Shown piece by piece: positions 1 to 64,000 of a stretch of DNA of 64,000 bases. Under the pieces are notes generated by a model. That model was given only the letters and a program-made list of their open reading frames with translations, had not been told where the DNA came from and ran no database searches. The translations under genes were made by a program, and so were the position numbers. The number at the start of each line of letters is the position of its first letter. Position 1 is the stretch's first letter. Source of the stretch: Nisaea sp. (GTDB taxonomy: Bacteria > Pseudomonadota > Alphaproteobacteria > Thalassobaculales > Thalassobaculaceae); the NCBI RefSeq assembly GCF_017640745.1, contig NZ_JAEPQA010000025.1, positions 1-64,000 of the forward strand. The letters are read 5' to 3'.

Positions 1-344
1 TCTCCGCGCAGATCGACGCCGTACAGGCGAACACCAATCAGGCGGTCGACGCGATCCGCGAGATCGGTACGCTGATCGGAGATATGACCGAAAAGATGAT
101 GGCGATCTCCAGCGCGGTCGAGGAACAGGGCGCCTCCACCGACGAGATCGCGCGCAGCACCTCGGAAGCCGCACAAAGCACCAACCAGGTGAGCTCGACC
201 ATGGACGGCATGATGAGCGTCGCCGGGGAGGCGGGGACCACCGCCGACCAGGTCCTCTCCGCGGCCAAGAGCGTCGCCACGCAGGCGCAATCTCTGGACC
301 GGGAGGTCGCGACCTTCCTCAACAAGGTCAGAAGCGGAACCTGA
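1..344 (+). CDS. Methyl-accepting chemotaxis protein, C-terminal fragment (5' end outside window)
   Basis: Only the C-terminal ~113 residues are in the window; the reading frame is already open at base 3. The visible part is the distal arm of the cytoplasmic signalling hairpin of a methyl-accepting chemotaxis protein, the coiled coil that passes receptor signals to CheA/CheW and carries the methylation helices. It contains the typical [16 protein letters not shown] stretch. About 73 of the last 86 residues match the C-terminus of the complete MCP that follows (694-3330), so the two are recent paralogues in tandem. The sensing domain is not visible, so the ligand cannot be guessed. A strong hairpin terminator follows. 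Confidence 0.9.
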   Translation, partial: SAQIDAVQANTNQAVDAIREIGTLIGDMTEKMMAISSAVEEQGASTDEIARSTSEAAQSTNQVSSTMDGMMSVAGEAGTTADQVLSAAKSVATQAQSLDREVATFLNKVRSGT

Positions 345-378
345 TCGATCAGGGCGCCAAGCTTGATGCTACCCTTGT

Positions 379-414
379 GAACGGGCGGGCTGCGATAGTC
401 CGCCCGTTCTTTTT
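379..414 (+). terminator. Rho-independent terminator after first MCP
   Basis: A perfect 10-bp inverted repeat (379-388 with 400-409, GAACGGGCGG against CCGCCCGTTC) with an 11-nt loop is followed directly by a run of T. It lies 35 nt after the first MCP stop, so it ends that transcript and separates it from the second MCP. Confidence 0.85.
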
Positions 415-693
415 GCGGTGCGAAATCATTGATCCCAATAGATAATCCATTTTTCAAATACGGTTTTATTAACTAATCGGCAAATCCATCTAAAAATTAA
501 CCATAAAACAAGGAAATAAGTTAATATTTACAATGCACTTTTCGAACTTGATCTCACCTATCCGGTGGCGTCAAAGTGACCTTGACGCGCTATTTTGCAC
601 CGCACAATGCGAGTGCCCCAGCGCCGTTTCGGGGACGCCTTCTACACCAATCCTTTCTTGGAGAGGGCAAAGCATGCAGGGGGATCTCAAGCC
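415..693 (+). other. Intergenic region upstream of second MCP
   Basis: No convincing gene is seen here. Positions about 440-535 are much more AT-rich than the surroundings, as expected for a promoter region, but I cannot pick a -35/-10 pair with confidence. The sequence from about 595 could be read as an N-terminal extension of the MCP, but it lacks a ribosome-binding site. Confidence 0.5.
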
Positions 694-3330
694 GTGGACC
701 AGTCACTGGAGTCTGACGACGTAAATCTCATTCCGGACGACGCGGAAACCGAACAGGCGGAAGAAGCCCGCACCCGGTCACGGCGCAGCGTCGGTGTCGG
801 CGGCAAGCTTTATCTTGCGCTTGGCGGCATCACCCTCATCACGCTGAGCGCCGCCATCATCTCGATCCTCGCCTTCACCACCCTGCAGCAGGCCCTCGAC
901 CAGTTCACCGGCCGATCCATCCCGGCGATCAAGAACTCGATGGCGCTCGCGAATGCGAGCGCCAACATCGCCGCGACAGCGCCGGCGCTGGTCAGCGCCG
1001 CGAACCAGGAGGAACGCGACACGATCCAGACCGACATGGAGGCCGGACTTTCCGACATCCGCAACCGTCTGCAGCAGATGCCGTCGCTCGACGAGGAGGG
1101 CCGGGCAGGCCTGTCCGCACTGATCGGTGAGATCGAAAGCGCGCTCGCCGAACTCCAGGCAACGATCGGCCAGCGCGACGAACTGCGCACGGCGCTCGAC
1201 ACCACGACAGCCAATCTCCGCAAGGAGCAGCGGCTCTTCGTCTCCGGCGCCCTGCCGCTCGTCAGGCAGGCCAGCGATACCCTGCGCCAGCGCGGAGAGA
1301 CCGCGATCAGTTTTTCCGGCGACGCCGTCGAGAACCTCCTGACCCAGGAGCTGGTGCAGCTCGAGTCCGGCCTCAGGACGGCCGCGCTCGGACATGAGAT
1401 GCTGTCGATCGTCGCTCTGGCGGCGACAGCGGGGACAGAGCCCGATGTCGATGCACTGGAAACCCGGTTCAAGGGCGTCGCGAGCCAGATCCACGATGCC
1501 GTGAACATGCTGGACGAGAGCGACGCCGCCTACGACCTCCGGCAGATCGGCCTCAAGCTGCTGTTCTTCGGCAAGGGCTCCAAATCGGTGTTCGATCTGC
1601 GCAAGGCGGAACTCGGCGGAAACGGGGACCCGCAGCGGCGCGCCGACATCGATACGGAAGTCGCCGAGCTGACGGCAACCTTCCAGAGCTCGATCGATCC
1701 GGTGATCGAAGAGGCGACCGCGCGGCTCACCGCCGGCGGGACCGGCCTCGTCGACAATATCAAGGACGCGATCTCCAAGCTGATCCACGAGGACGTTACC
1801 GTCATCCGCGACGCTCTCGAACTCGTCGCAAAGGCCAATCATATCGCCGGACTGCTGAACGCCGCGGCCGGCGCCCCGGACACCCTGGCGGTCGGCCAGA
1901 TCTCCAGCGAGTTCATCCTCTCGAACAACGGCCTGCTGAGCGCGCTCGGCAGCTTCGAGAACAAGCTCGATCCGCTGACGCTCGAAAGCGGCAATCTGCT
2001 GGTCGGCTTCGGTCTCGGCGACAATTCCATCTTCAACCTGCGCACCCGGCTTCTCGAGACCGAAGCGGCCTCGCAGGAGGCCCTGGCGAAGAGCCGGGCG
2101 GCGGTCGCGGCCATGTCCGGCAAGGTCCACGAGCTGGTCTCGCAGGCGGAAGCCGCGGCGACGGTGAGCGAGCAGTCGGCCCGCAAGACGGTGACCAACA
2201 GCAAATACTTCATGTTCGCGGTCTGCGGTGCGAGCGTCGTGCTCAGCTTCCTGATCGGCTGGCTGCTGGTCTCGCGCCAGGTGGTGCGCCGGGTGAACGG
2301 CCTGCAGCGGACGATGGCAGAGATCGCCGACGGCGATCTGGAAACGGAAGTCGACACTTCGGGCTCGGACGAGATTTCCGCCATGGCGCGGACCGTGGAA
2401 GTGTTCCGCGACAACGGCCGCGAGGTCGGACGCCTGCGCGACGAACAGCAGCGCGCCGAAGCCCGCTCCGCCGAAGAGCGGCGCCTGGCGATGCTGAACC
2501 TCGCCGATACGTTCGAGCAGTCGGTGAAGGCCATCGTCGATCAGGTCGGCCAGTCCGCGGCGGCGATGGAAAGAAGTTCGGAGACCATGGTGAGCGCCTC
2601 CGAGCAGGTGAAGAGCGAGTCCACCGGCGTGCGCACGGTCGCGGAAGCAACCTCGAGCAACGTCAATACGGTGGCTGCCGCGGCCGAGGAGCTCGCCGCG
2701 TCGGTGCAGGAGATCAGCGCGAATATCTCCGAGACCTCCCGGGTGGCACAACAGGCCGCAGAGAAGGCGCAGAACACGGACCGCATCGTCGCCAGCCTCG
2801 ATGAGGAATCACAGAAGATCGGCGAGGTCGTCAGTCTCATCAACGACATCGCGGAGCAGACCAATCTCCTGGCCCTGAATGCTACGATCGAGGCTGCACG
2901 GGCCGGCGATGCCGGCAAGGGCTTCGCGGTGGTCGCCTCGGAGGTGAAGAACCTCGCGACCCAGACGGCGAAGGCGACCGAGGAGATCTCGGCGCAGATC
3001 AATGCGGTTCAGGCCAACACCAACCAGGCCGTTGAGGCGATCCGGGAGATCGGCACGCTCATCGGCGACATGACCGAGAAGATGATCGCGGTTTCCAGCG
3101 CGGTGGAAGAACAGGGCGCGTCGACGGACGAGATCGCGCGCTCCTCGTCCGAGGCGGCGCAGAGCACCAACCAGGTGAGCGAGACCATGAACGGCATGAT
3201 GAGCGTCGCCGGGGAGGCCGGCAGCACGGCCGACGAGGTGCTTTCCGCCGCCAAGGGGGTCGCCGCGCAGGCCCAGTCGCTCGACCGCGAGGTCACGACC
3301 TTCCTCGACAAGGTCAGAAACGGCAGCTAG
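694..3330 (+). CDS. Methyl-accepting chemotaxis protein with large helical sensor domain
   Basis: Transmembrane chemoreceptor of 878 residues. In order: a short charged cytoplasmic N-terminus, TM1 at about residues 39-62, a very long (~440 residue) alanine-rich, apparently all-helical periplasmic domain, TM2 at about 504-525, a HAMP linker (~526-580), and a full MCP signalling hairpin whose tip contains [18 protein letters not shown]. No C-terminal CheR/CheB-tethering pentapeptide is seen. The start is taken as the GTG at 694 because AGGGGG lies about 12 nt upstream; an in-frame ATG at 595 would add 33 residues but has no Shine-Dalgarno. The sensor is about three times longer than a Tsr/Tar four-helix bundle, so it may be a tandem bundle; its ligand is unknown. 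The stop codon overlaps the convergent acetyltransferase stop. Confidence 0.93.
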
Positions 3331-3935
3331 GCGGGCCGAACCCGAGCGGGCGAGTCCTCGGGACTCGCCCACTCGCGCGCCAAGATCGCGTAGACGAAAT
3401 CCTCCGCCCAGGCACCCTTGAAGAACTCCTTCTCCCGGTAATGCGCCTCGCGCCGCATGCCGAGCTTCTCCATGAGCCTCCAGGAGCCGGTGTTGCGCAC
3501 GTCGCAATGGGCGCTGATCCGGTGCATGCCGAAATGGCCGAAGCCGAGTTCCAGCGCCTTCCGCGCCGCCTCCAGCGCATAGCCCCGCCCCTGATGACGC
3601 GGATCGAACACGTAGCCGATCTCGCCCTGCAGATGCTCCCGGCTGAGCAGCTGCAGCTTCAGGTTTCCGAGATAGGCGCCGTCCTCGCGCCGCTCGACCG
3701 CGATCTTGAGCTCGTCCCCGTCCGCTTCCAGAACAGGCGGCGTCAAGTAACGCGCGAGCGCTTCCGGCGCCTCCTCCCGGGTCATCGGATCGCCATAGAG
3801 CATCGCGACCACCTCGGGGTTTGAGCGCAGCCGGAAGACGTTCTCCAGATCGTCCGCTCGGTAGGCCCTCAGGCAGAGCCTCTCGGTGAATACCGGCAGG
3901 TCGAGCGTCGTCCGCAGCAGGTCCCGGTCGGCCAC
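3327..3935 (-). CDS. GNAT family N-acetyltransferase (RimJ/RimL-like)
   Basis: 202-residue acetyltransferase of the GNAT fold, closest in style to the RimJ/RimL group that acetylates N-termini of ribosomal proteins or small molecules. The sequence opens with the family-typical [18 protein letters not shown], and the acetyl-CoA pyrophosphate loop is visible as [16 protein letters not shown] at about residues 115-130, followed by the [16 protein letters not shown] segment near the C-terminus. The start codon is GTG, three bases after the rmuC stop, so the gene is probably co-transcribed with rmuC. The substrate cannot be predicted. The stop overlaps the stop of the convergent MCP gene. Confidence 0.9.
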
Positions 3936-3938
3936 GGC

Positions 3939-5120
3939 TCAGCTTTCAAGCGGCAGGCGTTCGGTAGTGCCCAGCAAGTCGGCCGCCGCATCGCCCGAGC
4001 CCTCGATGGTCCCGACCTCGATCTCCTCGATCCGCTCGCCGCGACGGGTGATCTTGTTCGTCGAGGTGCGGATATCGCGGATATCCTTCTCCGCCTGATT
4101 GAAATGGGTCTCGAGCTTGCCGACCCGGTCGTCCAGCCGCCCGACATCGACCAGCATGGTCCGGACTTCCTTCTGGATCACATGCGCCTGCTCGCGCATC
4201 CGGGCGTCCTTCAGCACCGCGCGGACCGTGTTCAGGGTCGCCATCAAAGTGGTCGGCGAGACGATCCAGACCCGCTCCTTCCAGGACTGCTCGACGACAT
4301 GCGGCAGGTTGGCGTGCAGTTCGGCATAGATCGCTTCCGACGGCAGGAACATCAGCGCCGATTCCGCCGTCTCGCCCGGCACGATGTAGCGCGCCGCGAT
4401 GTCCTTCACATGCTTCAGGATCGCCGCCGCCATCTGCTTGCGCGCAACCTCGCGCTCGGCATCGTTCGAGGCGTTGGTCAGCGCGTGATAGCTCTCCAGC
4501 GGGAACTTCGCGTCGATCGCGATCGAGCCCGGCGGGTTCGGCAGGTCGATCAGGCAGTCGACGCGCCGGTTCTCACCGACCTGGGCCTGGAAGCGGTAGG
4601 CGTTCGGCGGCAGGATCGAGCTGACAAGATCGTTCAGCTGGATCTCCCCGAAGGCGCCGCGCGCCTGCTTGTTGGAGAGGATGTCCTGCAGCCCGACCAC
4701 CTGGGTCGAGAGCTCGGTGATGTTCTTCTGCGCCGCGTCGATCACCGCCAGACGCTGCTGCAGCTCGGAGAGCGAGGTCTGCGCCTTGGTGCTGGATTTC
4801 TCCAGGCTCTCGCCAACCTTGCGGGTCACGTCGGCCAGCCGCTCGTCGAGCCGCTTGGCGACCTCGCGCTCCTGAAGCTGCATCAACTCGGCGATCTTCG
4901 CCTGCGCCGCGGCATGGTTCTCCGAGAGCTGGGTCACCCGGCCGGCAAGCTCGGCCTGCGCCGCGGCGGCGCGCTCCGCCTGTTCCGCCTGACGCCGTGC
5001 CGCCTCCTCCAGCACCATGGAGATCCGGTCGTCGCCGCCGCGTCCCCGCAGCAGAGCCACCACCGCGACCAGAACCGCGAGGGCGGCAACCGCCGCCAGC
5101 ACCAGGGTCAGACTATCCAT
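3939..5120 (-). CDS. rmuC: DNA recombination protein RmuC
   Basis: 393 residues. RmuC is a membrane-anchored protein with a nuclease-like fold that limits recombination at inverted repeats and contributes to DNA quality control. Visible are an N-terminal membrane anchor (about residues 5-25), a long coiled coil rich in A, E and Q (~30-130), and the conserved core with GAFGEIQLNDLVSSILP, DCLIDLPNP, IAIDAKFPLESY and FLPSEAIYAELH. The start is placed at ATG 5120; a GTG at 5132 would add four residues. It is the first gene of a two-gene operon with the acetyltransferase, and it diverges from def with about 150 bp between them. Confidence 0.92.
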   Translation of the reverse strand: MDSLTLVLAAVAALAVLVAVVALLRGRGGDDRISMVLEEAARRQAEQAERAAAAQAELAGRVTQLSENHAAAQAKIAELMQLQEREVAKRLDERLADVTRKVGESLEKSSTKAQTSLSELQQRLAVIDAAQKNITELSTQVVGLQDILSNKQARGAFGEIQLNDLVSSILPPNAYRFQAQVGENRRVDCLIDLPNPPGSIAIDAKFPLESYHALTNASNDAEREVARKQMAAAILKHVKDIAARYIVPGETAESALMFLPSEAIYAELHANLPHVVEQSWKERVWIVSPTTLMATLNTVRAVLKDARMREQAHVIQKEVRTMLVDVGRLDDRVGKLETHFNQAEKDIRDIRTSTNKITRRGERIEEIEVGTIEGSGDAAADLLGTTERLPLES

Positions 5121-5272
5121 GCCCGTTTCCACATCCGATCCGCTTCTTCCGAATCACTCATCCTACCACGCCCTGCGCGGCGTACGCGCCTCCGGAAGGC
5201 GCCGCCAAACTTGACCTTGGGAGGGCGATCCCCTAACTCAGGGGCGGCTGGCAACAAAACCGAAACACCCGT

Positions 5273-5800
5273 ATGAGCAAGCGCGACATCGTCTGGGCGC
5301 CGGACAAGGTCCTGAAGACCAAATGCACTCCGGTCGAGACAATCGACGACGAGATCCGGCAGATCCTCGATGACATGCTGGAGACCATGTACGACGCGCC
5401 CGGCATCGGCCTGGCGGCGCCGCAGATCGGCCTCACCAAGCGCCTCATCGTCATCGATGTCGCCGGCAAGGACGAGGAGCCGCAGCCGCTCAAGATCGTC
5501 AATCCGGAGATCGTCTGGTCCTCCGACGAGGAAAGCACCTACGAGGAGGGCTGCCTTTCGCTCCCCGGACACTATGCCGACGTGACGCGCCCGGCCGCGG
5601 TCCGGGTCAAATATCTCGACGAGACCGGCGCCGCGCAGGAGATCGAGGCGGACGGCCTGCTCGCCACCTGCCTGCAGCATGAGATCGACCATATCGACGG
5701 CGTCCTCTTCATCGATCATCTCTCCGCCCTTAAGCGGAACATGATCCTGAGGAAGATGACCAAGGCGAAGAAACAGCGCGCCGAAGACGAAGCGGCCTAG
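5273..5800 (+). CDS. def: Peptide deformylase
   Basis: 175-residue metalloenzyme that removes the formyl group from the N-terminal methionine of new proteins in the cytosol. All three family motifs are present: [10 protein letters not shown] (motif 1), EEGCLSLPG with the metal-binding cysteine (motif 2) and HEIDHIDG with the two metal-binding histidines and the catalytic glutamate (motif 3). Length is typical for the type I bacterial enzyme. It heads a def-fmt-truA operon (20 bp then 4 bp spacing), so the gene that adds the formyl group to initiator tRNA is transcribed with the gene that removes it. Confidence 0.97.
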
Positions 5801-5820
5801 ATCCGATCGGAACCCCTCCA

Positions 5821-6789
5821 ATGTCCGGGTCCGCCCAGACCGTCATCACACCCTACGACCCCCTCCGCCTTGCCTTCATGGGCACGCCGGACTTCTCCGT
5901 GCCGGTACTGGAGGCGCTGGTCGCCGCCGGACACGAGATCGCCGCCGTCTACAGCCAGCCGCCCCGTCCCGCCGGGCGCGGCAAGAAGGAGCGCAAGTCG
6001 CCGGTGCACGAGGCGGCGGAGCGTCACGGCATCCCGGTCTTCACCCCGACCTCGCTGCGCAACGAAGAGGAACAGGCACGGTTCCGCCAGCTTAAGCTCG
6101 ACGCCGCCGTGGTCGTCGCCTACGGGCTGATCCTGCCGACGGAGATCCTCGAGGCGCCGCGGCTCGGCTGCATCAACGTCCATGCCTCGCTGCTGCCGCG
6201 CTGGCGCGGCGCGGCACCGATCCAGCGCGCCATCCTCGCCGGCGACAGCGAGACCGGCGTCACCATCATGGCGATGGACGAAGGTCTCGATACCGGCGAC
6301 ATGCTGATGGCCGAGCGCGTGCCGATCACGGAGGAGACCACCGGCGAGAGCCTGCACGACACGCTCTCCGCCGTCGGCGCCAAACTGATCCTGCCGGCGC
6401 TGGCGGCGATTGCCGGCGGCTATGTCGAGGCGACCCCGCAGCCGGAGGACGGGGTCACCTATGCGGAGAAGCTGACCCGGGAGACCGGACATCTCGACTG
6501 GTCGAAAAGCGCGGAGGAGCTGGAGCGCACGATCCGCGCCCTCGCCCCCTGGCCTGGCGCCTGGTTCGAGCTCGGCGGCGAGCGTTTCAAGGTCTTCGCG
6601 GGCGAGGTGCTGAAGCTCGGCCCGCTCTCCAACGATCCGGGGACCGTGCTTGATGAAGAGCTGACCGTCTCCTGCGCCGAGGACGCGCTGCGCATCACCC
6701 GCCTGCAGCGGCCCGGCAAGGCGCCGATGGATGCCGCCGACCTGCTGCGCGGCTATGACGGACTGACACCCGGCACGAAGCTCGGCTGA
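5821..6789 (+). CDS. fmt: Methionyl-tRNA formyltransferase
   Basis: 322 residues. Transfers a formyl group from 10-formyltetrahydrofolate to Met-tRNAfMet for translation initiation. The N-terminal Rossmann-like domain carries [16 protein letters not shown] and the signature [16 protein letters not shown] near residues 123-138, with the catalytic asparagine in the preceding CINVHAS. The C-terminal OB-like tRNA-binding domain starts around residue 210 ([20 protein letters not shown]). A ~17-residue N-terminal extension precedes the usual RLAFMGTP start; no internal ATG offers a better start. Second gene of the def-fmt-truA operon. Confidence 0.96.
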
Positions 6790-6793
6790 GCCC

Positions 6794-7534
6794 ATGCCCC
6801 GCTTCAGGATCACGATCGAATATGACGGCGGAGACTTCTCCGGCTGGCAGCGCCAGGCGAACGGTCCGTCAATCCAGCAGGCGCTCGAGGAGGCCGTAAA
6901 GGCCTTCTCCGGCGAGTCTGTCGAGGTCGTCGGGGCAGGACGGACCGACGCCGGCGTGCACGCCTTGGCGCAGGTCGCGCATTTCGATCTCGAAACCGAT
7001 CGCTTCGATGCCGCGACGGTGATGAAGGCAGTGAATTTCCACCTGAAGCCGGCCCCCATCGTGATCCGCCATACCGCGGAGGCGGATCCGGAGTTCCATG
7101 CCCGCTTTTCCGCCACCCGGCGGTCCTATCTCTACCGCATCCTCAACCGCCCGGCCCCGCCGGCACTCGATCGCGGCCGCGTCTGGCACGTCCCGCAGAC
7201 ACTCGACGCCGATGCCATGCACGAGGCGGCAGAGGCCCTGCTCGGCAACCATGACTTCACCACCTTCCGGGCGAAGCACTGCCAGGCGCAGTCGCCGGTA
7301 AAGACGCTCGATGCCCTCACCGTCTCGCGCGTGGGCGAGGAAATCCACATCAACGCGCATGCCCGCTCCTTTCTGCATCACCAGATCCGCAACATCACCG
7401 GCACGCTGAAGCTGGTCGGAGGGGGAAAATGGACTCGGAAGGATGTGGAGAAGGCCCTGGCGGCGAAGGACCGGGCCGCGGGCGGACCGACGGCACCGCC
7501 GGACGGGCTCTATCTGGTTTCGGTCGGTTACTGA
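6794..7534 (+). CDS. truA: tRNA pseudouridine(38-40) synthase TruA
   Basis: 246 residues. Converts uridines 38-40 in the anticodon arm of many tRNAs to pseudouridine. The catalytic aspartate sits in [18 protein letters not shown] at about residues 50-67, preceded by the family start [12 protein letters not shown]. The later [15 protein letters not shown] segment is also diagnostic. It begins four bases after the fmt stop and ends the operon; its stop lies four bases from the stop of the convergent membrane protein gene at 7539. Confidence 0.96.
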
Positions 7535-7538
7535 GCCG

Positions 7539-8114
7539 TCAGCTCATGACGGCGATGCTCTCCAGCAGGAGATAGGCGAGCAGCGAGACCATTTCGTCCG
7601 CGAGCACGAACCCGGCCGCCATCAGGCCCGAGACGCCGAGCAGATCCCTTGCCCAGCGCCAGCGCAGCAGAACCACCAGCAGCCACGGCACGATGCTGAG
7701 CGTCTCGAAGGCCGCCGACATGGCGCCGTCACCCGAGCCGAGCAGGTAGAAAAGGCAGGTGATGTAGACGAAGGGAAGCGAGAGCCAGTTATAGGGCACG
7801 AGAAAGTCGAGGATCTTCCCGAGCGCCCCGATCTTCTCCGCGATCAGCACCGCGACACAGGGAAAAGCGAGCCAATAAACCGCGTAGCGCAGGGCGAAGC
7901 TGATCCAGTCGAAGAAATCGCCCGCGAGCCAGTCCGCCCGGCCATGCGCGACCTCGGAGATAAGAATGCCCGGCAGCGCCAGCACCGCGGCGAAGAAGGA
8001 ACGCCAGAACCCTGCCTCGCTGCGGTCGAACAACTCGATGGCACCCGGCCGGTTGAGGGCGAGGCACCAGCAGCCATAGAGCGCGCGGACGATCTCGCTC
8101 ACGCCCGGGATCAT
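7539..8114 (-). CDS. Hypothetical multi-pass membrane protein downstream of dapE
   Basis: 191-residue integral membrane protein with five or so hydrophobic segments (for example residues 33-51 FFAAVLALPGILISE, 70-92 and 97-120). I do not recognise a characterised family; proteins of this kind commonly follow dapE in Rhodospirillales. The start is the ATG at 8114 (MIPGVSEIVRALYG), five bases after the dapE stop with AAAGGG upstream inside the dapE end; longer open frames into dapE are only a shadow. Tight spacing implies co-transcription and perhaps translational coupling with dapD-dapE. Function unknown. Confidence 0.82.
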   Translation of the reverse strand: MIPGVSEIVRALYGCWCLALNRPGAIELFDRSEAGFWRSFFAAVLALPGILISEVAHGRADWLAGDFFDWISFALRYAVYWLAFPCVAVLIAEKIGALGKILDFLVPYNWLSLPFVYITCLFYLLGSGDGAMSAAFETLSIVPWLLVVLLRWRWARDLLGVSGLMAAGFVLADEMVSLLAYLLLESIAVMS

Positions 8115-8119
8115 CGGGT

Positions 8120-9283
8120 CTAACCCTTTGCCGCGTCGAAGAACTTCCCAAGTGCCGTCTCGTAGATCTCGGTCAGCGCCTCGATATCCGTGACCGTCAC
8201 ATGCTCGTCGGTCTTGTGCATGGTCTGGCCGACGATGCCGAACTCGACCACCGGGCAGAACTTCCGGATGAAGCGCGCATCGGACGTGCCGCCGGAGGTG
8301 CTGAGCTCCGGGTCCTTGCCCGTCACCTCTTTGACCGCCGCCGCGACCGCGTCGCTCAGCGGTCCCGGTTCGGTCACGAAGGCGTTCGAGGTGCACTCGA
8401 CCTTGAAATCGTAGCGCCCGCCGACCGCGTCGAAAATCTGGCGGAACTTCGCCTCGAGGCTCTCCGCCGTGTGCAGGTCGTTGAAGCGCGCGTTGAAGGT
8501 CGCCGAGGTCTTCGCCGGGATCACGTTGGTTGCCGGGTTGCCGGTATCGACCGTCACGACGGCCACCGTGGAGGGCTGGAAATGCTCCGTGCCCTCGTCC
8601 AGCACGCCCGCCGTCAGCGGCTCCAGCATCTTCACGAGGCGATGGATCGGATTATCGGCGAGATGCGGATAGGCGCTGTGGCCCTGGGTACCGTGGACCG
8701 TGAGATAGCCGGTGAAGCTGCCGCGCCGGCCGATCTTCATCATCTGGCCGAGGAATTCCGGATTGGTCGGCTCGCCGACGATGCAGGCATCGATCGTCTC
8801 GCCTTGCTCCGCCATCCAGTCGAGCACCTTGACGGTGCCGTTGATCGCCGGGCCTTCCTCGTCACCGGTGATCAGGAAGGAGATCGAGCCGCCGAACTCC
8901 GAGCCGCGCTTTTCGACGAAGCGCGCCGCCGCCGCCGCGAAGCAGGCAACGCCGGATTTCATGTCGGAACTGCCGCGCCCGTAGAGCCTGCCGTCCCTGA
9001 TCTCGCCGGAGAAGGGCGGCAGCGCCCAGTCCGCAGCATTGCCCGGCGGCACCACATCGGTATGGCCGGCAAAGCAGAGGTTCGGCGCCTCAGTCCCGAT
9101 GCGGGCATAGAGATTTTCGACGTCCGGCGTGCCCTCGGCCGTGAAGGTGAGGCGCCTGCAGGTGAAGCCAAGCGCCGTCAGTTCCTTCTCGAGCAGCGCG
9201 AGCGCGCCGCCCTCGGCGGGGGTCACGCTCTCGCAGCGGACGAGGTCCTGCGTCAGCCGGACCGGATCGATCTCTTTACCCAC
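8120..9283 (-). CDS. dapE: Succinyl-diaminopimelate desuccinylase
   Basis: 387-residue zinc peptidase (M20 family) that hydrolyses N-succinyl-LL-diaminopimelate to LL-diaminopimelate and succinate in lysine and peptidoglycan synthesis. Metal and catalytic motifs are visible: [36 protein letters not shown], and the dimerisation-domain stretch [13 protein letters not shown]. The start is the GTG at 9283, one base after the dapD stop; the longer open frame overlaps dapD and has no ribosome site. With dapD directly upstream the two successive succinylase-pathway steps form an operon. Confidence 0.95.
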
Positions 9284-9284
9284 T

Positions 9285-10145
9285 TCAGTCCCGCAGCAGG
9301 TCGTTGATCGAGGTCTTGGAGCGGGTCTGCGCATCGACACGCTTCACGATCACCGCGCAGGAGAGGCTCGGGCCCGGGGTGCCGTCCGGCAGCGGCTTGC
9401 CCGGCAGCGAGCCCGGCACGACGACGGAATAGGACGGCACGCGGCCGATGAAGATCTCACCGGTGCTGCGGTCGATGATCTTGGTCGTAGCGGAGATGAA
9501 GACGCCCATGGAGAGCACCGAGCCCTCCTCGACGATCACGCCCTCAACCACCTCGGAGCGGGCGCCGATGAAGCAGTTGTCCTCGATGATGACCGGGGAA
9601 GCCTGAAGCGGCTCCAGCACGCCGCCGATGCCGACGCCGCCGGAGAGATGCACGTTCTTGCCGATCTGCGCGCAGGAGCCGACCGTCGCCCAGGTATCCA
9701 CCATGGAGCCCTGGTCCACATAGGCGCCGAGATTGACGAAGCTCGGCATCAGGACGACGCCCTTGGCGATGAAGGCGGATCGGCGGACGACGCAGTTCGG
9801 CACGGCGCGGAAGCCGGCCTCGCGGAACCGGTTGGCGCCCCAGCCGGCGAACTTGGACGGCACCTTGTCCCACCAGACGGACGGGCCGAGTTCCGGATCG
9901 GTCGGACCGCCAGGGATGATCTCCATGTCATTGAGGCGGAAGGAGAGCAGAACAGCCTTTTTCGCCCACTCGTTCACCTGCCATTTGTGATTTCCGAGCG
10001 GCTCGGCGGTCCGGATGGTGCCGTTGTCGAGGCCGGCGAGCGCTTCCTCGACCGCCTCGCGGATCTCGCCCTTGGTGTTCAGACCGACATTGTCCCGGTC
10101 GTCCCAGGCCGCGTTGATCACAGATTCGAGTTGGCTCGCGCTCAT
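9285..10145 (-). CDS. dapD: 2,3,4,5-tetrahydropyridine-2,6-dicarboxylate N-succinyltransferase
   Basis: 286-residue hexapeptide-repeat acyltransferase that succinylates tetrahydrodipicolinate using succinyl-CoA, the committed step of the succinylase branch of lysine/diaminopimelate synthesis. An N-terminal helical domain ([14 protein letters not shown] region) is followed by a left-handed beta helix with the hexapeptide pattern, for example [19 protein letters not shown], and [18 protein letters not shown]. The start is ATG 10145 with GAGG upstream; 50 extra residues open further upstream are not coding-like. First gene of dapD-dapE-membrane protein. Confidence 0.96.
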
Positions 10146-10294
10146 TGCCTCATACCCCGTCGCACATATCGGAAAATCGACGCGCAACATGGGCAAGCGG
10201 CTCGGAGCTGTCAATCTGCGCGACGGTGCTTTTTTCGCACAATGCTGCGGTTTGGATGCCGCTACCGCGGAACTCATTGCCGCGACAGGCGACA

Positions 10295-10323
10295 TTGACC
10301 CCGGCCGCTTTCCCGTCTAGCAA
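10295..10323 (+). promoter_or_regulatory. Possible promoter for leader RNA / MFS gene
   Basis: TTGACC (10295-10300) and TAGCAA (10318-10323) are separated by 17 bases. The -35 is good and the -10 weak. A transcript starting near 10330 would carry the hairpins and terminator that follow. Confidence 0.35.
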
Positions 10324-10329
10324 TTTCAT

Positions 10330-10442
10330 CATGATCCGCATCGAGGCACTCACGGTCGTAGGAATGCGCATGGGAATGGTAGCCTAGCTGCCCGGCGAGA
10401 GCACCCATGCGCGGTAAGCAAGGCCCCGGAAGGGGCCTTTTT
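10330..10442 (+). ncRNA. Candidate structured leader RNA or small RNA ending in a terminator
   Basis: In the 338-bp non-coding gap between dapD and the MFS gene there is nested structure. A perfect 9-bp stem (10366-10374 with 10404-10412, GCGCATGGG with CCCATGCGC) encloses a 6-bp hairpin (10378-10383 with 10387-10392, one G-U pair). It is followed by a terminator at 10420-10442. With the possible promoter at 10295 this gives an RNA of about 110 nt. I match it to no known riboswitch class. It could be a free small RNA or an attenuator for the exporter gene that begins 41 nt later. Confidence 0.4.
10420..10442 (+). terminator. Rho-independent terminator upstream of MFS gene
   Basis: GGCCCC (10422-10427) pairs with GGGGCC (10432-10437) around a GGAA loop, extended by AA/TT, and runs straight into TTTTT. 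No protein-coding gene on this strand ends before it, which is why a leader or small RNA is suspected. Confidence 0.75.
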
Positions 10443-10483
10443 CGTGGTCGATTTTCCTTCTCCAGCCGAAGCCGCAAAACGCC

Positions 10484-11686
10484 ATGCCACAGCTCCCTCC
10501 CGGACCGCGTCTCTCCACGCTGATCCTGCTCTCCGCGCTCTGCATCCTGCCCATCAACATCTTCCTGCCGTCGCTCAACAACATGGCCGAGGAGTTCGGT
10601 GTCGACTACGGCATCATCGGCCTGTCGCTGGCGGCCTATGCCGGAACCTCCGCCGTCCTGCAGGTCGTGCTCGGCCCCCTCTCCGACAGGTTCGGACGGC
10701 GGCCGGTGATCCTTTCCGGCCTCGTCCTCTTCCTTGCCGCCACCGCGGGATGCATCTTCGCACCGGATGTCTGGAGCTTCCTCGCCTGCCGCATGCTGCA
10801 GGCGGTGATCGCCCCGACCTATGCCGTAGCACTGGCTGTTATCCGGGATACGACGAGCCGGGAAGAGGCGGCGAGCCGGATCGGCTTCGTCTCCATGGCC
10901 TGGGCGGTCGCGCCGATGCTCGGGCCGAGCCTCGGGGGCCTGCTTGACCAGGCCTTCGGCTGGCGCGCCAGCTTCTGGTTTCTCGAAGCCTACGGCATCG
11001 CGGTCTTCGCTCTCTGCTGGTTCGATCTGCGGGAGACCAACCTCACCCCGTCACCCTCCATCGCGACGCAGTTCCGGGCCTATCCAGATCTCTTCGCCTC
11101 GAAGCGTTTCTGGGCCTACGCGCTCTGCATGGCCTTCTCGGTCGGCGCCTTCTTCGCCTTCCTCGCCGGGGCGCCGCTTGCGGCGGGCGCAGCGTTCGAC
11201 CTGTCGCCGGCGGCGCTCGGCCTCTCCATGGGCTCGATCACCGGCGGCTTCATGTTCGGCAGCTTTCTCTCCGGCCGCTTCGCCGGACGGGTCCGGCTCA
11301 CCACCATGATGCTCGCGGGACGGACGCTCGCCTGCGCAGGCCTGCTCCTCGGGCTCGCTCTATACGCGCTCGGGATCGACCATCTGATGGCCCTGCTCGG
11401 CCCCTGCATGCTGGTCGGCGTTTCCAACGGCCTCACCATCCCGAGCGCGAATGCGGGCGCCATCTCGGTCCGCCCGAAGCTGACCGGCAGCGCGGCCGGA
11501 CTGGCAAGCGCCATCACGGTGGCCGGCGGTGCAACCATGGCCTCTGTCGCCAGTGCGGTCCTAACCGAAGACAACGCACGCTACGCCCTGCTGCTGGTCA
11601 TGCTGGGTTCGGCGACCATCGCCATGATGGCAGCTCTCACCGTGCGCCGCCTGGAGCGTTTGCGTACGGACGGGGACGACGCCTGA
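10484..11686 (+). CDS. MFS multidrug exporter, Bcr/CflA-like
   Basis: 400-residue, 12-helix major facilitator transporter of the inner membrane. The N-terminal half shows the MFS motif A as GPLSDRFGRRPVILSG in the loop between helices 2 and 3 (about residues 66-81), and helix 5 carries the antiporter-type MLGPSLGGLLDQ. This pattern fits the drug:proton antiporters of the Bcr/CflA group (bicyclomycin, sulphonamide or dipeptide export), but the substrate is not readable from sequence. The ATG at 10484 has no strong Shine-Dalgarno. It lies downstream of a terminator-ending leader, so read-through control is possible. Confidence 0.85.
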   Translation: MPQLPPGPRLSTLILLSALCILPINIFLPSLNNMAEEFGVDYGIIGLSLAAYAGTSAVLQVVLGPLSDRFGRRPVILSGLVLFLAATAGCIFAPDVWSFLACRMLQAVIAPTYAVALAVIRDTTSREEAASRIGFVSMAWAVAPMLGPSLGGLLDQAFGWRASFWFLEAYGIAVFALCWFDLRETNLTPSPSIATQFRAYPDLFASKRFWAYALCMAFSVGAFFAFLAGAPLAAGAAFDLSPAALGLSMGSITGGFMFGSFLSGRFAGRVRLTTMMLAGRTLACAGLLLGLALYALGIDHLMALLGPCMLVGVSNGLTIPSANAGAISVRPKLTGSAAGLASAITVAGGATMASVASAVLTEDNARYALLLVMLGSATIAMMAALTVRRLERLRTDGDDA

Positions 11687-11687
11687 T

Positions 11688-12392
11688 TCAGTCGGCGGAC
11701 GCTCCGGACAGTCCGTTCAGCCACTGTGTCAGGTCCTCGGTGACATGATGGACGTAAGCCTCCTCGGCCCCCTCCTTCGCCCAGTCGAGCGTGCCAGAGA
11801 GCCAGACCGTGGTCATGCCGAGCGCGGCGGCGGGCTCGAGGTTGCGGGCCATGTCCTCGACCATGACGGCGCGCCTGGGGTCGATGCCATGGCGCGAGAC
11901 AAGGATATCGTAGGGATCGGGGTTGGGTTTCGGCACGTAATCCGCCGCGACGATGTCGAACACGTCCTCGAAATGATGCTCGACGCCGATCCGCCCCATG
12001 ATCCGGCGGGCATGCGGGACCGAGCCGTTGGTGTAGATGATCTTGCGCCCCGGCAGCCGCCCGATCGCCTCGGCAAGAGCGTGGTTCGGATCGATGTCCG
12101 AGACATCGATGTCGTGAACGAAATGGAGATATTCCTCCCCGTCGACGCCATGCTCCACCATCAGGCCCCGCAGCGTCGTGCCGTGGCGCCGGAACAGGTC
12201 CTTCTGCAGCGCGCGCGCCGCCTCCTCGTCGAGAGAAAAACGGTCTTGGACATACACGGTGATGCGTTTGGAAACCCGCGCAAAGATATTGCTCCCTGCG
12301 GGATAGAGCGTGTTGTCGAGGTCGAAGATCCAGGTCTCGACCGCGTTCGGGTCCAGCATTCGCTTGTCTTTTAGGAGATTGTTATCTTTCAT
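11688..12392 (-). CDS. HAD-superfamily pyrimidine 5'-nucleotidase
   Basis: 234-residue haloacid-dehalogenase-type phosphatase. Motif I is WIFDLDNTLYPAGSNIF with the two catalytic aspartates; motif II lies in IIYTNGSVPHA (Ser/Thr), and motif IV in KPNPDPYD...VMVEDMARNL. The family includes SDT1/YjjG-type pyrimidine nucleotidases, and a homologue is commonly found beside dapD in alphaproteobacteria. The start at ATG 12392 is chosen over ATG 12359 (MLDPNAVETW), which is also possible. It converges with the MFS gene (1-bp gap) and diverges from the GGDEF gene. Confidence 0.88.
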   Translation of the reverse strand: MKDNNLLKDKRMLDPNAVETWIFDLDNTLYPAGSNIFARVSKRITVYVQDRFSLDEEAARALQKDLFRRHGTTLRGLMVEHGVDGEEYLHFVHDIDVSDIDPNHALAEAIGRLPGRKIIYTNGSVPHARRIMGRIGVEHHFEDVFDIVAADYVPKPNPDPYDILVSRHGIDPRRAVMVEDMARNLEPAAALGMTTVWLSGTLDWAKEGAEEAYVHHVTEDLTQWLNGLSGASAD

Positions 12393-12472
12393 CGCCCTAA
12401 AGTGACCATTCCGGCCTGCGCGGGCAAGCCTCCCGGCGGTCTTCACAGAGGCGCAGGACGGAAAAGGGACCG

Positions 12473-14242
12473 GTGGGGGAAATCAATGTGACTGGGCTTG
12501 AGAGCGACCATCATTCGCTGCTCGAAGAGGATCTGGCCGACTTGGCGGAACGCGACGCAGATAGGCTCCTGAAGCTGCTGGAAAACGGCGCTCCGCTGTT
12601 TGACTATCCGGGCCCGGTGATCCTGGTGGACCCCGAGAAGAAAGTTGTCGGAGCCAATCCGGCGGCGATGTCGCTGGTGCACGGGATCATGTCCGGCACG
12701 GCGCTTTCGATCACCGCTCTGGTCAGCGCGACCCTGTCGAGCGGCGGCCGGCCGCAGAACATGAAGATCCTCGACGAGGAAGCCGGACGGACAACCGATA
12801 TCACTGCCTTGCCGGTCGATGGCGGGCAGCATGTCCTGCTCTTCGGCCGTGACATCTCGCTCGATCAGAATCTCCGCAACGCCCTGGTCGAATCGCGCCA
12901 GCGCTACAAGGACCTGGTCGAGATCTCCAGCGATTTCGCCTGGGAGACCGACGCCAGCGGAAAGTTCGTCTTCGTCTCGACGGCGGGCGCGCTCGGCTAC
13001 GAGCCGGACGAGCTGGTCGGGCACGTCGCCGACGATTTCGTCAGCAAGCTGGACGGGATACAGATCGTCACCCCCTTCAGCGCGAAGGAACCCTCGACCG
13101 GCATCGAGTTCCGCTTCCGCCGCGCCGACGGATCGATCGCCGAGCTGGAGGCGTCCGCCGCCCCGCTCCATACCGAGGATGGCGAATGGCTCGGCGCGCG
13201 CGGGGTCTGCCGCGACGTCACCGAGGCGCGGCGGCGCGATGCCGCACTGGCAAAGGCGCGCAACCGCGAACGCCTGATGGCCTATATCGTCCGCACCATC
13301 CGCGACGAACTCGACCCGAAGGCAATGCTGGCCTCCGCCGCCCGCGCGATCGCCCGCTCGCTCGCCTCCGACGGCTGCGTCATCTGCCGCCGCGACGCCT
13401 CCGGCAAGCTGGCGGTCGCCGCCGAACTCGGCGATCCCCCGGAGGACTTTCTCCGGGATCTGCTTGCCGCGGAGACAGAGGGCCTGACACCGACCGTGAT
13501 CAAAGACCCGAACGGCGCCCATATACTCGCCGTGCCGACCGACTATCACCAGCGCACCAACGGTGCGGTGGTGCTCTGGCGCGACCATGCCGGCGGCGCC
13601 TGGAACGAGGACGACGCCGCGCTCATGAAGGAGGTCTCCAACCAGATCGGCATCGCCATCGAGCAGGTTGCATCGCACGAGAATCTGGAACTGCTTTCGA
13701 CCACCGACCCGCTGACCAAACTGCTCAACCGCCGTACCTTCCAGGAGCGGCTCGACGGCCGCCTCCGGAAAAAGGGAGCCGGCGGCGCGCTGGTCTATGT
13801 CGACCTCGATAACTTCAAGCTCGTGAACGACAATCTGGGCCACAAGAAGGGCGACGAGGTGCTGCTCGATGTCGCCGCGATGCTGCACGGATGCTCGGGC
13901 AAGAACGACATGCCGGCACGGCTCGGCGGCGACGAGTTCGTGGTCTGGTTCGACAACGCGGACCGGGACAAGGCGCGCGAGAAGGCCGAGCATCTTCTGG
14001 AGGCCGCCGGCACCCTCGCCAAATATGCCGTCGACGAGAACCGCAAGGTCGGAATGTCGATCGGTATCGCCTGGATCGCGCCCGGCGGCGGTATCCCGTC
14101 GGAAAATGCGGAAAACCTGATCGCCCGCGCGGACGAAGCGATGTACGAAATCAAACATGGCGGCAAGAACGCCTACACCTTTGCCCCGGACCCGGGTGCT
14201 CCCGCCCCGGACGCAAGCGGAGACCGCAGTAATGGCCGATAA
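12473..14242 (+). CDS. PAS-GGDEF diguanylate cyclase
   Basis: 589 residues, no membrane segments, so probably cytosolic. Order: a degenerate PAS-like region (~40-130), a second PAS domain (~140-260, with YKDLVEISSDFAWETDASGKFVFVS split across its start), a GAF-like domain (~280-410) and a C-terminal GGDEF domain (~415-575). The cyclase motif RLGGDEFVVW is intact at about residue 483, so it should make cyclic di-GMP. No RxxD inhibitory site is evident and there is no EAL domain. The GTG at 12473 is used; a second GTG at 12488 also has a ribosome site. The 3' end overlaps the DUF2336 gene by 11 bases, implying translational coupling. Confidence 0.9.
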   Translation: MGEINVTGLESDHHSLLEEDLADLAERDADRLLKLLENGAPLFDYPGPVILVDPEKKVVGANPAAMSLVHGIMSGTALSITALVSATLSSGGRPQNMKILDEEAGRTTDITALPVDGGQHVLLFGRDISLDQNLRNALVESRQRYKDLVEISSDFAWETDASGKFVFVSTAGALGYEPDELVGHVADDFVSKLDGIQIVTPFSAKEPSTGIEFRFRRADGSIAELEASAAPLHTEDGEWLGARGVCRDVTEARRRDAALAKARNRERLMAYIVRTIRDELDPKAMLASAARAIARSLASDGCVICRRDASGKLAVAAELGDPPEDFLRDLLAAETEGLTPTVIKDPNGAHILAVPTDYHQRTNGAVVLWRDHAGGAWNEDDAALMKEVSNQIGIAIEQVASHENLELLSTTDPLTKLLNRRTFQERLDGRLRKKGAGGALVYVDLDNFKLVNDNLGHKKGDEVLLDVAAMLHGCSGKNDMPARLGGDEFVVWFDNADRDKAREKAEHLLEAAGTLAKYAVDENRKVGMSIGIAWIAPGGGIPSENAENLIARADEAMYEIKHGGKNAYTFAPDPGAPAPDASGDRSNGR

Positions 14243-15527
14243 GCCCAAGCGACGCATGAGCGATGCGGACAAGGCCGCGTACGAGCAGGCCAAGAACATC
14301 GCCGCCAGCACAAATCTGGCGGAACGCCGGCGCCTGGCGGAAGACCACCTGACCCCGCCGGAGATCCTGTTCTTCCTTGCCGAGGACGACAATCGGGAGA
14401 TTCGCGAGGCGGTCGCCGCGAACACGGCGACGCCGCGTCACGCCGATCAGTTCCTGGCAAAGGACGAGAGCGAGGATGTCCGCTCCATCGTCGCCCGCAA
14501 GGTCGCTGCGATCGCACCCAATCTGAGCTCGGAGCGCCGCGAGAGCATCCGCAAGCTGACCGTCGAGGTGCTGGAGACCCTCGCCCTCGACCATGTCGAC
14601 CGGGTCCGGGCGGTTCTGGCCGACGCGGTGAAGGATCTTCCCGATGCACCGCCGGAAGTGATCAGCCGGGTCATCGAGGTGCTGGCGCGGGATACGACGA
14701 TTTCGGTCTCCGGCCCGATCCTCGAACATTCGCCGCTGCTCGCGGACGAGCTTCTGGTAGAGATCATCCGCAACGAGCCCGTGGCCGGCGCGATTGCCGC
14801 CATCTCCCGCCGCCAGGCCGTTTCTGAGACGGTGTCCGACGCGGTCATCGGTGCCGAGGACGACGCCGCCATCGCCGAACTGCTCGGCAACAAATCCGCG
14901 CAGATCCGTGAGGAGACGCTGGACGAGCTGATCGAGAACGCCTCCGACAGGCCGATCCTGCACCGTCCGCTGGTCACGCGGCCGAAGCTGCTCGGACGTC
15001 ACGCCCTCAGCCTGGCGCGGTTCGTCGGTTACGCCCTCGTCGCCGAGCTAAGCAAACGGGCGGATCTCGGCGCCGAGGCCTCGGCCCAACTGGCGCGCGA
15101 ACTCGAACGTCGTCTGGAAGAGAATCCGGGCCTCGCGGATGGGACCGAGGAAGGCGAGGTCATCCTGACGGGGCGAGACCGCGCCAAGAAGATGTTCGAG
15201 AATGGGACACTGACCGAAGAAGCGGTGCGCGACGCCGTGAGCGAGGGCAAGCGCCCGTTCGTTCTCGCGGCTCTGGAATGCGTCTCCGGCCTGCCCGAGG
15301 ACGCGGTGCATTCGCTCGCGTCCTCGATCAACCCGAAAGCGGTCGTCGCCCTCGTATGGAAGGCCGGATACAGCATGGAATTCGCCGTGCAGCTCCAGCT
15401 CCGGCTGGCGAACATTCCGCCGGAAAAGGCGCTCAAGCCGACCGAAGACGGAGGCTTCCCCCTCAGCGACGATCAGATGTCGTGGCAGATCGAACTGGTC
15501 AGCGAAGAGACTGACGAGACGGAGTGA
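14232..15527 (+). CDS. DUF2336 domain-containing HEAT-like protein
   Basis: 431-residue acidic, almost wholly helical protein matching the DUF2336 family, which is largely restricted to alphaproteobacteria and has HEAT-like repeats (for example NREIREAVAANTATP, VRSIVARKVAAIAP, VRAVLADAVKDLPD, each one helical pair). No catalytic motif is visible. The start is ATG 14232 inside the end of the diguanylate cyclase gene; the open frame further upstream is a shadow. Coupling to a GGDEF protein suggests it may be a scaffold or effector in the same signalling route, which is inference. An 8-bp inverted repeat without a T-run (15530-15537 with 15552-15559) follows. Confidence 0.85.
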   Translation: MADKPKRRMSDADKAAYEQAKNIAASTNLAERRRLAEDHLTPPEILFFLAEDDNREIREAVAANTATPRHADQFLAKDESEDVRSIVARKVAAIAPNLSSERRESIRKLTVEVLETLALDHVDRVRAVLADAVKDLPDAPPEVISRVIEVLARDTTISVSGPILEHSPLLADELLVEIIRNEPVAGAIAAISRRQAVSETVSDAVIGAEDDAAIAELLGNKSAQIREETLDELIENASDRPILHRPLVTRPKLLGRHALSLARFVGYALVAELSKRADLGAEASAQLARELERRLEENPGLADGTEEGEVILTGRDRAKKMFENGTLTEEAVRDAVSEGKRPFVLAALECVSGLPEDAVHSLASSINPKAVVALVWKAGYSMEFAVQLQLRLANIPPEKALKPTEDGGFPLSDDQMSWQIELVSEETDETE

Positions 15528-15564
15528 TGCCGCGGTTCGGCGCGCGGCAGTAACCGCGGCGGGA

Positions 15565-15900
15565 TCAGGAGGCGACTTCGGCCTTCGGCAGGGGCTTCTT
15601 CTCTTCCTGCCAATCGTCGCCGGCCGCGATGACGCAGGTCAGGCCGCCGGGAACCGAGATCGCGATGGTCCAGGTGCCGTTCTTCGAGCTGAAGACCTGA
15701 ACGAAATTACCGGCCCCGTCGAAACCCGAAGCGGTAACCTTCTCGCCATATTTCCCGTCAAGCTGGGCCACGAGTTCGCCATGCTGGGTGCAGAGCTGCG
15801 GCTGCGTGGCCTGCGAGGATGCCGGGATAAAGGCCATGCCGGTCACGAACGCGGCGATTGCCGCAGCCGTCCTGGTCAGGTGTTTCAACTTCCCAATCAT
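15565..15900 (-). CDS. Small secreted protein of unknown function
   Basis: 111 residues with a clear Sec signal peptide (MIGKLKHLTRTAAAIAAF then PASSQA as probable cleavage site near residue 30). The mature part is about 80 residues with two cysteines (LCTQHGELV and LTCVIAAGDD), which could form one disulphide. I recognise no named domain; similar short periplasmic proteins with the pattern KYGE.V...G...G.....F.S..GTWT are widespread in alphaproteobacteria. The start at ATG 15900 is supported by AAGGGGGAAGG directly upstream. It converges on the DUF2336 gene and has its own promoter region. Confidence 0.75.
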   Translation of the reverse strand: MIGKLKHLTRTAAAIAAFVTGMAFIPASSQATQPQLCTQHGELVAQLDGKYGEKVTASGFDGAGNFVQVFSSKNGTWTIAISVPGGLTCVIAAGDDWQEEKKPLPKAEVAS

Positions 15901-16228
15901 GCCTTCCCCCTTTCCGAGGACAGCGCCGGTTCCCAAAAAAACCACAAGCGAACGCCGGCTCTGTACTGAAAAGATAAAAAACAGCCCGTCGTTACTTCAC
16001 CCTACGATAAATTTATTTACGAAACGCAAACACAACCGGTTTGTTTTTAAACGCTCGAATTAACCAACAATCCTCGAGCAAAGGGCTCCTGCACGTCGAG
16101 AGCCGGGCAACGGGCCGAATTTCAGGCATGCCGGCGGCGTTGCGGCCCGGTACGGCCGCACCCGTCAAATTTGATTTCGGGAAGCTGGCGCCGGCCGACG
16201 GGTTTCCCCGCCGGACGCAGCGCTTCAC
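15901..16228. other. Intergenic region between small secreted protein and argB
   Basis: About 330 bp without a credible gene. The part from roughly 15960 to 16080 is strikingly AT-rich for this genome and probably holds the promoter of the secreted-protein gene on the minus strand. The remainder is the 3' side of argB; a GC-rich imperfect inverted repeat near 16127-16165 may be its transcription end, but no T-run supports this. Confidence 0.4.
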
Positions 16229-17137
16229 TCAGCGGCGTATGATCGTACCAACGCCGTGCGGGGTGAAAAGTTCCACCAGACAGGCATGCGGAACGCGTCC
16301 GTCGAAGATGACGGCGGCGCGGGCACCGGTCTTGATCGCCTCGATGCAGGTCTCGATCTTCGGGATCATGCCGCCGGAAATGGTGCCGTCCTCGATGCGG
16401 GCCTGAGCCTCTTCGACCGACAGTTCCGGGATCAGCTTGCCGTCCTTGTCGAGCACGCCTGCGACGTCGGTCAGCAGCAGGAACCGGGCGGCGTCGGAGG
16501 CCGCCGCAATCGCGCCGGCCGAGGTATCGGCGTTGATATTGTAGGTCTCGCCGTCCGGTCCGAGGCCGATCGGCGCGATAACCGGGATCAGGCCGCCGCT
16601 GGAGAAAATCTTCAGGATCTCGACATCGACGCTCGCCGGCTCGCCGACCAGGCCGAGGTCGAGCACCTTCTCGATGCTGCTGTCGGGATCGACCTTGGTC
16701 CGCGTGACCTTGCGCGCGGTGATGAGGTTCCCGTCCTTGCCGGAGATGCCGACCGCGCGGCCGCCGGCGGCATTGATCGCGGCGACGATGCCTTTGTTGA
16801 TAGAGCCCGCCAGCACCATCTCGACAATCTCGACCGTTGCGGTATCGGTCACCCGCAGGCCGTCGATGAACTCGCTCTTGATCTTGAGGCGATCCAGCAT
16901 CTTGCCGATCTGCGGACCGCCGCCATGAACCACGATCGGGTCCATGCCGACCTGCTTCAGCAGCACCATGTCGGCCGCGAAGGACTTGAAGAGCTCCTCG
17001 TCGCCCATGGCATGGCCGCCGAACTTGATCACGACCGTCTTGCCGCTGTAGCGGCGCATGTAGGGCAGCGCCTCGGTCAGGATATCAGCCTTGGAAAGCC
17101 AGGTCTGGCGCAGCTCGGTCAGTGACGGTCCGGTCAT
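16229..17137 (-). CDS. argB: Acetylglutamate kinase
   Basis: 302 residues. Phosphorylates N-acetyl-L-glutamate, the second step of arginine synthesis. The amino-acid kinase fold is shown by [15 protein letters not shown], the substrate loop [13 protein letters not shown], and the ATP-side [15 protein letters not shown] and [14 protein letters not shown]. An N-terminal helix ([26 protein letters not shown]) is of the kind seen in arginine-sensitive hexameric enzymes. The start is ATG 17137, six bases after GGGGAGG; ATG 17143 abuts that site. Last gene of the rpmH operon. Confidence 0.96.
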
Positions 17138-17153
17138 GATCATCCTCCCCTAT

Positions 17154-17792
17154 TCAAGACGCGGCCAGTGCCGCCAGCGCCGCCCGCAATTCCGGAATAC
17201 CGGTTCCCTTCTCGGCGCTCGTTTGCACGATAATAGGATGCGCCGCGACATGGGTACGCAATTCCGCCTCGGTATCGGCGATCACCTTTTCCAGCTCGGC
17301 CTTTTTCGGCTTGTCGACCTTGGTCAGGACCACCTGGTAAGACACCGCGGCCTGATCGAGCATGTCCATCATCTCGCGGTCGGTATCCTTGAGGCCGTGC
17401 CGGGAGTCGATCAGCAGCAGGACCCGCTGCAGGACGGTGCTGCCTTTCAGGTAATGCCGCAGCACATGGTTCCAGGCCGCAACCTGGCTCTTGGAGACCT
17501 TCGCGTAGCCGTAGCCGGGCAGGTCGACGATCATCAGCCGGCCGCCGAGGTCGAAGAAATTGAGCTGCTGGGTGCGGCCGGGCGTGTTGGAGGTGCGGGC
17601 GAGCGTCTTGCGTCCGGTCAGCGCGTTGACCAGGCTCGACTTGCCGACATTCGAGCGTCCGGCGAAGGCGATCTCCGGCAATCCGGCGTCCGGGAGCTGG
17701 TCGAGCCGGGCCGCGCCCCAGACGAACCGGCATTCCTGCGCGAAGAGGAGGCGCCCGGCCTCCAGCGCTTCCGGGTCCAGTTCGTCTTCCAT
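17154..17792 (-). CDS. engB: Ribosome biogenesis GTP-binding protein EngB/YsxC
   Basis: 212-residue small GTPase of the TRAFAC class needed for 50S subunit assembly. The G motifs are all present: GRSNVGKSSLVNAL (P-loop), TPGRTQ (switch I threonine), DLPGYGYAKV (G3), TKVDK (G4). The start at ATG 17792 is preferred over GTG 17795 because of spacing to AGGAACG. It lies seven bases after the yidC stop and 16 before argB, all in one operon. The engB-yidC neighbourhood is conserved in alphaproteobacteria. Confidence 0.95.
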   Translation of the reverse strand: MEDELDPEALEAGRLLFAQECRFVWGAARLDQLPDAGLPEIAFAGRSNVGKSSLVNALTGRKTLARTSNTPGRTQQLNFFDLGGRLMIVDLPGYGYAKVSKSQVAAWNHVLRHYLKGSTVLQRVLLLIDSRHGLKDTDREMMDMLDQAAVSYQVVLTKVDKPKKAELEKVIADTEAELRTHVAAHPIIVQTSAEKGTGIPELRAALAALAAS

Positions 17793-17799
17793 CACGTTC

Positions 17800-19554
17800 C
17801 TACTTCACGCCCATGCGCCACATGATGAGGCGCTGCTGGGCGATCGAGAGCAGGTTGTTCCAGGCCCAGTAGATCACCAGGCCGGCCGGGAAAGAGGCCA
17901 GCAGGAAGGTGAAGAAGAGCGGCAGGAACATGAACACCTTGGCCTGTATCGGGTCGGCCGGCTGCGGGTTCAGCTTCTGCTGCAGATACATCGTCAGGCC
18001 CATGAGGATCGGCCAGACACCGATCAGCGGAATGAAGGCCGGCGGGGTCCAGGGAATCAGGCCGAACAGATTGAAAAGCGTGGTCGGATCCGGCGCCGAG
18101 AGATCGTGGATCCAGCCGTAGAACGGTGCGTGACGCATCTCGATCGAGACGAACAGCACCTTGTAGAGCGCGAAAAAGACCGGGATCTGGATCAGGATCG
18201 GCAGACAGCCGGAGGCCGGATTGACCTTCTCCTTCTTGTAGAGCGCCATCATCTCCTGATTCAGGCGCGGCTTGTCGTCACCATACTGCTCGCGCAGGGT
18301 CTGCATCTTCGGCGTCAGCTCGCGCATCTTCGCCATCGACTTGTAGGACTTGTTGGCGAGCGGGAAGAACACCAGCTTCACCGCCACCGTGAAGATCAGG
18401 ATGGCGATGCCGAAATTCCCGACCAGCCCGTTGATCCAGGAAAGCGCATAGAAGAACGGCTTGGTGAGGAAGTAAAACCAGCCGAAGTCGACGGCGAGAT
18501 CGAAATTGGCGATGCCGTATTTCGCCTCGTAGCGGTCGAGCAGCTTCACTTCCTTGGCACCCGCGAAGAGGTGCACCTCGGCTTCGGCCGCACCGCCTGC
18601 CGGAACCGCGCGGGCAGCGCCGAGATAGTCGGTCTGGTAGCGGTCGTCCTGCTGGCGGATGGTGTGGGTGAAACGGTACTTCACCGACTCGTCCTGCGGC
18701 GGAACCAGGGCCGAGAGCCAGTATTTGTCGGTGATCCCGATCCAGCCGCCGGTGGCGGCGACCTCGACCTTGCCGTCTTCCTGAAGCTCGTCGTAGTCGA
18801 CCTCTTTCAGGGTCTCGTCGAAAACGCCCAGAGGGCCTTCGTGAAGGATATAGAATCCGGCCGTCGCCGGCGTGCCGCCGCGCGAGAGCAGGCCGTAGGG
18901 GAAGAGGGTGACCGGTGCGCCGCCCGTATTCCGTACCCGCTGCTTCACCGTGAACATATAGTCGTCGTCGATCGCGTAGGTACGCTCGAAGACCAGGCCC
19001 TCGCCGTTGTCCCAGGTGAAGGTCACCGGCTGGCTCGGGCTCAGCACTGCGCTATCCGCGGTCCAGACGGTCTTGGCGTCAGGCACTTTCGTGCCCGCGG
19101 CCTCCGGCACCCAGCCGAACTCGGCATAGTAGGATTTCGGTGCGCCGACCGGCTTCAGCAGGTGGATGTTGTCGCTGTTCCTGTCGAGGGTCTCGCGGTA
19201 ATGGGTCAGGACCGCATCGTCGATCCGGGCACCGACCGGCGAGATCGTGCCGCGCATGCCGGGCGCATCGATCCGCACGCGGTTGGCTTCGGCGGCGATG
19301 TCGCGCCGGGCCTTTGCGGCGTCGGCCGGTGACATTTCGCTGATGGCGGGAGCGACGCCACCCTGCCCGGGCACGGCAGAGGGAACCGAGGATGCGCTCG
19401 GAGCCGTTGAGCTTGCCGCCGGATCCGACGCGGCGATTTCCGCCTGCCGGGCCATTTCCTTTTCGGCCTTCGGAACCTCGTAGAAAAACTGAAAGCCGAC
19501 CAGGATCGCCACGGAAAGCACGACAGCGGCAATCAGATTCTTCTGCTCGTTCAT
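17800..19554 (-). CDS. yidC: Membrane protein insertase YidC
   Basis: 584-residue inner-membrane insertase that works alone and with SecYEG to place membrane proteins. TM1 is near the N-terminus (NLIAAVVLSVAILVGFQFFY), followed by a proline/alanine/serine-rich linker, the large periplasmic beta domain (~60-360) and five conserved C-terminal helices. The hydrophilic groove arginine is in the segment LRE...NQEMMALYKKEKVNPASGCLP and the LPLFFTFLLASFPAGLVIYWAWNN region is typical, each recognisable as YidC/Oxa1. The start ATG 19554 overlaps the yidD stop as TAATG, a sign of translational coupling. Confidence 0.97.
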   Translation of the reverse strand: MNEQKNLIAAVVLSVAILVGFQFFYEVPKAEKEMARQAEIAASDPAASSTAPSASSVPSAVPGQGGVAPAISEMSPADAAKARRDIAAEANRVRIDAPGMRGTISPVGARIDDAVLTHYRETLDRNSDNIHLLKPVGAPKSYYAEFGWVPEAAGTKVPDAKTVWTADSAVLSPSQPVTFTWDNGEGLVFERTYAIDDDYMFTVKQRVRNTGGAPVTLFPYGLLSRGGTPATAGFYILHEGPLGVFDETLKEVDYDELQEDGKVEVAATGGWIGITDKYWLSALVPPQDESVKYRFTHTIRQQDDRYQTDYLGAARAVPAGGAAEAEVHLFAGAKEVKLLDRYEAKYGIANFDLAVDFGWFYFLTKPFFYALSWINGLVGNFGIAILIFTVAVKLVFFPLANKSYKSMAKMRELTPKMQTLREQYGDDKPRLNQEMMALYKKEKVNPASGCLPILIQIPVFFALYKVLFVSIEMRHAPFYGWIHDLSAPDPTTLFNLFGLIPWTPPAFIPLIGVWPILMGLTMYLQQKLNPQPADPIQAKVFMFLPLFFTFLLASFPAGLVIYWAWNNLLSIAQQRLIMWRMGVK

Positions 19555-19835
19555 TATTCGGCCCGACATTCTTGTTGTGTTTGGGAAGCGACCCCGCCCC
19601 GCTCGGGGACCGGATCATAGCCACAGCCGCCCCAGGGATGACAACGGAGAATCCGCTTCAGGGTCAGCCAGGAACCGGCAAACGGCCCGTGGCGGCGGAT
19701 CGCGTCCAGCCCGTAGCGCGAACAGCTCGGCTCGAAACGGCAATTGGTGCCCAGCAAGGGAGAGATGAAAAGCCTGTAGACGTGGATCAGGCCGCTCAGC
19801 AGCCAGACGACAGGCGCTGTAACGACACGGGTCAC
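19554..19835 (-). CDS. yidD: Membrane protein insertion efficiency factor YidD
   Basis: 93 residues. YidD is a small amphipathic membrane-associated protein that improves YidC-dependent insertion. The family signature is intact: [20 protein letters not shown], then [12 protein letters not shown] and [15 protein letters not shown] with the conserved cysteines. The start overlaps rnpA by four bases (ATGA) and the stop overlaps the yidC start, so rnpA, yidD and yidC are translated as a chain. Confidence 0.95.
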
Positions 19836-20209
19836 GGCCGTGTCTCCTCCTTGAGGGCGCCCACCTTGGAGAGGGCGCGCTTCAGGTCAGCGACGAGACC
19901 GTCATACGATCTGCTGAGGGTGTTGGCGCGCGCGATCAGAACAAATTCATGTCCCGGTGCGGCCATCGTGTTCAAGGCATCATGAACCACGGCTCTCAGC
20001 CTTCGTCTTGCGCGGTTTCTCTCGACCGCACCGCCGACCTTTCGGCTGGCGGTATAGCCCACCCGGAGGAGGCCCTCTTGGCCGTGCTCGAGCGCACGGG
20101 CCTGAAGCACCAGTCCCTGGGTCACGGCCTTGCGCCCGGTCCGGGCAATGTTGAGGAATTCACTGCGCTTTTGCAGGCGCTCCAACGTACCGGAGGACGG
20201 GTTGCGCAT
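19832..20209 (-). CDS. rnpA: Ribonuclease P protein component
   Basis: 125 residues. Basic protein subunit of RNase P, which cleaves the 5' leader from pre-tRNA. The RNR signature is visible as [22 protein letters not shown] at about residues 53-74 (read in two halves), with the N-terminal [16 protein letters not shown] substrate-groove segment. It sits 54 bp downstream of rpmH and overlaps yidD by four bases. The RNA partner (rnpB) is not in this window. Confidence 0.94.
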
Positions 20210-20263
20210 GGCAAGAACGCTTTCCGAATGCGTGCCGCCCGGCCGAAGCCGGGTTGCAGCATT

Positions 20264-20398
20264 TTAGGCGGACAGACGCTTGCGGCCCTTGGCGCGCCGG
20301 TTGCGAATGACATGACGGCCACCGACGGTCGCCATACGGGACCGGAAGCCATGACGGCGCTTGCGTACGAGGACGCTCGGCTGATAGGTGCGTTTCAC
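20264..20398 (-). CDS. rpmH: 50S ribosomal protein L34
   Basis: 44-residue, highly basic ribosomal protein. Translating the minus strand from GTG 20398 gives a protein that begins [18 protein letters not shown] and ends KGRKRLSA, the standard L34 sequence with the HGFRSRM core. The start is GTG, with GGAG eight bases upstream. It is the first gene of the rpmH-rnpA-yidD-yidC-engB-argB operon, which keeps ribosome, RNase P and membrane insertion genes together. Confidence 0.97.
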
Positions 20399-20445
20399 GG
20401 GAATTCTCCGTCGACGTAAATATAGCAATCTCGCGAGTGCGGGGC

Positions 20446-20474
20446 TGTATATAGAACTGCCCTGCCCGAGTCAA
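20446..20474 (-). promoter_or_regulatory. Sigma70-type promoter of rpmH operon
   Basis: On the minus strand TTGACT (20474-20469) and TATACA (20451-20446) are separated by exactly 17 bases, a near-consensus housekeeping promoter. Transcription would start near 20439, giving a ~40-nt leader before the rpmH GTG. Confidence 0.75.
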
Positions 20475-20672
20475 CGCGGGCGCGCGTATTTGCACCGGAC
20501 GCGCCCGCCATCGCAACCTTTTTCGCCGCCGCCCTTTCGCGACCCGGCTCCAACGCTCCGCTTCCGCTCACGTCAAGGTGACTGGTTGTGCCTCGACCGT
20601 CGGGCGACATAGGTGTCTTGGATCAGGCGATACGGACTACGCTGTCATTCCCAGCTTCCGCGACGAGGGACG

Positions 20673-22142
20673 ATGCCGAAAGACATGAAGACAGACGCGC
20701 CTTCCCAGGGAACGGAAGAAAAACTCATCGAGACCGATATCTGCGTCATCGGCGGAGGCTCCGGCGGTCTGTCCGTCGCGGCCGGAGCGGTGCAGATGGG
20801 CGCGCGCGTCGTTCTCTTCGAACGCGGGCGCATGGGCGGCGATTGCCTGAATTACGGCTGCGTGCCGTCGAAGGCCCTTCTGGCGGCGGGACACGCCGCC
20901 GCCGCGGCGCGAGCTGCCGGCCGCTTCGGCGTCAATCTTCCCGAGCCGGAAATCGATTTCGCCCGGGTCCATGCCCACGTGCACGACGTCATCGCGGGCA
21001 TCGCGCCGCACGATTCCGTCGAGCGCTTCGAAAAGCTCGGCGTAAAGGTGATCGAGGCCGCCGCCAGGTTCGCCGACGGCCGCACCGTCACCGGCGGAGG
21101 CTACCGCGTGCGCGCCCGCCGCTTCGTCATCGCCACCGGCTCCTCCGCGGCGATCCCACCGGTCTTGGGTCTCGTGGAGACGCCTTACCTGACCAACGAA
21201 ACCATCTTCGACCTGACCGAACGCCCCGCGCACCTCCTCATCATCGGCGGCGGGCCGATCGGCTGCGAGCTGGCGGAGGCGCATCGCAATCTCGGCTCCG
21301 AGGTGACCGTGATCGAGGCGGCGACGCTGCTCGGAAACGAGGATCCGGAGGCGGCGGCCCTCATACGCGCGCATCTGCAGGAGATCGGCGTGACCCTGCT
21401 CGAAGGCGCGCTGGTCAAGGAAGCGTCGGGCAAGGACGGTGGCATCTCGCTCTCCATCGAGAGCGGCGGCGCTATCCGATATATCGAAGGGTCCCATCTT
21501 CTGGTCGCGGCTGGGCGCCGCGCCAATCTCGACGGTCTGGGACTCGAGGCCGCCGGCATCGAGACCACGCGCACCGGGATCAGGGTCGATGCCGGCCTGA
21601 AGACCAGCAACTGGCGGGTCTATGCCATCGGGGATGCCGCGGGCGGCCTGCAATTCACCCATGTCGCCGGCTACCATGCCAGCGTGGTGATCCGGAACGC
21701 GTTGTTCCGTCTGCCGTCGAAGGCCGACATGAGCGCCGTTCCGAGGGTCACCTACACAGACCCAGAACTGGCCCATGTCGGCCTGCTGGAAGCCGAGGCC
21801 CGCGACAGGCACGGAGAAAAGGTCCGGGTCCTGAAATGGACCTACCAGGAGAACGACCGCGCCCGGGCAGAGCGGGCGACCGAGGGTTTCATCAAGCTGA
21901 TCGTGCTGAAGAACGGCCGAGTGATCGGCGCGACCATTGTCGGCCGGAATGCCGGTGAACTGATCCAGTGCTGGGGGCTCGCGATCAGCCAGAAGATCAA
22001 GATCGGCGCCATCGCCTCTTCGATCGTCGCCTATCCGACCTTGGCGGAAGTCGGCAAGCGGGCCGCCGGATCCTTCTTCACGGAAACCCTGTTCAGCCCG
22101 CGGATGCGCAAAATCGTCCGCTTCCTCGCCTCCTTCGGCTAA
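20673..22142 (+). CDS. FAD-dependent pyridine nucleotide-disulphide oxidoreductase (mercuric-reductase-like)
   Basis: 489 residues. Flavoprotein of the dihydrolipoamide/glutathione/mercuric reductase class. FAD site CVIGGGSGGLSVAAGAV, redox-active disulphide GGDCLNYGCVPSKAL (Cys-x4-Cys), NAD(P) site LLIIGGGPIGCELAEAHR, second FAD site VYAIGDAAGG and a C-terminal dimerisation domain. The usual His-Glu dyad (HAHPTLSE) is replaced by IVAYPTLAEVG, so it is not a true lipoamide or glutathione reductase. No N-terminal metal-binding GMTCxxC domain and no C-terminal Cys pair are present, so mercuric reduction is unlikely. Start ATG 20673 has GAGGGA upstream. Substrate unknown. Confidence 0.88.
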   Translation: MPKDMKTDAPSQGTEEKLIETDICVIGGGSGGLSVAAGAVQMGARVVLFERGRMGGDCLNYGCVPSKALLAAGHAAAAARAAGRFGVNLPEPEIDFARVHAHVHDVIAGIAPHDSVERFEKLGVKVIEAAARFADGRTVTGGGYRVRARRFVIATGSSAAIPPVLGLVETPYLTNETIFDLTERPAHLLIIGGGPIGCELAEAHRNLGSEVTVIEAATLLGNEDPEAAALIRAHLQEIGVTLLEGALVKEASGKDGGISLSIESGGAIRYIEGSHLLVAAGRRANLDGLGLEAAGIETTRTGIRVDAGLKTSNWRVYAIGDAAGGLQFTHVAGYHASVVIRNALFRLPSKADMSAVPRVTYTDPELAHVGLLEAEARDRHGEKVRVLKWTYQENDRARAERATEGFIKLIVLKNGRVIGATIVGRNAGELIQCWGLAISQKIKIGAIASSIVAYPTLAEVGKRAAGSFFTETLFSPRMRKIVRFLASFG

Positions 22143-22178
22143 ACTCGGCCATCGGGTTCTGCCGACGGACGCATATGC

Positions 22179-23585
22179 ATGTTGAGTTTTGCGAACAGCC
22201 TTTCCTTCCGGCTGCTGCTCCTGACAGTCTTCTTCGTGATGGTGGCGGAAGTCCTGATCTATACGCCCTCCATCGCGCGCTACCGGCTGAGCTACCTGCA
22301 GGAGAAGCTCGCCGAAGGGCATCTCGCCGCCCTGTCGGTGAAGGCGGCGCCCGACGGGATGATCACGGAGATGCTGACGCGCCAGCTCCTCGATCATGTC
22401 GACGCCTACAGCGTCGTCGCCAACGACGAGTCGAACTTCATGCCGATGCTGCGCCGCCCGGAGGTGCCACAGGTCGATATCGCCGTCGATCTCAGGGAGA
22501 TCGGCGTCGTCGAACTCATCCTGAACGCCTTTTCCACCCTCGCCCAGACCCGGGACCGGGTGATCCGGCTGCACGGCCAGTCGCCGCGGGATCCGGATAT
22601 CTTCGTCACCATGATCATCGACGAGGCGCCGATGCGGATGGAGATGCTCGATTTCTCCTGGCGCATCCTGACGCTCTCCGTGGTGATCTCGCTCTTCACC
22701 GCGGCTCTGGTCTTCCTCTCGCTGCGCTGGATGATGGTGCTGCCGATGCAACGCATCACCACCAGCATGATCGCCTTCCGGCAACGGCCGGAAGATCCGA
22801 CATCCGATCTTCCCCCGACCTCCCGGCGGGACGAGATCGGCATCGCGATCCGCGAGCTTGCGGGGATGAAACAGGGTGTCCGCCGGGCCCTGCGCCAGAA
22901 GACCCGGCTCGCCACACTCGGCATGGCGGTCAACAAGATCAACCACGACCTGCGCAACATGCTGGCCACGGCGACCCTGGTCTCGGACCGTTTCGCGGAG
23001 AGCTCCGATCCGTTCGTGCGCAAAGCGGTCCCGCCCTTCCTGCGGACCATCGACCGGGCGGTGAAGCTCTGCTCCGATACCCTGAACTTCACGCAGGAAT
23101 CGGTACCGCTGATGACCGAGCGCGTGACTTTGAAGGATCTGCTGGACGGAATTCTGCCGGAACTGAGGACGGCTCTCGACGAGGAAGAGCTTGTCATCGA
23201 GGTCGGCGAAGTGCCCGATTCCCTCCTCACGATCGACCAGGACCAGATCTACCGCATCTTCGCCAATCTGGCCTCGAACGCCGCTCGCGCCGGCGCGACA
23301 GTGTTCCAGATCGGGTTCGAGCAAAATGACAACACGCTGACGATCCGCTTCCGGGACAATGGCCCGGGCATTCCAGACCCGATACGCGAAAAACTGTTTC
23401 TTCCCTTCCAGCTTTCCGGGCACAGCGGCGGATCAGGCCTCGGCCTCGCGATCGCCCGCGACATCGCGCTAGCCCACGGCGGCGCTCTGTTTCTCCAGAA
23501 AACCGGGGGATCCGGGAGCGTCTTTCATCTCGAATTGCCCTGCCCCGTGACGGAGCGCACGCGCTCACAGACCCGCGCGGCCTGA
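22179..23585 (+). CDS. Sensor histidine kinase (orphan)
   Basis: 468-residue membrane kinase. TM1 (~8-28), a periplasmic sensor of about 130 residues, TM2 (~165-187), a HAMP-like linker, a dimerisation helix pair with the phospho-accepting histidine in NKINHDLRNML at about residue 256, and a HATPase_c domain with N box NLASNAARAG, G1 DNGPGIPD and G2 GGSGLGLAIARD. No response-regulator gene is adjacent, so its partner is elsewhere, possibly the single-domain regulator at 27393. It starts 36 bp after the disulphide reductase and may share its transcript. Confidence 0.9.
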   Translation: MLSFANSLSFRLLLLTVFFVMVAEVLIYTPSIARYRLSYLQEKLAEGHLAALSVKAAPDGMITEMLTRQLLDHVDAYSVVANDESNFMPMLRRPEVPQVDIAVDLREIGVVELILNAFSTLAQTRDRVIRLHGQSPRDPDIFVTMIIDEAPMRMEMLDFSWRILTLSVVISLFTAALVFLSLRWMMVLPMQRITTSMIAFRQRPEDPTSDLPPTSRRDEIGIAIRELAGMKQGVRRALRQKTRLATLGMAVNKINHDLRNMLATATLVSDRFAESSDPFVRKAVPPFLRTIDRAVKLCSDTLNFTQESVPLMTERVTLKDLLDGILPELRTALDEEELVIEVGEVPDSLLTIDQDQIYRIFANLASNAARAGATVFQIGFEQNDNTLTIRFRDNGPGIPDPIREKLFLPFQLSGHSGGSGLGLAIARDIALAHGGALFLQKTGGSGSVFHLELPCPVTERTRSQTRAA

Positions 23586-23699
23586 CAGCGTGACGAGAGT
23601 CGCTTCCACCGGCGTGCATGACACGTTACTCTGCCACTTAAACGAGGCCGAGCAGGCTAAGAGCGAAACAGGTTCAACAGCCCCGGGCTGGAGCACCCC

Positions 23700-24428
23700 A
23701 TGGCAAACGTGTCGGGAGAGATGAAAGCAGCGGCGGCCTCACCATCGCCTTGCGACGACTGCGATATCCGCGATCTTGCGATCTGCGGGACGTTGCGCTT
23801 GGACGAAGTCCGGCGATTGAACAGCATCATGACGTCGATAAATTTCGCGGCCGGCGATCCGGTCGTGGACGAGGGCGAGCCTGCGGATTTCGTCTATACC
23901 CTGACCGCCGGAGCAGTACGGCTTTACAAGCTCCTCGCGGACGGCCGCAGATCCGTCACCGGTTTTCTGTTTCCAGGCGATTTCCTAGGCGTCTCGATTC
24001 GAGGCAATTATGGCGCCAGCGCGGAGAGCATCACGCCGGTGACGATGTGCCGCTTCCAGCGCACGGAACTCGAGCGTCTCATGGAAGAGATTCCGACGCT
24101 GGAGCGCCGAATGTTCGCGCGGGCGACCGAAGAACTTTATCTGATGCAGGAACAGATCGTTCTGCTTGGCCGCAAGTCAGCCGCCGAGAGAGTGGCGTCG
24201 TTCCTGCGCGGCCTTGCCGAGCGGCAGGAGAAGCGGCACCTCCCGGCAAACCCGGTGATCGTGCCGATGACGCGCACCGACATTGCCGATTATCTTGGTC
24301 TGACCACGGAGACGGTTAGCCGGACGATCACCCAGTTCAAGAGCAAGGGCCTGATCTCGGTGGAAAGCGCGTCGCGAATCAGGATCGTCGACAACGACCA
24401 GCTCGACGATCTGGCGGAAGCGGTCTAG
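23700..24428 (+). CDS. Crp/Fnr-family oxygen-responsive regulator (FnrL/FnrN type)
   Basis: 242 residues. Transcription factor with an N-terminal cysteine motif C18-x2-C21-x7-C29 and a fourth cysteine C117, the arrangement that binds an oxygen-labile [4Fe-4S] cluster in alphaproteobacterial FnrL/FnrN proteins. A cyclic-nucleotide-binding-like beta roll (~35-145), dimerisation helix, and C-terminal HTH (TRTDIADYLGLTTETVSRT) follow. The recognition helix ETVSRT predicts binding to TTGAT-N4-ATCAA. It should act as an anaerobic or microaerobic switch. The start ATG 23700 has GGAG upstream; no FNR box is seen in its own promoter region. Confidence 0.92.
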   Translation: MANVSGEMKAAAASPSPCDDCDIRDLAICGTLRLDEVRRLNSIMTSINFAAGDPVVDEGEPADFVYTLTAGAVRLYKLLADGRRSVTGFLFPGDFLGVSIRGNYGASAESITPVTMCRFQRTELERLMEEIPTLERRMFARATEELYLMQEQIVLLGRKSAAERVASFLRGLAERQEKRHLPANPVIVPMTRTDIADYLGLTTETVSRTITQFKSKGLISVESASRIRIVDNDQLDDLAEAV

Positions 24429-24437
24429 GCCCGGCTG

Positions 24438-24935
24438 TCAGCGCCGGAGCGAGGAAATCGGCTCGACCGGGCGCGGTTCCAGATCCCAGGGGAAATGAAT
24501 CCAGGTGTCCTGGCTGACCTCGGTCACGAAGGTATCCACCAGCGGGCGGCCCGCCGGCTTGGCATAGACCGTCGCGAAATGCGCCTTGGGCAGCATCGCG
24601 CGCACCGCTTTCGCGGTTTCGCCGGTATCGACCAGATCGTCGACGATCAGCCAGCCGGTGCCGTCGCCGGCGATCTCGCAGTTCTTCATGACCTTGATCT
24701 TGCCGCGCTCCTTGTCGTCGCCGCCGACGCCGTAGGAGGCCACACTCACCGTGTCGATGATGCGGATGTTCAGTTCGCGGGCGACAACCGCCGCCGGAAC
24801 CAGCCCGCCGCGCGTGATCGCGACGATTCCCTCGAACGGACCGACCTCGGTCAGGCGCCAGGCCAGCGCCTTGGCAGTGCGGTGAAGCTCTTCCCAGCTG
24901 ACGGGAAAGGACTTGTTGAAACTGTCACTCGACAT
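24438..24935 (-). CDS. gpt: Xanthine phosphoribosyltransferase
   Basis: 165 residues. Purine-salvage enzyme that makes XMP (and GMP) from xanthine or guanine and PRPP. The PRPP loop is [20 protein letters not shown] at about residues 95-114, and the N-terminal [17 protein letters not shown] plus [15 protein letters not shown] are characteristic of the Gpt/XGPRT branch rather than hypoxanthine enzymes. The C-terminal WIHFPWD is also typical. It converges with the FNR-type gene (9-bp gap) and appears monocistronic. Confidence 0.93.
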
Positions 24936-25044
24936 GGCTGGCTTCCATCGCGGTCACTTGACGATCCGGCGACATAGCGCGCCTCTCCGGTTTCCGCAAC
25001 GCCCAATAGGGTTTCTGTGACAGCGCCTGCCTGAAATCAGCAGG

Positions 25045-25461
25045 CTAGACCGCCTTGTCGGCGGCGCGGATCATCTGGACGCCCGCGATGCGCCAGGAGC
25101 CATCCACCTGCAGCTCCATCTCGTAGGCGGCGAGATAGGCCAGCCCGTCCGGGCCGATGAAGAAGACGATCTGCACCGGACGCTGTCCCGAAAGATCCAG
25201 TTCGCGGAAGCTCACCTGCTGCGGGCGGTAGACGGTACGGTAGCCACCAAGAACCATGTCCCGGAAACGCTCGGGCGTCCCGAAGAGCTGCCGCAGGACG
25301 GGGCTCGCATAGGTGAAGGCCTCCTGCCAGTCGTCGCGCTGGAAGGCATCCAGCTGCCGGCTGATTGTGGAGCGTATCTCGGCTTCCTGCGCCGCGGCCG
25401 GAAAAGCGGCAAGGAGAAGTCCGAACAGCACGAGGAACCGAGCCAAAATCGAGCGCATCAT
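25045..25461 (-). CDS. DUF4864 domain-containing exported protein
   Basis: 138 residues with a Sec signal peptide ending at AFPAAAQ near residue 24. The mature part matches the DUF4864 pattern: IRSTISRQLDAFQRDDWQEAF, then FGTPERFRDMVLGGY, and a C-terminal beta sheet (VQIVFFIGPDGLAYLAAYEM, GSWRIAGVQM), resembling a small NTF2/SnoaL-like cone fold. These proteins are periplasmic and uncharacterised. The start is supported by GGAAGGGAG. No catalytic residues can be named. Confidence 0.82.
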   Translation of the reverse strand: MMRSILARFLVLFGLLLAAFPAAAQEAEIRSTISRQLDAFQRDDWQEAFTYASPVLRQLFGTPERFRDMVLGGYRTVYRPQQVSFRELDLSGQRPVQIVFFIGPDGLAYLAAYEMELQVDGSWRIAGVQMIRAADKAV

Positions 25462-25554
25462 CCCGCTCCCTTCCGTCAGTGTCTGACTATCCTACGACCG
25501 ACGGTTCAGGGTGGATGAGTCCTGCGGCCGAGGCCGTGACAAATCCCACGCATG

Positions 25555-25584
25555 AAAAAGGCGCCGTCTCACCGACGGCGCCTT
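25555..25584 (-). terminator. Rho-independent terminator of the lipoprotein gene
   Basis: An 11-bp perfect stem (25558-25568 with 25574-25584, AAGGCGCCGTC and its complement) with a 5-nt loop is followed on the minus strand by TTTTT (25559-25555). It lies 24 bases after the stop of the lipoprotein gene. Confidence 0.9.
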
Positions 25585-25607
25585 GATCCGTAAATCTATC
25601 GCTTCCG

Positions 25608-26792
25608 TCAGCGGACGAAGAGACGAACCTCGTTGCTGGAGGCGTCAGCAGCCGTGACCGCGGAAAGCGCGACGCGGCTCGGCGGCAGCCCCATGTCGGT
25701 CAGCGCGCGGAGCACGTCCTGCGCATTCTTCCGGGCCTTGCTGGTATCGAGCGCGACCTGCGCCGAGGATCCGGCCGACGGCGTGACCGCGACGAGATCG
25801 AAGGACGCATCCGGACGGCGCTCGAGCGCGCGGCTGACCGCGGTGTAGAGCGCCTGCTGGTAATTCACGTTGTTGCGGTCGAAGCGGATGACCACCAGCG
25901 GACGACGGGAACCCGGCGCCGCACTCAGGCCGCGTCCCTGCAGGGACGGGGTCGCGGTCACTTCCGCACCGCCCATGCCGTAGGTCCGCGCGGCGAGGCT
26001 GGTGCCGAAGAACTCACCGTTCTTGATCGCCAGAGCGAGCGTGTTCAGATCGTTGCGCTCGGTCGCGACATAACGGCTCTGACGGCGGATATCGTCGCTG
26101 AGCTCGGTCAGCAGGCGGTCGACCAGCACGACGGTGCGGTTGACGTCGTCTTCCAGCACTTCGAGTTGGCGGTGATCCTCATCCACGGCGCCCGACAGAC
26201 CGAAGGCGGCCCGGGTGGCGTCGAGCAGATAGGTCGAAAGGGCGGCGTCGGCAGCGACCCGGTTCGACAGGTCGTTCATGTCGCCGATATCGGCATTGAC
26301 CTGCTCCAGAAGCCCCTGGGACTGGTTCCATGCGGCGACCAGCATCGGGTTGCCGGGCGTGGTGCCGACCTGAAGGCGTGAGCGGATGCCGGCGACCGAC
26401 TGGTGGTAGGTCTGGGCGTTGCCGATTGTGCGCTGGCGGATGGTCTGCAGGTCCCCGTTGTGGGAGCGAATCGACTCCTGCAGACGCCGGAGATCGTCCC
26501 GCAGCTGCACCACCTTGTTGCCCACGAACGTTCCCGTCGCGGCGCCCGGACGGGGCGGCTGCACCTCGAAATTCGTGGTGTTGAGCGCAGGCGGCTGCCC
26601 GCTGGCGATGATCGGCTGGCCGGACGCCTCTCCCGCCGAAGGCGCAATTGCGACCTGCGTCGGTGTCTGATTCGCCGCGGCAGGATCTTCACCTGAAAGG
26701 CTAGGCCACAAAGCGTCGGATGAGAAAGAACAGCCCCCGAGAAGGAGAACCGTTGCGCCCAGGACAACGAGCGACGAGCGATTAAGAACCAT
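25608..26792 (-). CDS. Lipoprotein with coiled-coil and OmpA-like C-terminal region
   Basis: 394 residues. N-terminal lipoprotein signal with lipobox LLGGCS (Cys21). Then a low-complexity P/A/G/Q-rich linker (~25-85), a long helical region (~90-260, RDDLRRLQESIRSHNGDLQT onward, probable coiled coil), and a C-terminal alpha/beta region (~300-394) with VVIRFDRNNVNYQQALYTAV and KARKNAQDVLRALTDMGLP. That last part has the rhythm of an OmpA/MotB peptidoglycan-binding domain, but the usual Asn-x2-Leu-Ser-x2-Arg-Ala motif is only approximate. A cell-envelope tether is likely. It has its own terminator. Confidence 0.75.
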   Translation of the reverse strand: MVLNRSSLVVLGATVLLLGGCSFSSDALWPSLSGEDPAAANQTPTQVAIAPSAGEASGQPIIASGQPPALNTTNFEVQPPRPGAATGTFVGNKVVQLRDDLRRLQESIRSHNGDLQTIRQRTIGNAQTYHQSVAGIRSRLQVGTTPGNPMLVAAWNQSQGLLEQVNADIGDMNDLSNRVAADAALSTYLLDATRAAFGLSGAVDEDHRQLEVLEDDVNRTVVLVDRLLTELSDDIRRQSRYVATERNDLNTLALAIKNGEFFGTSLAARTYGMGGAEVTATPSLQGRGLSAAPGSRRPLVVIRFDRNNVNYQQALYTAVSRALERRPDASFDLVAVTPSAGSSAQVALDTSKARKNAQDVLRALTDMGLPPSRVALSAVTAADASSNEVRLFVR

Positions 26793-27105
26793 AGGACGCT
26801 GTCACCTTGTAAATAGGTGTTATGTTTGCCGCGGTTTCAGGTAGATCCGTTCGACCGACCAATGCCGACCCCCCTAGCAATTTGCCCCGGCTGTCCCGCC
26901 CCAAGGACAGAACGCCTCTCTTCCTTCAATCTCGATTGTACGAGGTCTTGAAGAAAGAAAGAAGCTTGCCGACGCAGTCCCCCACTGATGGTAGCCGCAA
27001 GCCGCGAAATTCGTAGGGATAGTAACGAAAGCCAATCGGGCCTACAAGTTGTTTTGCCAAACGATTCCGTAAGATACGCGGCGAAAGATTCCCTCATATA
27101 AGCGC
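26793..27105. other. Intergenic region between lipoprotein and tRNA-Arg
   Basis: No gene is supported. The first ~30 bases are the minus-strand leader and promoter region of the lipoprotein gene. The rest shows no stem-loop or ORF of note until the tRNA promoter. Confidence 0.4.
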
Positions 27106-27134
27106 TTGCGTTTCGAAATCGCCTTGAGTATGTT
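27106..27134 (+). promoter_or_regulatory. Promoter of tRNA-Arg
   Basis: TTGCGT (27106-27111) and TATGTT (27129-27134) with a 17-base spacer. Predicted transcription start is about 27140, roughly 30 nt before the mature tRNA. Confidence 0.6.
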
Positions 27135-27168
27135 CCGGCCTCCTTCGGGGGCGCCACGCCTCCAGGGG

Positions 27169-27245
27169 GCGCCCGTAGCTCAACTGGATAGAGCACCTGA
27201 CTACGGATCAGGAGGTTGGGAGTTCGAATCTTCCCGGGCGCGCCA
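27169..27245 (+). tRNA. tRNA-Arg (anticodon ACG)
   Basis: 77-nt cloverleaf. The acceptor stem GCGCCCG pairs with CGGGCGC, discriminator G and encoded CCA (27243-27245). The anticodon arm is CCTGA-CTACGGA-TCAGG, so the anticodon is ACG (position 34 would become inosine and read CGU/CGC/CGA). The T arm carries GTTCGAATC. The site is isolated, with no integrase or att-like duplication nearby. Confidence 0.97.
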
Positions 27246-27392
27246 TTCATCCCAAAAAAGATTTTTCCCGATATTACATTTGCCGCAGCGCATCGCCTCG
27301 GCGGACCCTGTCCTGTCATTGAAATCCGCAAACTGGTTATTAACGTTTGTTGGTTAATGTGTCTCCTCAAACGGACTATTGGACAGGAGTTC

Positions 27393-27902
27393 ATGGATCC
27401 ATTTCCTGCGGACAGTGTGCGCGATCTCCGGGTCATGGTTGTGGAAGACGACATGGCAACCCGGCTGCTTACGCGTACCTTTCTCGAGCACCTGGGTTTT
27501 TCAGACGTCGTCGACCGGGAAAATGGCGAGCACGCGCTGAAAGACGTTCTGCGGCGGCATTTCGACCTGATCGTTTCGGATCTCGAAATGACGCCGATGA
27601 GCGGCTGGGACCTGCTGCTCCGGATCCGCCGCGACAAGAACGTCACCAATCCCTACGTGCCGATCATCCTGATCACGAGTCACTCCGACCGCGACTCCGT
27701 CCTGCGCGCACGCGATTCCGGAGCCAGCGCTTTCGTCGCGAAACCGGTGAATTACGAGAACCTGAAGAAGACAATCGCTGCCGTTCTCGCCGACAGTCGC
27801 CCGTTTGTACAGAACGATACCTATTCCGGCCCCGACCGCAGGCGCAGGGACAAACTGCCGAAGGACGGAAAATACCAGCGCGAATCCGACTACAAGTGGT
27901 GA
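27393..27902 (+). CDS. Single-domain response regulator (CheY-like) with basic tail
   Basis: 169 residues: one receiver domain (~12-130) and a short basic tail. The acidic pocket is VVEDD (E18, D19), the phospho-acceptor is D63 in LIVSDLEMTPMSGWDLL, the switch Thr/Ser is in ILITSHSD, and the conserved lysine is in FVAKPVN. The tail has GPDRRRRDKLPKD, a motif often seen at the ends of alphaproteobacterial receiver proteins. There is no DNA-binding or enzymatic output domain, so it acts through protein contacts. Start ATG 27393 has AGGAG six bases upstream; the longer frame would run through the tRNA. Confidence 0.9.
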   Translation: MDPFPADSVRDLRVMVVEDDMATRLLTRTFLEHLGFSDVVDRENGEHALKDVLRRHFDLIVSDLEMTPMSGWDLLLRIRRDKNVTNPYVPIILITSHSDRDSVLRARDSGASAFVAKPVNYENLKKTIAAVLADSRPFVQNDTYSGPDRRRRDKLPKDGKYQRESDYKW

Positions 27903-27912
27903 GCGCCGGCGC

Positions 27913-28896
27913 TTAGGGCACCAGAACGGCCGCGCCCTGCAAGCGCCCCTCCCGCAGGTCCGAGAGCGCTCGGTTGGCATCGTCGAGCGGATAGGTCTGG
28001 ACCGTTGTCCTGACCGGCACTTTCGGCGCCAGCTCCAGGAACTCCTCCGCATCGCGCCGCGTCAGGTTAGCCACCGAGACAATTTTCTTTTCCCGCCACA
28101 GGATATCATAGGGAAACCCCGGGATATCCGACATGTGGATGCCGCCGCAAACCACCGTACCGCCCGGCCGGATCGCCCTGAGCGCCAGCGGAACCAGATC
28201 GCCCACGGGCGCGAAGAGGATCGCGGCGTCCAGCTCCTCTGGCGGCAGTTCGTCCGAATCCCCCGCCCAGACGGCACCGAGAGAGCGCGCGAAATCCTTC
28301 GCCGCCTTGTCGCCCGGACGCACGAAGCCGTAGATCTCCCGACCCTGCCAGAGCGCGACCTGGATCAGGATATGCGCCGCGGCGCCGAAGCCGTATAGGC
28401 CGAGCCGCCTGCCCTCTCCCGCCATGCGCAGGCAGCGATAGCCGATCAGGCCGGCGCAGAGCAGCGGGGCCGCCTCGGCGTCGGAATAGAACTCCGGGAT
28501 CGGAAAACAGTATCGGGCATCTGCGACGAGGTACTCCCCATAGCCGCCGTCCAGCGTGTAGCCGGTGAAGCGCGCTTCGGGACAGAGGTTCTCCTGCCCC
28601 TCAAGACAGTAACGGCATTCCCCGCAGGTCCAGCCGAGCCAGGGGACCCCGACCCTCGTGCCTTCGGAAAGCTCCGTGACACCGCTTCCCAGCGCCTCGA
28701 CCGTCCCCACCACCTCGTGGCCGGGCACAACATGCGGCTTGGGGTCCGGCAGATCGCCGTCAACCACATGCAGATCCGTGCGGCAGACGGCGCAGGCATG
28801 GACCCGGACCAGAACATCTCCCGGCCCCGGCTCCGGCTGCGGACGTTCGACTGCCGATAGGGCCTCGCACGGCCCGTTGATCTCCATCACCCGCAC
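27913..28896 (-). CDS. Zinc-dependent alcohol dehydrogenase (AdhA/AdhP-like)
   Basis: 327-residue medium-chain dehydrogenase. Catalytic zinc ligands lie in ACAVCRTDLHV and GHEVVGTV; structural zinc is bound by the cysteines of CGECRYCLEGQENLC at about residues 91-105. The NAD(P) fold is shown by LGLYGFGAAAHILIQVAL. The missing ~10 residues relative to horse-liver-type enzymes and the pattern GYTLDGGYGEY fit the bacterial AdhA/cinnamyl-alcohol-like group, which oxidises primary alcohols or reduces aldehydes. Start is GTG 28896 with GGAG upstream; ATG 28887 is an alternative. It stands alone. Confidence 0.9.
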   Translation of the reverse strand: MRVMEINGPCEALSAVERPQPEPGPGDVLVRVHACAVCRTDLHVVDGDLPDPKPHVVPGHEVVGTVEALGSGVTELSEGTRVGVPWLGWTCGECRYCLEGQENLCPEARFTGYTLDGGYGEYLVADARYCFPIPEFYSDAEAAPLLCAGLIGYRCLRMAGEGRRLGLYGFGAAAHILIQVALWQGREIYGFVRPGDKAAKDFARSLGAVWAGDSDELPPEELDAAILFAPVGDLVPLALRAIRPGGTVVCGGIHMSDIPGFPYDILWREKKIVSVANLTRRDAEEFLELAPKVPVRTTVQTYPLDDANRALSDLREGRLQGAAVLVP

Positions 28897-28982
28897 GCGT
28901 CGTTCTCCAAACCCGCTACCAGTGATTGGCCAAATTCACGCTTGAAAACATTGGATTAGGCTGACCAAGCCAGATTCGGCAA

Positions 28983-29369
28983 TTAGACTTCAACATCCGC
29001 TTCCTCGGACCTTCGAAACAACAAGAGTACAATTAGAGGAAGGTTCAAAACCGGCAAGACATAGATGAGCGCCAACCATCTAGGCCAATTAAGGCTATTC
29101 AGTCGCATCACAACCCAGGAAATCTGAATTCCACCGACGATCGCGACAGCAAGAAAATAGGGGAACAAAAACTGGGTCATCTCGTGCGCAGAAACGAAAA
29201 CCGGCAATGGGAAAACCCAAATTGTTCCCAATATTACAATGCGATATTCATCGAGTGTCGCACCTGATTTTTTAAAACCACCCGATACTACGGCTAGCGA
29301 AAAAAGACAAAAAAGAGCGTAAGCAATAACCAACAATGGGAAAAAGCCTGCGGATGCGTCGAAGCCCAT
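28983..29369 (-). CDS. Small hypothetical membrane protein, AT-rich
   Basis: 128 residues with four hydrophobic segments (about 10-30, 44-60, 66-86, 98-118), so a four-helix inner-membrane protein with a short acidic C-terminus. I recognise no family. A strong ribosome site (AGGAGAAGGTG) precedes the ATG at 29369. The DNA is visibly richer in A and T than both neighbours (many AAA, ATT and TTT codons), which suggests recent acquisition. It lies 12 bases downstream of aceK's stop on the same strand, so it may be co-transcribed with it. Confidence 0.7.
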   Translation of the reverse strand: MGFDASAGFFPLLVIAYALFCLFSLAVVSGGFKKSGATLDEYRIVILGTIWVFPLPVFVSAHEMTQFLFPYFLAVAIVGGIQISWVVMRLNSLNWPRWLALIYVLPVLNLPLIVLLLFRRSEEADVEV

Positions 29370-29381
29370 AGCACCTTCTCC

Positions 29382-31199
29382 TCAGCTCCCCGGATGCAGC
29401 CGGCAGGCCTCGCGGTACGGCGTCAGGCGCGGCACCTGGCCCTGTTCGAGCCTGCTCTGCATGTCGGTCCAGTAGTCCATCGTCAGCAGTTCGCCATGCG
29501 ACTCGCGGAAAATCCTCCGGAGGTTCCGGTCCTCGATCCTGAGATGGGTTTCCAGCTCCTCCGGCAGGAAGATCACGCCTTCCTCGAAGAACCAGTCGGG
29601 AATGTCCTCCTCGCCGTCGAAGCGGTTCTGGTTGGTGCGCACCTTCACGTCCGTCAGGTCCTCGATGGCGTCATAGTCGAAGAGATAGACCTTGAGGATC
29701 TTGCTGACCCCGTAATTGCGGCCGTCGAGATCCTTGTTGAAGATATTGGCGGCGGCGTTGTTGGCGATGCACTGGCCGAGATTGCCGATAGCGATCTCCG
29801 CCTCGGCCTCGTCCGCCTGCTCCATGAAGACCGGGAACGGCGTCATCTTGATCTGCACGATCAGATGACGGAACAGCAACCCGGCGCCGGTCTGGATCAC
29901 GTTCTCGCCCGCGTTCTCGAGGATCTCGTGGCGCAGATCGTCGGTGAAGTAATCGGCCGGCAGGGTGACGTTGTAATAGATCACGTTGTCGAGCATGGAG
30001 CCGGCCCGGTTGATCTCATGCACGCGGCTGTATTTCTGCAGCACCGAGCGCACGCCCGGGAACTTGCCCCATTTGTATCCGGCTGTCGGATGGTCGCGGA
30101 TCACCTTGGCGACGTAACCGAGTGACGGCGCGGAGAATCCGATGGCGACCGTGCCGCGCGGGCCGACCGCATGGTCGAGCCGCTCGCCGCTCTGCATCAG
30201 CTCGCGCTCGATCTGCCGGATGACGGCGATCTTGCCGATGTGATTGTAGCCGATGGTCGAATATTGCAGCCCGTGCGGACGGTCGGGCATCAGCTCGAAC
30301 AGAAAGGACGCCATCTCGTGATAATGCTCCGAGGTGACGTGGAAATTCGCGAGCGTCGAACTGAAGACATATTGCAGATCGTCGGAGCCGAGGATGACCG
30401 CGTCGACATGGATGCCGTCCGCCTCGTTCAGCAGCGCGACGCCGAGCGGCACCGGCTCTCCGCCCTCGATCAGCAGGCGGCCGACCAGATAAGCGCCCCG
30501 GTTCCGGTAAAAACCGGCATCCGCCATCTCGATCGCCCGGATCCGGTCCGCGCCGGGCGCCTCCTCGAGAATCCGTGCGGCCACCGCCGCCGCATCGCTG
30601 TCGAGGTCGCGCCAGCGCCGGGAAAACCCGGCCAGTGTCAGAACGGGAACGAGATGCTCTGCCTGCAATGGCCCATCTGCGCCAAAAACGCGGGTCACGA
30701 CCGGATGCGCCGCCTTGTCCTCGTCCCGCGCCCGGGCGCTCGAGTAGGTCGAGGCCCGCCACATCCCGGCATGGACCTGACGGCGCACGGAATTGAGGAA
30801 GGCATAGGCGAGGTCGGCGTGATAAAGCCCCTCGATCAACGGCAGATAGCGCTCCTCGACCTCGGCCCAGAAGGCGTCGCGCCCCTGCACGTCGGGGCAA
30901 TGCAACAGGATGACCGGCACCAGCGTCTCGACCGTGGCGCCGTAGATCCCGAGCCGTTCCTGGCTGAGCGCGATCGAGGCGGGCCAGTCCCGCGCCTCGA
31001 AGGCGGCCTTGGCGAGCCCGGCGATCTGCCGGAAGCGGCGGTAATAGTCTGTGAAACCGCCGTGGATCAGGGCCGCGACCGACTCGATCCGTTCCGCCTC
31101 GCTGGCGGCGGCTTCCAGTTCCTCCTGTGCCGCCGCCGCGATGGTCGGCGTGCGGAGCGTCGTAGCGCCCCGGCGGATCGACTGGGCCGCATGAGTCAC
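29382..31199 (-). CDS. aceK: Isocitrate dehydrogenase kinase/phosphatase
   Basis: 605 residues. Bifunctional enzyme that phosphorylates and dephosphorylates isocitrate dehydrogenase, controlling flux between the TCA cycle and glyoxylate shunt. The regulatory N-terminal half (STIGYNHIGKIAV region at its end) is followed by the kinase-like half: SLGYVAKVIRD (ATP-binding lysine), NNAAANIFNKDLDGRNYGV (catalytic loop), VYLFDYDAIEDLTDV (metal-binding aspartates) and the C-terminal YWTDMQSRLEQGQVPRLTPY. All match AceK of enteric bacteria in order. The start is GTG 31199, overlapping the stop of the upstream lipoprotein (GTGA). No aceA or aceB is in the window; icd must be elsewhere. Confidence 0.93.
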   Translation of the reverse strand: MTHAAQSIRRGATTLRTPTIAAAAQEELEAAASEAERIESVAALIHGGFTDYYRRFRQIAGLAKAAFEARDWPASIALSQERLGIYGATVETLVPVILLHCPDVQGRDAFWAEVEERYLPLIEGLYHADLAYAFLNSVRRQVHAGMWRASTYSSARARDEDKAAHPVVTRVFGADGPLQAEHLVPVLTLAGFSRRWRDLDSDAAAVAARILEEAPGADRIRAIEMADAGFYRNRGAYLVGRLLIEGGEPVPLGVALLNEADGIHVDAVILGSDDLQYVFSSTLANFHVTSEHYHEMASFLFELMPDRPHGLQYSTIGYNHIGKIAVIRQIERELMQSGERLDHAVGPRGTVAIGFSAPSLGYVAKVIRDHPTAGYKWGKFPGVRSVLQKYSRVHEINRAGSMLDNVIYYNVTLPADYFTDDLRHEILENAGENVIQTGAGLLFRHLIVQIKMTPFPVFMEQADEAEAEIAIGNLGQCIANNAAANIFNKDLDGRNYGVSKILKVYLFDYDAIEDLTDVKVRTNQNRFDGEEDIPDWFFEEGVIFLPEELETHLRIEDRNLRRIFRESHGELLTMDYWTDMQSRLEQGQVPRLTPYREACRLHPGS

Positions 31200-31408
31200 T
31201 TGGCGGCCGCCCGGTACTCGCAGCGCGGCATGCGGGCGTTGGTCTCGGAGCCGTCCGGGCAGACGTTCTGGCAGTTGCCGACGCTCTCGCAGAGCGCTGC
31301 GGCGGCGTTCCGGCCGGTCTGCATCCAGTCGATCGTCGAGCAGCCCGGAAGAGCTGCCAACGAGACAAGAAGAATCAAAAGAAACCCGAGTCTGCTCCGC
31401 TGCCTCAT
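31196..31408 (-). CDS. Small cysteine-rich lipoprotein
   Basis: 70 residues. Signal segment RLGFLLILLVSLAALPGC with lipobox ALPGC (Cys23), then a short mature part with four more cysteines (ALCESVGNCQNVCPDG and PRCEY). The cysteines could form two disulphides in the periplasm. I recognise no named family. Its stop overlaps the aceK GTG by four bases, so translation of aceK is probably coupled to it, yet it has no obvious role in isocitrate dehydrogenase control. Confidence 0.78.
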   Translation of the reverse strand: MRQRSRLGFLLILLVSLAALPGCSTIDWMQTGRNAAAALCESVGNCQNVCPDGSETNARMPRCEYRAAAK

Positions 31409-31447
31409 GGCCCGGTCCTCCCGGACGAGAGCCTACCCCAAAGCGGA

Positions 31448-31472
31448 ACGGGCGGCCACAAGGACCGCCCGT
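31448..31472 (-). terminator. Probable terminator after 3-hydroxyacyl-CoA dehydrogenase
   Basis: An 8-bp stem (31448-31455 with 31465-31472, ACGGGCGG with CCGCCCGT) lies 25 bases after the dehydrogenase stop. The T-rich tail on the minus strand is weak (TTCCGCTTT), so termination efficiency is uncertain. Confidence 0.5.
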
Positions 31473-31496
31473 CGAAATCGCGAAAGGGTTGCGGGA

Positions 31497-32372
31497 TCAG
31501 CCGACCCGCTTGCCCTTCTCGTCGTAGCGGTACCAGCCGCGGCCGGTGCGGCGTCCGTGGCGGCCGGCGGCGACCACCTGGCGCAGGATCGGGCGCGGAT
31601 GGAAACGCTCGCCATAGGCCTCGTGCAGGATCTCGGCGACCTGCAGGTTCAGCGTGTTGGAGATGTTGTCCATCAGTTCGAACGGGCCGACCGGATGGCC
31701 GAGACCGAGCTTGCAGCCGGTGTCGATGTCTTCCGGCGTGCAGGCGCCTTCCTCGACCAGGCGGAGGACCTCGTCCCACATCGCGAAGAGGATACGGTTG
31801 ACGGCGAAGCCGACCACGTCCTTGACATCGATCGGGGTCTTCCCGGCCTCGACGCAGGCATTGCGCGCCGCCTCGATGACCGCGTCGTCGGTATCCATGC
31901 CGCGGATCACCTCGACCAGCTTCATGCGGCTGACCGGCGAGAAGAAATGCAGGCCGCAGAAACGGGACTGGCGCTTCTCGGAGAAGTAGGAGGCCAGCAC
32001 CGAGATCGAGATGCTGGAGGTGTTGGAGGCGATGATCGCGTCGTCCTTACAGACCGCGTCCAGGGTCTTGTAGACCTCGGCCTTCACCTTCTCGTCCTCG
32101 AACACCGCCTCGATCACCAGATCGCGATCGCCATAGGCGGAGAGGTCGGTGACGAAGCTGATATTGCCCAGCGCGGTCGCCATGTCCTCTTCCGCCCAGA
32201 ACTTGCGGGCGACGCCGGACTCGAGCGTCCTCTTGATCCCGGCCTCGGCCTTGTCCAGGCGCGCCTGCTCCGGCTCCATGATCATCACGTCCTTGCCCGC
32301 CATGGCGAAGACGAGCGCGATCTCCGAACCCATCATTCCGGCGCCGACGACGCCGATCTTGTTCACTGACAT
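31497..32372 (-). CDS. 3-hydroxyacyl-CoA dehydrogenase
   Basis: 291 residues. Soluble single-function enzyme oxidising L-3-hydroxyacyl-CoA to 3-ketoacyl-CoA with NAD. The nucleotide-binding loop is GVVGAGMMGSEIALVFAMAG; the catalytic pair is in SNTSSISIS and GLHFFSPVSRMKLVEVI (His), with the glutamate in the same segment. The C-terminal domain (GFAVNRILFAMWDEVLRLVE, GHPVGPFELMD) is complete. Length fits the Hbd/PaaH group. Last gene of the thiolase-SDR-acyl-CoA dehydrogenase-HAD operon, completing a beta-oxidation set that lacks only the hydratase. SD GAGGAGG precedes the ATG. Confidence 0.93.
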   Translation of the reverse strand: MSVNKIGVVGAGMMGSEIALVFAMAGKDVMIMEPEQARLDKAEAGIKRTLESGVARKFWAEEDMATALGNISFVTDLSAYGDRDLVIEAVFEDEKVKAEVYKTLDAVCKDDAIIASNTSSISISVLASYFSEKRQSRFCGLHFFSPVSRMKLVEVIRGMDTDDAVIEAARNACVEAGKTPIDVKDVVGFAVNRILFAMWDEVLRLVEEGACTPEDIDTGCKLGLGHPVGPFELMDNISNTLNLQVAEILHEAYGERFHPRPILRQVVAAGRHGRRTGRGWYRYDEKGKRVG

Positions 32373-32458
32373 CCCATCCTCCTCGAAGGTCTCATGTTCG
32401 ATGAAAACTGTTGGCTGCCTTGGTATAGGCTCGCCCGCGGCGGTTCAAGCGATCCCCG

Positions 32459-34255
32459 CTAGAAAGACTCGCCGGGCATCCGGAAGACCGTATCGTCGCC
32501 GGATTCAAGCAGCGTCAGCAGAGGTCCGGCGCGCGGCAGCAGCCAGGCGAAGACAAAGCGGCAGGTTTCAATCTTTCCAGTGAGGAAAGCGCCATCTCCG
32601 GCACCGTCGGCCAACAGGCGCTCCGCGGTCAGGGCCTGCGCGAGCCAGACCCTGGCGAGGGCGAGATAGCCCGCGGCATCCATGAAGGCGGCCGCATTGG
32701 CGAGCGTCCGGCGCGGATCCTCCGCGAGCCGCCCAAGGATGGTCTCCGCGAGGCTCGCGAAACGGTCTGAGACCGCCTCCAGCTCTTCGGCCAGTGGGCG
32801 GAGCGTGGTGACTGACTTCGCAGCTGCGGCGGTTTCAGCGATGCCGCCCCGAAACAGCGCAAAGGAGCGACCGTCCGCCTGCCCCAGCTTGCGGCCCATC
32901 AGATCGATCGCCTGGATGCCGTTGGCGCCCTCGTGGATCGGGTTGAGCCGGTTGTCGCGCCAGAACTGCTCCACCGGAAAGTCGCGCGTATAGCCGGCGC
33001 CGCCATGGATCTGGATCGCCGCGTCGTTCGCCTCCAGCGCACGGTCGGAAAGGAAGGACTTGATCACAGGCGTCAGGAAGTCGAGCAGCAGCCCGGCATC
33101 GCGCCGCACTGCCTCGTCGGAATGGGTGCGCTGGTCGTCGACCAGCAGCGCCGCCCCGAGACAGAGTGCGAGCCCGCCCTCCGCCACCGCCTTCTGCAGC
33201 AGCAGCATCCGGCGGATGTCGGCGTGCTCGATCAGCGGGATCTGCGGGCTCGTCGCGTCCTTACCGTCCGGATGCCGTCCCTGCGGCCGTGTCCGGGCAT
33301 AGTCGAGAGAGTGCAGATAGCCGGTATAGGCGAGCGCGACGGCGCCGGAGCCGACGCCGATGCGGGCTTCGTTCATCATGTGAAACATGTAGGTGAGGCC
33401 GCGGTTCCGCTCGCCAATGAGCTCGCCGATGCAGGGTGCGCCCTCGCCGAGATTGATCACCGTGTTGACGGTGCCACGATAGCCCATCTTGTGATTGAGC
33501 CCGGCCAGCACGACGCCGTTCTCCCGGCCGGGATTTCCGTCCGCGTCCAGCCGGTAGCGCGGCACGAGAAAGAGCGAGAGCCCCTTCACGCCCGGCGGCG
33601 CGTCCGGCGTCCGCGCGAGCACCAGATGAACGATGTTCTCCGCCATTTCGTGCTCACCTCCGGAGATCCACATCTTGGTGCCGGTGAGCGACCAGGCCCC
33701 GTCCTCCTGAGGCTTCGCCAGCGTGCGGACGTCGGAAAGCGAGGAGCCGGCATGGGGTTCCGACAGCATCATGGTGCCGAAGAAGCGCCCGTCGGTCAGC
33801 GGCGCGAGGAAGCGTTCCTTCTGGCTCTCGCTGCCATGCGCCGCGATCAGGTTGCCGGCGGCGATGGTGAGAAAGGGATAAGCGACAGTCGAGAGGTTCG
33901 CCGCCTGGAAGTTCGCGAAGGCGGCCTGCGTCACCACCCAGGGAAGCTGCATCCCGCCGACCGCCTCGTCGTGGTGCGCGGCGGCGAAGCCGGCCTCGCT
34001 GAAGGCGGCGATGGCGGGCCCTATGTCGGGGTGGACGACGATCTTGCCGTTCTCGATCCGCGGCTCGTCGAGATCGGAGGCCCTGTTGTGCGGACGGAAC
34101 TTCTCCGCCGCGATGCGCCGGGCGGTCCCGATCACGGCGTCCCAGGTCTCGCGCCCCTGCCCCGCAAAACGCGGACGGTCCGCCAGCCGCGCGATGCCGA
34201 GATGGTCGTGCAGCAGAAAGGCGAGATCCCGCTCCCGGATCAGGAAGTCCTGCAC
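32459..34255 (-). CDS. Acyl-CoA dehydrogenase, ~600-residue class
   Basis: 598-residue FAD enzyme that introduces the alpha-beta double bond in acyl-CoA. It belongs to the long form (FadE5/DmdC-like) with an extra C-terminal helical domain. Visible: N-terminal FLIRERDLAFLLHDHLGI, FAD-binding MMLSEPHAGSSLSDVRT and MWISGGEHEM, QIHGGAGYTRDFPVEQFWRD, and the base region NPIHEGANGIQ with the putative catalytic glutamate. Start is GTG 34255, one base after the SDR stop; a TTG at 34270 is the alternative. Chain length preference is not readable; aromatic-CoA or branched acyl-CoA substrates are possible given the neighbours. Confidence 0.9.
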   Translation of the reverse strand: MQDFLIRERDLAFLLHDHLGIARLADRPRFAGQGRETWDAVIGTARRIAAEKFRPHNRASDLDEPRIENGKIVVHPDIGPAIAAFSEAGFAAAHHDEAVGGMQLPWVVTQAAFANFQAANLSTVAYPFLTIAAGNLIAAHGSESQKERFLAPLTDGRFFGTMMLSEPHAGSSLSDVRTLAKPQEDGAWSLTGTKMWISGGEHEMAENIVHLVLARTPDAPPGVKGLSLFLVPRYRLDADGNPGRENGVVLAGLNHKMGYRGTVNTVINLGEGAPCIGELIGERNRGLTYMFHMMNEARIGVGSGAVALAYTGYLHSLDYARTRPQGRHPDGKDATSPQIPLIEHADIRRMLLLQKAVAEGGLALCLGAALLVDDQRTHSDEAVRRDAGLLLDFLTPVIKSFLSDRALEANDAAIQIHGGAGYTRDFPVEQFWRDNRLNPIHEGANGIQAIDLMGRKLGQADGRSFALFRGGIAETAAAAKSVTTLRPLAEELEAVSDRFASLAETILGRLAEDPRRTLANAAAFMDAAGYLALARVWLAQALTAERLLADGAGDGAFLTGKIETCRFVFAWLLPRAGPLLTLLESGDDTVFRMPGESF

Positions 34256-34256
34256 G

Positions 34257-35009
34257 TCAGCGGAGCGCAAAGCCGCCGTCGACAGTGACGACGGAGCCGG
34301 TCATGTAGGCGCCCGCGTCCGAAGCGAGCAGCAGCAGCGCGCCGTCGAGATCGTGGGTCTGGCCGAGCCGACGCTGCGGGATGGTCTTGATCATCTGCTG
34401 ACCCGGCGGGGTCTGGAAGAACTCGCTGTTGATCGGCGTCTCGATATAGCCGGGCGCAATCGCGTTCACCCGGATGTTGTGGCGCGAGAGCTCCAGCGCC
34501 ATCGCCCTGTTCAGCTGCAGCAGCCCGCCCTTGGAGGCGCAGTAGGTCGAGAGCATGCCGATCACCTCGGTGCCGAGGATCGAGGAGATATTGATGATCG
34601 AGCCGCCGCCGCTGTCCTTCATCTGCAGTGCCGCCGCCTGGGCGACGAGGAAGCAGCCCTTCAGGTTGGTGTCGAGCACCTGGTCGTAATCCTCGGGCGA
34701 CATCTCCAGGAACGGCTTCTGCACCGCGATCCCGGCATTGTTGACCAGAATGTCGAGCGGGCCGAACTCCTGCGCCGCGACGTCGAGCGCCTCGCGGATC
34801 GAGACCGGATCGGTCACATCCATGGAGACCGCGTGCGCCCGTCCGCCCGCGTCGCGGATCGTCCCCGCGAGGCTTTCCAGCTTTGCCTTCTGGCGCGCGG
34901 CGAGCACGACGGACGCGCCGTGTGCGGCGAGGGTTTCCGCGAAGCGGCTGCCGAGCCCCTGGCTCGCGCCGGTGACGAGCGCGACCTTGCCGGTGAGATC
35001 GAATGACAT
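34257..35009 (-). CDS. Short-chain dehydrogenase/reductase
   Basis: 250-residue classical SDR. Cofactor loop VTGASQGLGSRFAETLA, NNAGIAV, and the catalytic set Ser (NISSILG), Tyr and Lys (STYCASKGG) are intact, as is the C-terminal GYIETPINSEF and TGSVVTVDGGFALR. An alanine-rich segment with Arg after the first strand (AARQKAKLES) suggests NADPH. Start ATG 35009 has GGGAGAG upstream; an upstream in-frame extension overlaps the thiolase stop and is rejected. In this operon it probably acts on a hydroxyacyl-CoA or similar intermediate. Confidence 0.92.
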   Translation of the reverse strand: MSFDLTGKVALVTGASQGLGSRFAETLAAHGASVVLAARQKAKLESLAGTIRDAGGRAHAVSMDVTDPVSIREALDVAAQEFGPLDILVNNAGIAVQKPFLEMSPEDYDQVLDTNLKGCFLVAQAAALQMKDSGGGSIINISSILGTEVIGMLSTYCASKGGLLQLNRAMALELSRHNIRVNAIAPGYIETPINSEFFQTPPGQQMIKTIPQRRLGQTHDLDGALLLLASDAGAYMTGSVVTVDGGFALR

Positions 35010-35023
35010 GAGGTCTCTCCCGT

Positions 35024-36214
35024 TCAGGCGTTCAGGTTTTCGATCAGCACGGCCATTCCCTGGCCGGCGCCCATGCACATGGAGATGCAGGCATAGCGCT
35101 GACCGGATTCCTGCAGGTGATGCATCGCGGTGATGGTCATGCGCACGCCGGTCGCCCCCGGCGGATGACCGATGGAGATCCCGCCGCCGTAATGGTTGGT
35201 CACCGAACGGCTGATCCCGAGCTCCTTCTCGGCATGCAGGTTCACCACCGCGAAAGCCTCGTTGATCTCGTAATAGTCGATGTCGGAGGCCTTCATGCCG
35301 CGCTTTTCCCAGAGCGCGCGGATCGCCGGCACCGGGCCGCAGCCCATGATGCGCGGCGCGACGCCGACGATGGTCCAGTCGACCAGACGGGCGACCGGCT
35401 CGACGCCCTTCGCCTCCATCTCCGCCCGGTCGCCGACCAGCACGAAGGCGGCGCCGTCGGTGACGCCGCTCGAGTTGCCCGGCGTCACCTGGCCGTCCTT
35501 GCGGAAGACCGGCTTCAGCTTGGCCAGCTTCTCCATGGTGATGTCCGGGCGCGGGAACTCGTCGTCGATCATCAGCCGCGTGCCCTTGCGTCCCTCCGGC
35601 ACCTCGATCGGCGCGATCTGGCGGGCGAGGAAACCGGTCGCGATCGCCTTGCCGGCGCGCTGCTGGCTCATCAGGCCCCAGGCATCCATGTCCTCGCGGC
35701 GATACTGGAAATCCGCGGTCAGGCTTTCCGCCGTCGCGCCCATCAGCCCGTGCCCGAACGGGTCGCTATAGACGGACTCGACGCTGTCCTCGAAGCTCTG
35801 CGCGCCGCGCACGACACCCCAGCGCATCCCCTGGTTCAGGAACGGGCCGCGGGAGAAATTCTCGCCGCCGCCGGCGAGCGCGATCTTGCCGTGCCCGGTC
35901 ATGATCTGCTGTGCGGCCGTCAGGATCGCCTGGGTGCCGGAACCGCAGGCCCGGTTCACCTGCAGGGCGCAGCTCTCTTCCTTCATGCCGATATTCATGC
36001 CCGCCACGCGGCCGACATAGTAGCCGTCCGGATCGACCGGGAGAACGTTGCCCCAGACCACGTGATCGATGTCTTCGGGCGAGATTTCGGCATCCTCGAC
36101 GCAGGCCTTCGCGGCATGGGTCGCGAGCGCCGAGAGCGGGATCTCCTTCAGCGACTTGCCGAAATCACCGAACGGCGTCCGCTTGCCGCCCGCAAGCACG
36201 ATTTCCTGAGCCAT
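35024..36214 (-). CDS. Acetyl-CoA acetyltransferase (thiolase)
   Basis: 396-residue thiolase that cleaves 3-ketoacyl-CoA or condenses two acetyl-CoA. The nucleophilic cysteine is in QVNRACGSGTQAI at about residue 90, the histidine in GGISIGHPPGATG, and the second cysteine in ISMCMGAGQGMAV. NEAFAVVNLHAEKEL is present. It is the first gene of a four-gene operon (thiolase, SDR, acyl-CoA dehydrogenase, 3-hydroxyacyl-CoA dehydrogenase) with short spacing. The region upstream is AT-rich and has several TGCA tetramers like those upstream of boxC. Confidence 0.94.
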   Translation of the reverse strand: MAQEIVLAGGKRTPFGDFGKSLKEIPLSALATHAAKACVEDAEISPEDIDHVVWGNVLPVDPDGYYVGRVAGMNIGMKEESCALQVNRACGSGTQAILTAAQQIMTGHGKIALAGGGENFSRGPFLNQGMRWGVVRGAQSFEDSVESVYSDPFGHGLMGATAESLTADFQYRREDMDAWGLMSQQRAGKAIATGFLARQIAPIEVPEGRKGTRLMIDDEFPRPDITMEKLAKLKPVFRKDGQVTPGNSSGVTDGAAFVLVGDRAEMEAKGVEPVARLVDWTIVGVAPRIMGCGPVPAIRALWEKRGMKASDIDYYEINEAFAVVNLHAEKELGISRSVTNHYGGGISIGHPPGATGVRMTITAMHHLQESGQRYACISMCMGAGQGMAVLIENLNA

Positions 36215-36384
36215 TGTTCCTCTACTCCCCTGCGCCCGACTTTACGGCGCGTGTTCTCGTTTGCCGGCGGCGGAACTCTGGACCGAAGCATCGGCGGGGT
36301 GCAAGTGCGATGCGGGAACATATTCCGCCACACCCGACGTCGCCCCGACTGGTGCAGCGGCACGCTGATCCACATCAAATTCGA

Positions 36385-36438
36385 TGCACATTAATTATGC
36401 ATTTACATTTTCTGCTTAGAAAAAATGCAGATTTTGTG
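36385..36438. promoter_or_regulatory. TGCA-rich region upstream of thiolase operon and MCP-like gene
   Basis: In an AT-rich stretch TGCA occurs at 36385-36388, 36398-36401 (together an imperfect inverted repeat, TGCACATTAATTATGCA) and 36426-36429 (TGCAGATTTTGTG, close to the element at 45546). It may be an operator for the same regulator suspected at boxC. The spacing here is not the perfect N6. Confidence 0.3.
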
Positions 36439-36493
36439 ATTCCATAAGACTCTCCGCACTCTCCTTGCCCTTTCCCGCCCGCAGGTTTTTCAC

Positions 36494-37537
36494 ATGAGCA
36501 TGCCCGACGCCGCGACCGATCCGGAACAGATCGTCACACTCACCGCCGATGTCCGGACAACGGCGGAGACCAAGATCGCCGAAATCCAGGCGATCACCGG
36601 CCGGACCAAGATGCTGGCGCTGAACGCCCTGATCGAGAGCGCCCGGGTCGGCGAGCTCGGGCGCGGATTCGCGGTCGTCGCGGACGAGGTGAAAGGCGTC
36701 TCGGCCGAGATCGAGCAGATCGCGCAGACGCTGAACTCGGAGCTTTCCGGCAAGGCGGAGATGCTGGAGCGGATCGGGCGCTCGATCGTCGACCAGCTGA
36801 AGGGCCAGCGCCTGGTCGACCTCTCGCTGAACGCGGTGGAGCTCATCGACCGCAACCTCTTCGAGCGGACCTGCGACGTGCGCTGGTGGGCGACCGACAG
36901 CGCCATCGTCGACTGTCTCGCGAGCCCGTCGGAGGAGGCCTCGGCCTATGCCTCGAAGCGGCTCGGCGTCATCCTCTCGGCCTACACCGTCTATCTCGAT
37001 CTCTGGGTCTGCGATGCCAAGGGCACCATCGTCGCCAACGGACGTCCGGACCGATACCACGTGCGCGGTCAGTCCGCCGCGAACGCGGCCTGGTTTCGCA
37101 ATGCCAAGGCGACCGCCGACGGCGAAGAGTATTCGGTCGCCGATATCGCCGCCGCCCAGGAGCTCGACGGCCAGCCGGTCGCGACCTACGCCGCGGCGAT
37201 CCGCGAGAATGGCGAGAGCCGGGGCAAGGTTCTCGGCGTGCTCGGCATCCATTTCGACTGGGGACCGCAGGCCCAGACCATCGTCGAGGGCGTGCGCTTC
37301 GACGAATCCGAGGCCGCGCGCTCCCGCGCCCTGCTGCTGGATGCGGATTTCCGCGTCATCGCCGCCTCCGACGGTGCCGGGGTGCTGCAGGAAAGGTTCG
37401 AGCTCCGCACCGAGGGACGCAGCAGCGGCCATTATTCGATACCCGACGATACCGTGATCGGTTTCCACAAGACCCCCGGCTACGAGACCTATGAGGGCCT
37501 CGGCTGGTACGGCTGCGTCGTACAGGCGCCGCGCTAG
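36494..37537 (+). CDS. Soluble MCP-like protein with C-terminal sensor domain (reversed order)
   Basis: 347 residues with no signal peptide or transmembrane segment. The first ~100 residues hold only the tip of an MCP signalling hairpin (EIQAITGRTKMLALNALIES, then ARVGELGRGFAVVADEVKGV), enough to contact CheA/CheW but without full methylation helices. The remaining ~230 residues look like a cytoplasmic Cache/PDC-like sensor, with LGVILSAYTVYLDLWVCDAKGTIVANGR and VLGVLGIHFDWGPQAQTIV as the two sheet segments. Normally the sensor precedes the hairpin; here it follows. No strong Shine-Dalgarno. Its stop overlaps the convergent arsJ stop. Confidence 0.8.
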   Translation: MSMPDAATDPEQIVTLTADVRTTAETKIAEIQAITGRTKMLALNALIESARVGELGRGFAVVADEVKGVSAEIEQIAQTLNSELSGKAEMLERIGRSIVDQLKGQRLVDLSLNAVELIDRNLFERTCDVRWWATDSAIVDCLASPSEEASAYASKRLGVILSAYTVYLDLWVCDAKGTIVANGRPDRYHVRGQSAANAAWFRNAKATADGEEYSVADIAAAQELDGQPVATYAAAIRENGESRGKVLGVLGIHFDWGPQAQTIVEGVRFDESEAARSRALLLDADFRVIAASDGAGVLQERFELRTEGRSSGHYSIPDDTVIGFHKTPGYETYEGLGWYGCVVQAPR

Positions 37538-38808
37538 GGCTTTTGCATCGCCTCCGGACGGGACGCCAGCAGCGGCAGCGTGAACAACACGGCAACCGCA
37601 ACCATTCCCGCCGAGACCCAGAGCGTCGCGGTCAGGCCGGCGAGCTGGTAGACGAGACCCGAGAGCAGGGTTCCGGCGAAACGCCCGACCGCGTTGGCCA
37701 TGTAGTAGAAGCCGACATTGAGCGCGACCTTGTCGGCGTCCGAATAGGCGACGATCAGGTAGGAATGCAGCGCCGAGTTCACGGCGAAGACCACACCGAA
37801 GATCAGCAGACCTCCGATCAGGATGACGGACGGGGCCGGAAGCGGCGGAGCCGGAAGAAGGTCCGGGGTAAGACCGGCGGCAATCAGGGCGGGCAGCAGC
37901 GCCAGCAGACCGCCCCAAAGCGCTGCGCCGCGGGCCGCACCTCCGGCGTCCCTGGTGTTTCTGAGGAACCGCGGCACCGCGGCCTGCACGATCCCGTAGC
38001 CGACGACCCAGATCGCCATGAAGAGCCCGACCCGGTCGAAGGACCAGCCGAGCCGGTCATAGAGAAAGACCGGCACGCCGACGACGAACCAGACGTCACG
38101 CGAGGCGAAAAGGAAGATCCGCGCCGCCGAGAGAAAGTTGATCTCCCTGCTCTTGGCGAAGAGATCGCGCTTGGCGATCTTCTGCTTCGCCTTGCCGAGA
38201 TCGGCGGTCACGGTGAGCAGGGACGCCACCAGAACGACGGCGAGCATCCCCGCCATGAGATAGAGCGACGGCGCGAAATCGAGCCATTGCAGCATGACGC
38301 CGCCGAGGAGGAACCCGACCCCCTTCAGCGCGTTCTTCGAGCCGGTCAGGATCGCGACCCATTTGAACAGAAGCCCTTCGGCCTCCGAGGCGACCACGAG
38401 CTTCACCGCAGATTTGGAACTCATCTTGGTGAGGTCCTTGGCGATGCCGGAGAGCGCCTGCGCCGTCATCACGAAGCCGACCGAAAACAGCATGGTCCAG
38501 GCCGGGTCGGTCTGGGAGAGCATGAGCAGGGCCGCGATCTGCACCGCGAGCCCGGAAAAGAGCGTGATCTTCAGGCCGTATCGGGCACCGATCCAGCCAC
38601 CGAGGAAATTGGTGACGATCCCCATCGCCTCGTAGAGCAGGAACAGCACCGCGATATCGAGCGGCGTGAAGCCGAGCCGGTGGAAATGCAGCAGCACCAG
38701 CATGCGCAGCGCGCCGTCGGTGAGCGTGAAGGCCCAGTAGGCCGCCGTGACCGCCGCGTAGGTGCGCCCGTCCGAGGTGCGTACGCCGCTTTCCGCCGTC
38801 GTGCTCAC
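37534..38808 (-). CDS. arsJ: ArsJ-type MFS exporter of 1-arseno-3-phosphoglycerate
   Basis: 424-residue, 12-helix MFS protein. ArsJ exports 1-arseno-3-phosphoglycerate, which the partner GAPDH makes from arsenate, and the ester breaks down outside to arsenate. The identity rests on the sequence style ([55 protein letters not shown] are ArsJ-like) and above all on the gapdh-arsJ pair beside arsR. Start is GTG 38808, overlapping the gapdh stop as GTGA, with GAGGAG upstream, so the two are translationally coupled. Confidence 0.92.
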
Positions 38809-39818
38809 AGGCTCCTCGCCACCTTGGCCGCGAGCTCCATCATCCGGTTCACATAGCCCCACTCGTTGTCGTACCAGGCGTAGATCTTCGCCTGCGTGCC
38901 GTTCACCACCATGGTCGAGGGCCCGTCGACGATCGCCGAGCGCGGATCGTCGGTGAAGTCGGTCGAGACCAGCGGCCGTGCCTCGAAGCCGAGGATACCC
39001 TCGAGCGGCCCGCTCGCTGCCGCCGCGACGAACATCTCGTTGAGCTCGCCGATGCTGGTCGGCCGCTCCAGCTCGAAGACGCAGTCGGTGAGCGAGGCGT
39101 TCAGCAACGGCACGCGGACCGCATGGCCGTTCAGCCGGCCCTTGAGTTCCGGATAGATGAGAGCAATGGCGGTCGCGGACCCTGTGCTGGTCGGGATCAG
39201 CGCGTTCAGGGCAGAGCGCGCCCGGCGCAGGTCCTTGTGCGGCCCGTCAACGATCACCTGGGTGTTGGTGACGTCGTGGATCGTGGTGATCGATCCGTGC
39301 CGGATGCCGATCCCCTCATGCACCACCTTCACCACCGGGGCGAGACAGTTCGTTGTGCAGGAGGCGGCGGTCAGCAGGTGGTGCTTCGCCGGGTCGTAGA
39401 GATGGTCGTTGACGCCCATCACGATGTTCAGCGCCGCCTCCTCCTTCACCGGGGCGGAGACGATCACCTTGGGGATACCTTTTTCGTAATAGGGCGCCAG
39501 GGCGGCGGCGCTCTTGAAACGACCACTGCATTCAAGAACGATATCGACCGCATCGCCGCTCCAGTCCGTCTCTTTCGGCGAGGCATGACCGGTCAGCGGG
39601 ATCTCCCGTCCATCCACGACGATGCCCCGCTCGGTCCAGCCGACCTCGCGGGCCCAGCGCCGGTGCACGGTGTCGAATTCGAGCAGATGCGCCGCCATCT
39701 CGGGCGTCATGGCCGGATCGTTGATGGCGACGATCTCGATGTCGTCGCGCCCCCAGCGGGCCCGCATGCCCAGCCGCCCCATCCGTCCGAAGCCATTGAT
39801 CGCAACACGCGCACTCAT
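38805..39818 (-). CDS. gapdh: ArsJ-associated glyceraldehyde-3-phosphate dehydrogenase
   Basis: 337 residues. GAPDH fold: NAD loop [15 protein letters not shown], catalytic cysteine in [16 protein letters not shown], catalytic histidine in the following barrel region, and the C-terminal [15 protein letters not shown]. In ars operons this paralogue uses arsenate in place of phosphate to make 1-arseno-3-phosphoglycerate for export by ArsJ. Start ATG 39818 has AGGGAGAA upstream. It is the first gene of the minus-strand arm and diverges from arsR with a shared control region. Central glycolytic GAPDH would be elsewhere. Confidence 0.92.
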
Positions 39819-39897
39819 GCCGGTTCTCCCTGCCCGCGACAGCCACAATGGTCCGCTTCCCCGATGGGCTGCGCAAATTAATCTTTGCCGACCATCG

Positions 39898-39923
39898 TTT
39901 CAATGATAATTGAATTATTGAAA
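39898..39923. promoter_or_regulatory. ArsR-type operator between gapdh and arsR
   Basis: TTTCAAT (39898-39904) and ATTGAAA (39917-39923) form a perfect 7-bp inverted repeat with a 12-nt spacer; as a 12-2-12 element nine of twelve positions match. That is the size and AT-rich style of ArsR/SmtB operators. It covers GATAAT (39905-39910), a likely -10 for arsR, and touches the arsR ATG. Confidence 0.65.
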
Positions 39924-40282
39924 TGAAAGATTCACATGCCATCGCCGCGCTCGGCGCGCTCGCCCAGGAACACAGGCTCGGACTGTTCCGTCTGCTGATG
40001 CGCGCCGGACCGTCCGGGATGTCCGCCGGCGCCCTCGCGGAAGAGGCGGGCGTCTCGCGCTCCAGCCTGTCGTTCCATATCGCACAGCTCGAGCGGGCGG
40101 GGCTGGTGCATGCCCGGCGGCAGCACCGGAACATCTTCTACGCGGTCGAGATCGACGCGATGCGGCGGCTTGTAACTTTCCTGACACAGGATTGCTGTAA
40201 CGGGAACCCGGACATTTGCGGCAAGCTTGCCGTGACCGCCGCCTTCTGCGGCACGACTCCGGAGACGAGCGATGACCGGTGA
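39923..40282 (+). CDS. arsR: ArsR-family arsenite-responsive repressor
   Basis: 119-residue winged-helix repressor. Helix-turn-helix: SAGALAEEAGVSRSSLSFHI, with the wing LVHARRQHRNIFYAVE. A C-terminal cysteine cluster DCCNGNPDICGKL would bind As(III), as in ArsR variants with C-terminal thiols; the alpha-3 CVCDLC motif of plasmid R773 ArsR is absent. There is no ribosome-binding site, and the presumed -10 ends 12 bases before the ATG, so the mRNA may be leaderless. It overlaps arsC by 11 bases. Confidence 0.93.
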   Translation: MKDSHAIAALGALAQEHRLGLFRLLMRAGPSGMSAGALAEEAGVSRSSLSFHIAQLERAGLVHARRQHRNIFYAVEIDAMRRLVTFLTQDCCNGNPDICGKLAVTAAFCGTTPETSDDR

Positions 40283-40790
40283 CAAGATCTACAACGTGCT
40301 TTTTCTCTGCAAAGGCAACTCCGCCCGCAGCATCATGGCGGAAGCCATCCTGAACCGCGCCGGCGCCGGCCGTTTCAAGGGTTTCAGCGCCGGCAGCAAT
40401 CCGCGCGGCGAGATCCACCCCTACACCGCCGATTTCCTGAAGAACCAGAATTACCCGATCGAGACTCTGCGCTCGAAGAACTGGGAAGAATTCGGCAAGC
40501 CGGATGCGCCGCAGATGGATTTCGTCTTCACGGTCTGCGACGACGCGGCGAACGAGACCTGCCCGGTCTGGCCCGGTCAGCCGATGAGCGCCCATTGGGG
40601 CGTGCCCGATCCGGCCACGGTCGAAGGCAGCGAGGCGGAAAAGCGCTTTGCCTTCGCCGACGCCTTCCGCATGCTGAACACGCGGATCGGGATCTTCGTC
40701 AACCTGCCGATCCAAGGGCTCGACAAGCTGACGCTGCAAAAGCATCTCGACGATATCGCGGGCGCCGCCAGATCGGCGGAACCCGCCTGA
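40272..40790 (+). CDS. arsC: Arsenate reductase, low-molecular-weight phosphatase type
   Basis: 172 residues. Reduces arsenate to arsenite using a phosphatase-like fold. The P-loop is [18 protein letters not shown] (Cys-x5-Arg-Ser), and a second cysteine pair lies in [15 protein letters not shown], consistent with the intramolecular disulphide relay of thioredoxin-coupled ArsC. The HWGVPDP segment holds the catalytic aspartate. It overlaps arsR and lies 25 bp before acr3, so arsR-arsC-acr3 form one transcript. Confidence 0.94.
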
Positions 40791-40815
40791 CCCACATGAA
40801 AGGACCCGATCGCGC

Positions 40816-41895
40816 ATGAGTACCGAAACGGCGGCCGCGGAGGCCGCTCCCGGCGGCATCGGGTTCTTCGAGAAATGGCTCTCGGTCTGGGTCGCGCTCT
40901 GCATCGCGGCGGGCGTGGCGCTTGGCAATCTGGCGCCGGGACTGTTCGAGTCCCTGGCTGGCCTCGAATATGCCTCGGTCAACATCGTCGTCGCCGTGCT
41001 GATCTGGGCGATGGTCTACCCGATGATGGTGGCGGTCGATTTCGAGAGCCTGAAGAGCATCGGCTCGAAGCCGAAGGGCCTCGTCATCACCCTGACGGTG
41101 AACTGGATCGTGAAGCCCTTCACCATGGCGGCACTCGGGATCCTCTTTTTCCGCTACCTCTTCGGCGACCTGATCCCGCCGACCGACGCGGAGCAATATA
41201 TCGCCGGCCTGATCCTGCTCGGCGCCGCGCCCTGCACCGCGATGGTCTTCGTCTGGTCGACCCTGACACGGGGCGACGCGACCTACACCCTCGTTCAGGT
41301 CTCGGTGAACGACCTGATCATGATCGTCGCCTTCGCGCCGATCTGCGGGCTACTGCTCGGCGTCACCGACCTCGAGGTGCCGTGGGAAACCCTGCTGCTC
41401 TCCGTCATCCTCTATGTCGTGATCCCGCTCGGCGCCGGATATCTCACCCGCCGTCACCTTACGGCGAAGGCCTCGAATCACGATGCGGGCGAACAGGTCG
41501 TCCACGATTTCACCGCGCGGGTGAAACCTTTCTCCGTGCTCGGCCTGCTCGCCACCGTCGTGCTGCTGTTCGGCTTCCAAGGCCAGACCGTGCTGGAGCA
41601 GCCGCTGACCATCGCGCTGATCGCCGCGCCGCTGGTGCTGCAATCCTACGGCATCTTCGCCATCGCCTACGGCTGGGCGAAGGCCTGGGGCGTGCCCTTC
41701 AACATCGCCGCGCCCTGCGCCCTGATCGGCACCTCGAACTTCTTCGAGCTCGCGGTCGCGGTTGCCATCAGCCTCTTCGGCCTGAATTCCGGCGCCGCAC
41801 TCGCCACCGTGGTCGGCGTGCTGGTGGAAGTGCCCGTGATGCTGTCGCTGGTCGCCTTCGCGAACCGCACGCGGGGCTGGTTCGCGAAAGGTTAG
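40816..41895 (+). CDS. acr3: ACR3-family arsenite efflux transporter
   Basis: 359-residue, ten-helix inner-membrane carrier that exports arsenite. Diagnostic segments are [25 protein letters not shown] (read in two halves; conserved Cys and WS), [15 protein letters not shown] and the late [18 protein letters not shown]. The N-terminal [19 protein letters not shown] is also ACR3-like. With ArsC upstream it completes the reduce-and-export route for arsenate. Confidence 0.95.
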
Positions 41896-41898
41896 GCG

Positions 41899-42123
41899 AT
41901 GGCCAAGGAAGCAGCGCCGATCATCCTGAACTCCACCATCACCTGCCCCGAATGCGGTCACAGCGAAACCGAACGAATGCCGACCGACGCCTGCCAGTTC
42001 TTCTACGACTGCAAGGGATGCGGCGCGCTGCTGAAACCGAAGCCCGGCGACTGCTGCGTCTTCTGCTCCTACGGCACAGTTCCCTGCCCGCCGATCCAGT
42101 CCGGATCGGACTGCTGCGCATAG
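41899..42123 (+). CDS. GDCCVxC domain-containing small metal protein
   Basis: 74 residues with eleven cysteines. A zinc-ribbon-like start (STITCPECGHSETERMP) is followed by CKGCGALLKPKPGDCCVFC, the GDCCVxC signature, and a C-terminal SGSDCCA. Proteins of this family accompany arsenic and mercury resistance genes and are thought to bind metal or metalloid; their exact job is not established. It starts three bases after the acr3 stop and ends the operon. Confidence 0.88.
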   Translation: MAKEAAPIILNSTITCPECGHSETERMPTDACQFFYDCKGCGALLKPKPGDCCVFCSYGTVPCPPIQSGSDCCA

Positions 42124-42132
42124 GCGTGCATT

Positions 42133-42163
42133 AAAAAAACCCGGGCCGCCGAAGCGGCCCGGG
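42133..42163 (-). terminator. Rho-independent terminator of box operon
   Basis: A perfect 10-bp stem (42140-42149 with 42154-42163, CCCGGGCCGC and complement) with a four-base loop is followed on the minus strand by TTTTTTT (42139-42133). It lies 38 bases after the boxB stop and also separates it from the convergent arsenic operon. Confidence 0.92.
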
Positions 42164-42201
42164 CGAGAACCCGAATTTCCAAGGGAGGAAAGATCGGGAA
42201 A

Positions 42202-43650
42202 TCAGTCGTGGATCTTCACGTATTCGAAGTCGCCCGGCTTGTTGTCGATGCCGACGCGCGGGGCGGAAATCCAGCCGGCGAACTGGCCGGGCTCGCGCAC
42301 CGGGCTCATCAGCGAGGCGATATAGTCGCCGTCTTCGAGGTTCGGCAGGAACTCGTCCCGCCGCGCACCCCATTCGGCGTCGCTCAGCAGCTTGCCGTCC
42401 GGGGTCGTGTGGACGTTGCGGAACTCGCCGATATGGCGATGGAAGGCGACGTTCGGCAGCTTGATCTCGAAATCGATCCCGGCCTTGGTGATGAGCCGGT
42501 TCCAGCGGTTGATGCCGCCCTGGCAGTCGCGGACGTAATCGTCGCGCAGCCGCATGTTGAGGGCGGAGAGCGCCGGTTCGTCGACCATCCTGATCTCGCC
42601 GTCGACCAGCTTCAGCACCGGATAGGTATCGTCGACGAGCTGATGGTCGTCGTCGATCCGCTCTTCCTGGAAGCGGCCCTTGAGGCCCGCGTTGAAGGCA
42701 TTCGCCGCGTTGGTCGAGACCTCGGAGCCGAAGAGATCGAGGGAGAGCGAGAAATGCAGGTTCGCCTTCTTCTGGATCGTCGGCAGGTCGATCACGCCAA
42801 GGGCGCGGATCTTCTCGATCTCGTACGGGTCCTCGATCCCGGCCTCGCGCATCGCCTCGCAGGTGCGCTGCACGGTGCGGCCGACGCCGGTCTCGCCGAC
42901 GAACATGTGGTGCGCTTCCTCGGTCAGCATGAAGCGGCAGGTGCGGGACAGCGGGTCGAAGCCGGACTGCGCCAGGCTTTCCAGCTGCATCTTGCCGTCA
43001 CGGTCGGTGAAGAAGGTGAACATGAAGAAGGAGAGCCAGTCCGGCGTCGCCTCGTTGAAGGCGCCGAGCATGCGCGGCTTGTCCGCGTCGCCGGAGCGGC
43101 GGTTGAGCAGCTCGCCCGCCTCCTCGCGGCCGTCGCGGCCGAAGTACTTCTGCAGCAGGTAGACCATGGCCCAGAGATGCCGGCCTTCCTCCACATTGAC
43201 CTGGAAGAGGTTGCGCATGTCGTAGAGCGAGGGCGCGGTCGCGCCAAGGAAGCGCTGCTGCTCGACCGAGGCGGGCTCGGTGTCGCCCTGGATCACGACG
43301 AGGCGGCGCAGCATGGCGCGATATTCGCCCGGCACTTCCTGCCAGGCATCCTCGCCCTTGTGCTCGCCGAAGGCGATCTTGCGGTTCTCGACCTGCGGCG
43401 CGAGCAGAATGCCCCAGCGGTAGTCGGGCATCTTCACATAATCGAATTTGGCCCAGCCTTTCGGGTCGACGCTGACCGCTGTGCGCAGATAGACGTCGGA
43501 GGTCTGGAAGCCTTCCGGGCCCTGGTCCATCCACCAGTCGATGTAACCCGGATGCCACTGCTCCAGTGCCTTCAGGATCTTGCGGTCGCTCGAGAGATTG
43601 ATGTTGTTCGGGATCTTGGTGTCGTAGCTGACGTTCAGGATCTCGTTCAT
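42202..43650 (-). CDS. boxB: Benzoyl-CoA 2,3-epoxidase subunit BoxB
   Basis: 482-residue diiron oxygenase component of the aerobic benzoyl-CoA (box) pathway; it adds one oxygen atom to benzoyl-CoA to form 2,3-epoxybenzoyl-CoA. The N-terminus (NLSSDRKILKALEQWHPGYI, then DWWMDQGPEGFQ) is a BoxB hallmark. Diiron ligands appear as FQVNVEEGRHLWAM and RFMLTEEAHHMFVGETGVGR. Length matches characterised BoxB. A strong Shine-Dalgarno (GAGGAGG) precedes the ATG. It is the second gene after boxC. The reductase subunit BoxA, needed to supply electrons, is not in the window. Confidence 0.96.
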   Translation of the reverse strand: MNEILNVSYDTKIPNNINLSSDRKILKALEQWHPGYIDWWMDQGPEGFQTSDVYLRTAVSVDPKGWAKFDYVKMPDYRWGILLAPQVENRKIAFGEHKGEDAWQEVPGEYRAMLRRLVVIQGDTEPASVEQQRFLGATAPSLYDMRNLFQVNVEEGRHLWAMVYLLQKYFGRDGREEAGELLNRRSGDADKPRMLGAFNEATPDWLSFFMFTFFTDRDGKMQLESLAQSGFDPLSRTCRFMLTEEAHHMFVGETGVGRTVQRTCEAMREAGIEDPYEIEKIRALGVIDLPTIQKKANLHFSLSLDLFGSEVSTNAANAFNAGLKGRFQEERIDDDHQLVDDTYPVLKLVDGEIRMVDEPALSALNMRLRDDYVRDCQGGINRWNRLITKAGIDFEIKLPNVAFHRHIGEFRNVHTTPDGKLLSDAEWGARRDEFLPNLEDGDYIASLMSPVREPGQFAGWISAPRVGIDNKPGDFEYVKIHD

Positions 43651-43704
43651 GGGACGTTTCCTCCTCTGTTCGGGCGCTGCCAGTTTCCCCTGGGGGGCTG
43701 GGGG

Positions 43705-45357
43705 TCAGACCCGCTTGATGTCGTATTCGGGCTTGCGGCCGGTGCCGTAGCGGCCGAGCGCGCCCTCGGGACCGACGGCGTTCGGGCGCTGGAAGATCCA
43801 GTTCTGCCAGGCGGTCAGCCGTCCAAAAATCTTGGTTTCCATGGTCTCGGGACCGGCGAAACGGAGGTTGGCCTCCATGCCGGTCAGCGCATCCGGCGAG
43901 AAGCTGGCGCGCTCCTCGAGGAAGATGCGGACCTCGTCCTCCCAGTCGATATCGTCGAAGATGAAGGTGACGAGGCCGAGTTCGTCGGCGCGCTCCGCAT
44001 CGAGGCTCTCACCGATGCTTTCCTCGGCCGCCTTCAGCGTCTCGGGCTCGCCGAGGAAGCGGGTCTCGAGCCGGGTCAGGCCGTTGCTCATCGGGAACGG
44101 CCCAAAATTGGCCGGGCCGAGCGCGATCTCCGCCGGCGGGCGGTTGTCGCCGTCGAGCTGCCCTTCCAGCATGTAGGAACGGTCGCAGGCGAAGAGCAGT
44201 TCGGCGAGGGAGCCGGCGAAACAGCTTCCCGGCTCGACCAGCGCCACCAGCGAGCGCGAGGTGACGTCGATCCGCTTCATCACCCGCTTCCAGTAGAGCA
44301 GGATCTCGCGGCCGAGCCAGTTGCTCCGGTTGGCGGCGAGGAAGGCGTCATGCTCCAGAACCTTCGCGCCGTCGCCCTCGGTCTTGAAGATCAGCGTGCC
44401 GATCTCGAGCTCGTTCAGGCGCAGATGCAGGATCGCGTCGTCCAGCTCGCGGCAGAGCTTCAGCATCCAGTAATCGGCGCCGAGCGCGGCCAGCGCGCCG
44501 GTATCCGCGGGCACATCCTCTTCCGGACCCTTGATCAGGATCGTCGCGTTGCGCTCGGCGCGATCGATCTCGACCGTGACCAGGCTGTAGCGCACGAGAT
44601 CGCCGTCGATCTCGCGCTCGACCTTCGGCAGGGCGATGCCCTTGGCGTCGGACGGCCGGTCGGAACTCGCGGCCATTGCGGCGACGCGGGCGGCGACCAC
44701 CTCATCGAACTTCGAATTCGGCGCGACCTCGTCGACCAGATCCCAGTCGGCGGCGCGCTTGCCCTTGATGCCTTCCTCGATGGCGCAGAACACGTCCGCG
44801 CGGTCGCGGCGCACCTTGCGCTTGTCGGTGACGCGGGTGAGGCCGCCGGTGCCCGGCAGGACGGCGAGCAGCGGCGCTTCCGGCAGGGCGACGGAGGAGG
44901 AACCGTCGTCGGTCAGGATGATATGGTCGGTCGCGAGCGCGAGTTCGTAGCCGCCGCCGGCGCAGGCGCCGGTCACAGCGGCGAGATATTTCTGCCCGGA
45001 CTCGGCGCTCGCCTCTTCCATGTAGTTCCGGGTCTCGTTGGTGAACTTGCAGAAGTTCACCTTGTGGGCATGGGCCGCGCCGGCGAGCATGCGGATGTTC
45101 GCCCCGGCGCAGAACACGCGGTCCTTGGCCGAGCGGAGCACCACGACCTTCACTTCCGGATGCTCAAACCGCAGGCGCTGGATGGCATCGTAGAGCTCGA
45201 TATCGACCCCGAGATCGTAGGAATTGAGCTTCAGCTCGTAACCCTCGAACAGGCCGCCCTTCTCGTCCACGTCCATGACGAGGTCGGCGCGCGGGCCGTC
45301 GAACTCCAGCTTCCAGTGCTTGTAGCGGGTCGGATCGGTCCGGAAATCGATCATCAT
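43705..45357 (-). CDS. boxC: 2,3-epoxybenzoyl-CoA dihydrolase BoxC
   Basis: 550 residues, a long member of the enoyl-CoA hydratase family with two crotonase-like halves. It opens the epoxide ring of 2,3-epoxybenzoyl-CoA with two waters to give 3,4-dehydroadipyl-CoA semialdehyde and formate. Visible: the N-terminal half with RVFCAGANIRMLAGAAHAH (oxyanion-hole region), GACAGGGYELALATDHI and SVALPEAPLLAVLPGTGGL; the second half has WKRVMKRIDVTSRSLVALVE and CFAGSLAELLFACDRSYML. Its product formate could be oxidised by the FDH encoded nearby, which is inference. First gene of boxC-boxB. Confidence 0.96.
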   Translation of the reverse strand: MMIDFRTDPTRYKHWKLEFDGPRADLVMDVDEKGGLFEGYELKLNSYDLGVDIELYDAIQRLRFEHPEVKVVVLRSAKDRVFCAGANIRMLAGAAHAHKVNFCKFTNETRNYMEEASAESGQKYLAAVTGACAGGGYELALATDHIILTDDGSSSVALPEAPLLAVLPGTGGLTRVTDKRKVRRDRADVFCAIEEGIKGKRAADWDLVDEVAPNSKFDEVVAARVAAMAASSDRPSDAKGIALPKVEREIDGDLVRYSLVTVEIDRAERNATILIKGPEEDVPADTGALAALGADYWMLKLCRELDDAILHLRLNELEIGTLIFKTEGDGAKVLEHDAFLAANRSNWLGREILLYWKRVMKRIDVTSRSLVALVEPGSCFAGSLAELLFACDRSYMLEGQLDGDNRPPAEIALGPANFGPFPMSNGLTRLETRFLGEPETLKAAEESIGESLDAERADELGLVTFIFDDIDWEDEVRIFLEERASFSPDALTGMEANLRFAGPETMETKIFGRLTAWQNWIFQRPNAVGPEGALGRYGTGRKPEYDIKRV

Positions 45358-45418
45358 TGCAGCGCCTCTCCCGTTTTTGCCGCTCTTCGAGCCTGGCCGG
45401 TTCTTGTCTCGTCAACGC

Positions 45419-45462
45419 AATATAATGCAAACGCAAAAATTGACATGCATTATTTTGCATGT
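45419..45462 (-). promoter_or_regulatory. boxC promoter with TGCA-N6-TGCA operator
   Basis: ACATGCA (45443-45449) and TGCATGT (45456-45462) make a perfect 7-bp inverted repeat with a 6-nt spacer, i.e. TGCA-N6-TGCA. On the minus strand TATATT (45424-45419) is a likely -10 for boxC and the matching -35 position (45447-45442) falls in the operator's edge, so a bound repressor would block transcription. A further TGCAA is at 45426-45430. The arrangement resembles BzdR/BoxR operators of betaproteobacterial benzoate clusters. Confidence 0.6.
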
Positions 45463-45544
45463 TGCTCCATTCGCCTGGAAAACCGCTGTCCACAAAGTGG
45501 AATTCCGACTCGCATGCGAAAATTTCTGCATGTAACGTCAGAAT

Positions 45545-46252
45545 ATGCAGGATTTTGCAGATTCATTCTCGCTTGCCTTCGGGCTGATCCTCTCGGCCGA
45601 TCCGGAACTGGCCGAGATCGTGCTGCTGTCGCTCAGAGTCAGCTTGTCCGCGACGCTCGCCGCTTGCGCGATCGGCATGTCTCTCGGCGCGGCGATGGCG
45701 ATCTTCCGCTTCCCGGGCCGCGGTGCGCTGCTGATCTTCACCAATGCCATGATGGGCCTGCCGCCGGTCGTGGTCGGCCTCGCGATCTACATGCTGCTCT
45801 CCAACGCGGGGCCGCTCGGCGCGTTCTCGCTGCTATATTCACCGACCGCGATGGTGATCGCACAGACCGTCCTCGTGACGCCGATCGCGACGGCGCTGAC
45901 CCGGCAGGTCATCTCCGACCTGCATGTCGAATATGACGAGCAGCTCCGCTCGCTCTCCCTCGGGCCGCTCGACACGCTCGGCACCCTGCTCTGGGACGCA
46001 CGTTTTTCGCTGATCACCGTGGCGCTCGCCGGTTTCGGCCGCGCCATCGCAGAGGTCGGCGCCGTGATCATCGTCGGCGGCAACATCAATCACGTGACCC
46101 GGGTGATGACCACGGCGATCGCGCTGGAGACCTCGAAGGGCGATCTCGCCCTCGCCCTTGCGCTCGGCCTGATCCTGATCGGGATCTCGATCACGGTGAA
46201 CGCGGCCCTGATGGCGCTGAAGGGTACGGCAAGGCGGTTCGCCTATGAATAA
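45545..46252 (+). CDS. tupB: Tungstate ABC transporter permease
   Basis: 235-residue inner-membrane permease with five or six helices. The cytoplasmic coupling loop is EYDEQLRSLSLGPLDTLGTL and the last helices include ALAGFGRAIAEVGAVIIVGGNI, a pattern typical of TupB/WtpB-type tungstate permeases. Helix 1 follows the family-typical SADPELAEIVLLSLRVSLSA. Neighbouring tupC and tupA complete the importer. There is no ribosome-binding site before ATG 45545. A second TGCA-N6-TGCA (45546-45559) lies in the first codons. It diverges from boxC. Confidence 0.93.
   Translation: MQDFADSFSLAFGLILSADPELAEIVLLSLRVSLSATLAACAIGMSLGAAMAIFRFPGRGALLIFTNAMMGLPPVVVGLAIYMLLSNAGPLGAFSLLYSPTAMVIAQTVLVTPIATALTRQVISDLHVEYDEQLRSLSLGPLDTLGTLLWDARFSLITVALAGFGRAIAEVGAVIIVGGNINHVTRVMTTAIALETSKGDLALALALGLILIGISITVNAALMALKGTARRFAYE
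45546..45559. promoter_or_regulatory. Second TGCA-N6-TGCA element at tupB start
   Basis: TGCAGGATTTTGCA matches the TGCA-N6-TGCA form seen 97 bp away at boxC. It overlaps tupB codons 1-5, so it may be either an operator or a coding coincidence. Confidence 0.35.
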
Positions 46253-47024
46253 CCTGCAGCAGACCCACGGCGCGAACGCCTCGTTCGTTCAACGCAACGC
46301 CCTCCTGCCGCTCCGCGCCGACGCGCTGCGCTTCGCGCCGGACGGATTGACCATTCTCGACGATGTCTCGCTGCAGATCGCCGAGGGCGGGATCACGATG
46401 ATACTCGGCTCGAACGGCGCCGGCAAAAGCGTGCTGCTGAGGCTGCTCCACGGGTTGCTGGAGCCGCACCGGGGCGAAGTGCTCTGGCGCGGCGGCCCGG
46501 CGACCCGCGAAATCCGGCGGCGCCAGGCCATGGTGTTCCAGAAACCGGTGCTGCTGCGGCGCTCGGTCGCCGCCAATCTCGAGCATGCGCTGAAGGCCGC
46601 CGGCGTTCCACGCACCGAGAGAGCGCGCCGGATCGAGGAAGCCCTGGAGGAAGCCGGCATCGCCCATCTTGCAAAACGTCCGGCGCGGGTCCTTTCGGGC
46701 GGAGAACAGCAACGCCTCGCCGTTGCCCGCGCCCTCAGCCTCAAGCCCGATGTGCTGTTCCTGGACGAGCCGACCGCCAGCCTCGACCCTGTCTCGACCG
46801 CCGCGATCGAGGCCCTGATCCTCGCCGCCGACCGGCGCGGCTGCAAGATCGTCATGATCAGCCACGACCTGCATCAGGCGCGCCGCCTCGCCTCGGAGAT
46901 CGTCTTCATGGACCGCGGCCGGATCGCCGAGCAGTCCGAGGCCGCGAGCTTTTTCAAAGAACCGTCGAGCGCCGCGGCGCGCGACTTCCTGGCCGGACGG
47001 CTTCGCTTGCCGGACGGCCGATGA
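46245..47024 (+). CDS. tupC: Tungstate ABC transporter ATP-binding protein
   Basis: 259 residues. ABC ATPase with Walker A GSNGAGKSVLLRLL, Q-loop AMVFQKPVLLRRSV, signature LSGGEQQRLAVARAL, Walker B VLFLDEPTASLDP and H-loop MISHDLHQARRLAS. It powers tungstate import through TupB. No C-terminal TOBE/molbindin domain is present, unlike ModC. It overlaps tupB by eight bases and tupA's upstream frame by a few; the three genes form one operon. Confidence 0.94.
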   Translation: MNNLQQTHGANASFVQRNALLPLRADALRFAPDGLTILDDVSLQIAEGGITMILGSNGAGKSVLLRLLHGLLEPHRGEVLWRGGPATREIRRRQAMVFQKPVLLRRSVAANLEHALKAAGVPRTERARRIEEALEEAGIAHLAKRPARVLSGGEQQRLAVARALSLKPDVLFLDEPTASLDPVSTAAIEALILAADRRGCKIVMISHDLHQARRLASEIVFMDRGRIAEQSEAASFFKEPSSAAARDFLAGRLRLPDGR

Positions 47025-47059
47025 CCAGCAAGCAAGATCGATCAAAGGGAGAGAGCAAG

Positions 47060-47887
47060 ATGAGATACCTTAAGCAGTTTATTGGCGGACTTGCCGTTGC
47101 GGCACTCGTTGCCGCCGGCAGCGCGGGCGCCTTCGCCGCCGACAAGTTCATCATCGTGCAGTCGACCACCTCGACGCAGAATTCGGGTCTGTTCGACTAC
47201 ATGCTGCCGAAATTCACCGAAAAGACCGGGATCGAGGTTCGGGTCGTGGCCGTTGGGACCGGCCAGGCGCTGAAGAATGCACGGAACGGCGATGGGGACG
47301 TCCTCTTCGTGCATGCCAAGCCCGCTGAGGAGAAGTTCGTCGCCGAGGGTTTCGGGGTGAAACGCCAGGACGTCATGTTCAACGACTTCGTCATCGTCGG
47401 CCCGGAGGCCGATCCGGCGAAAGTCGGCGGCATGAAGGACGCTCCGGCGGCCCTGAAGATGATCGCTTCGGCGGCGGCTCCCTTTGCCTCCCGCGGTGAC
47501 GATAGCGGCACCCACAAGAAGGAGAAGGCGCTCTGGAAGGCGGCCGGCGTCGATGCCTCGGCCTCTAGCGGATCCTGGTACCGGGAAACCGGCTCCGGCA
47601 TGGGCGCGACGCTCAATGCCGCGGTCGGCATGGGTGCCTACGCGCTGACCGACCGGGCCACTTGGATCAGCTTCAAGAACAAGGCCAACTTCAAGATCCA
47701 GGTCGAGGGCGACAAGGTCCTGTTCAACCAATACGGCGTCATCCTGGTGAACCCGGCCAAGCATCCGAAAGTCAAGCAGGCCGAAGGCCAGGCCTTCATC
47801 GACTGGGTGACCGGACCGGAAGGCCAGGCGACGATCAACAGCTACACGCTGAACGGCCAGCAGCTGTTCTTCGCCAACGCGAACTGA
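47060..47887 (+). CDS. tupA: Tungstate-binding periplasmic protein
   Basis: 275 residues with a Sec signal peptide (YLKQFIGGLAVAALVAAG, cleavage near AFAA-DK). The mature protein begins FIIVQSTTSTQNSGLFDYML; TTSTQNSGL is the oxyanion-binding TTS motif of TupA proteins, distinct from ModA. The later HAKPAEEKFVAEGFG, FNDFVIVGPEADPA and SSGSWYRETGSGMG segments are family hallmarks. Start ATG 47060 is supported by GGGAGAG; an upstream frame from 47021 would add 13 polar residues before the signal peptide. Confidence 0.95.
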   Translation: MRYLKQFIGGLAVAALVAAGSAGAFAADKFIIVQSTTSTQNSGLFDYMLPKFTEKTGIEVRVVAVGTGQALKNARNGDGDVLFVHAKPAEEKFVAEGFGVKRQDVMFNDFVIVGPEADPAKVGGMKDAPAALKMIASAAAPFASRGDDSGTHKKEKALWKAAGVDASASSGSWYRETGSGMGATLNAAVGMGAYALTDRATWISFKNKANFKIQVEGDKVLFNQYGVILVNPAKHPKVKQAEGQAFIDWVTGPEGQATINSYTLNGQQLFFANAN

Positions 47888-47908
47888 CCAAAAGACGAAC
47901 CGGCCGGG

Positions 47909-48808
47909 TCAGGGCGCATTGTCGCGGACCCGGCCGAGTTCCGTAATGTCGTATCCACCCAGCTCCGCCGCCCGTTCGCGGAAGAGCGCGCTCCGGGTGA
48001 AGGCGAGCAGAGCCTGGAACGGCGGCTCGAAATAGAATTTCCGGCTGACCAGCAGATCGAACTCTTCCTCGACCAGAGGGAGAAAGGCCAGCCCGCTCTG
48101 CCCCGCGGCGGAGACCAGCCCCAGTCCCGCATCCGCGCGTCCTGCGCGCACCGCCTCGCCAAGCTCGGACTCCGTCCGCGCCGGCGGCGCGCTCCAAGAG
48201 ACCGCATCCCCGGCGAGGCTTGCCTGCTCCAGCAACTGTCGGAGGAGCACCTGGCTGCCCGCGCTCTCCTGCCGCGCGACAAGCCGTTTTCCGGCGAGGT
48301 CCTTGATGCCGGAGATGCCGAGCGGATTGCCGGCAGCCACGACGAGACCGCGCGACCGTTTCGCCCAGGAGAGCAGCACAGCATCCCGCGACGGTCCCAG
48401 CGCCCGTACCGCGCCGATGTTCCAGAGCGCGCCCGCCGCCTTGGGAATATGGATTGCCGCGACCGCCGCCTGCCTGTTCCGGAACCGCTCTAGCCCGTCG
48501 AGACTGCCGTCGAACAGAGTGGGGAGCGCCGCGCCCGACTCCCGGATCGCCCAGTCCAGCAACGGATCATGGCTCCCCGCGACGATGGCGGGCCGCTCAG
48601 TGGTTTGCTCGGGGGCGCCCGCGTCGCGCCCGGCGGACGGATCGCCGGCGATCCAAGCCTCGATTTCTTCGCGCGGGAACAGCAGCTTGCCCGTGACGCG
48701 GCGACAGGGAACCGCGCCGTCGGCTGCGAGCTGGTAAACCTTCCGCTCCTTCACCCGGAGCAGGTCGGCAAGTTCGCGCACGGTCAGGAAGGCTGGAGGC
48801 GTTGTCAT
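47909..48808 (-). CDS. Helix-turn-helix regulator with PBP-like (metal oxyanion type) domain
   Basis: 299 residues. The N-terminus is an excisionase-type winged HTH (LTVRELADLLRVKERKVYQL to REEIEAWI, ~8-53). A ~210-residue domain follows with the fold pattern of periplasmic binding proteins (VAGSHDPLLDWAIRESGAAL, SGIKDLAGKRLVARQESAGS, ADAGLGLVSAAGQSGLAFLP), like the PBP-like domain attached to molybdopterin enzymes. One-component regulators of this type sit beside molybdate/tungstate transport and FDH genes. Here it faces tupA convergently and lies upstream of the cytochrome genes. Tungstate or molybdate sensing is inferred from context only. Confidence 0.82.
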   Translation of the reverse strand: MTTPPAFLTVRELADLLRVKERKVYQLAADGAVPCRRVTGKLLFPREEIEAWIAGDPSAGRDAGAPEQTTERPAIVAGSHDPLLDWAIRESGAALPTLFDGSLDGLERFRNRQAAVAAIHIPKAAGALWNIGAVRALGPSRDAVLLSWAKRSRGLVVAAGNPLGISGIKDLAGKRLVARQESAGSQVLLRQLLEQASLAGDAVSWSAPPARTESELGEAVRAGRADAGLGLVSAAGQSGLAFLPLVEEEFDLLVSRKFYFEPPFQALLAFTRSALFRERAAELGGYDITELGRVRDNAP

Positions 48809-48881
48809 CGGCCCGGATGCACCCGCAATGAATGGCGTCCAAGAGCCTTACTGAGGTGACCCGCCGCCGTCAATGTAGGGC

Positions 48882-49250
48882 CTATTTCAGGGTCTGGACA
48901 AAAGCGAGGATCGCGTCGAGATCGTCCGCGGTAAGTCGGATTTCCGCCGCGTTCGGCGGCAATGTCGTCAGCGGCTCGACGCCTTCCATACGGATGAAGG
49001 CCCCATGGGGCCGGCGATCGAAAAAGCTGACGAACCTGTGCTCACCATCGGGCAGCGTCATCAGCAGTTTGAAGGAGGGCGTGCTGCCGATCCCGCCAAG
49101 GCCGTTTGCGGGATCGATCACATGACAGCGCGCGCAATGCTGAAGCGAGATCGACCGTCCCTCTGATACGAGGCCCCCGTCCTGTGCGAGCGCCGTGTCG
49201 GCGAACGGCAGGAAGGCCGGCAGCAGCAGCGCGGGGAGCCAGCGCGGCAT
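48882..49250 (-). CDS. Small periplasmic cytochrome c
   Basis: 122 residues with signal peptide (WLPALLLPAFLPFADTALA-Q). One haem motif CARCH at residues 39-43 and a methionine ligand in AFIRMEGVEP. The C-terminal LTADDLDAILAFVQTL is the closing helix of a class I cytochrome c. Start is ATG 49250 overlapping the stop of the upstream 43-residue gene (TGATG); GTG 49253 is an alternative. It forms a tight set with that gene and the WD40-cytochrome gene, and may pass electrons between FDH or its cytochrome b and the respiratory chain. Confidence 0.88.
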   Translation of the reverse strand: MPRWLPALLLPAFLPFADTALAQDGGLVSEGRSISLQHCARCHVIDPANGLGGIGSTPSFKLLMTLPDGEHRFVSFFDRRPHGAFIRMEGVEPLTTLPPNAAEIRLTADDLDAILAFVQTLK

Positions 49251-49381
49251 CACTCGAGCCGGACGCTGCCCGTCGCGGACTGGTTGACGTGGCTCGTGCT
49301 GAAATCGAGCTGTCCGAGGACGAACCAGGCGATGCCGGAAAAGACGGCGATCCCGACAAGTGACGAAATGAAAGCTTTCAT
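49250..49381 (-). CDS. 43-residue single-pass membrane protein
   Basis: A short gene starting at ATG 49381 and encoding 43 residues. It has one membrane helix (AFISSLVGIAVFSGIAWFVL) and a polar tail LGQLDFSTSHVNQSATGSVR. Its stop overlaps the next gene's ATG and its start is 13 bp from the WD40-cytochrome stop, strong evidence that it is real and translationally coupled. No named family is recognised. It may be an assembly or anchor subunit for the adjacent c-type cytochromes. Confidence 0.75.
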   Translation of the reverse strand: MKAFISSLVGIAVFSGIAWFVLGQLDFSTSHVNQSATGSVRLE

Positions 49382-49394
49382 TTGGACGATCTCC

Positions 49395-50768
49395 TTAATT
49401 TTTCCCGGCGCGGCGTTCCGCCTCGGCGAGGGCTTCTCTCAGGAAATGCAGCAGGGCCTTGCGGTCTTCCCCGCTGCCCAGCCGCTGCAGCGGCATCTTG
49501 GTGCCAGGCACGACATGTTCCGGACCTTTTTCAAACAATTCTCCGATCGTCTCTTCCGACCAGACGATGTCGCTCTCCAGCAGGGCCTTCGAATAGGGAT
49601 AGCCATCGACGCTTCCGACACGGCGTCCGAAAACGCCAAAGAGAGTGGGGCCGGCCCTGTTGCCGCCATCCGGCGTAAGGGTGTGGCAGACTGCGCAGGT
49701 GCCAAAGACCGCGGCTCCGCGAGCAGCAAGCGCATCTCCTTCAGGCACATAGAAAGCCGTCTCCAGCGACTTCTTGACGCCGATCTCGACGCCTTTCTCC
49801 AGATCCCAGCGGGCCACCTTCGCATCGCGACCGGCTGACAGGAGTTCACGGCCATCCGGCGTGAAGCTGACCGCCCAGACGGGTCCCTTGTGTCCGCGCA
49901 GGGTCTGCAGCGGCCGGCCATCGGCGAGCGACCAGAGCACGATCTGTCCGTTCGCCCCCCCGGTCGCGAAACGGGCTCCCGCGCGATCGACGTCGATCGA
50001 GAGAACCGGGGCCTCGTGGCCCAGCATGAAGCGCCGCTCCTCGCCGCTCTCGAGGTCGAACAGCCGAACCGCCTCGTCGGTACCAGCCACGACGAGAGTG
50101 CGGCCGTCGGGTGCCAGGAAAAGACGGTTCACGGGCAACCCTATTTCGGTGAACGTCTCGGGCACTGTGTCGCGGGCGAGTGTCCAGATCCGCACCGTTC
50201 CGTCATAGCCCGCGCTAAGGACACGGCCGCCGTCGGCTGTGAACTGCACTGCGTTCACAGGACCGGAATGCCCTTTCAGGACGACTGCCTCGCCGTCCTC
50301 CGCGCCCCTTGAAATACGAACCGCACCGTCGAAACCGGCGGAGGCGACCGTGCTCCCATCGGGCGACACCGCGATGGCGCTGACGCGTCCCTCATGCCGG
50401 GTCAGGAGCCTCGCCGGCTCAGTCTCGCCGAGCCTCCAGAGATAGACCGCGCCGTCATTGCCGCCGGAGACCGCATGGGAGGCGTCCGGCAGGAAGGCGA
50501 CGTCGCTCACAGCCGCGTCGTGGCCGTACATTACGCGGCGTGCATGCTCGTCGGGAAGATCCCAGTAGATGATGGAATAATCGAATCCGGCGGTCAGCGC
50601 GGTCTTGCCGTCGGGCGCGACCGCGACCGCGTGCACCGGGCCTCCGTGGCCGATCAACTCGGCATCGGCAAGCGGAACCGCTGCCCCCGCAAACAGGACG
50701 GCCGCCGCGATCCATCTTCGGATCACGGCGCCTGATATCCGGGAGAAAGCGGTGGCTCCGGGCACCAC
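49395..50768 (-). CDS. Periplasmic WD40 propeller-cytochrome c fusion
   Basis: 457 residues. Signal peptide (~15-36, IRRWIAAAVLFAGAAVPLADA split at the cleavage site), then about seven WD40 blades (~38-330) with recurring GH..PV.AV.F..DG..L.SAG.D..V..W, for example GHSGPVNAVQFTADGGRVLS and GHKGPVWAVSFTPDGRELLS. The C-terminal ~110 residues are a class I cytochrome c with CAVCH at 357-361, GPTLFGVFGRRVGSVDGYPYS and Met ligand in GTKMPLQRL (M424). Start GTG 50768 has CAGGAG upstream. WD40 proteins are usually cytosolic; here the propeller is exported. It lies 21 bp from fdhC in the FDH operon. Confidence 0.88.
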   Translation of the reverse strand: MVPGATAFSRISGAVIRRWIAAAVLFAGAAVPLADAELIGHGGPVHAVAVAPDGKTALTAGFDYSIIYWDLPDEHARRVMYGHDAAVSDVAFLPDASHAVSGGNDGAVYLWRLGETEPARLLTRHEGRVSAIAVSPDGSTVASAGFDGAVRISRGAEDGEAVVLKGHSGPVNAVQFTADGGRVLSAGYDGTVRIWTLARDTVPETFTEIGLPVNRLFLAPDGRTLVVAGTDEAVRLFDLESGEERRFMLGHEAPVLSIDVDRAGARFATGGANGQIVLWSLADGRPLQTLRGHKGPVWAVSFTPDGRELLSAGRDAKVARWDLEKGVEIGVKKSLETAFYVPEGDALAARGAAVFGTCAVCHTLTPDGGNRAGPTLFGVFGRRVGSVDGYPYSKALLESDIVWSEETIGELFEKGPEHVVPGTKMPLQRLGSGEDRKALLHFLREALAEAERRAGKN

Positions 50769-50789
50769 GGTCGCTCCTGCCTGCGCGTA

Positions 50790-51872
50790 CTAGTCCGCGC
50801 CGGACGAGGCCTGGCGCGTCTGCACTTCCTCGACCCAGAGGCTGTGGTGCTCCTTCGCCCAGTTCTCGTCGACCATGCCACTGCCCATGGCGTCGAACGC
50901 GCCTTCCATACCGATGGAGCCGATATAGATATGCGCGACGATGATCACGATCAGGGCGATGCCGACGACCGAGTGCCAGAGCTGCGAGAGCTGCATCTCC
51001 TGCATCACCGTCAGCTCTGTCGGCAGATTGGCGCCAAACATGTTCAGGACGCCGAAGGTCTTGCCGAACATGTGCAGTTCGAAGGGGAACAGCAGAGCGA
51101 TCCCGGACGCGCTGATCGAGGCGCCGCCGATGATGACCGACCAGAAGATCAGCTTTTGGCCCGCATTGAACTTCTTCGAAGGCGGGTGCACCCCCTTCGA
51201 AAAAAGTCCGCCGCCCTGGGCCAGCCAGATCAGGTCCAATTTATTGGGGATATTATGCTTCACCCACATGACGAACATCATCACCACGCCGACCATGAAG
51301 GCGAAGGCGATGTAATTATGCAGGTACTTTCCGGCGATCGTGATCACCGAGAACGCATCCGGACCGATCACCGGCAAGAGCACGTAGCGCCCATAGAGCA
51401 CGTTGAGCCCGGTAAGCCCGAGGACGACGAAACTTGTCGCCGTCAGCCAGTGCGCGAAACGCTCGACCGAATTGAACCGCTCGATCAGCTTGCCGCTCAT
51501 CCCGTGTTCGACCTTGATCCGGCCGCGCAGGATGAAGAACAGGCTGAGAAGAATGAGAATGCCGAGCAGCGCCCACGCACCGTAGAGCGACAGCGGACCG
51601 TTGCGGAAGGCACGCCAATTGTCGCCCTCTGACTGGATCAGCACGCCGGCCTGGGCGTTCGGGATCGAGACCTGGCCCTGCTGGCCCTCGCGGATCTGGC
51701 GCCAGAAATCGGAGTCGCTGGAAGTTCCGAGCGTATTGCCCGGCACCTCGCCCGCTTGTTGCGCGGCGGCACTCTGAACCAAGGCGAAATCGGAATCGGT
51801 AGCGGCGCCCGTCAGAAGGAACACGGCGAGAAAGAGACCGCCGAGATGCTTGAAGAAGGTCGGTTTCGTCAT
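50790..51872 (-). CDS. Formate dehydrogenase subunit gamma (cytochrome b)
   Basis: 360 residues. Membrane cytochrome b that takes electrons from the FDH iron-sulphur subunit to the quinone pool. An N-terminal hydrophobic signal/anchor and ~80-residue periplasmic stretch precede four core helices: GAWALLGILILLSLFFILRG, FVVLGLTGLNVLYGRYVLLP, FAFMVGVVMMFVMWVKHNIP and VGIALIVIIVAHIYIGSIG. Haem histidines lie in RFAHWLTATSF, LHNYIAF and AHIYIG. The protein matches the FdoI/FDH3-gamma family with extra N-terminal sequence. It follows the small lipoprotein gene by 19 bp. Confidence 0.93.
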   Translation of the reverse strand: MTKPTFFKHLGGLFLAVFLLTGAATDSDFALVQSAAAQQAGEVPGNTLGTSSDSDFWRQIREGQQGQVSIPNAQAGVLIQSEGDNWRAFRNGPLSLYGAWALLGILILLSLFFILRGRIKVEHGMSGKLIERFNSVERFAHWLTATSFVVLGLTGLNVLYGRYVLLPVIGPDAFSVITIAGKYLHNYIAFAFMVGVVMMFVMWVKHNIPNKLDLIWLAQGGGLFSKGVHPPSKKFNAGQKLIFWSVIIGGASISASGIALLFPFELHMFGKTFGVLNMFGANLPTELTVMQEMQLSQLWHSVVGIALIVIIVAHIYIGSIGMEGAFDAMGSGMVDENWAKEHHSLWVEEVQTRQASSGAD

Positions 51873-51891
51873 GCGATTCTCTCCCGGAGGC

Positions 51892-52098
51892 CTAGAGGTC
51901 GAAACTCTGCAGGCGACCGCGCTCGCGGATCTCCGTCAGGGCTTCTTCGGAAAGGGACTGATCCTTGGCACCGAGATAGGTGCCCTTCTTGTAGAGGAGG
52001 ACCCTGTCCTGTTCGCTCTCGCGGCAACCGGCCAGCAGCACCATCACCAGCGCGGCAAGGGCCAATCCGCGGAACACGACCGGACGTGCTCTATCCAT
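51892..52098 (-). CDS. Small FDH-associated lipoprotein
   Basis: 68 residues. Signal VVFRGLALAALVMVLLAGCRES with lipobox LLAGC (Cys near residue 22), then a short mature part LYKKGTYLGAKDQSLSEEAL...RGRLQSFDL. Start ATG 52098 has AAGGAG upstream; the longer frame is not coding-like. It sits between the beta and gamma subunit genes, so it may aid assembly or anchor the FDH at the membrane. No characterised family is known to me. Confidence 0.75.
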   Translation of the reverse strand: MDRARPVVFRGLALAALVMVLLAGCRESEQDRVLLYKKGTYLGAKDQSLSEEALTEIRERGRLQSFDL

Positions 52099-52175
52099 GT
52101 CCGTATCACTCCTTGAGCATTGCCGTCGGCCATGCCCGGTCAAGGCACCGCGTCGACGGACCGCCATCGACCAAA

Positions 52176-52272
52176 CCCACGGCGCCCTGCGACGCCGTGG
52201 GTCGGATCGATGTCAAAAAAACGATCATAATAGGTCGCGGACCAGACCGGAGGCCGCCATGGCGGCCTCCGG
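52176..52272. repeat. Two strong hairpins between fdh beta gene and lipoprotein gene
   Basis: Two perfect inverted repeats lie in the 184-bp gap: CCGGAGGCCGC (52247-52257) with its complement at 52262-52272 around CATG, and CCCACGGCG (52176-52184) with 52193-52201. A TTTTTTT run on the minus strand (52220-52214) is between them. They may be an attenuator or an mRNA processing/stability element that sets the ratio of FDH alpha/beta to gamma. Confidence 0.55.
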
Positions 52273-52282
52273 GATCGAGCGC

Positions 52283-52879
52283 TTAACCGCCCGTCTTCTG
52301 GTCGTAGGCCGTGCCCCAGCCCCAGGCGCCGGAGCCGAAGCCACGGGCCACGGTCCGCTCGCGGTAGATCGCGGACACAACGTCCCCGTCGCCCGCGAGA
52401 AGGGCCTTGGTCGAGCACATTTCCGCGCAGAGCGGCAGCTTGCCCTCCGCGAGACGGTTACGGCCATATTTCTGGAATTCTTCAGAGCTATGGTCGTCTT
52501 CCGGACCGCCGGCGCAGAAGGTGCACTTATCCATCTTGCCGCGGCTGCCGAAGTTGCCCGCTTGCGGGTACTGCGGAGCTCCGAACGGACAGGCATAGAG
52601 GCAATAGCCGCAGCCGATGCACAGATCCTTGGAGTGCAGAACCACACCCTCGTCGGTCTGGTAGAAGCAATCGACCGGGCACACCGCCATGCAGGGCGCG
52701 TCCGAGCAGTGCATGCAGGCCACCGAGATGGACCGTTCGCCGGGCTTGCCGTCATTGATCGTGACGACACGGCGGCGGTTCACGCCCCAGGGAACCTCAT
52801 GCTCGTTCTTGCAGGCCGTGACGCAGGCGTTGCATTCGATGCAGCGCTCGGCGTCACAAAGGAACTTCATACGTGCCAT
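52283..52879 (-). CDS. Formate dehydrogenase subunit beta (iron-sulphur)
   Basis: 198 residues. Four [4Fe-4S] ferredoxin-type clusters by motif: CIECNACVTACKNEHEVPWG, CMHCSDAPCMAVCPVDC, CIGCGYCLYACPFGAPQ, and CTFC...CAEMCSTKAL. It carries electrons from the catalytic subunit to the cytochrome b. There is no C-terminal membrane helix, so it is the short form found in FDH3-type enzymes and is probably exported together with the TAT-bearing alpha subunit. Shine-Dalgarno AAGGGAG precedes the ATG. It is 12 bp downstream of the alpha subunit. Confidence 0.95.
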   Translation of the reverse strand: MARMKFLCDAERCIECNACVTACKNEHEVPWGVNRRRVVTINDGKPGERSISVACMHCSDAPCMAVCPVDCFYQTDEGVVLHSKDLCIGCGYCLYACPFGAPQYPQAGNFGSRGKMDKCTFCAGGPEDDHSSEEFQKYGRNRLAEGKLPLCAEMCSTKALLAGDGDVVSAIYRERTVARGFGSGAWGWGTAYDQKTGG

Positions 52880-52891
52880 TGTTTCGCTCCC

Positions 52892-55762
52892 TTACGCAGG
52901 CTCGATGCGACAGAGCGTCGCCTTGGTTTCCTGCATCTGCGTGACCGAGTCGTAACCGTAGGTCTGCGCAGTGTTCGTGGATTCGCCGAGGACATAAGGA
53001 TCGGCACCGTCCGGATACTTGCTCCGGAGATCCTCTCCCTGGAAATGCCCGCCGAAGTGGAACGGCATGAAGGCGACGCCCGTGCCGACCCGTTCGGTGA
53101 CCATTGCCTTGACCTTGACCTTGCCGTTCTCCGGACCGGTCACCCAGACCATGCTTCCGTCACGGATGCCTGCATTGTTGGCATCGCGCGGATTGATCTC
53201 GATGAACATGTCCTGCTGCAGCTCGGCGAGCCACGGGTTGGACCGGGTTTCGTCCCCGCCGCCCTCGTACTCGACCAGACGGCCGGAGGTGAGGATGATC
53301 GGGAAGTCCTTGGAGAAGTCGTTCTTCTGGATCGACGCGTAGAGCGTCGGCAGACGGTACGACTTCCGGTCCTCGTAGGTCGGGTAGTCGGCCACGAGAT
53401 CCCGGCGGGAGGTGTAGAGCGGCTCGCGATGGAGCGGCACCGGATCCGGGAAGGTCCAGACCACGGCCCGTGCCTTCGCGTTCCCGAACGGAGCACATTC
53501 GTGCTTGATCGCGACACGCTGGATACCGCCCGAAAGGTCGGTCTTCCAGTTGGTCTTGTCGCCCGCGATCGCCTCGATGGTCTTGCGCTCCTCGTCGGTC
53601 AGATCCTTGTCCCAGCCGAGTTTCTTCAGCATGGCCATGGTGAATTCGGGATACCCGTCCTTGAGTTCCGAATTCGCGCTGTAGGAATCGACCGCGAGCA
53701 GGTTCTCGCCGTTCCGCTCCACGCCGAAACGCGCACGGAAGGTGAGGCCGCCCTCGGAGACCGGCTTCGACGTATCGTAGAGGATCGGGGTGCCCGGATG
53801 GTTCATGTCCGGAGTGCCCCACGCCGGCCACGGCATGCCGTAATAGTCGCCGTCGCACGGACCGCCCTGCGCCTGCAGCGTGGTCTTATCGAAGGTATGC
53901 TGGTTGGCCATGTGCTTGCGCAGCCGCTCCGGCGACTGGCCGGTATAGCCGATGGTCCACATGCCTCTGTTGAATTCGCGGGTCACGTCCTCGACCAGAG
54001 GCACCTTGTTCTCGACCTTGATGTTCTTGAACATCTGGTCGGCCATGCCGAACTTCTCGGCGAAGAGATACATGATCTCGTGGTCCGTCTTCGACTCGAA
54101 GAGCGGATCCACCACCTTCTCGCGCCACTGGATGGAGCGGTTGGAGGCGGTCACCGAGCCGTAGGTCTCGAACTGCGTGCAGGCCGGCAGAAGGTAGGCA
54201 CCTTCCTTGCGGTCGTGCAGCACGGCGGAAACCGTCGGATAGGGGTCGACGACGACGAGAAGGTCGAGCTTCTCCATCGCCTTCTTCATTTCGACCATAC
54301 GGGTCTGCGAGTTCGGCGCATGCCCCCACAGAACCATCGCCCGGACGTTCTCCGGCTGGTCGATGTTGGCCTTGTCCTCGAGCACGCCGTCGATCCAGCG
54401 CGACACCGGAATGCCGCTGGATTCCATCAGCTCCTTGCTGCCGAAGCGGCCGAGCAGATAGTCGTAATCGACGTCCCAGACCCGCGCCCAGTGCTTCCAG
54501 GAGCCGGTGGCGAGGCCGTAGTAACCGGGCAGGGTGTGCGACAGCACGCCGAGGTCGGTCGCGCCCTGCACGTTGTCATGGCCGCGGAAGATGTTGGTGC
54601 CGCCGCCGGCCGTGCCCATGTTGCCGAGCGCAAGCTGCAGGATGCAGTAGGCCCGGGTGTTGTTGTTGCCGTTGGTGTGCTGGGTGCCGCCCATGCACCA
54701 GATCACGGTGCCCGGACGGTTGTTCACCATGGTGCGCGCGACGCGGCGGAGCTGCGAGCCCGGAACCCCGGTGACCCGCTCGGTCTCTTCCGGCGTCCAC
54801 TTCTTCACCTCGGCCTTGATCTCTTCCATCCCCCAGACGCGCTGGCGTATGAATTCCTTGTCTTCCCAGCCATTCTCGAAGATGTGCCAGAGAATGCCCC
54901 AGATCAGCGCCACGTCCGAACCCGGACGGAAGCGGACATATTCGGTCGCGTGCGCCGCGGTGCGCGTGAAGCGCGGGTCGCAGACGATCAGCGGGGCCGC
55001 ATTCTGTTCCTTCGCCCGGAGCAGGTGGAGCAGCGAGACCGGATGGGCCTCGGCAGGGTTGCCGCCGATGACGAAGATGCAACGGCTGTTGTGGATGTCG
55101 TTGTAGCTGTTCGTCATCGCGCCGTAGCCCCAGGTGTTCGCAACACCCGCGACCGTGGTCGAGTGACAGATACGCGCCTGGTGGTCACCGTTGTTGGTGC
55201 CCCAGAAGGCGTAGAACTTGCGGAACAGGTAGGCCTGTTCGTTGCTGTGCTTGGCCGAGCCGAGCCAGTAGACCGAATCCGCGCCGCTCTCCTGACGGAT
55301 CTGCAACATCTTGTCGCCGATCTCGTTGATCGCCTGCTCCCAGCTGATCTTCTGGTACTTCCCGTTGACCAGCTTCATCGGATATTTCAGCCGGCGCTCG
55401 CCATGGGCGTGCTCGCGGACCGCGGCGCCCTTGGCGCAGTGCGAACCGAGGTTGAACGGGCTGTCGAAGCCCGGCTCCTGGCCGATCCACACGCCATTCC
55501 GCACTTCCGCCTCGACCGTGCAGCCGACCGAACAGTGGGTGCAGACCGAACGGATCTTCTCGATCCCGGCCAGTGGATTGGCTTGCGCTTCGGCTTTCTT
55601 GACCATGCCGCCGCCGAGGGCGGATGCCGCGGCGATACCGCCGACGGTAATTCCGGAGCGTTTCAGGAACGTTCTCCGGTCGATCGCGCTGCCGGCCTGG
55701 CCGGTCAAAGCGCGAGACATGCGCGAGGACGCAGCGCGTCCGCCTGTCTTCTTCATCAACAT
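52892..55762 (-). CDS. Formate dehydrogenase catalytic subunit alpha (Mo/W-bis-MGD, Cys type)
   Basis: 956 residues. Catalytic subunit that oxidises formate to CO2. The TAT signal is IDRRTFLKRSGITVGGIAAA, followed by [4Fe-4S] ligands CTHCSVGCTVEAEV and GSHCAKGA. The metal ligand is a cysteine (RICHSTTVAG, codon TGT), not selenocysteine, with the following His and the later GGTQHTNGNNNTRA loop. A C-terminal molybdopterin-dinucleotide domain (ILTSGRLVEYEGGGDETRSN, IEINPRDANNAGIRDGSMVW) is complete. Nearby tupBCA suggest the metal is tungsten, which is inference. Start ATG has GGGAGAA upstream. Confidence 0.96.
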   Translation of the reverse strand: MLMKKTGGRAASSRMSRALTGQAGSAIDRRTFLKRSGITVGGIAAASALGGGMVKKAEAQANPLAGIEKIRSVCTHCSVGCTVEAEVRNGVWIGQEPGFDSPFNLGSHCAKGAAVREHAHGERRLKYPMKLVNGKYQKISWEQAINEIGDKMLQIRQESGADSVYWLGSAKHSNEQAYLFRKFYAFWGTNNGDHQARICHSTTVAGVANTWGYGAMTNSYNDIHNSRCIFVIGGNPAEAHPVSLLHLLRAKEQNAAPLIVCDPRFTRTAAHATEYVRFRPGSDVALIWGILWHIFENGWEDKEFIRQRVWGMEEIKAEVKKWTPEETERVTGVPGSQLRRVARTMVNNRPGTVIWCMGGTQHTNGNNNTRAYCILQLALGNMGTAGGGTNIFRGHDNVQGATDLGVLSHTLPGYYGLATGSWKHWARVWDVDYDYLLGRFGSKELMESSGIPVSRWIDGVLEDKANIDQPENVRAMVLWGHAPNSQTRMVEMKKAMEKLDLLVVVDPYPTVSAVLHDRKEGAYLLPACTQFETYGSVTASNRSIQWREKVVDPLFESKTDHEIMYLFAEKFGMADQMFKNIKVENKVPLVEDVTREFNRGMWTIGYTGQSPERLRKHMANQHTFDKTTLQAQGGPCDGDYYGMPWPAWGTPDMNHPGTPILYDTSKPVSEGGLTFRARFGVERNGENLLAVDSYSANSELKDGYPEFTMAMLKKLGWDKDLTDEERKTIEAIAGDKTNWKTDLSGGIQRVAIKHECAPFGNAKARAVVWTFPDPVPLHREPLYTSRRDLVADYPTYEDRKSYRLPTLYASIQKNDFSKDFPIILTSGRLVEYEGGGDETRSNPWLAELQQDMFIEINPRDANNAGIRDGSMVWVTGPENGKVKVKAMVTERVGTGVAFMPFHFGGHFQGEDLRSKYPDGADPYVLGESTNTAQTYGYDSVTQMQETKATLCRIEPA

Positions 55763-55873
55763 ATCGTTCTCCCGAACATTACGGCCTCTTTGCCCGACCG
55801 CTTATGTTTCAGAGGCACCCCAGCATGCGGTGCCCTGGGCTCTCCCCGTGGGGACGGCCCTGCCCTGTCCGCC

Positions 55874-56068
55874 CTAGAAGCGGGATAAGGCGTACGCCGT
55901 CTTCACATGCGCGGTTTCCTGGTAGCCGGCACTGACCTTGCCAGGCCGCTCCGCGGCCTCGGCTGGTTTCTGCGCCCCGGCAATCGCCGCGGCACCGGCG
56001 GCAGCGCCGATGCCCGACAATTTCAGGAAATCACGGCGTGTTGATTCGGGCTTTTTTGCATTCGCCAT
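55874..56068 (-). CDS. FDH-region TAT-signal small protein
   Basis: 64 residues consisting of a twin-arginine signal (STRRDFLKLSGIGAAAGAAA) and a short tail ending TAYALSRF. It matches the known small family called formate dehydrogenase region TAT target, found between the chaperone gene and the catalytic-subunit gene in many proteobacteria. The role is unknown; it may be co-exported or help the chaperone. ATG 56068 has CGGAG upstream; TTG/GTG codons just before it are less likely starts. Confidence 0.88.
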   Translation of the reverse strand: MANAKKPESTRRDFLKLSGIGAAAGAAAIAGAQKPAEAAERPGKVSAGYQETAHVKTAYALSRF

Positions 56069-56157
56069 CACCAAACTCCGTTCTTCTCCGCACGGGTCCG
56101 ATATGTCTCTCCGTCGCCGGCCCGTGCCCGGCGCAAGAGGTCATCCGCCGCCCGGCC

Positions 56158-56760
56158 TCAGCCGAGCATGCGGAAACTCTCGCCCTCGATCTGGATGAAC
56201 TGCCGTCCGATCGAACCGAGGGGCATGTAGAGGACCGAGGCCTTCGCGCCCTCAAGATCCTCGAAAAATTTCTCCGCCCAGGAGGCGATATGCTTGTCGA
56301 AGAATTCCGCCTGGCGCTCCAGATGGCAGGCCGGGCCGAAATCGCCGCGGATCATGCCGGCCATCACGTCGCAAAGCGCGGCGATGTGATCTTCCGGCTC
56401 CTTCACCTCGTCGGCGCGCGCGACCCCGAGTTTCGCGAGATCGTCGCGCAGGTCCGCAAGCGGTTTCTCGTTCAGAAATCCGGTCAGGTAATAGGATCCG
56501 TGCGGGACCAGCTCGCCCCGCCCGACACCGTAGAAAAGTTTGTGGAATTCATCGTCCGCCAACTCCACCGTGGCGGCGCGGGCCGCGGCCGCGAACGCGG
56601 CGACGGATTTGCCGAGCGGGGTATCGTCCCCGCCCAGGCTCCGGGCGATCTCGAGACTCTCGACAGCCGGCGGACGCGCGAGAAAATGCGCCAGCAAGCC
56701 ATACCAGTGCGCGCGAACGGCGTCTTCTTCCGACACCAGACTGCGGGCGGTTTCTGTCAC
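56158..56760 (-). CDS. TorD/DmsD-family FDH maturation chaperone
   Basis: 200-residue, all-helical protein of the TorD family of redox-enzyme chaperones, which bind TAT signal peptides and help insert the molybdopterin cofactor. Features: DAVRAHWYGLLAHFLARPP at the N-terminus, the core LADDEFHKLFYGVGRGELVP and GSYYLTGFLNEKPLADLRDD, and EPEDHIAALCDVMAGMI, the conserved D-H region. It is placed first in the minus-strand order TorD, TAT-target, alpha, beta, gamma. Start GTG has GGAGAGAGGG upstream. Confidence 0.9.
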   Translation of the reverse strand: MTETARSLVSEEDAVRAHWYGLLAHFLARPPAVESLEIARSLGGDDTPLGKSVAAFAAAARAATVELADDEFHKLFYGVGRGELVPHGSYYLTGFLNEKPLADLRDDLAKLGVARADEVKEPEDHIAALCDVMAGMIRGDFGPACHLERQAEFFDKHIASWAEKFFEDLEGAKASVLYMPLGSIGRQFIQIEGESFRMLG

Positions 56761-56928
56761 CGACCCTCTCTCCCCAGCGTGTCCGCGTTGCCGATTGCGA
56801 CCGCGGACTTCAAAATTTCCGGACTTTTCGCCCGATTTTCCAGCATCGCTACGGTACGCTCACTCGAGATCGAAGTCCACATATTCACCTGTGGCATATC
56901 AAAGGGTTTCCACCATGCGGACGCCCCG

Positions 56929-57552
56929 TCAGACAAGATCGCCGTCGCCGACTTCATCTTCGGACTCGTCGTGCGCATTTTCGTCCGGAACATCCGAGCT
57001 CGCGCACTCTTCCAGCTCTGCATCGCTACTCTCGGCCTCGGCCTGCAGCGTGTCATCCGCAGCTTCGCCGGCGTCTTCTTCCTTCTCGGGCTCGATCCCG
57101 AGATCCTCGTCGGTGAGGAAGCCGCGCCCGACCTTGTACGCGGTCTGCATGCCCTCGATCACCCTCGTGGCGTCCGTGTAATCCTCACCGTAATCGACCA
57201 GACCATCGACATTCGCCAGGATCGGATTGAGGCGCCAGAGCGCCTTCAGCGCCCGGCGCCGGACGAATTCCGGAACATTGCTCAGCATGAAGGCGGTGAA
57301 ATCGCTGTCGGCGTGGAGACTGTCGATATCGGGCAGGGCGGCGACCGTCGCACGCTCCTCTTCCGTCATCTCCCGTTCGTCGCCGTTATAGAGCTCCGGA
57401 AGCGCCGGCTCCGGCGCCTCCTCGGGAAGCGCGGGTGCAGCGCCGCCACGCGCCTTGCGGGCCTCCTCGACGACCGTTTCCCGCGCTGCCTGCTTGCGCT
57501 CGGACCAGCGCCCGAGAAAGCTCCGGCCCGGAATGTCGCTGCGATCAGACAA
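56929..57552 (-). CDS. DUF3306 domain-containing protein
   Basis: 207 residues, strongly acidic. The family motif is FLGRWSERKQAARE at the N-terminus and LPDIDSLHADSDFTAFMLSN, then VPEFVRRRALKALWRLNPI in the middle; the last ~60 residues are a D/E/S-rich tail. DUF3306 genes occur with DUF3305 in FDH clusters and their function is not known. The start is likely TTG 57552 (LSDRSDIPGRSF) with GGGAGG upstream, overlapping the DUF3305 end by eight bases. No catalytic residues can be named. Confidence 0.85.
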   Translation of the reverse strand: MSDRSDIPGRSFLGRWSERKQAARETVVEEARKARGGAAPALPEEAPEPALPELYNGDEREMTEEERATVAALPDIDSLHADSDFTAFMLSNVPEFVRRRALKALWRLNPILANVDGLVDYGEDYTDATRVIEGMQTAYKVGRGFLTDEDLGIEPEKEEDAGEAADDTLQAEAESSDAELEECASSDVPDENAHDESEDEVGDGDLV

Positions 57553-58087
57553 GGCGGCGCCTCCCGGATCGGTCGCGCGATCCGTCCACCCGCGGGCGGC
57601 GGGCGAACTTGTCCTGCTCGCGGCGATGATCGCTGCGCTTGCGTTTGACGAACACCTCGTCCTCATGGTGCTGGTCGCAGAAATCCTGCACCCAAGCGAT
57701 CAGCCCTTCGGGCATCGGCACCGCATCGACAATCTCCTCGCCGGAATCGAGATAGTCCTGCGACTCGTAAGCCGAAGCCGTCGCCAGAAACGGCACCACG
57801 TCGAATTCGGACTCGGGATCGTCGTTCTGGCGCAGCACCACGTAAACCGACGGCGTCCCTGCCAGGTTCACCTTGTACGCCTCGGTTTCTCCGCGATAAA
57901 GCGTCAGCTGAAGCGTGGCCGCATGGAAATGCTCGACGCCTTCGGCCTTGTCCAGCAACTTCCATTCGGTCACCTCCGGCGCGCCGACAATGACAGAGAC
58001 GGCGCTCCAGCTATAATCCTGCCAGGGATTGTCGAGCTTTTTGCGCTCCACCACGACACCAACCGGGATTGTCCGGCTGCGTTCCAT
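57545..58087 (-). CDS. DUF3305 domain-containing protein
   Basis: 180 residues. The DUF3305 core (~5-150) begins IPVGVVVERKKLDNPWQDYS, continues with LTLYRGETEAYKVNL and VYVVLRQNDDPESEFDVVPF, and ends in a basic arginine-rich tail. Known only as a partner of DUF3306 next to formate dehydrogenase genes. Start ATG 58087 has GAGGAG upstream; longer frames into the divergent region are rejected. It diverges from the ferredoxin gene at 58210, and the 122-bp gap probably holds both promoters. Confidence 0.87.
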   Translation of the reverse strand: MERSRTIPVGVVVERKKLDNPWQDYSWSAVSVIVGAPEVTEWKLLDKAEGVEHFHAATLQLTLYRGETEAYKVNLAGTPSVYVVLRQNDDPESEFDVVPFLATASAYESQDYLDSGEEIVDAVPMPEGLIAWVQDFCDQHHEDEVFVKRKRSDHRREQDKFARRPRVDGSRDRSGRRRLV

Positions 58088-58209
58088 TTCCACTCCTCGG
58101 ATTCCCCTCGCCGGGTCATTGCCCCGGCCGCTCCCTGTTGCAAATATGTGTACCAAAAGCGCGCACAGGAAAGCCTCAACGAAACGAAACGCGCGCGGGA
58201 GAGAGATAT

Positions 58210-60243
58210 ATGGCCACCGACAACGGGCGGCTGCTGATGTGCAACTGCAACGGCTCCATGCCCCTGGACGCGAGCGTCGCCGCGCTCTCCAAGGATGGCG
58301 AGACACCTTTCATCCATTCCGCGCTCTGCCGCGCGCAGCTGGGAAATTTTCGCGATGCGGCAGCCGCGGGAGGGCCTCTGACGGTCTGCTGCACCCAGGA
58401 AGCGCCGCTCTTCACCGAAGTCGCGGCGGAGCAGAACGGCGAGGAGGAGACGCTTTCCTTCGTCAATATCCGGGAGCGCGCAGGGTGGTCGGAAGAGCCG
58501 ACAAAGGCCGGTCCCAAGATCGCCGCCCTGATCGCGGAGGCCGCGGTCAACGGCGCGCCCACGACACAGGTGCCGCTGACCTCCGAAGGGGTCTGCCTCG
58601 TCTATGGCAAGGACCAGGCCGCGCTCGACGCCGCCCGCCAGCTCGCCGCCCGGCTCGACGTGACGCTGCTGCTGAAGGAAAGCGACGGCATCATCCCGCC
58701 GGCGGTGATGGACGTGCCCGTCTTCCAGGGGCGGATCGCCCGCGCCCAGGGACATCTCGGCGCCTTCGAGATTGCAGTCGACCGCTATGCGCCGGCCGAT
58801 CCGGCGAGCCGGGACGGCTTCCGATTCGAGCGGCCGCAGGACGGCGCGATGTCGACTTGCGACCTGATCCTCGATCTGACCGGAGAGACTCCGCTGTTCA
58901 CCGGCCATGAGAAGCGCGACGGCTACTTCCGGCCCGACCCGGGAGATCCGGTCGCGGTGCAGAAGGCGCTGTTCGAGCTCTCGGACATGGTCGGAGAATT
59001 CGCGAAGCCGCGCTATGTCGACTTCCATTCCGATCTCTGCGCCCATTCGCGGAGCCGCAAGACCGGATGCTCGCGCTGCATTGACGTCTGCCCGGCGGGG
59101 GCGATCAGCCCGGACGGCGATGTCGTCGCCTTCGATCCCTATATCTGCGGCGGCTGCGGCGCCTGCAACTCGGTCTGTCCGACCGGCGCGGCACATTACA
59201 CCTTCCCGGCGACGGCCACGCTGATCGAGCGCCTGACGGCCATGATGCAGGCCTACCGGGATGCCGGCGGCCGGCATGCCACCCTGTTCGTCCACGACTC
59301 GCAGCATGGCGGCGCCGTGATCGACATGATGGCCCGCTTCGGCAGGGGACTGCCGGCGCATGTGCTGCCCTTCGCCGTCACCCAGACGACCCAGGTCGGG
59401 CTCGATTTCCTCGCCGCCGCCTTCGCAAACGGGGTCGGGCGGGTCGTGCTCTATGCCCATCCGACGAAGCGCGACGAAATCTCCGGGCTCGCAAACCAGA
59501 TCGGCCTCGCGGAGACGGTGCTGACCGGGCTTGGATTCGAGAGCGGCCTGGTCGAACTTCTGATCGAAGCCGACCCGGATGCCGTCGAAACCAGGCTCTG
59601 GTCTATGCAGAAGACCGAGGGGGTGACGCCCCGGCCCTTCCTGGCGCTTGGCGGCAAGCGGGAGATCATGGACACGGCGCTGGCCCAGCTCCGGCTGGCC
59701 TCGCCGCAACCGGTCGACATGATCGCGTTGCCGCCGGGGGCGCCCTATGGCCGGATCGCGGTCGACGTCGAGGCCTGCACGCTCTGCCTCGCCTGCGTCG
59801 GCGCCTGCCCGGCGAGTGCGCTGCAGGACAATCCGGACAAGCCGGAGCTCTCCTTCATCGAGAACAACTGCGTGCAGTGCGGGCTCTGCCAGAACACCTG
59901 CCCGGAAAGCGCCATCACGCTGGAACCGCGACTCAACTTCCTGACCGAGGCGAAATCGCCGGCGGTGATGAAGGAGGAGGAGCCGTTCCACTGCGTACGC
60001 TGCAACAAGCCCTTCGCGGCGAAGAGTTCGATCGAGCGGATCGTGAAGACGCTGGCGGAAAAGCACCCGATGTTCAAATCGCCTGAGGCGGCGCGACGGC
60101 TGCAGATGTGCGAGGACTGCCGGGTGGTCGACCAGTTCGAGGGCAAGGACGATCCGATGCGCGGCGGCGCGCGGCCCGCGATCAGGACGACGGAGGATTA
60201 CCTCGGCGGCACGGTTTCGGACGAGGACGAGAGCATCCACTGA
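58210..60243 (+). CDS. Multi-cluster 4Fe-4S ferredoxin-like protein (FDH-associated)
   Basis: 677 residues, no signal peptide. N-terminal ~260 residues carry scattered cysteines (LLMCNCNGSM, LTVCCTQEAP). Four cluster motifs follow: GCSRCIDVCPAGAI (with LCAHSR before it), CGGCGACNSVCPTGA, CTLCLACVGACPASAL and CVQCGLCQNTCPESA. The C-terminus has CVRCNKPF and CEDCRVVDQF, possibly a zinc site. A ~200-residue domain between the second and third clusters is HdrD/CoB-reductase-like in feel but unassigned. A cytosolic electron carrier serving FDH maturation or reductant transfer is plausible. Start ATG 58210 has GGGAGAGA. Confidence 0.9.
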   Translation: MATDNGRLLMCNCNGSMPLDASVAALSKDGETPFIHSALCRAQLGNFRDAAAAGGPLTVCCTQEAPLFTEVAAEQNGEEETLSFVNIRERAGWSEEPTKAGPKIAALIAEAAVNGAPTTQVPLTSEGVCLVYGKDQAALDAARQLAARLDVTLLLKESDGIIPPAVMDVPVFQGRIARAQGHLGAFEIAVDRYAPADPASRDGFRFERPQDGAMSTCDLILDLTGETPLFTGHEKRDGYFRPDPGDPVAVQKALFELSDMVGEFAKPRYVDFHSDLCAHSRSRKTGCSRCIDVCPAGAISPDGDVVAFDPYICGGCGACNSVCPTGAAHYTFPATATLIERLTAMMQAYRDAGGRHATLFVHDSQHGGAVIDMMARFGRGLPAHVLPFAVTQTTQVGLDFLAAAFANGVGRVVLYAHPTKRDEISGLANQIGLAETVLTGLGFESGLVELLIEADPDAVETRLWSMQKTEGVTPRPFLALGGKREIMDTALAQLRLASPQPVDMIALPPGAPYGRIAVDVEACTLCLACVGACPASALQDNPDKPELSFIENNCVQCGLCQNTCPESAITLEPRLNFLTEAKSPAVMKEEEPFHCVRCNKPFAAKSSIERIVKTLAEKHPMFKSPEAARRLQMCEDCRVVDQFEGKDDPMRGGARPAIRTTEDYLGGTVSDEDESIH

Positions 60244-60258
60244 GACGGCGCGGCGGCG

Positions 60259-60543
60259 TCAGCCGCCGAACCTGTCCTGGCACATCGCCGCCGCGCGCTG
60301 GCGGAAGAGTTGATGCTTGGCCTCGTCGATGATGCCTTCCTCGCGCATCTTGTCGACCGCGCCGTACCGCTCGGCGAGGCACGCGGCGAGCGGACCGTTC
60401 GCGGGGAGCGCTTGCGGCGCGCCGCCCGTCAGTCCGGCAATGTCGTCCCGGTGGAGATAGGCGAGGGAGGCGACCGCTCCGGCCAGCACCAGCCCGGCGA
60501 CGGCCCGGGCGCGCCAGCTGTCGATAAAGGAGGCCCCGGCCAT
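60259..60543 (-). CDS. Small membrane-anchored protein with two cysteines
   Basis: 94 residues: an N-terminal hydrophobic segment (AVAGLVLAGAVASLAYL, ~14-30) and a soluble part with Cys55 (LAACLAERYG) and Cys87 (AAAMCQDRFGG), likely one disulphide joining two helices in the periplasm. No known family recognised. It starts four bases after the DUF6494 stop and converges with the ferredoxin gene. Its place in the set DUF4444-DUF6352-DUF6494 suggests a joint role. Confidence 0.7.
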   Translation of the reverse strand: MAGASFIDSWRARAVAGLVLAGAVASLAYLHRDDIAGLTGGAPQALPANGPLAACLAERYGAVDKMREEGIIDEAKHQLFRQRAAAMCQDRFGG

Positions 60544-60547
60544 CGCG

Positions 60548-60748
60548 CTACTCGGTCTCGATGGTGCCGTCGATGGTGACTTCGAGGCCGGCCGCCGGAA
60601 TCGACAGCACGACCGTCGCCTCCGTCGCAGCCCCGACCTTGCCCTCTTCGACAGCCTTGCGAATGGCGGTCTCGATCTCGCGCTGCGAGGTCACGCCGAC
60701 CTTCTTCAGGAACTTGCGCACGCTCATGTTGAAGATGTCTTCGTTCAT
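60548..60748 (-). CDS. DUF6494 family protein
   Basis: 66 residues. Begins MNEDIFNMSVRKFLKKVGV and continues SQREIETAIRKAVEEGKV with a short beta end VVLSIPAAGLEVTIDGTIE. It matches the small DUF6494 family, which is common in alpha- and betaproteobacteria and uncharacterised. Start ATG 60748 has AAGGAGAG seven bases upstream; the longer frame continuing into the DUF6352 gene is a shadow. It lies 32 bp downstream of DUF6352 on the same strand. Confidence 0.85.
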   Translation of the reverse strand: MNEDIFNMSVRKFLKKVGVTSQREIETAIRKAVEEGKVGAATEATVVLSIPAAGLEVTIDGTIETE

Positions 60749-60780
60749 CATTCTCTCCTTGTTGGCGGGCCCGCCGGCAC

Positions 60781-61803
60781 TCAGGCGGGCGTCGCAAGAG
60801 GCAGGTTGACCAGCAGATTCTGCGGCTTCATCCGCAGCACCCCCGACGGATCCTGCGCCAGTCCGAGATAGACGGGGCGACCGGCGATCGACGGCATCAT
60901 CGCCTCCGGCGACTTGAATTCGAGCCGGAAGAGGGCAAGCAGGTTGACCAGTTCCTCTTCCGGTACCTCCTCGCCCTTGTAGAGCGCGTTCAGGATCGCG
61001 CTCGAGGTCGTATCGAGGCCGATATGCCAGACCCATTTTTCGTCCGAGATACTGCGCACCGGCGTCACCGAGACCTCCGTGCCGAGGAAATGCTCGACCC
61101 AGCGCTCGAGAACGCGGCAGAGCGCGTCGAGCCCGGGGCGGGTGAAGGTCAGGTCGAGCACGGTGTCGAAGCGGTCGCTGCGGTCCCAGTAGATCTCCGC
61201 GTTTTCTTCGGTCAGCACATCGAGCTCGACCGAGCGGAGCGGCGTGTCGTTCTCCGCGATCAGGCGCTCGAGCGAGCTGTAGCCCTGCCCGGCCGCATGC
61301 ATGTCGACGATCTCCTCGTCGGCGCACATCACGGTGCCGTCCTGCAGGGTCACACGCTGGCTGCGGAACAGAAGCTCCGCCGCCCGCGCCCGGAACGGAT
61401 CGGTCACGCCGTCGAGCATGTTGCGGGCGACGACATGGGCGACCTGGTCGAGGAACAGCGGCGGAATCGAGATGCCGCCCTCGCGGAACGTCGAGAGATA
61501 GAAGGATTCGAGGCTGTCCGCCGCCAGTAGGGCGGCGCGGAAGCCGAGAACGATCTGGTAGTTCTCCCGCCCGTCCGGATCGCCGAACGCCGCCAGCTCC
61601 ATGTCGCTGACCGGGCGTCTCGGGTCCTCCAGCAGAGCGGCATGCAGACTGCGCTCCGTGGCGCAGGATTCCGCGACCGGGGCGATCTCGGGACGGGCGA
61701 AGAGCGCGCGCAGGAAAGCATCGGTGACGGCAAGGCGGCCGTCCGCGGTCCGGTCGAGCAACGCGTAACCCGAACTGATCCAGAACTCCCTCGCCTCAGT
61801 CAT
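60781..61803 (-). CDS. DUF6352 family protein
   Basis: 340 residues, soluble, no signal peptide. The sequence has the DUF6352 pattern: EFWISSGYALLDRTADGRLA at the start, PPLFLDQVAHVVARNMLDGV, FRARAAELLFRSQRVTLQDG, and WVWHIGLDTTSSAILNALYKG near the C-terminus. No cofactor or catalytic motif can be named. It occurs in genomes beside DUF6494 and the FDH accessory genes. Start ATG 61803 has GGGAACGG upstream. It lies 18 bp after the DUF4444 gene and so is co-transcribed with it. Confidence 0.85.
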   Translation of the reverse strand: MTEAREFWISSGYALLDRTADGRLAVTDAFLRALFARPEIAPVAESCATERSLHAALLEDPRRPVSDMELAAFGDPDGRENYQIVLGFRAALLAADSLESFYLSTFREGGISIPPLFLDQVAHVVARNMLDGVTDPFRARAAELLFRSQRVTLQDGTVMCADEEIVDMHAAGQGYSSLERLIAENDTPLRSVELDVLTEENAEIYWDRSDRFDTVLDLTFTRPGLDALCRVLERWVEHFLGTEVSVTPVRSISDEKWVWHIGLDTTSSAILNALYKGEEVPEEELVNLLALFRLEFKSPEAMMPSIAGRPVYLGLAQDPSGVLRMKPQNLLVNLPLATPA

Positions 61804-61821
61804 CCGTTCCCGCCCGCAATG

Positions 61822-62571
61822 TCAGTCGAGAGACCATGTCGGTTTCCTCAGCACGTCGGTCAACGGCACGAGCGGCGTTTTCGACTCGCCGAGCACCAGA
61901 CCGCCTTTCTCATCGAGGCCGAGCAGCTTTCCGCGCCACTCCCTGCCGGCGAGTTTCAGCTCCACGGCTTCCCCGCGCTTGGCGGCGCGGGGAAGCCAGT
62001 TGTCGGCAATCGGGCGCAGCCCTTCTGAGAGATAGCGGTTGGTCCAGAGCAGGAAATGGCGGGAGAAACTTTCCAGCAGATCCCCCGTGGTCAGATCTCC
62101 GCAACCTTCGTCGAGCAATGTCGTGCGCTGGCGGATCATGCCGGGTTCGGGTGCATCGGCAGCCGGCATCATCGCCAGCTTGACACCAAGCACCGCCCAG
62201 TCCGGCACCGGGTCGGACGGATCGTCCCAGAGTGCCGGCTCGACCGTCAGGGACACGCCTCCGGCGAGACCGCCGTTCACGATCAGCCGGTCCGGCCAGC
62301 CGAACAGCACCTCGACCTGCGGCGGCACCTGCGCGCCGAGACAGTCGCCGAGCGCCACCATCGCGACATGGACCGCCGCAAGCGTCTCCGAGAACGGCCG
62401 GTCCGGGCCGAGCACGATCGCGCATTCGAGCCGCTCGGCGCTGTCGAGCCAATAGAGGCTCGCCGGATCCGCGCCGTCACGTGCGGCTTCGGCGGCAGCA
62501 TCCTCGACATCTGTGCCCGGCAAGACCCGGCAGGGTCGGTAAATCGGCGGAAAGGACAGTTCGTCCATCAT
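61822..62571 (-). CDS. Biotin/lipoate-protein-ligase-like protein (DUF4444)
   Basis: 249 residues. N-terminal ~170 residues resemble the catalytic fold of biotin/lipoate-protein ligases and the C-terminal part is the SH3-like DUF4444 domain (REWRGKLLGLDEKGGLVLGE). The key ligase motifs look degraded: in place of BirA's GRGRRGR there is SAERLECAIVLGPD, and in place of KWPND...GKK.AGI there is GWPDRLIVNGGLAGGVSL without the lysines. It may bind rather than transfer a cofactor. Start ATG 62571 has AGGGAGTG upstream. First gene of a four-gene set ending with the small membrane protein at 60259. Confidence 0.82.
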   Translation of the reverse strand: MMDELSFPPIYRPCRVLPGTDVEDAAAEAARDGADPASLYWLDSAERLECAIVLGPDRPFSETLAAVHVAMVALGDCLGAQVPPQVEVLFGWPDRLIVNGGLAGGVSLTVEPALWDDPSDPVPDWAVLGVKLAMMPAADAPEPGMIRQRTTLLDEGCGDLTTGDLLESFSRHFLLWTNRYLSEGLRPIADNWLPRAAKRGEAVELKLAGREWRGKLLGLDEKGGLVLGESKTPLVPLTDVLRKPTWSLD

Positions 62572-62699
62572 GTTTCACTCCCTTGGCCCGAAACTAGCAC
62601 GCCGATAAGAGCTGTCATGGGGGAATCGCCAATCCGGGCGCGCCATGATAAGCGAGTCGGGTGCCAGCGGCAGAAAGAGACGGAAAAAGGGGATCAAGG

Positions 62700-64000
62700 G
62701 TGCAGGTTCGCGGACTGCTCGTCACGGCGCACAGCCTGCACGCCTCCGGCCGAATCGCCGAAGCGGCGACCGCTTACCGCAGGGCCCTGACGGCGGCGCC
62801 CGAGCAGGCCGACGGATGGCACCTGCTCGGCACCGCCCTTCTGCAGGCCGCGCGTCCCTTGCCCGCGGCGGCATGCATCGGGAAAGCGCTTGTCGCCGAT
62901 CCCGGACGGCACGATTTCCGGCTCAATTTCGGCTACGCATTGATCGATGCCGGCCGCACGGCGGATGCCCTTTCGGCCCTGGAAACAGCCTGCAGGCATC
63001 GACCGGCCGATGCGGCGCTCTGGAGCGCCCGTGCGGCCGCAAGCAAACGGCTTGGCGACATGGCGGCGGCGGACCGGGCATTCCGCGCGGCAATCCTGCT
63101 CGACCCCTCAGGTTTCGCCCAGCTCTACAATCGCGGCCTGGCGCGTCAGGAAGCCGGCGATATGTCGGGCGCGATTGTGTCTTATGGACGTGCGCTAAAA
63201 CTCCAGCCCGCCTCCGGAACCGTCCTCGCCAACCGGGCGCAGGCATTGTGGAGCGAGAGGCACACGGACGCGGCAGCGCACGACTTCAGAAGCGCCATTC
63301 TTCTCGCACCCGGAGACGCCACGCTGCTGAACGATCTCGGGATCGCTCTCTGGGACGGCAACGAGATCCGCGGCGCGATCGCGCTTTATCGCCGGGCCCT
63401 CGCAGCCGCGCCGGAGAGGGTGGCGATCACCCGCAACCTCACAGGCGCGCTGGCAAGTGCCGGTCACTACGATGCCGCACTCGACGCCTTCGACGACGCC
63501 ATCCGCCGCCATCCCGGCGATCCGGGCTTTCCCGTAAGGCGCGCCCTCGTTCTCCCGGTGATTCCGGAAAACCTCGGTCAGATCGACGCCGCGAGAGCAA
63601 AGATCGCCGGCTTTCTCGCCTCTGACGAAGCCGAGCGCATTCGGCTCGACAATCCCCTGGAACAGATCGGCGCGGCGAACTTCTATCTCGTCTATCACGG
63701 CCGCAACGACCGGGTTCTCGCAGAAGGAATCAGCGCCTTCTACAGGCGCGCCTGCCCGGCGCTCAATTTCATCGCGCCGCATTGCGCCGGCGCCGCGCCG
63801 CCGACTGGCCCTATCGAACTCGGGATATGTTCGAAACACCTCGCCGGACACACGATCGGCGCTGTTTTCGGCCGGCTCGTCACCGGTCTCGACCGGTCGC
63901 GCTTCCGCCTGACCCTGTTGCGCCCGCCCGGCCTCCGGGACCAGGCGGCGGCCGAAATCGCGGCCGCATTCGACCAGGTCGTCGAGCTGCCGGCGGAGAT
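62700..64000 (+). CDS. TPR protein with O-GlcNAc-transferase (SPINDLY)-like C-terminus, 3' end outside window
   Basis: Open to the window end (433 codons seen). The first ~280 residues are tetratricopeptide repeats, for example AEAATAYRRALTAAPEQADG and RGAIALYRRALAAAPERVAI. From ~320 the sequence is like the SPINDLY/O-linked GlcNAc transferase group: NFYLVYHGRNDRVLAEGISA, FYRRACPALNFIAPHC, then ELGICSKHLAGHTIGAVFGR. The catalytic part lies beyond the window. Start is GTG 62700 with AGGGG upstream; an earlier start is possible because the frame is open further 5'. Targets of such enzymes in bacteria are mostly unknown; flagellin or surface proteins are candidates. Confidence 0.82.
   Translation, partial: MQVRGLLVTAHSLHASGRIAEAATAYRRALTAAPEQADGWHLLGTALLQAARPLPAAACIGKALVADPGRHDFRLNFGYALIDAGRTADALSALETACRHRPADAALWSARAAASKRLGDMAAADRAFRAAILLDPSGFAQLYNRGLARQEAGDMSGAIVSYGRALKLQPASGTVLANRAQALWSERHTDAAAHDFRSAILLAPGDATLLNDLGIALWDGNEIRGAIALYRRALAAAPERVAITRNLTGALASAGHYDAALDAFDDAIRRHPGDPGFPVRRALVLPVIPENLGQIDAARAKIAGFLASDEAERIRLDNPLEQIGAANFYLVYHGRNDRVLAEGISAFYRRACPALNFIAPHCAGAAPPTGPIELGICSKHLAGHTIGAVFGRLVTGLDRSRFRLTLLRPPGLRDQAAAEIAAAFDQVVELPAE

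Follow-up and report, generated by a model that had tools for sequence, protein, structure and literature searches.

A WD40-cytochrome c fusion and a 43-residue membrane protein as a probable overlooked part of the FDH3 formate dehydrogenase electron path in Alphaproteobacteria

The formate dehydrogenase locus of Nisaea sp.

The window (the whole stretch of Nisaea sp. DNA that was analysed, 64,000 nucleotides) contains a formate dehydrogenase (FDH) locus whose minus-strand genes follow the order fdhA, fdhB, a lipoprotein-like gene, fdhC, a WD40-cytochrome c fusion, a gene for a 43-residue membrane protein here called TM43, a small cytochrome c gene here called cytS, and an HTH/PBP_like gene. 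The features, by coordinate and strand, are as follows.

45545..47887, plus: ABC permease, ATPase and binding protein, beyond the HTH/PBP_like gene
47909..48808, minus: HTH_17 + PBP_like protein, directly downstream of the fusion, TM43 and cytS
48882..49250 (ORF 48882-49253), minus: cytS, small exported cytochrome c; CARCH; PF00034, 27.2 bits
49250..49381, minus: TM43, 43-residue single-helix membrane protein; MKAF start, VRL-type end
49395..50768, minus: WD40-cytochrome c fusion, exported, 457 aa; GTG start, the true start may be some codons inward
49440..49736, minus: predicted class I cytochrome c domain of the fusion, about residues 345-443; C358, C361, H362, M425
49779..50657, minus: predicted seven-bladed WD40 propeller domain of the fusion, about residues 38-330; from model, Foldseek and Pfam
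50790..51872, minus: fdhC, FDH gamma, cytochrome b; TIGR01583; H141, H185, H300, H314
51892..52098, minus: small lipoprotein-like gene (..LLAGCRESEQDR..) between fdhB and fdhC
52283..52879, minus: fdhB, FDH3 beta, 198 aa; NF038355, 347.1 bits, cut-off 240
52892..55762, minus: fdhA, molybdopterin FDH alpha; twin-arginine signal RRTFLKRSG
55874..56074, minus: formate dehydrogenase region TAT target, TIGR02811-like; 45.6 bits, slightly below the cut-off of 48.45
56158..56760, minus: TorD-like chaperone; PF02613
56929..57666, minus: DUF3306 protein
58069..60243, plus: 4Fe-4S protein of the FDH locus; the ORF opens at TTG, with the true start lying inward of it; named by eye

A sequence-only reading of this DNA had placed an exported WD40-cytochrome c fusion, a 43-residue membrane protein and a small cytochrome c directly behind the FDH gamma gene, with the stop of the second overlapping the start of the third, and all of this was confirmed. 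Together with fdhABC, the three genes lie on the minus strand at the positions then given. The fusion starts 21 bases past the stop of fdhC, which scores above the TIGR01583 cut-off (149.6 bits against 115.85); 13 bases separate it from TM43, whose ATG is preceded by AGGAG; and the TM43 stop and cytS start overlap as TGATG, so that the likely start of cytS is the ATG at 49250 and not the GTG at 49253. FdhB exceeds the curated cut-off for an FDH3 beta subunit (NF038355).

Domain architecture of the fusion protein

Behind a Sec-type signal ending ..PLADA (assigned by eye), the fusion carries WD40 repeats (PF00400, 180.6 bits, six stretches) and then a cytochrome c domain bearing CAVCH and PGTKMP (PF00034, 30.2 bits in the genome scan, where the cut-off was 21.3). 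The AlphaFold2 model, from 46 rows, has a mean pLDDT of 89 and a pTM of 0.79 and shows a helical cytochrome domain behind a WD40 propeller; the closest PDB structures are seven-bladed WD40 proteins (Foldseek, E 4.6e-28). C358, C361, H362 and M425 are invariant in 46/46 rows of the fusion alignment, which drew on 45 of the 80 named loci described below, with L062 excluded because of a stop codon inside its match. By predicted fold the first part is a seven-bladed WD40 propeller, and by CxxCH and a distal methionine the second is a predicted class I cytochrome c. Against the NCBIfam profile for cytochrome c-550 CycA (NF043008) the fusion scores 56.6 bits, below the cut-off of 240, and the cytochrome domain alone matches. 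By analogy with the family, CxxCH plus methionine points to a high-potential carrier.

Co-occurrence of the fusion with FDH3

A first survey of 61 genomes, including that of the window, gave strong fusion matches (E<1e-70) in 12 others, one of them (G060) twice, and a weaker match in G042. The two matches in G060 are two WD40-cytochrome c fusions (L044 and L051). The co-occurrence check that the sequence-only reading had proposed was then run on a class-wide set of 387 genomes of the window's class, each at least 90% complete, in which the best four fusion candidates per genome were scored; the class-wide searches scored only some of the first-look candidates in each genome. The fusion profile matched at E<=1e-40 in 64 of these genomes, and FDH3 beta was found in 61.

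The full fusion is present in 39/387 genomes, 38 of which have FDH3 beta by model, while the 39th (G408) holds fdhC plus the end of fdhB at a contig edge; the fusion thus tracks FDH3. Propeller-only matches occur in 14 genomes, 12 with FDH3 beta. Matches in the remaining 11 genomes are partial, and three of these genomes have FDH3 beta, among them G077, which has a propeller-only gene at its FDH locus, and G341, whose copy (L146:5817-6488) joins a shortened propeller to a cytochrome domain with CANFH replacing CxxCH and is, as judged from that motif and length, decayed or haem-free. In this sorting G372 was first placed with the propellers by position, which is doubtful, and G077 with the others; both were later reassigned. 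A fusion or propeller is found in 50/61 genomes with FDH3 beta and in 3/326 without an FDH3-beta match, G408 being one of the three (Fisher p = 3e-48, ignoring shared ancestry). With G077 and G341 set aside, neither a fusion nor a propeller turned up among the candidates searched in nine of the 61 genomes with FDH3 beta, one of them (G364) ending at fdhB, so that FDH3 can do without the fusion.

Full fusions are spread over 23 families and propeller-only genes over seven (G077 counted, G372 not), with no family having both. The fusion gene is free of stops in 37 of the 39 genomes; in G144 a stop lies at an end, and in G130 an in-frame stop interrupts the gene. A sample of 338 genomes from across the phylum yielded the fusion in 22, every one in the window's class.

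A contig scan for relatives of the fusion returned at least 555 stretches at E<=1e-3, among which plain WD40 or cytochrome proteins may be included. Named hosts among the best 80 of these include Bosea, Methylobacterium, Bradyrhizobium, Elioraea, Microvirga and Salinarimonas, and the top named match within the same 80 is Nisaea denitrificans (L055, 74%). Thirteen genomes showed no fdhABC gene in the stretch around the fusion, and FDH3 beta is encoded in all 13. It lies outside full 10-kb flanks of the fusion in L057, L058 and L065; the remaining cases are mostly short contigs or are cut near the locus, where linkage could lie just out of view, and in the genome of L130 FDH adjoins the other fusion. 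Of the earlier proposal that the propeller could dock to FDH or another dehydrogenase, the link with FDH is strongly supported. For the full fusion a dehydrogenase other than FDH is an unlikely partner, because each fusion genome checked has FDH3.

Linkage and arrangement of the loci

In 29 of the 39 fusion genomes the fusion shares the strand of fdhB and lies downstream of it at a distance of 0.65-3.5 kb. Three further fusions are within 1.6 kb on the opposite strand, three are at 10-11 kb and two at 85 and 252 kb; in one genome the fusion is on another contig, and in the last the locus is cut by a contig end. The outcome named beforehand as fatal to the idea, genes occurring mostly away from FDH, was thus not what emerged. 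FDH genes stand beside the fusion, in the same direction, in 11 of the 14 stretches around first-survey matches; in L044 they are about 6 kb away in the same stretch, and L051 and L052 are short contigs without FDH. The contig of L048 ends in fdhB, and the lipoprotein-like gene alone, with no fdhC, separates fdhB from the fusion. Among the best 80 named loci, 59 stretches contain fdhA, fdhB or fdhC, 11 contain other genes of the locus only (4Fe-4S protein, TorD, DUF3306) and 10 contain neither; fdhC is directly upstream of the fusion in 14. The 13 genomes checked for FDH3 beta are those of these 10 loci and of three of the 11.

Two layouts recur. The first is that of the window, fdhABC-fusion-TM43. 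In the second, seen in many Hyphomicrobiales, the fusion stands beside molybdenum-cofactor and FDH maturation genes (moeA-, mobA-, fdhD- and mrp-like genes, and the 4Fe-4S/DUF3306/TorD set), convergent with the 4Fe-4S gene; the names here rest on inspection or on likeness to proteins of the window itself, for four loci read. Recurrence of the gene order in many families excludes chance, and we have little doubt that the fusion is associated with FDH3. Two loci offered frames of 1019 and 802 aa in which fdhC seemed joined to the fusion, and these were rejected, the upstream part being fdhC in the wrong frame. In L165, tupBCA-like genes directly behind the fusion are a hint of a tungsten FDH.

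Unfused forms of the propeller and cytochrome

The concern that the fusion might be an annotation artefact, with split genes in relatives, did not materialise: of 131 retrieved loci having both parts, 122 encode them in a single open frame, and the nine split cases all belong to one clade. In eight of these, from three families, the propeller stands alone behind fdhC, and a separate cytochrome c gene of 126-159 aa is convergent beside it, followed by TM43; the ninth (L052) is on the short contig without FDH. Seven of the unfused cytochromes were read out, and all keep the methionine, most beginning with a signal-like stretch. Three loci (L143-L145) have the propeller and TM43 with no cytochrome c gene in the stretch.

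In a tree of 90 propellers, comprising about one third of L055-L134 taken by locus number plus ten named ones, a single branch (100/92) separates the fused from the unfused forms; the branch of L174 is very long. On this tree the history comprises either a single fusion or a single fission. Proteins joined in some lineages but encoded side by side in others usually function together. In L172 and L173 a propeller-only gene shares its stretch with a molybdopterin oxidoreductase of another kind (about 30% to fdhA), and FDH3 beta is elsewhere, on another contig.

TM43, a conserved small membrane protein

TM43 has one hydrophobic helix (residues 5-21), and searches of Pfam and NCBIfam gave one weak match each, both below cut-off. 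A profile was built from 16 chosen rows, in which L22 and a C-terminal V-R-L are invariant; other copies end VRQ, VRN or ARV. At E<=1e-4 this profile finds TM43 in 50/387 genomes, 48 of them with FDH3 beta. Among genomes lacking an FDH3-beta match, 11 have TM43 at E<=0.01 and only G042 and G408 at E<=1e-4; conversely, TM43 is missing from thirteen FDH3 genomes at E<=1e-4 and from ten at E<=0.01, and the Fisher value for TM43 against FDH3 ignores shared ancestry. Of 51 places where TM43 occurs, 45 have FDH3 beta no further than 6 kb away and three (G343, G042, G408) are beside a fusion or propeller. The conservation check called for in the sequence-only reading thus revealed a real family, 48/51 places being beside FDH3 beta, fusion or propeller. 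The other three copies (G082, G394, G333; L188-L190), from one family and two genera, are orphans with no FDH or fusion nearby by eye.

That TM43 is a chance ORF was ruled out, since the profile finds it at FDH3 loci class-wide; in the window's genome it is the sole good match, the next being at E 0.8. TM43 lies directly behind the fusion in 10 of 13 first-survey stretches tested. It also stands behind fdhC in loci that lack the fusion (L150, L153) and in loci whose fusion is elsewhere or on the opposite strand (L187, L120/L158, the last two of the same sequence), which rules it out as a fusion-only partner and assigns it to FDH3 loci and not to the fusion. Locus-level counts of TM43 are a lower bound, because frames above 170 aa were excluded and the L040 copy is missing; the locus-level profile went through three iterations at E 0.01, which leaves it open to drift, and the matches in L148 and L149 look spurious. 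Since residue 2, which precedes the helix, is a lysine, the positive-inside rule suggests that the N-terminus is inside and the C-terminus outside.

The small cytochrome and the lipoprotein-like gene

cytS is present in four other genomes of the window's genus. Among the best 80 of at least 555 named loci it was seen in the Nisaea record only, and it was not found in L135-L174; on these sequences it is a genus-level addition, within the genomes searched. The idea of the three genes as one module consequently holds in part: the fusion and TM43 recur together at FDH3 loci, whereas the small cytochrome is confined to the genus level and TM43 also occurs without the fusion. ORFs like the lipoprotein-like gene were found at FDH3 loci L048, L168 and L193, of genomes G036, G130 and G358, and this gene is possibly a further conserved small part of such loci.

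Proposed role of the fusion and TM43

It is probable that the fusion and TM43 together make up a component of the FDH3 electron path that has been overlooked. The twin-arginine signal of the alpha subunit indicates that FDH faces the periplasm, and the Sec-type signal of the fusion leads to the same compartment. We propose that the WD40 propeller may be a platform for docking to FDH on its periplasmic face, and that the class I cytochrome would accept electrons from the FdhB clusters or from the periplasmic-side haem b of FdhC and hand them to cytochrome c oxidase, in parallel with the quinone route. TM43 may be a small membrane subunit or linker of the membrane part of FDH, with its N-terminus in and its conserved tail out, and in the window's genus the second small cytochrome c could serve as an additional carrier. 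From motifs and gene context, we give an even chance to the reading that the fusion is a conserved FDH3 partner whose His/Met cytochrome takes FDH electrons towards cytochrome c oxidase; whether the fusion cytochrome is the electron acceptor of FDH appears similarly balanced. Delivery by the fusion independently of quinone is a more tentative suggestion. Tentative too is the fuller picture of an alphaproteobacterial FDH3 made up of FdhABC, TM43 and the WD40-cytochrome c protein, which might have arisen by one fusion of same-locus partners and might provide a direct, quinone-independent outlet to the oxidase.

The quinone route itself bears on these readings. FdhC aligns to 1kqf_C at all four haem-b histidines, the haem ligands of the gamma subunit of 1KQF, and a search of 79 FdhC rows, some of them near-duplicates and from loci with and without the fusion, found no loss of the quinone-route haem ligands, all four histidines being kept in 79/79. 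The quinone route has thus probably been retained; the make-up of the enzyme does not call for a second outlet, which would come on top of that route. An aa3-type oxidase and bc1 cytochrome b are each present in 38 of the 39 fusion genomes, the one without a bc1 match being 91% complete. The bypass of quinone put forward in the sequence-only reading was accordingly not borne out. Oxidase and bc1 are common in Alphaproteobacteria, so their presence hardly discriminates; an outlet to the oxidase is allowed and not singled out. The same observations fit an arrangement in which the propeller tethers the cytochrome at FDH, its haem being fed by bc1 and serving the oxidase, while formate electrons travel through quinone. 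We consider this unlikely, as the fusion follows FDH3 and is confined to 39/387 genomes, whereas bc1, which was searched in the fusion genomes, is widespread in the class.

It is likewise improbable that the fusion is an assembly or quality-control factor, aiding the periplasmic maturation of FDH3 (folding, or the redox state of haem b or clusters) outside the turnover path. The second layout speaks for such a factor, since many Hyphomicrobiales fusions stand among maturation genes and not behind fdhC; yet in the closest loci the fusion is in one run with fdhABC, and class I His/Met cytochrome c domains are usual electron carriers. A safety valve or sensor, in which the cytochrome drains or monitors FDH electrons under oxygen, seems very improbable: the aa3-type oxidase shows that the hosts can respire oxygen, and nothing more specific favours it, while Pfam and NCBIfam profile scans found no sensor or signalling domain on the fusion. 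The preferred reading remains that of an FDH3 partner passing electrons towards the oxidase.

Relation to known systems

The sequence-only reading knew of no description of such a module, and none appears among the open-access literature matches listed for a WD40-cytochrome c protein at FDH loci. We know of no precedent for the whole combination, single aspects of which are covered by formate dehydrogenase-N, Desulfovibrio FDH with cytochrome c3, and cytochrome cd1. The Desulfovibrio periplasmic FDH has a tetrahaem cytochrome c3 subunit, and it resembles the role proposed here in that a periplasmic FDH passes electrons to a c-type cytochrome; in the present case, by contrast, one predicted class I haem is carried on a WD40 propeller and the cytochrome b gamma subunit is retained. 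In the cytochrome cd1 nitrite reductase NirS a cytochrome c domain is joined to an eight-bladed d1-haem propeller, so that both proteins combine a cytochrome c domain with a beta-propeller, although the fusion matches seven-bladed WD40 proteins instead.

Escherichia coli formate dehydrogenase-N (FdnGHI, PDB 1KQF) shares with the enzyme here a Tat-exported alpha, an FeS beta and a cytochrome b gamma subunit, and to our knowledge it has no WD40-cytochrome partner. It differs in that the beta subunit here has 198 aa, ends ..GWGTAYDQKTGG, which is not hydrophobic by inspection, and lacks the C-terminal membrane helix that marks FDH-N. The FDH-N small subunit has a hydrophobic C-tail (PMC10924467). 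TM43, with its one helix, is an extra protein by comparison with FDH-N.

The name FDH3 reportedly originates from Fdh3 of Methylorubrum extorquens AM1, an FDH of the same class, the likeness being by name alone. Fusion-bearing FDH3 loci are present in Methylobacterium, Bradyrhizobium, Bosea and many further Alphaproteobacteria; six Methylobacterium records (L069, L110, L114, L121, L124, L129) carry it among the best 80 of at least 555. As of 2010 the activity of M. extorquens Fdh3 could not be assayed (PMC2991311). Should the native complex depend on both a cytochrome c partner and a small membrane protein, this would explain the failure of Fdh3 assays with the usual acceptors, and two named genes could be added back in such assays. 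The proposal, if true, would also extend the known small proteins by one conserved family and give WD40 propellers a new function in periplasmic electron transfer.

Other genes in the window

The ABC genes at 45545..47887 are likely to encode TupBCA tungstate uptake. Further from the FDH locus, the genes at 37534-41895 for an MFS protein and for GAPDH-like, arsenate-reductase-like and ACR3-like transporter proteins are grouped in what we take to resemble an ars cluster with a GAPDH/ArsJ pair, and two genes at 42202-45357 presumably resemble those for BoxB and BoxC of aerobic benzoyl-CoA breakdown.
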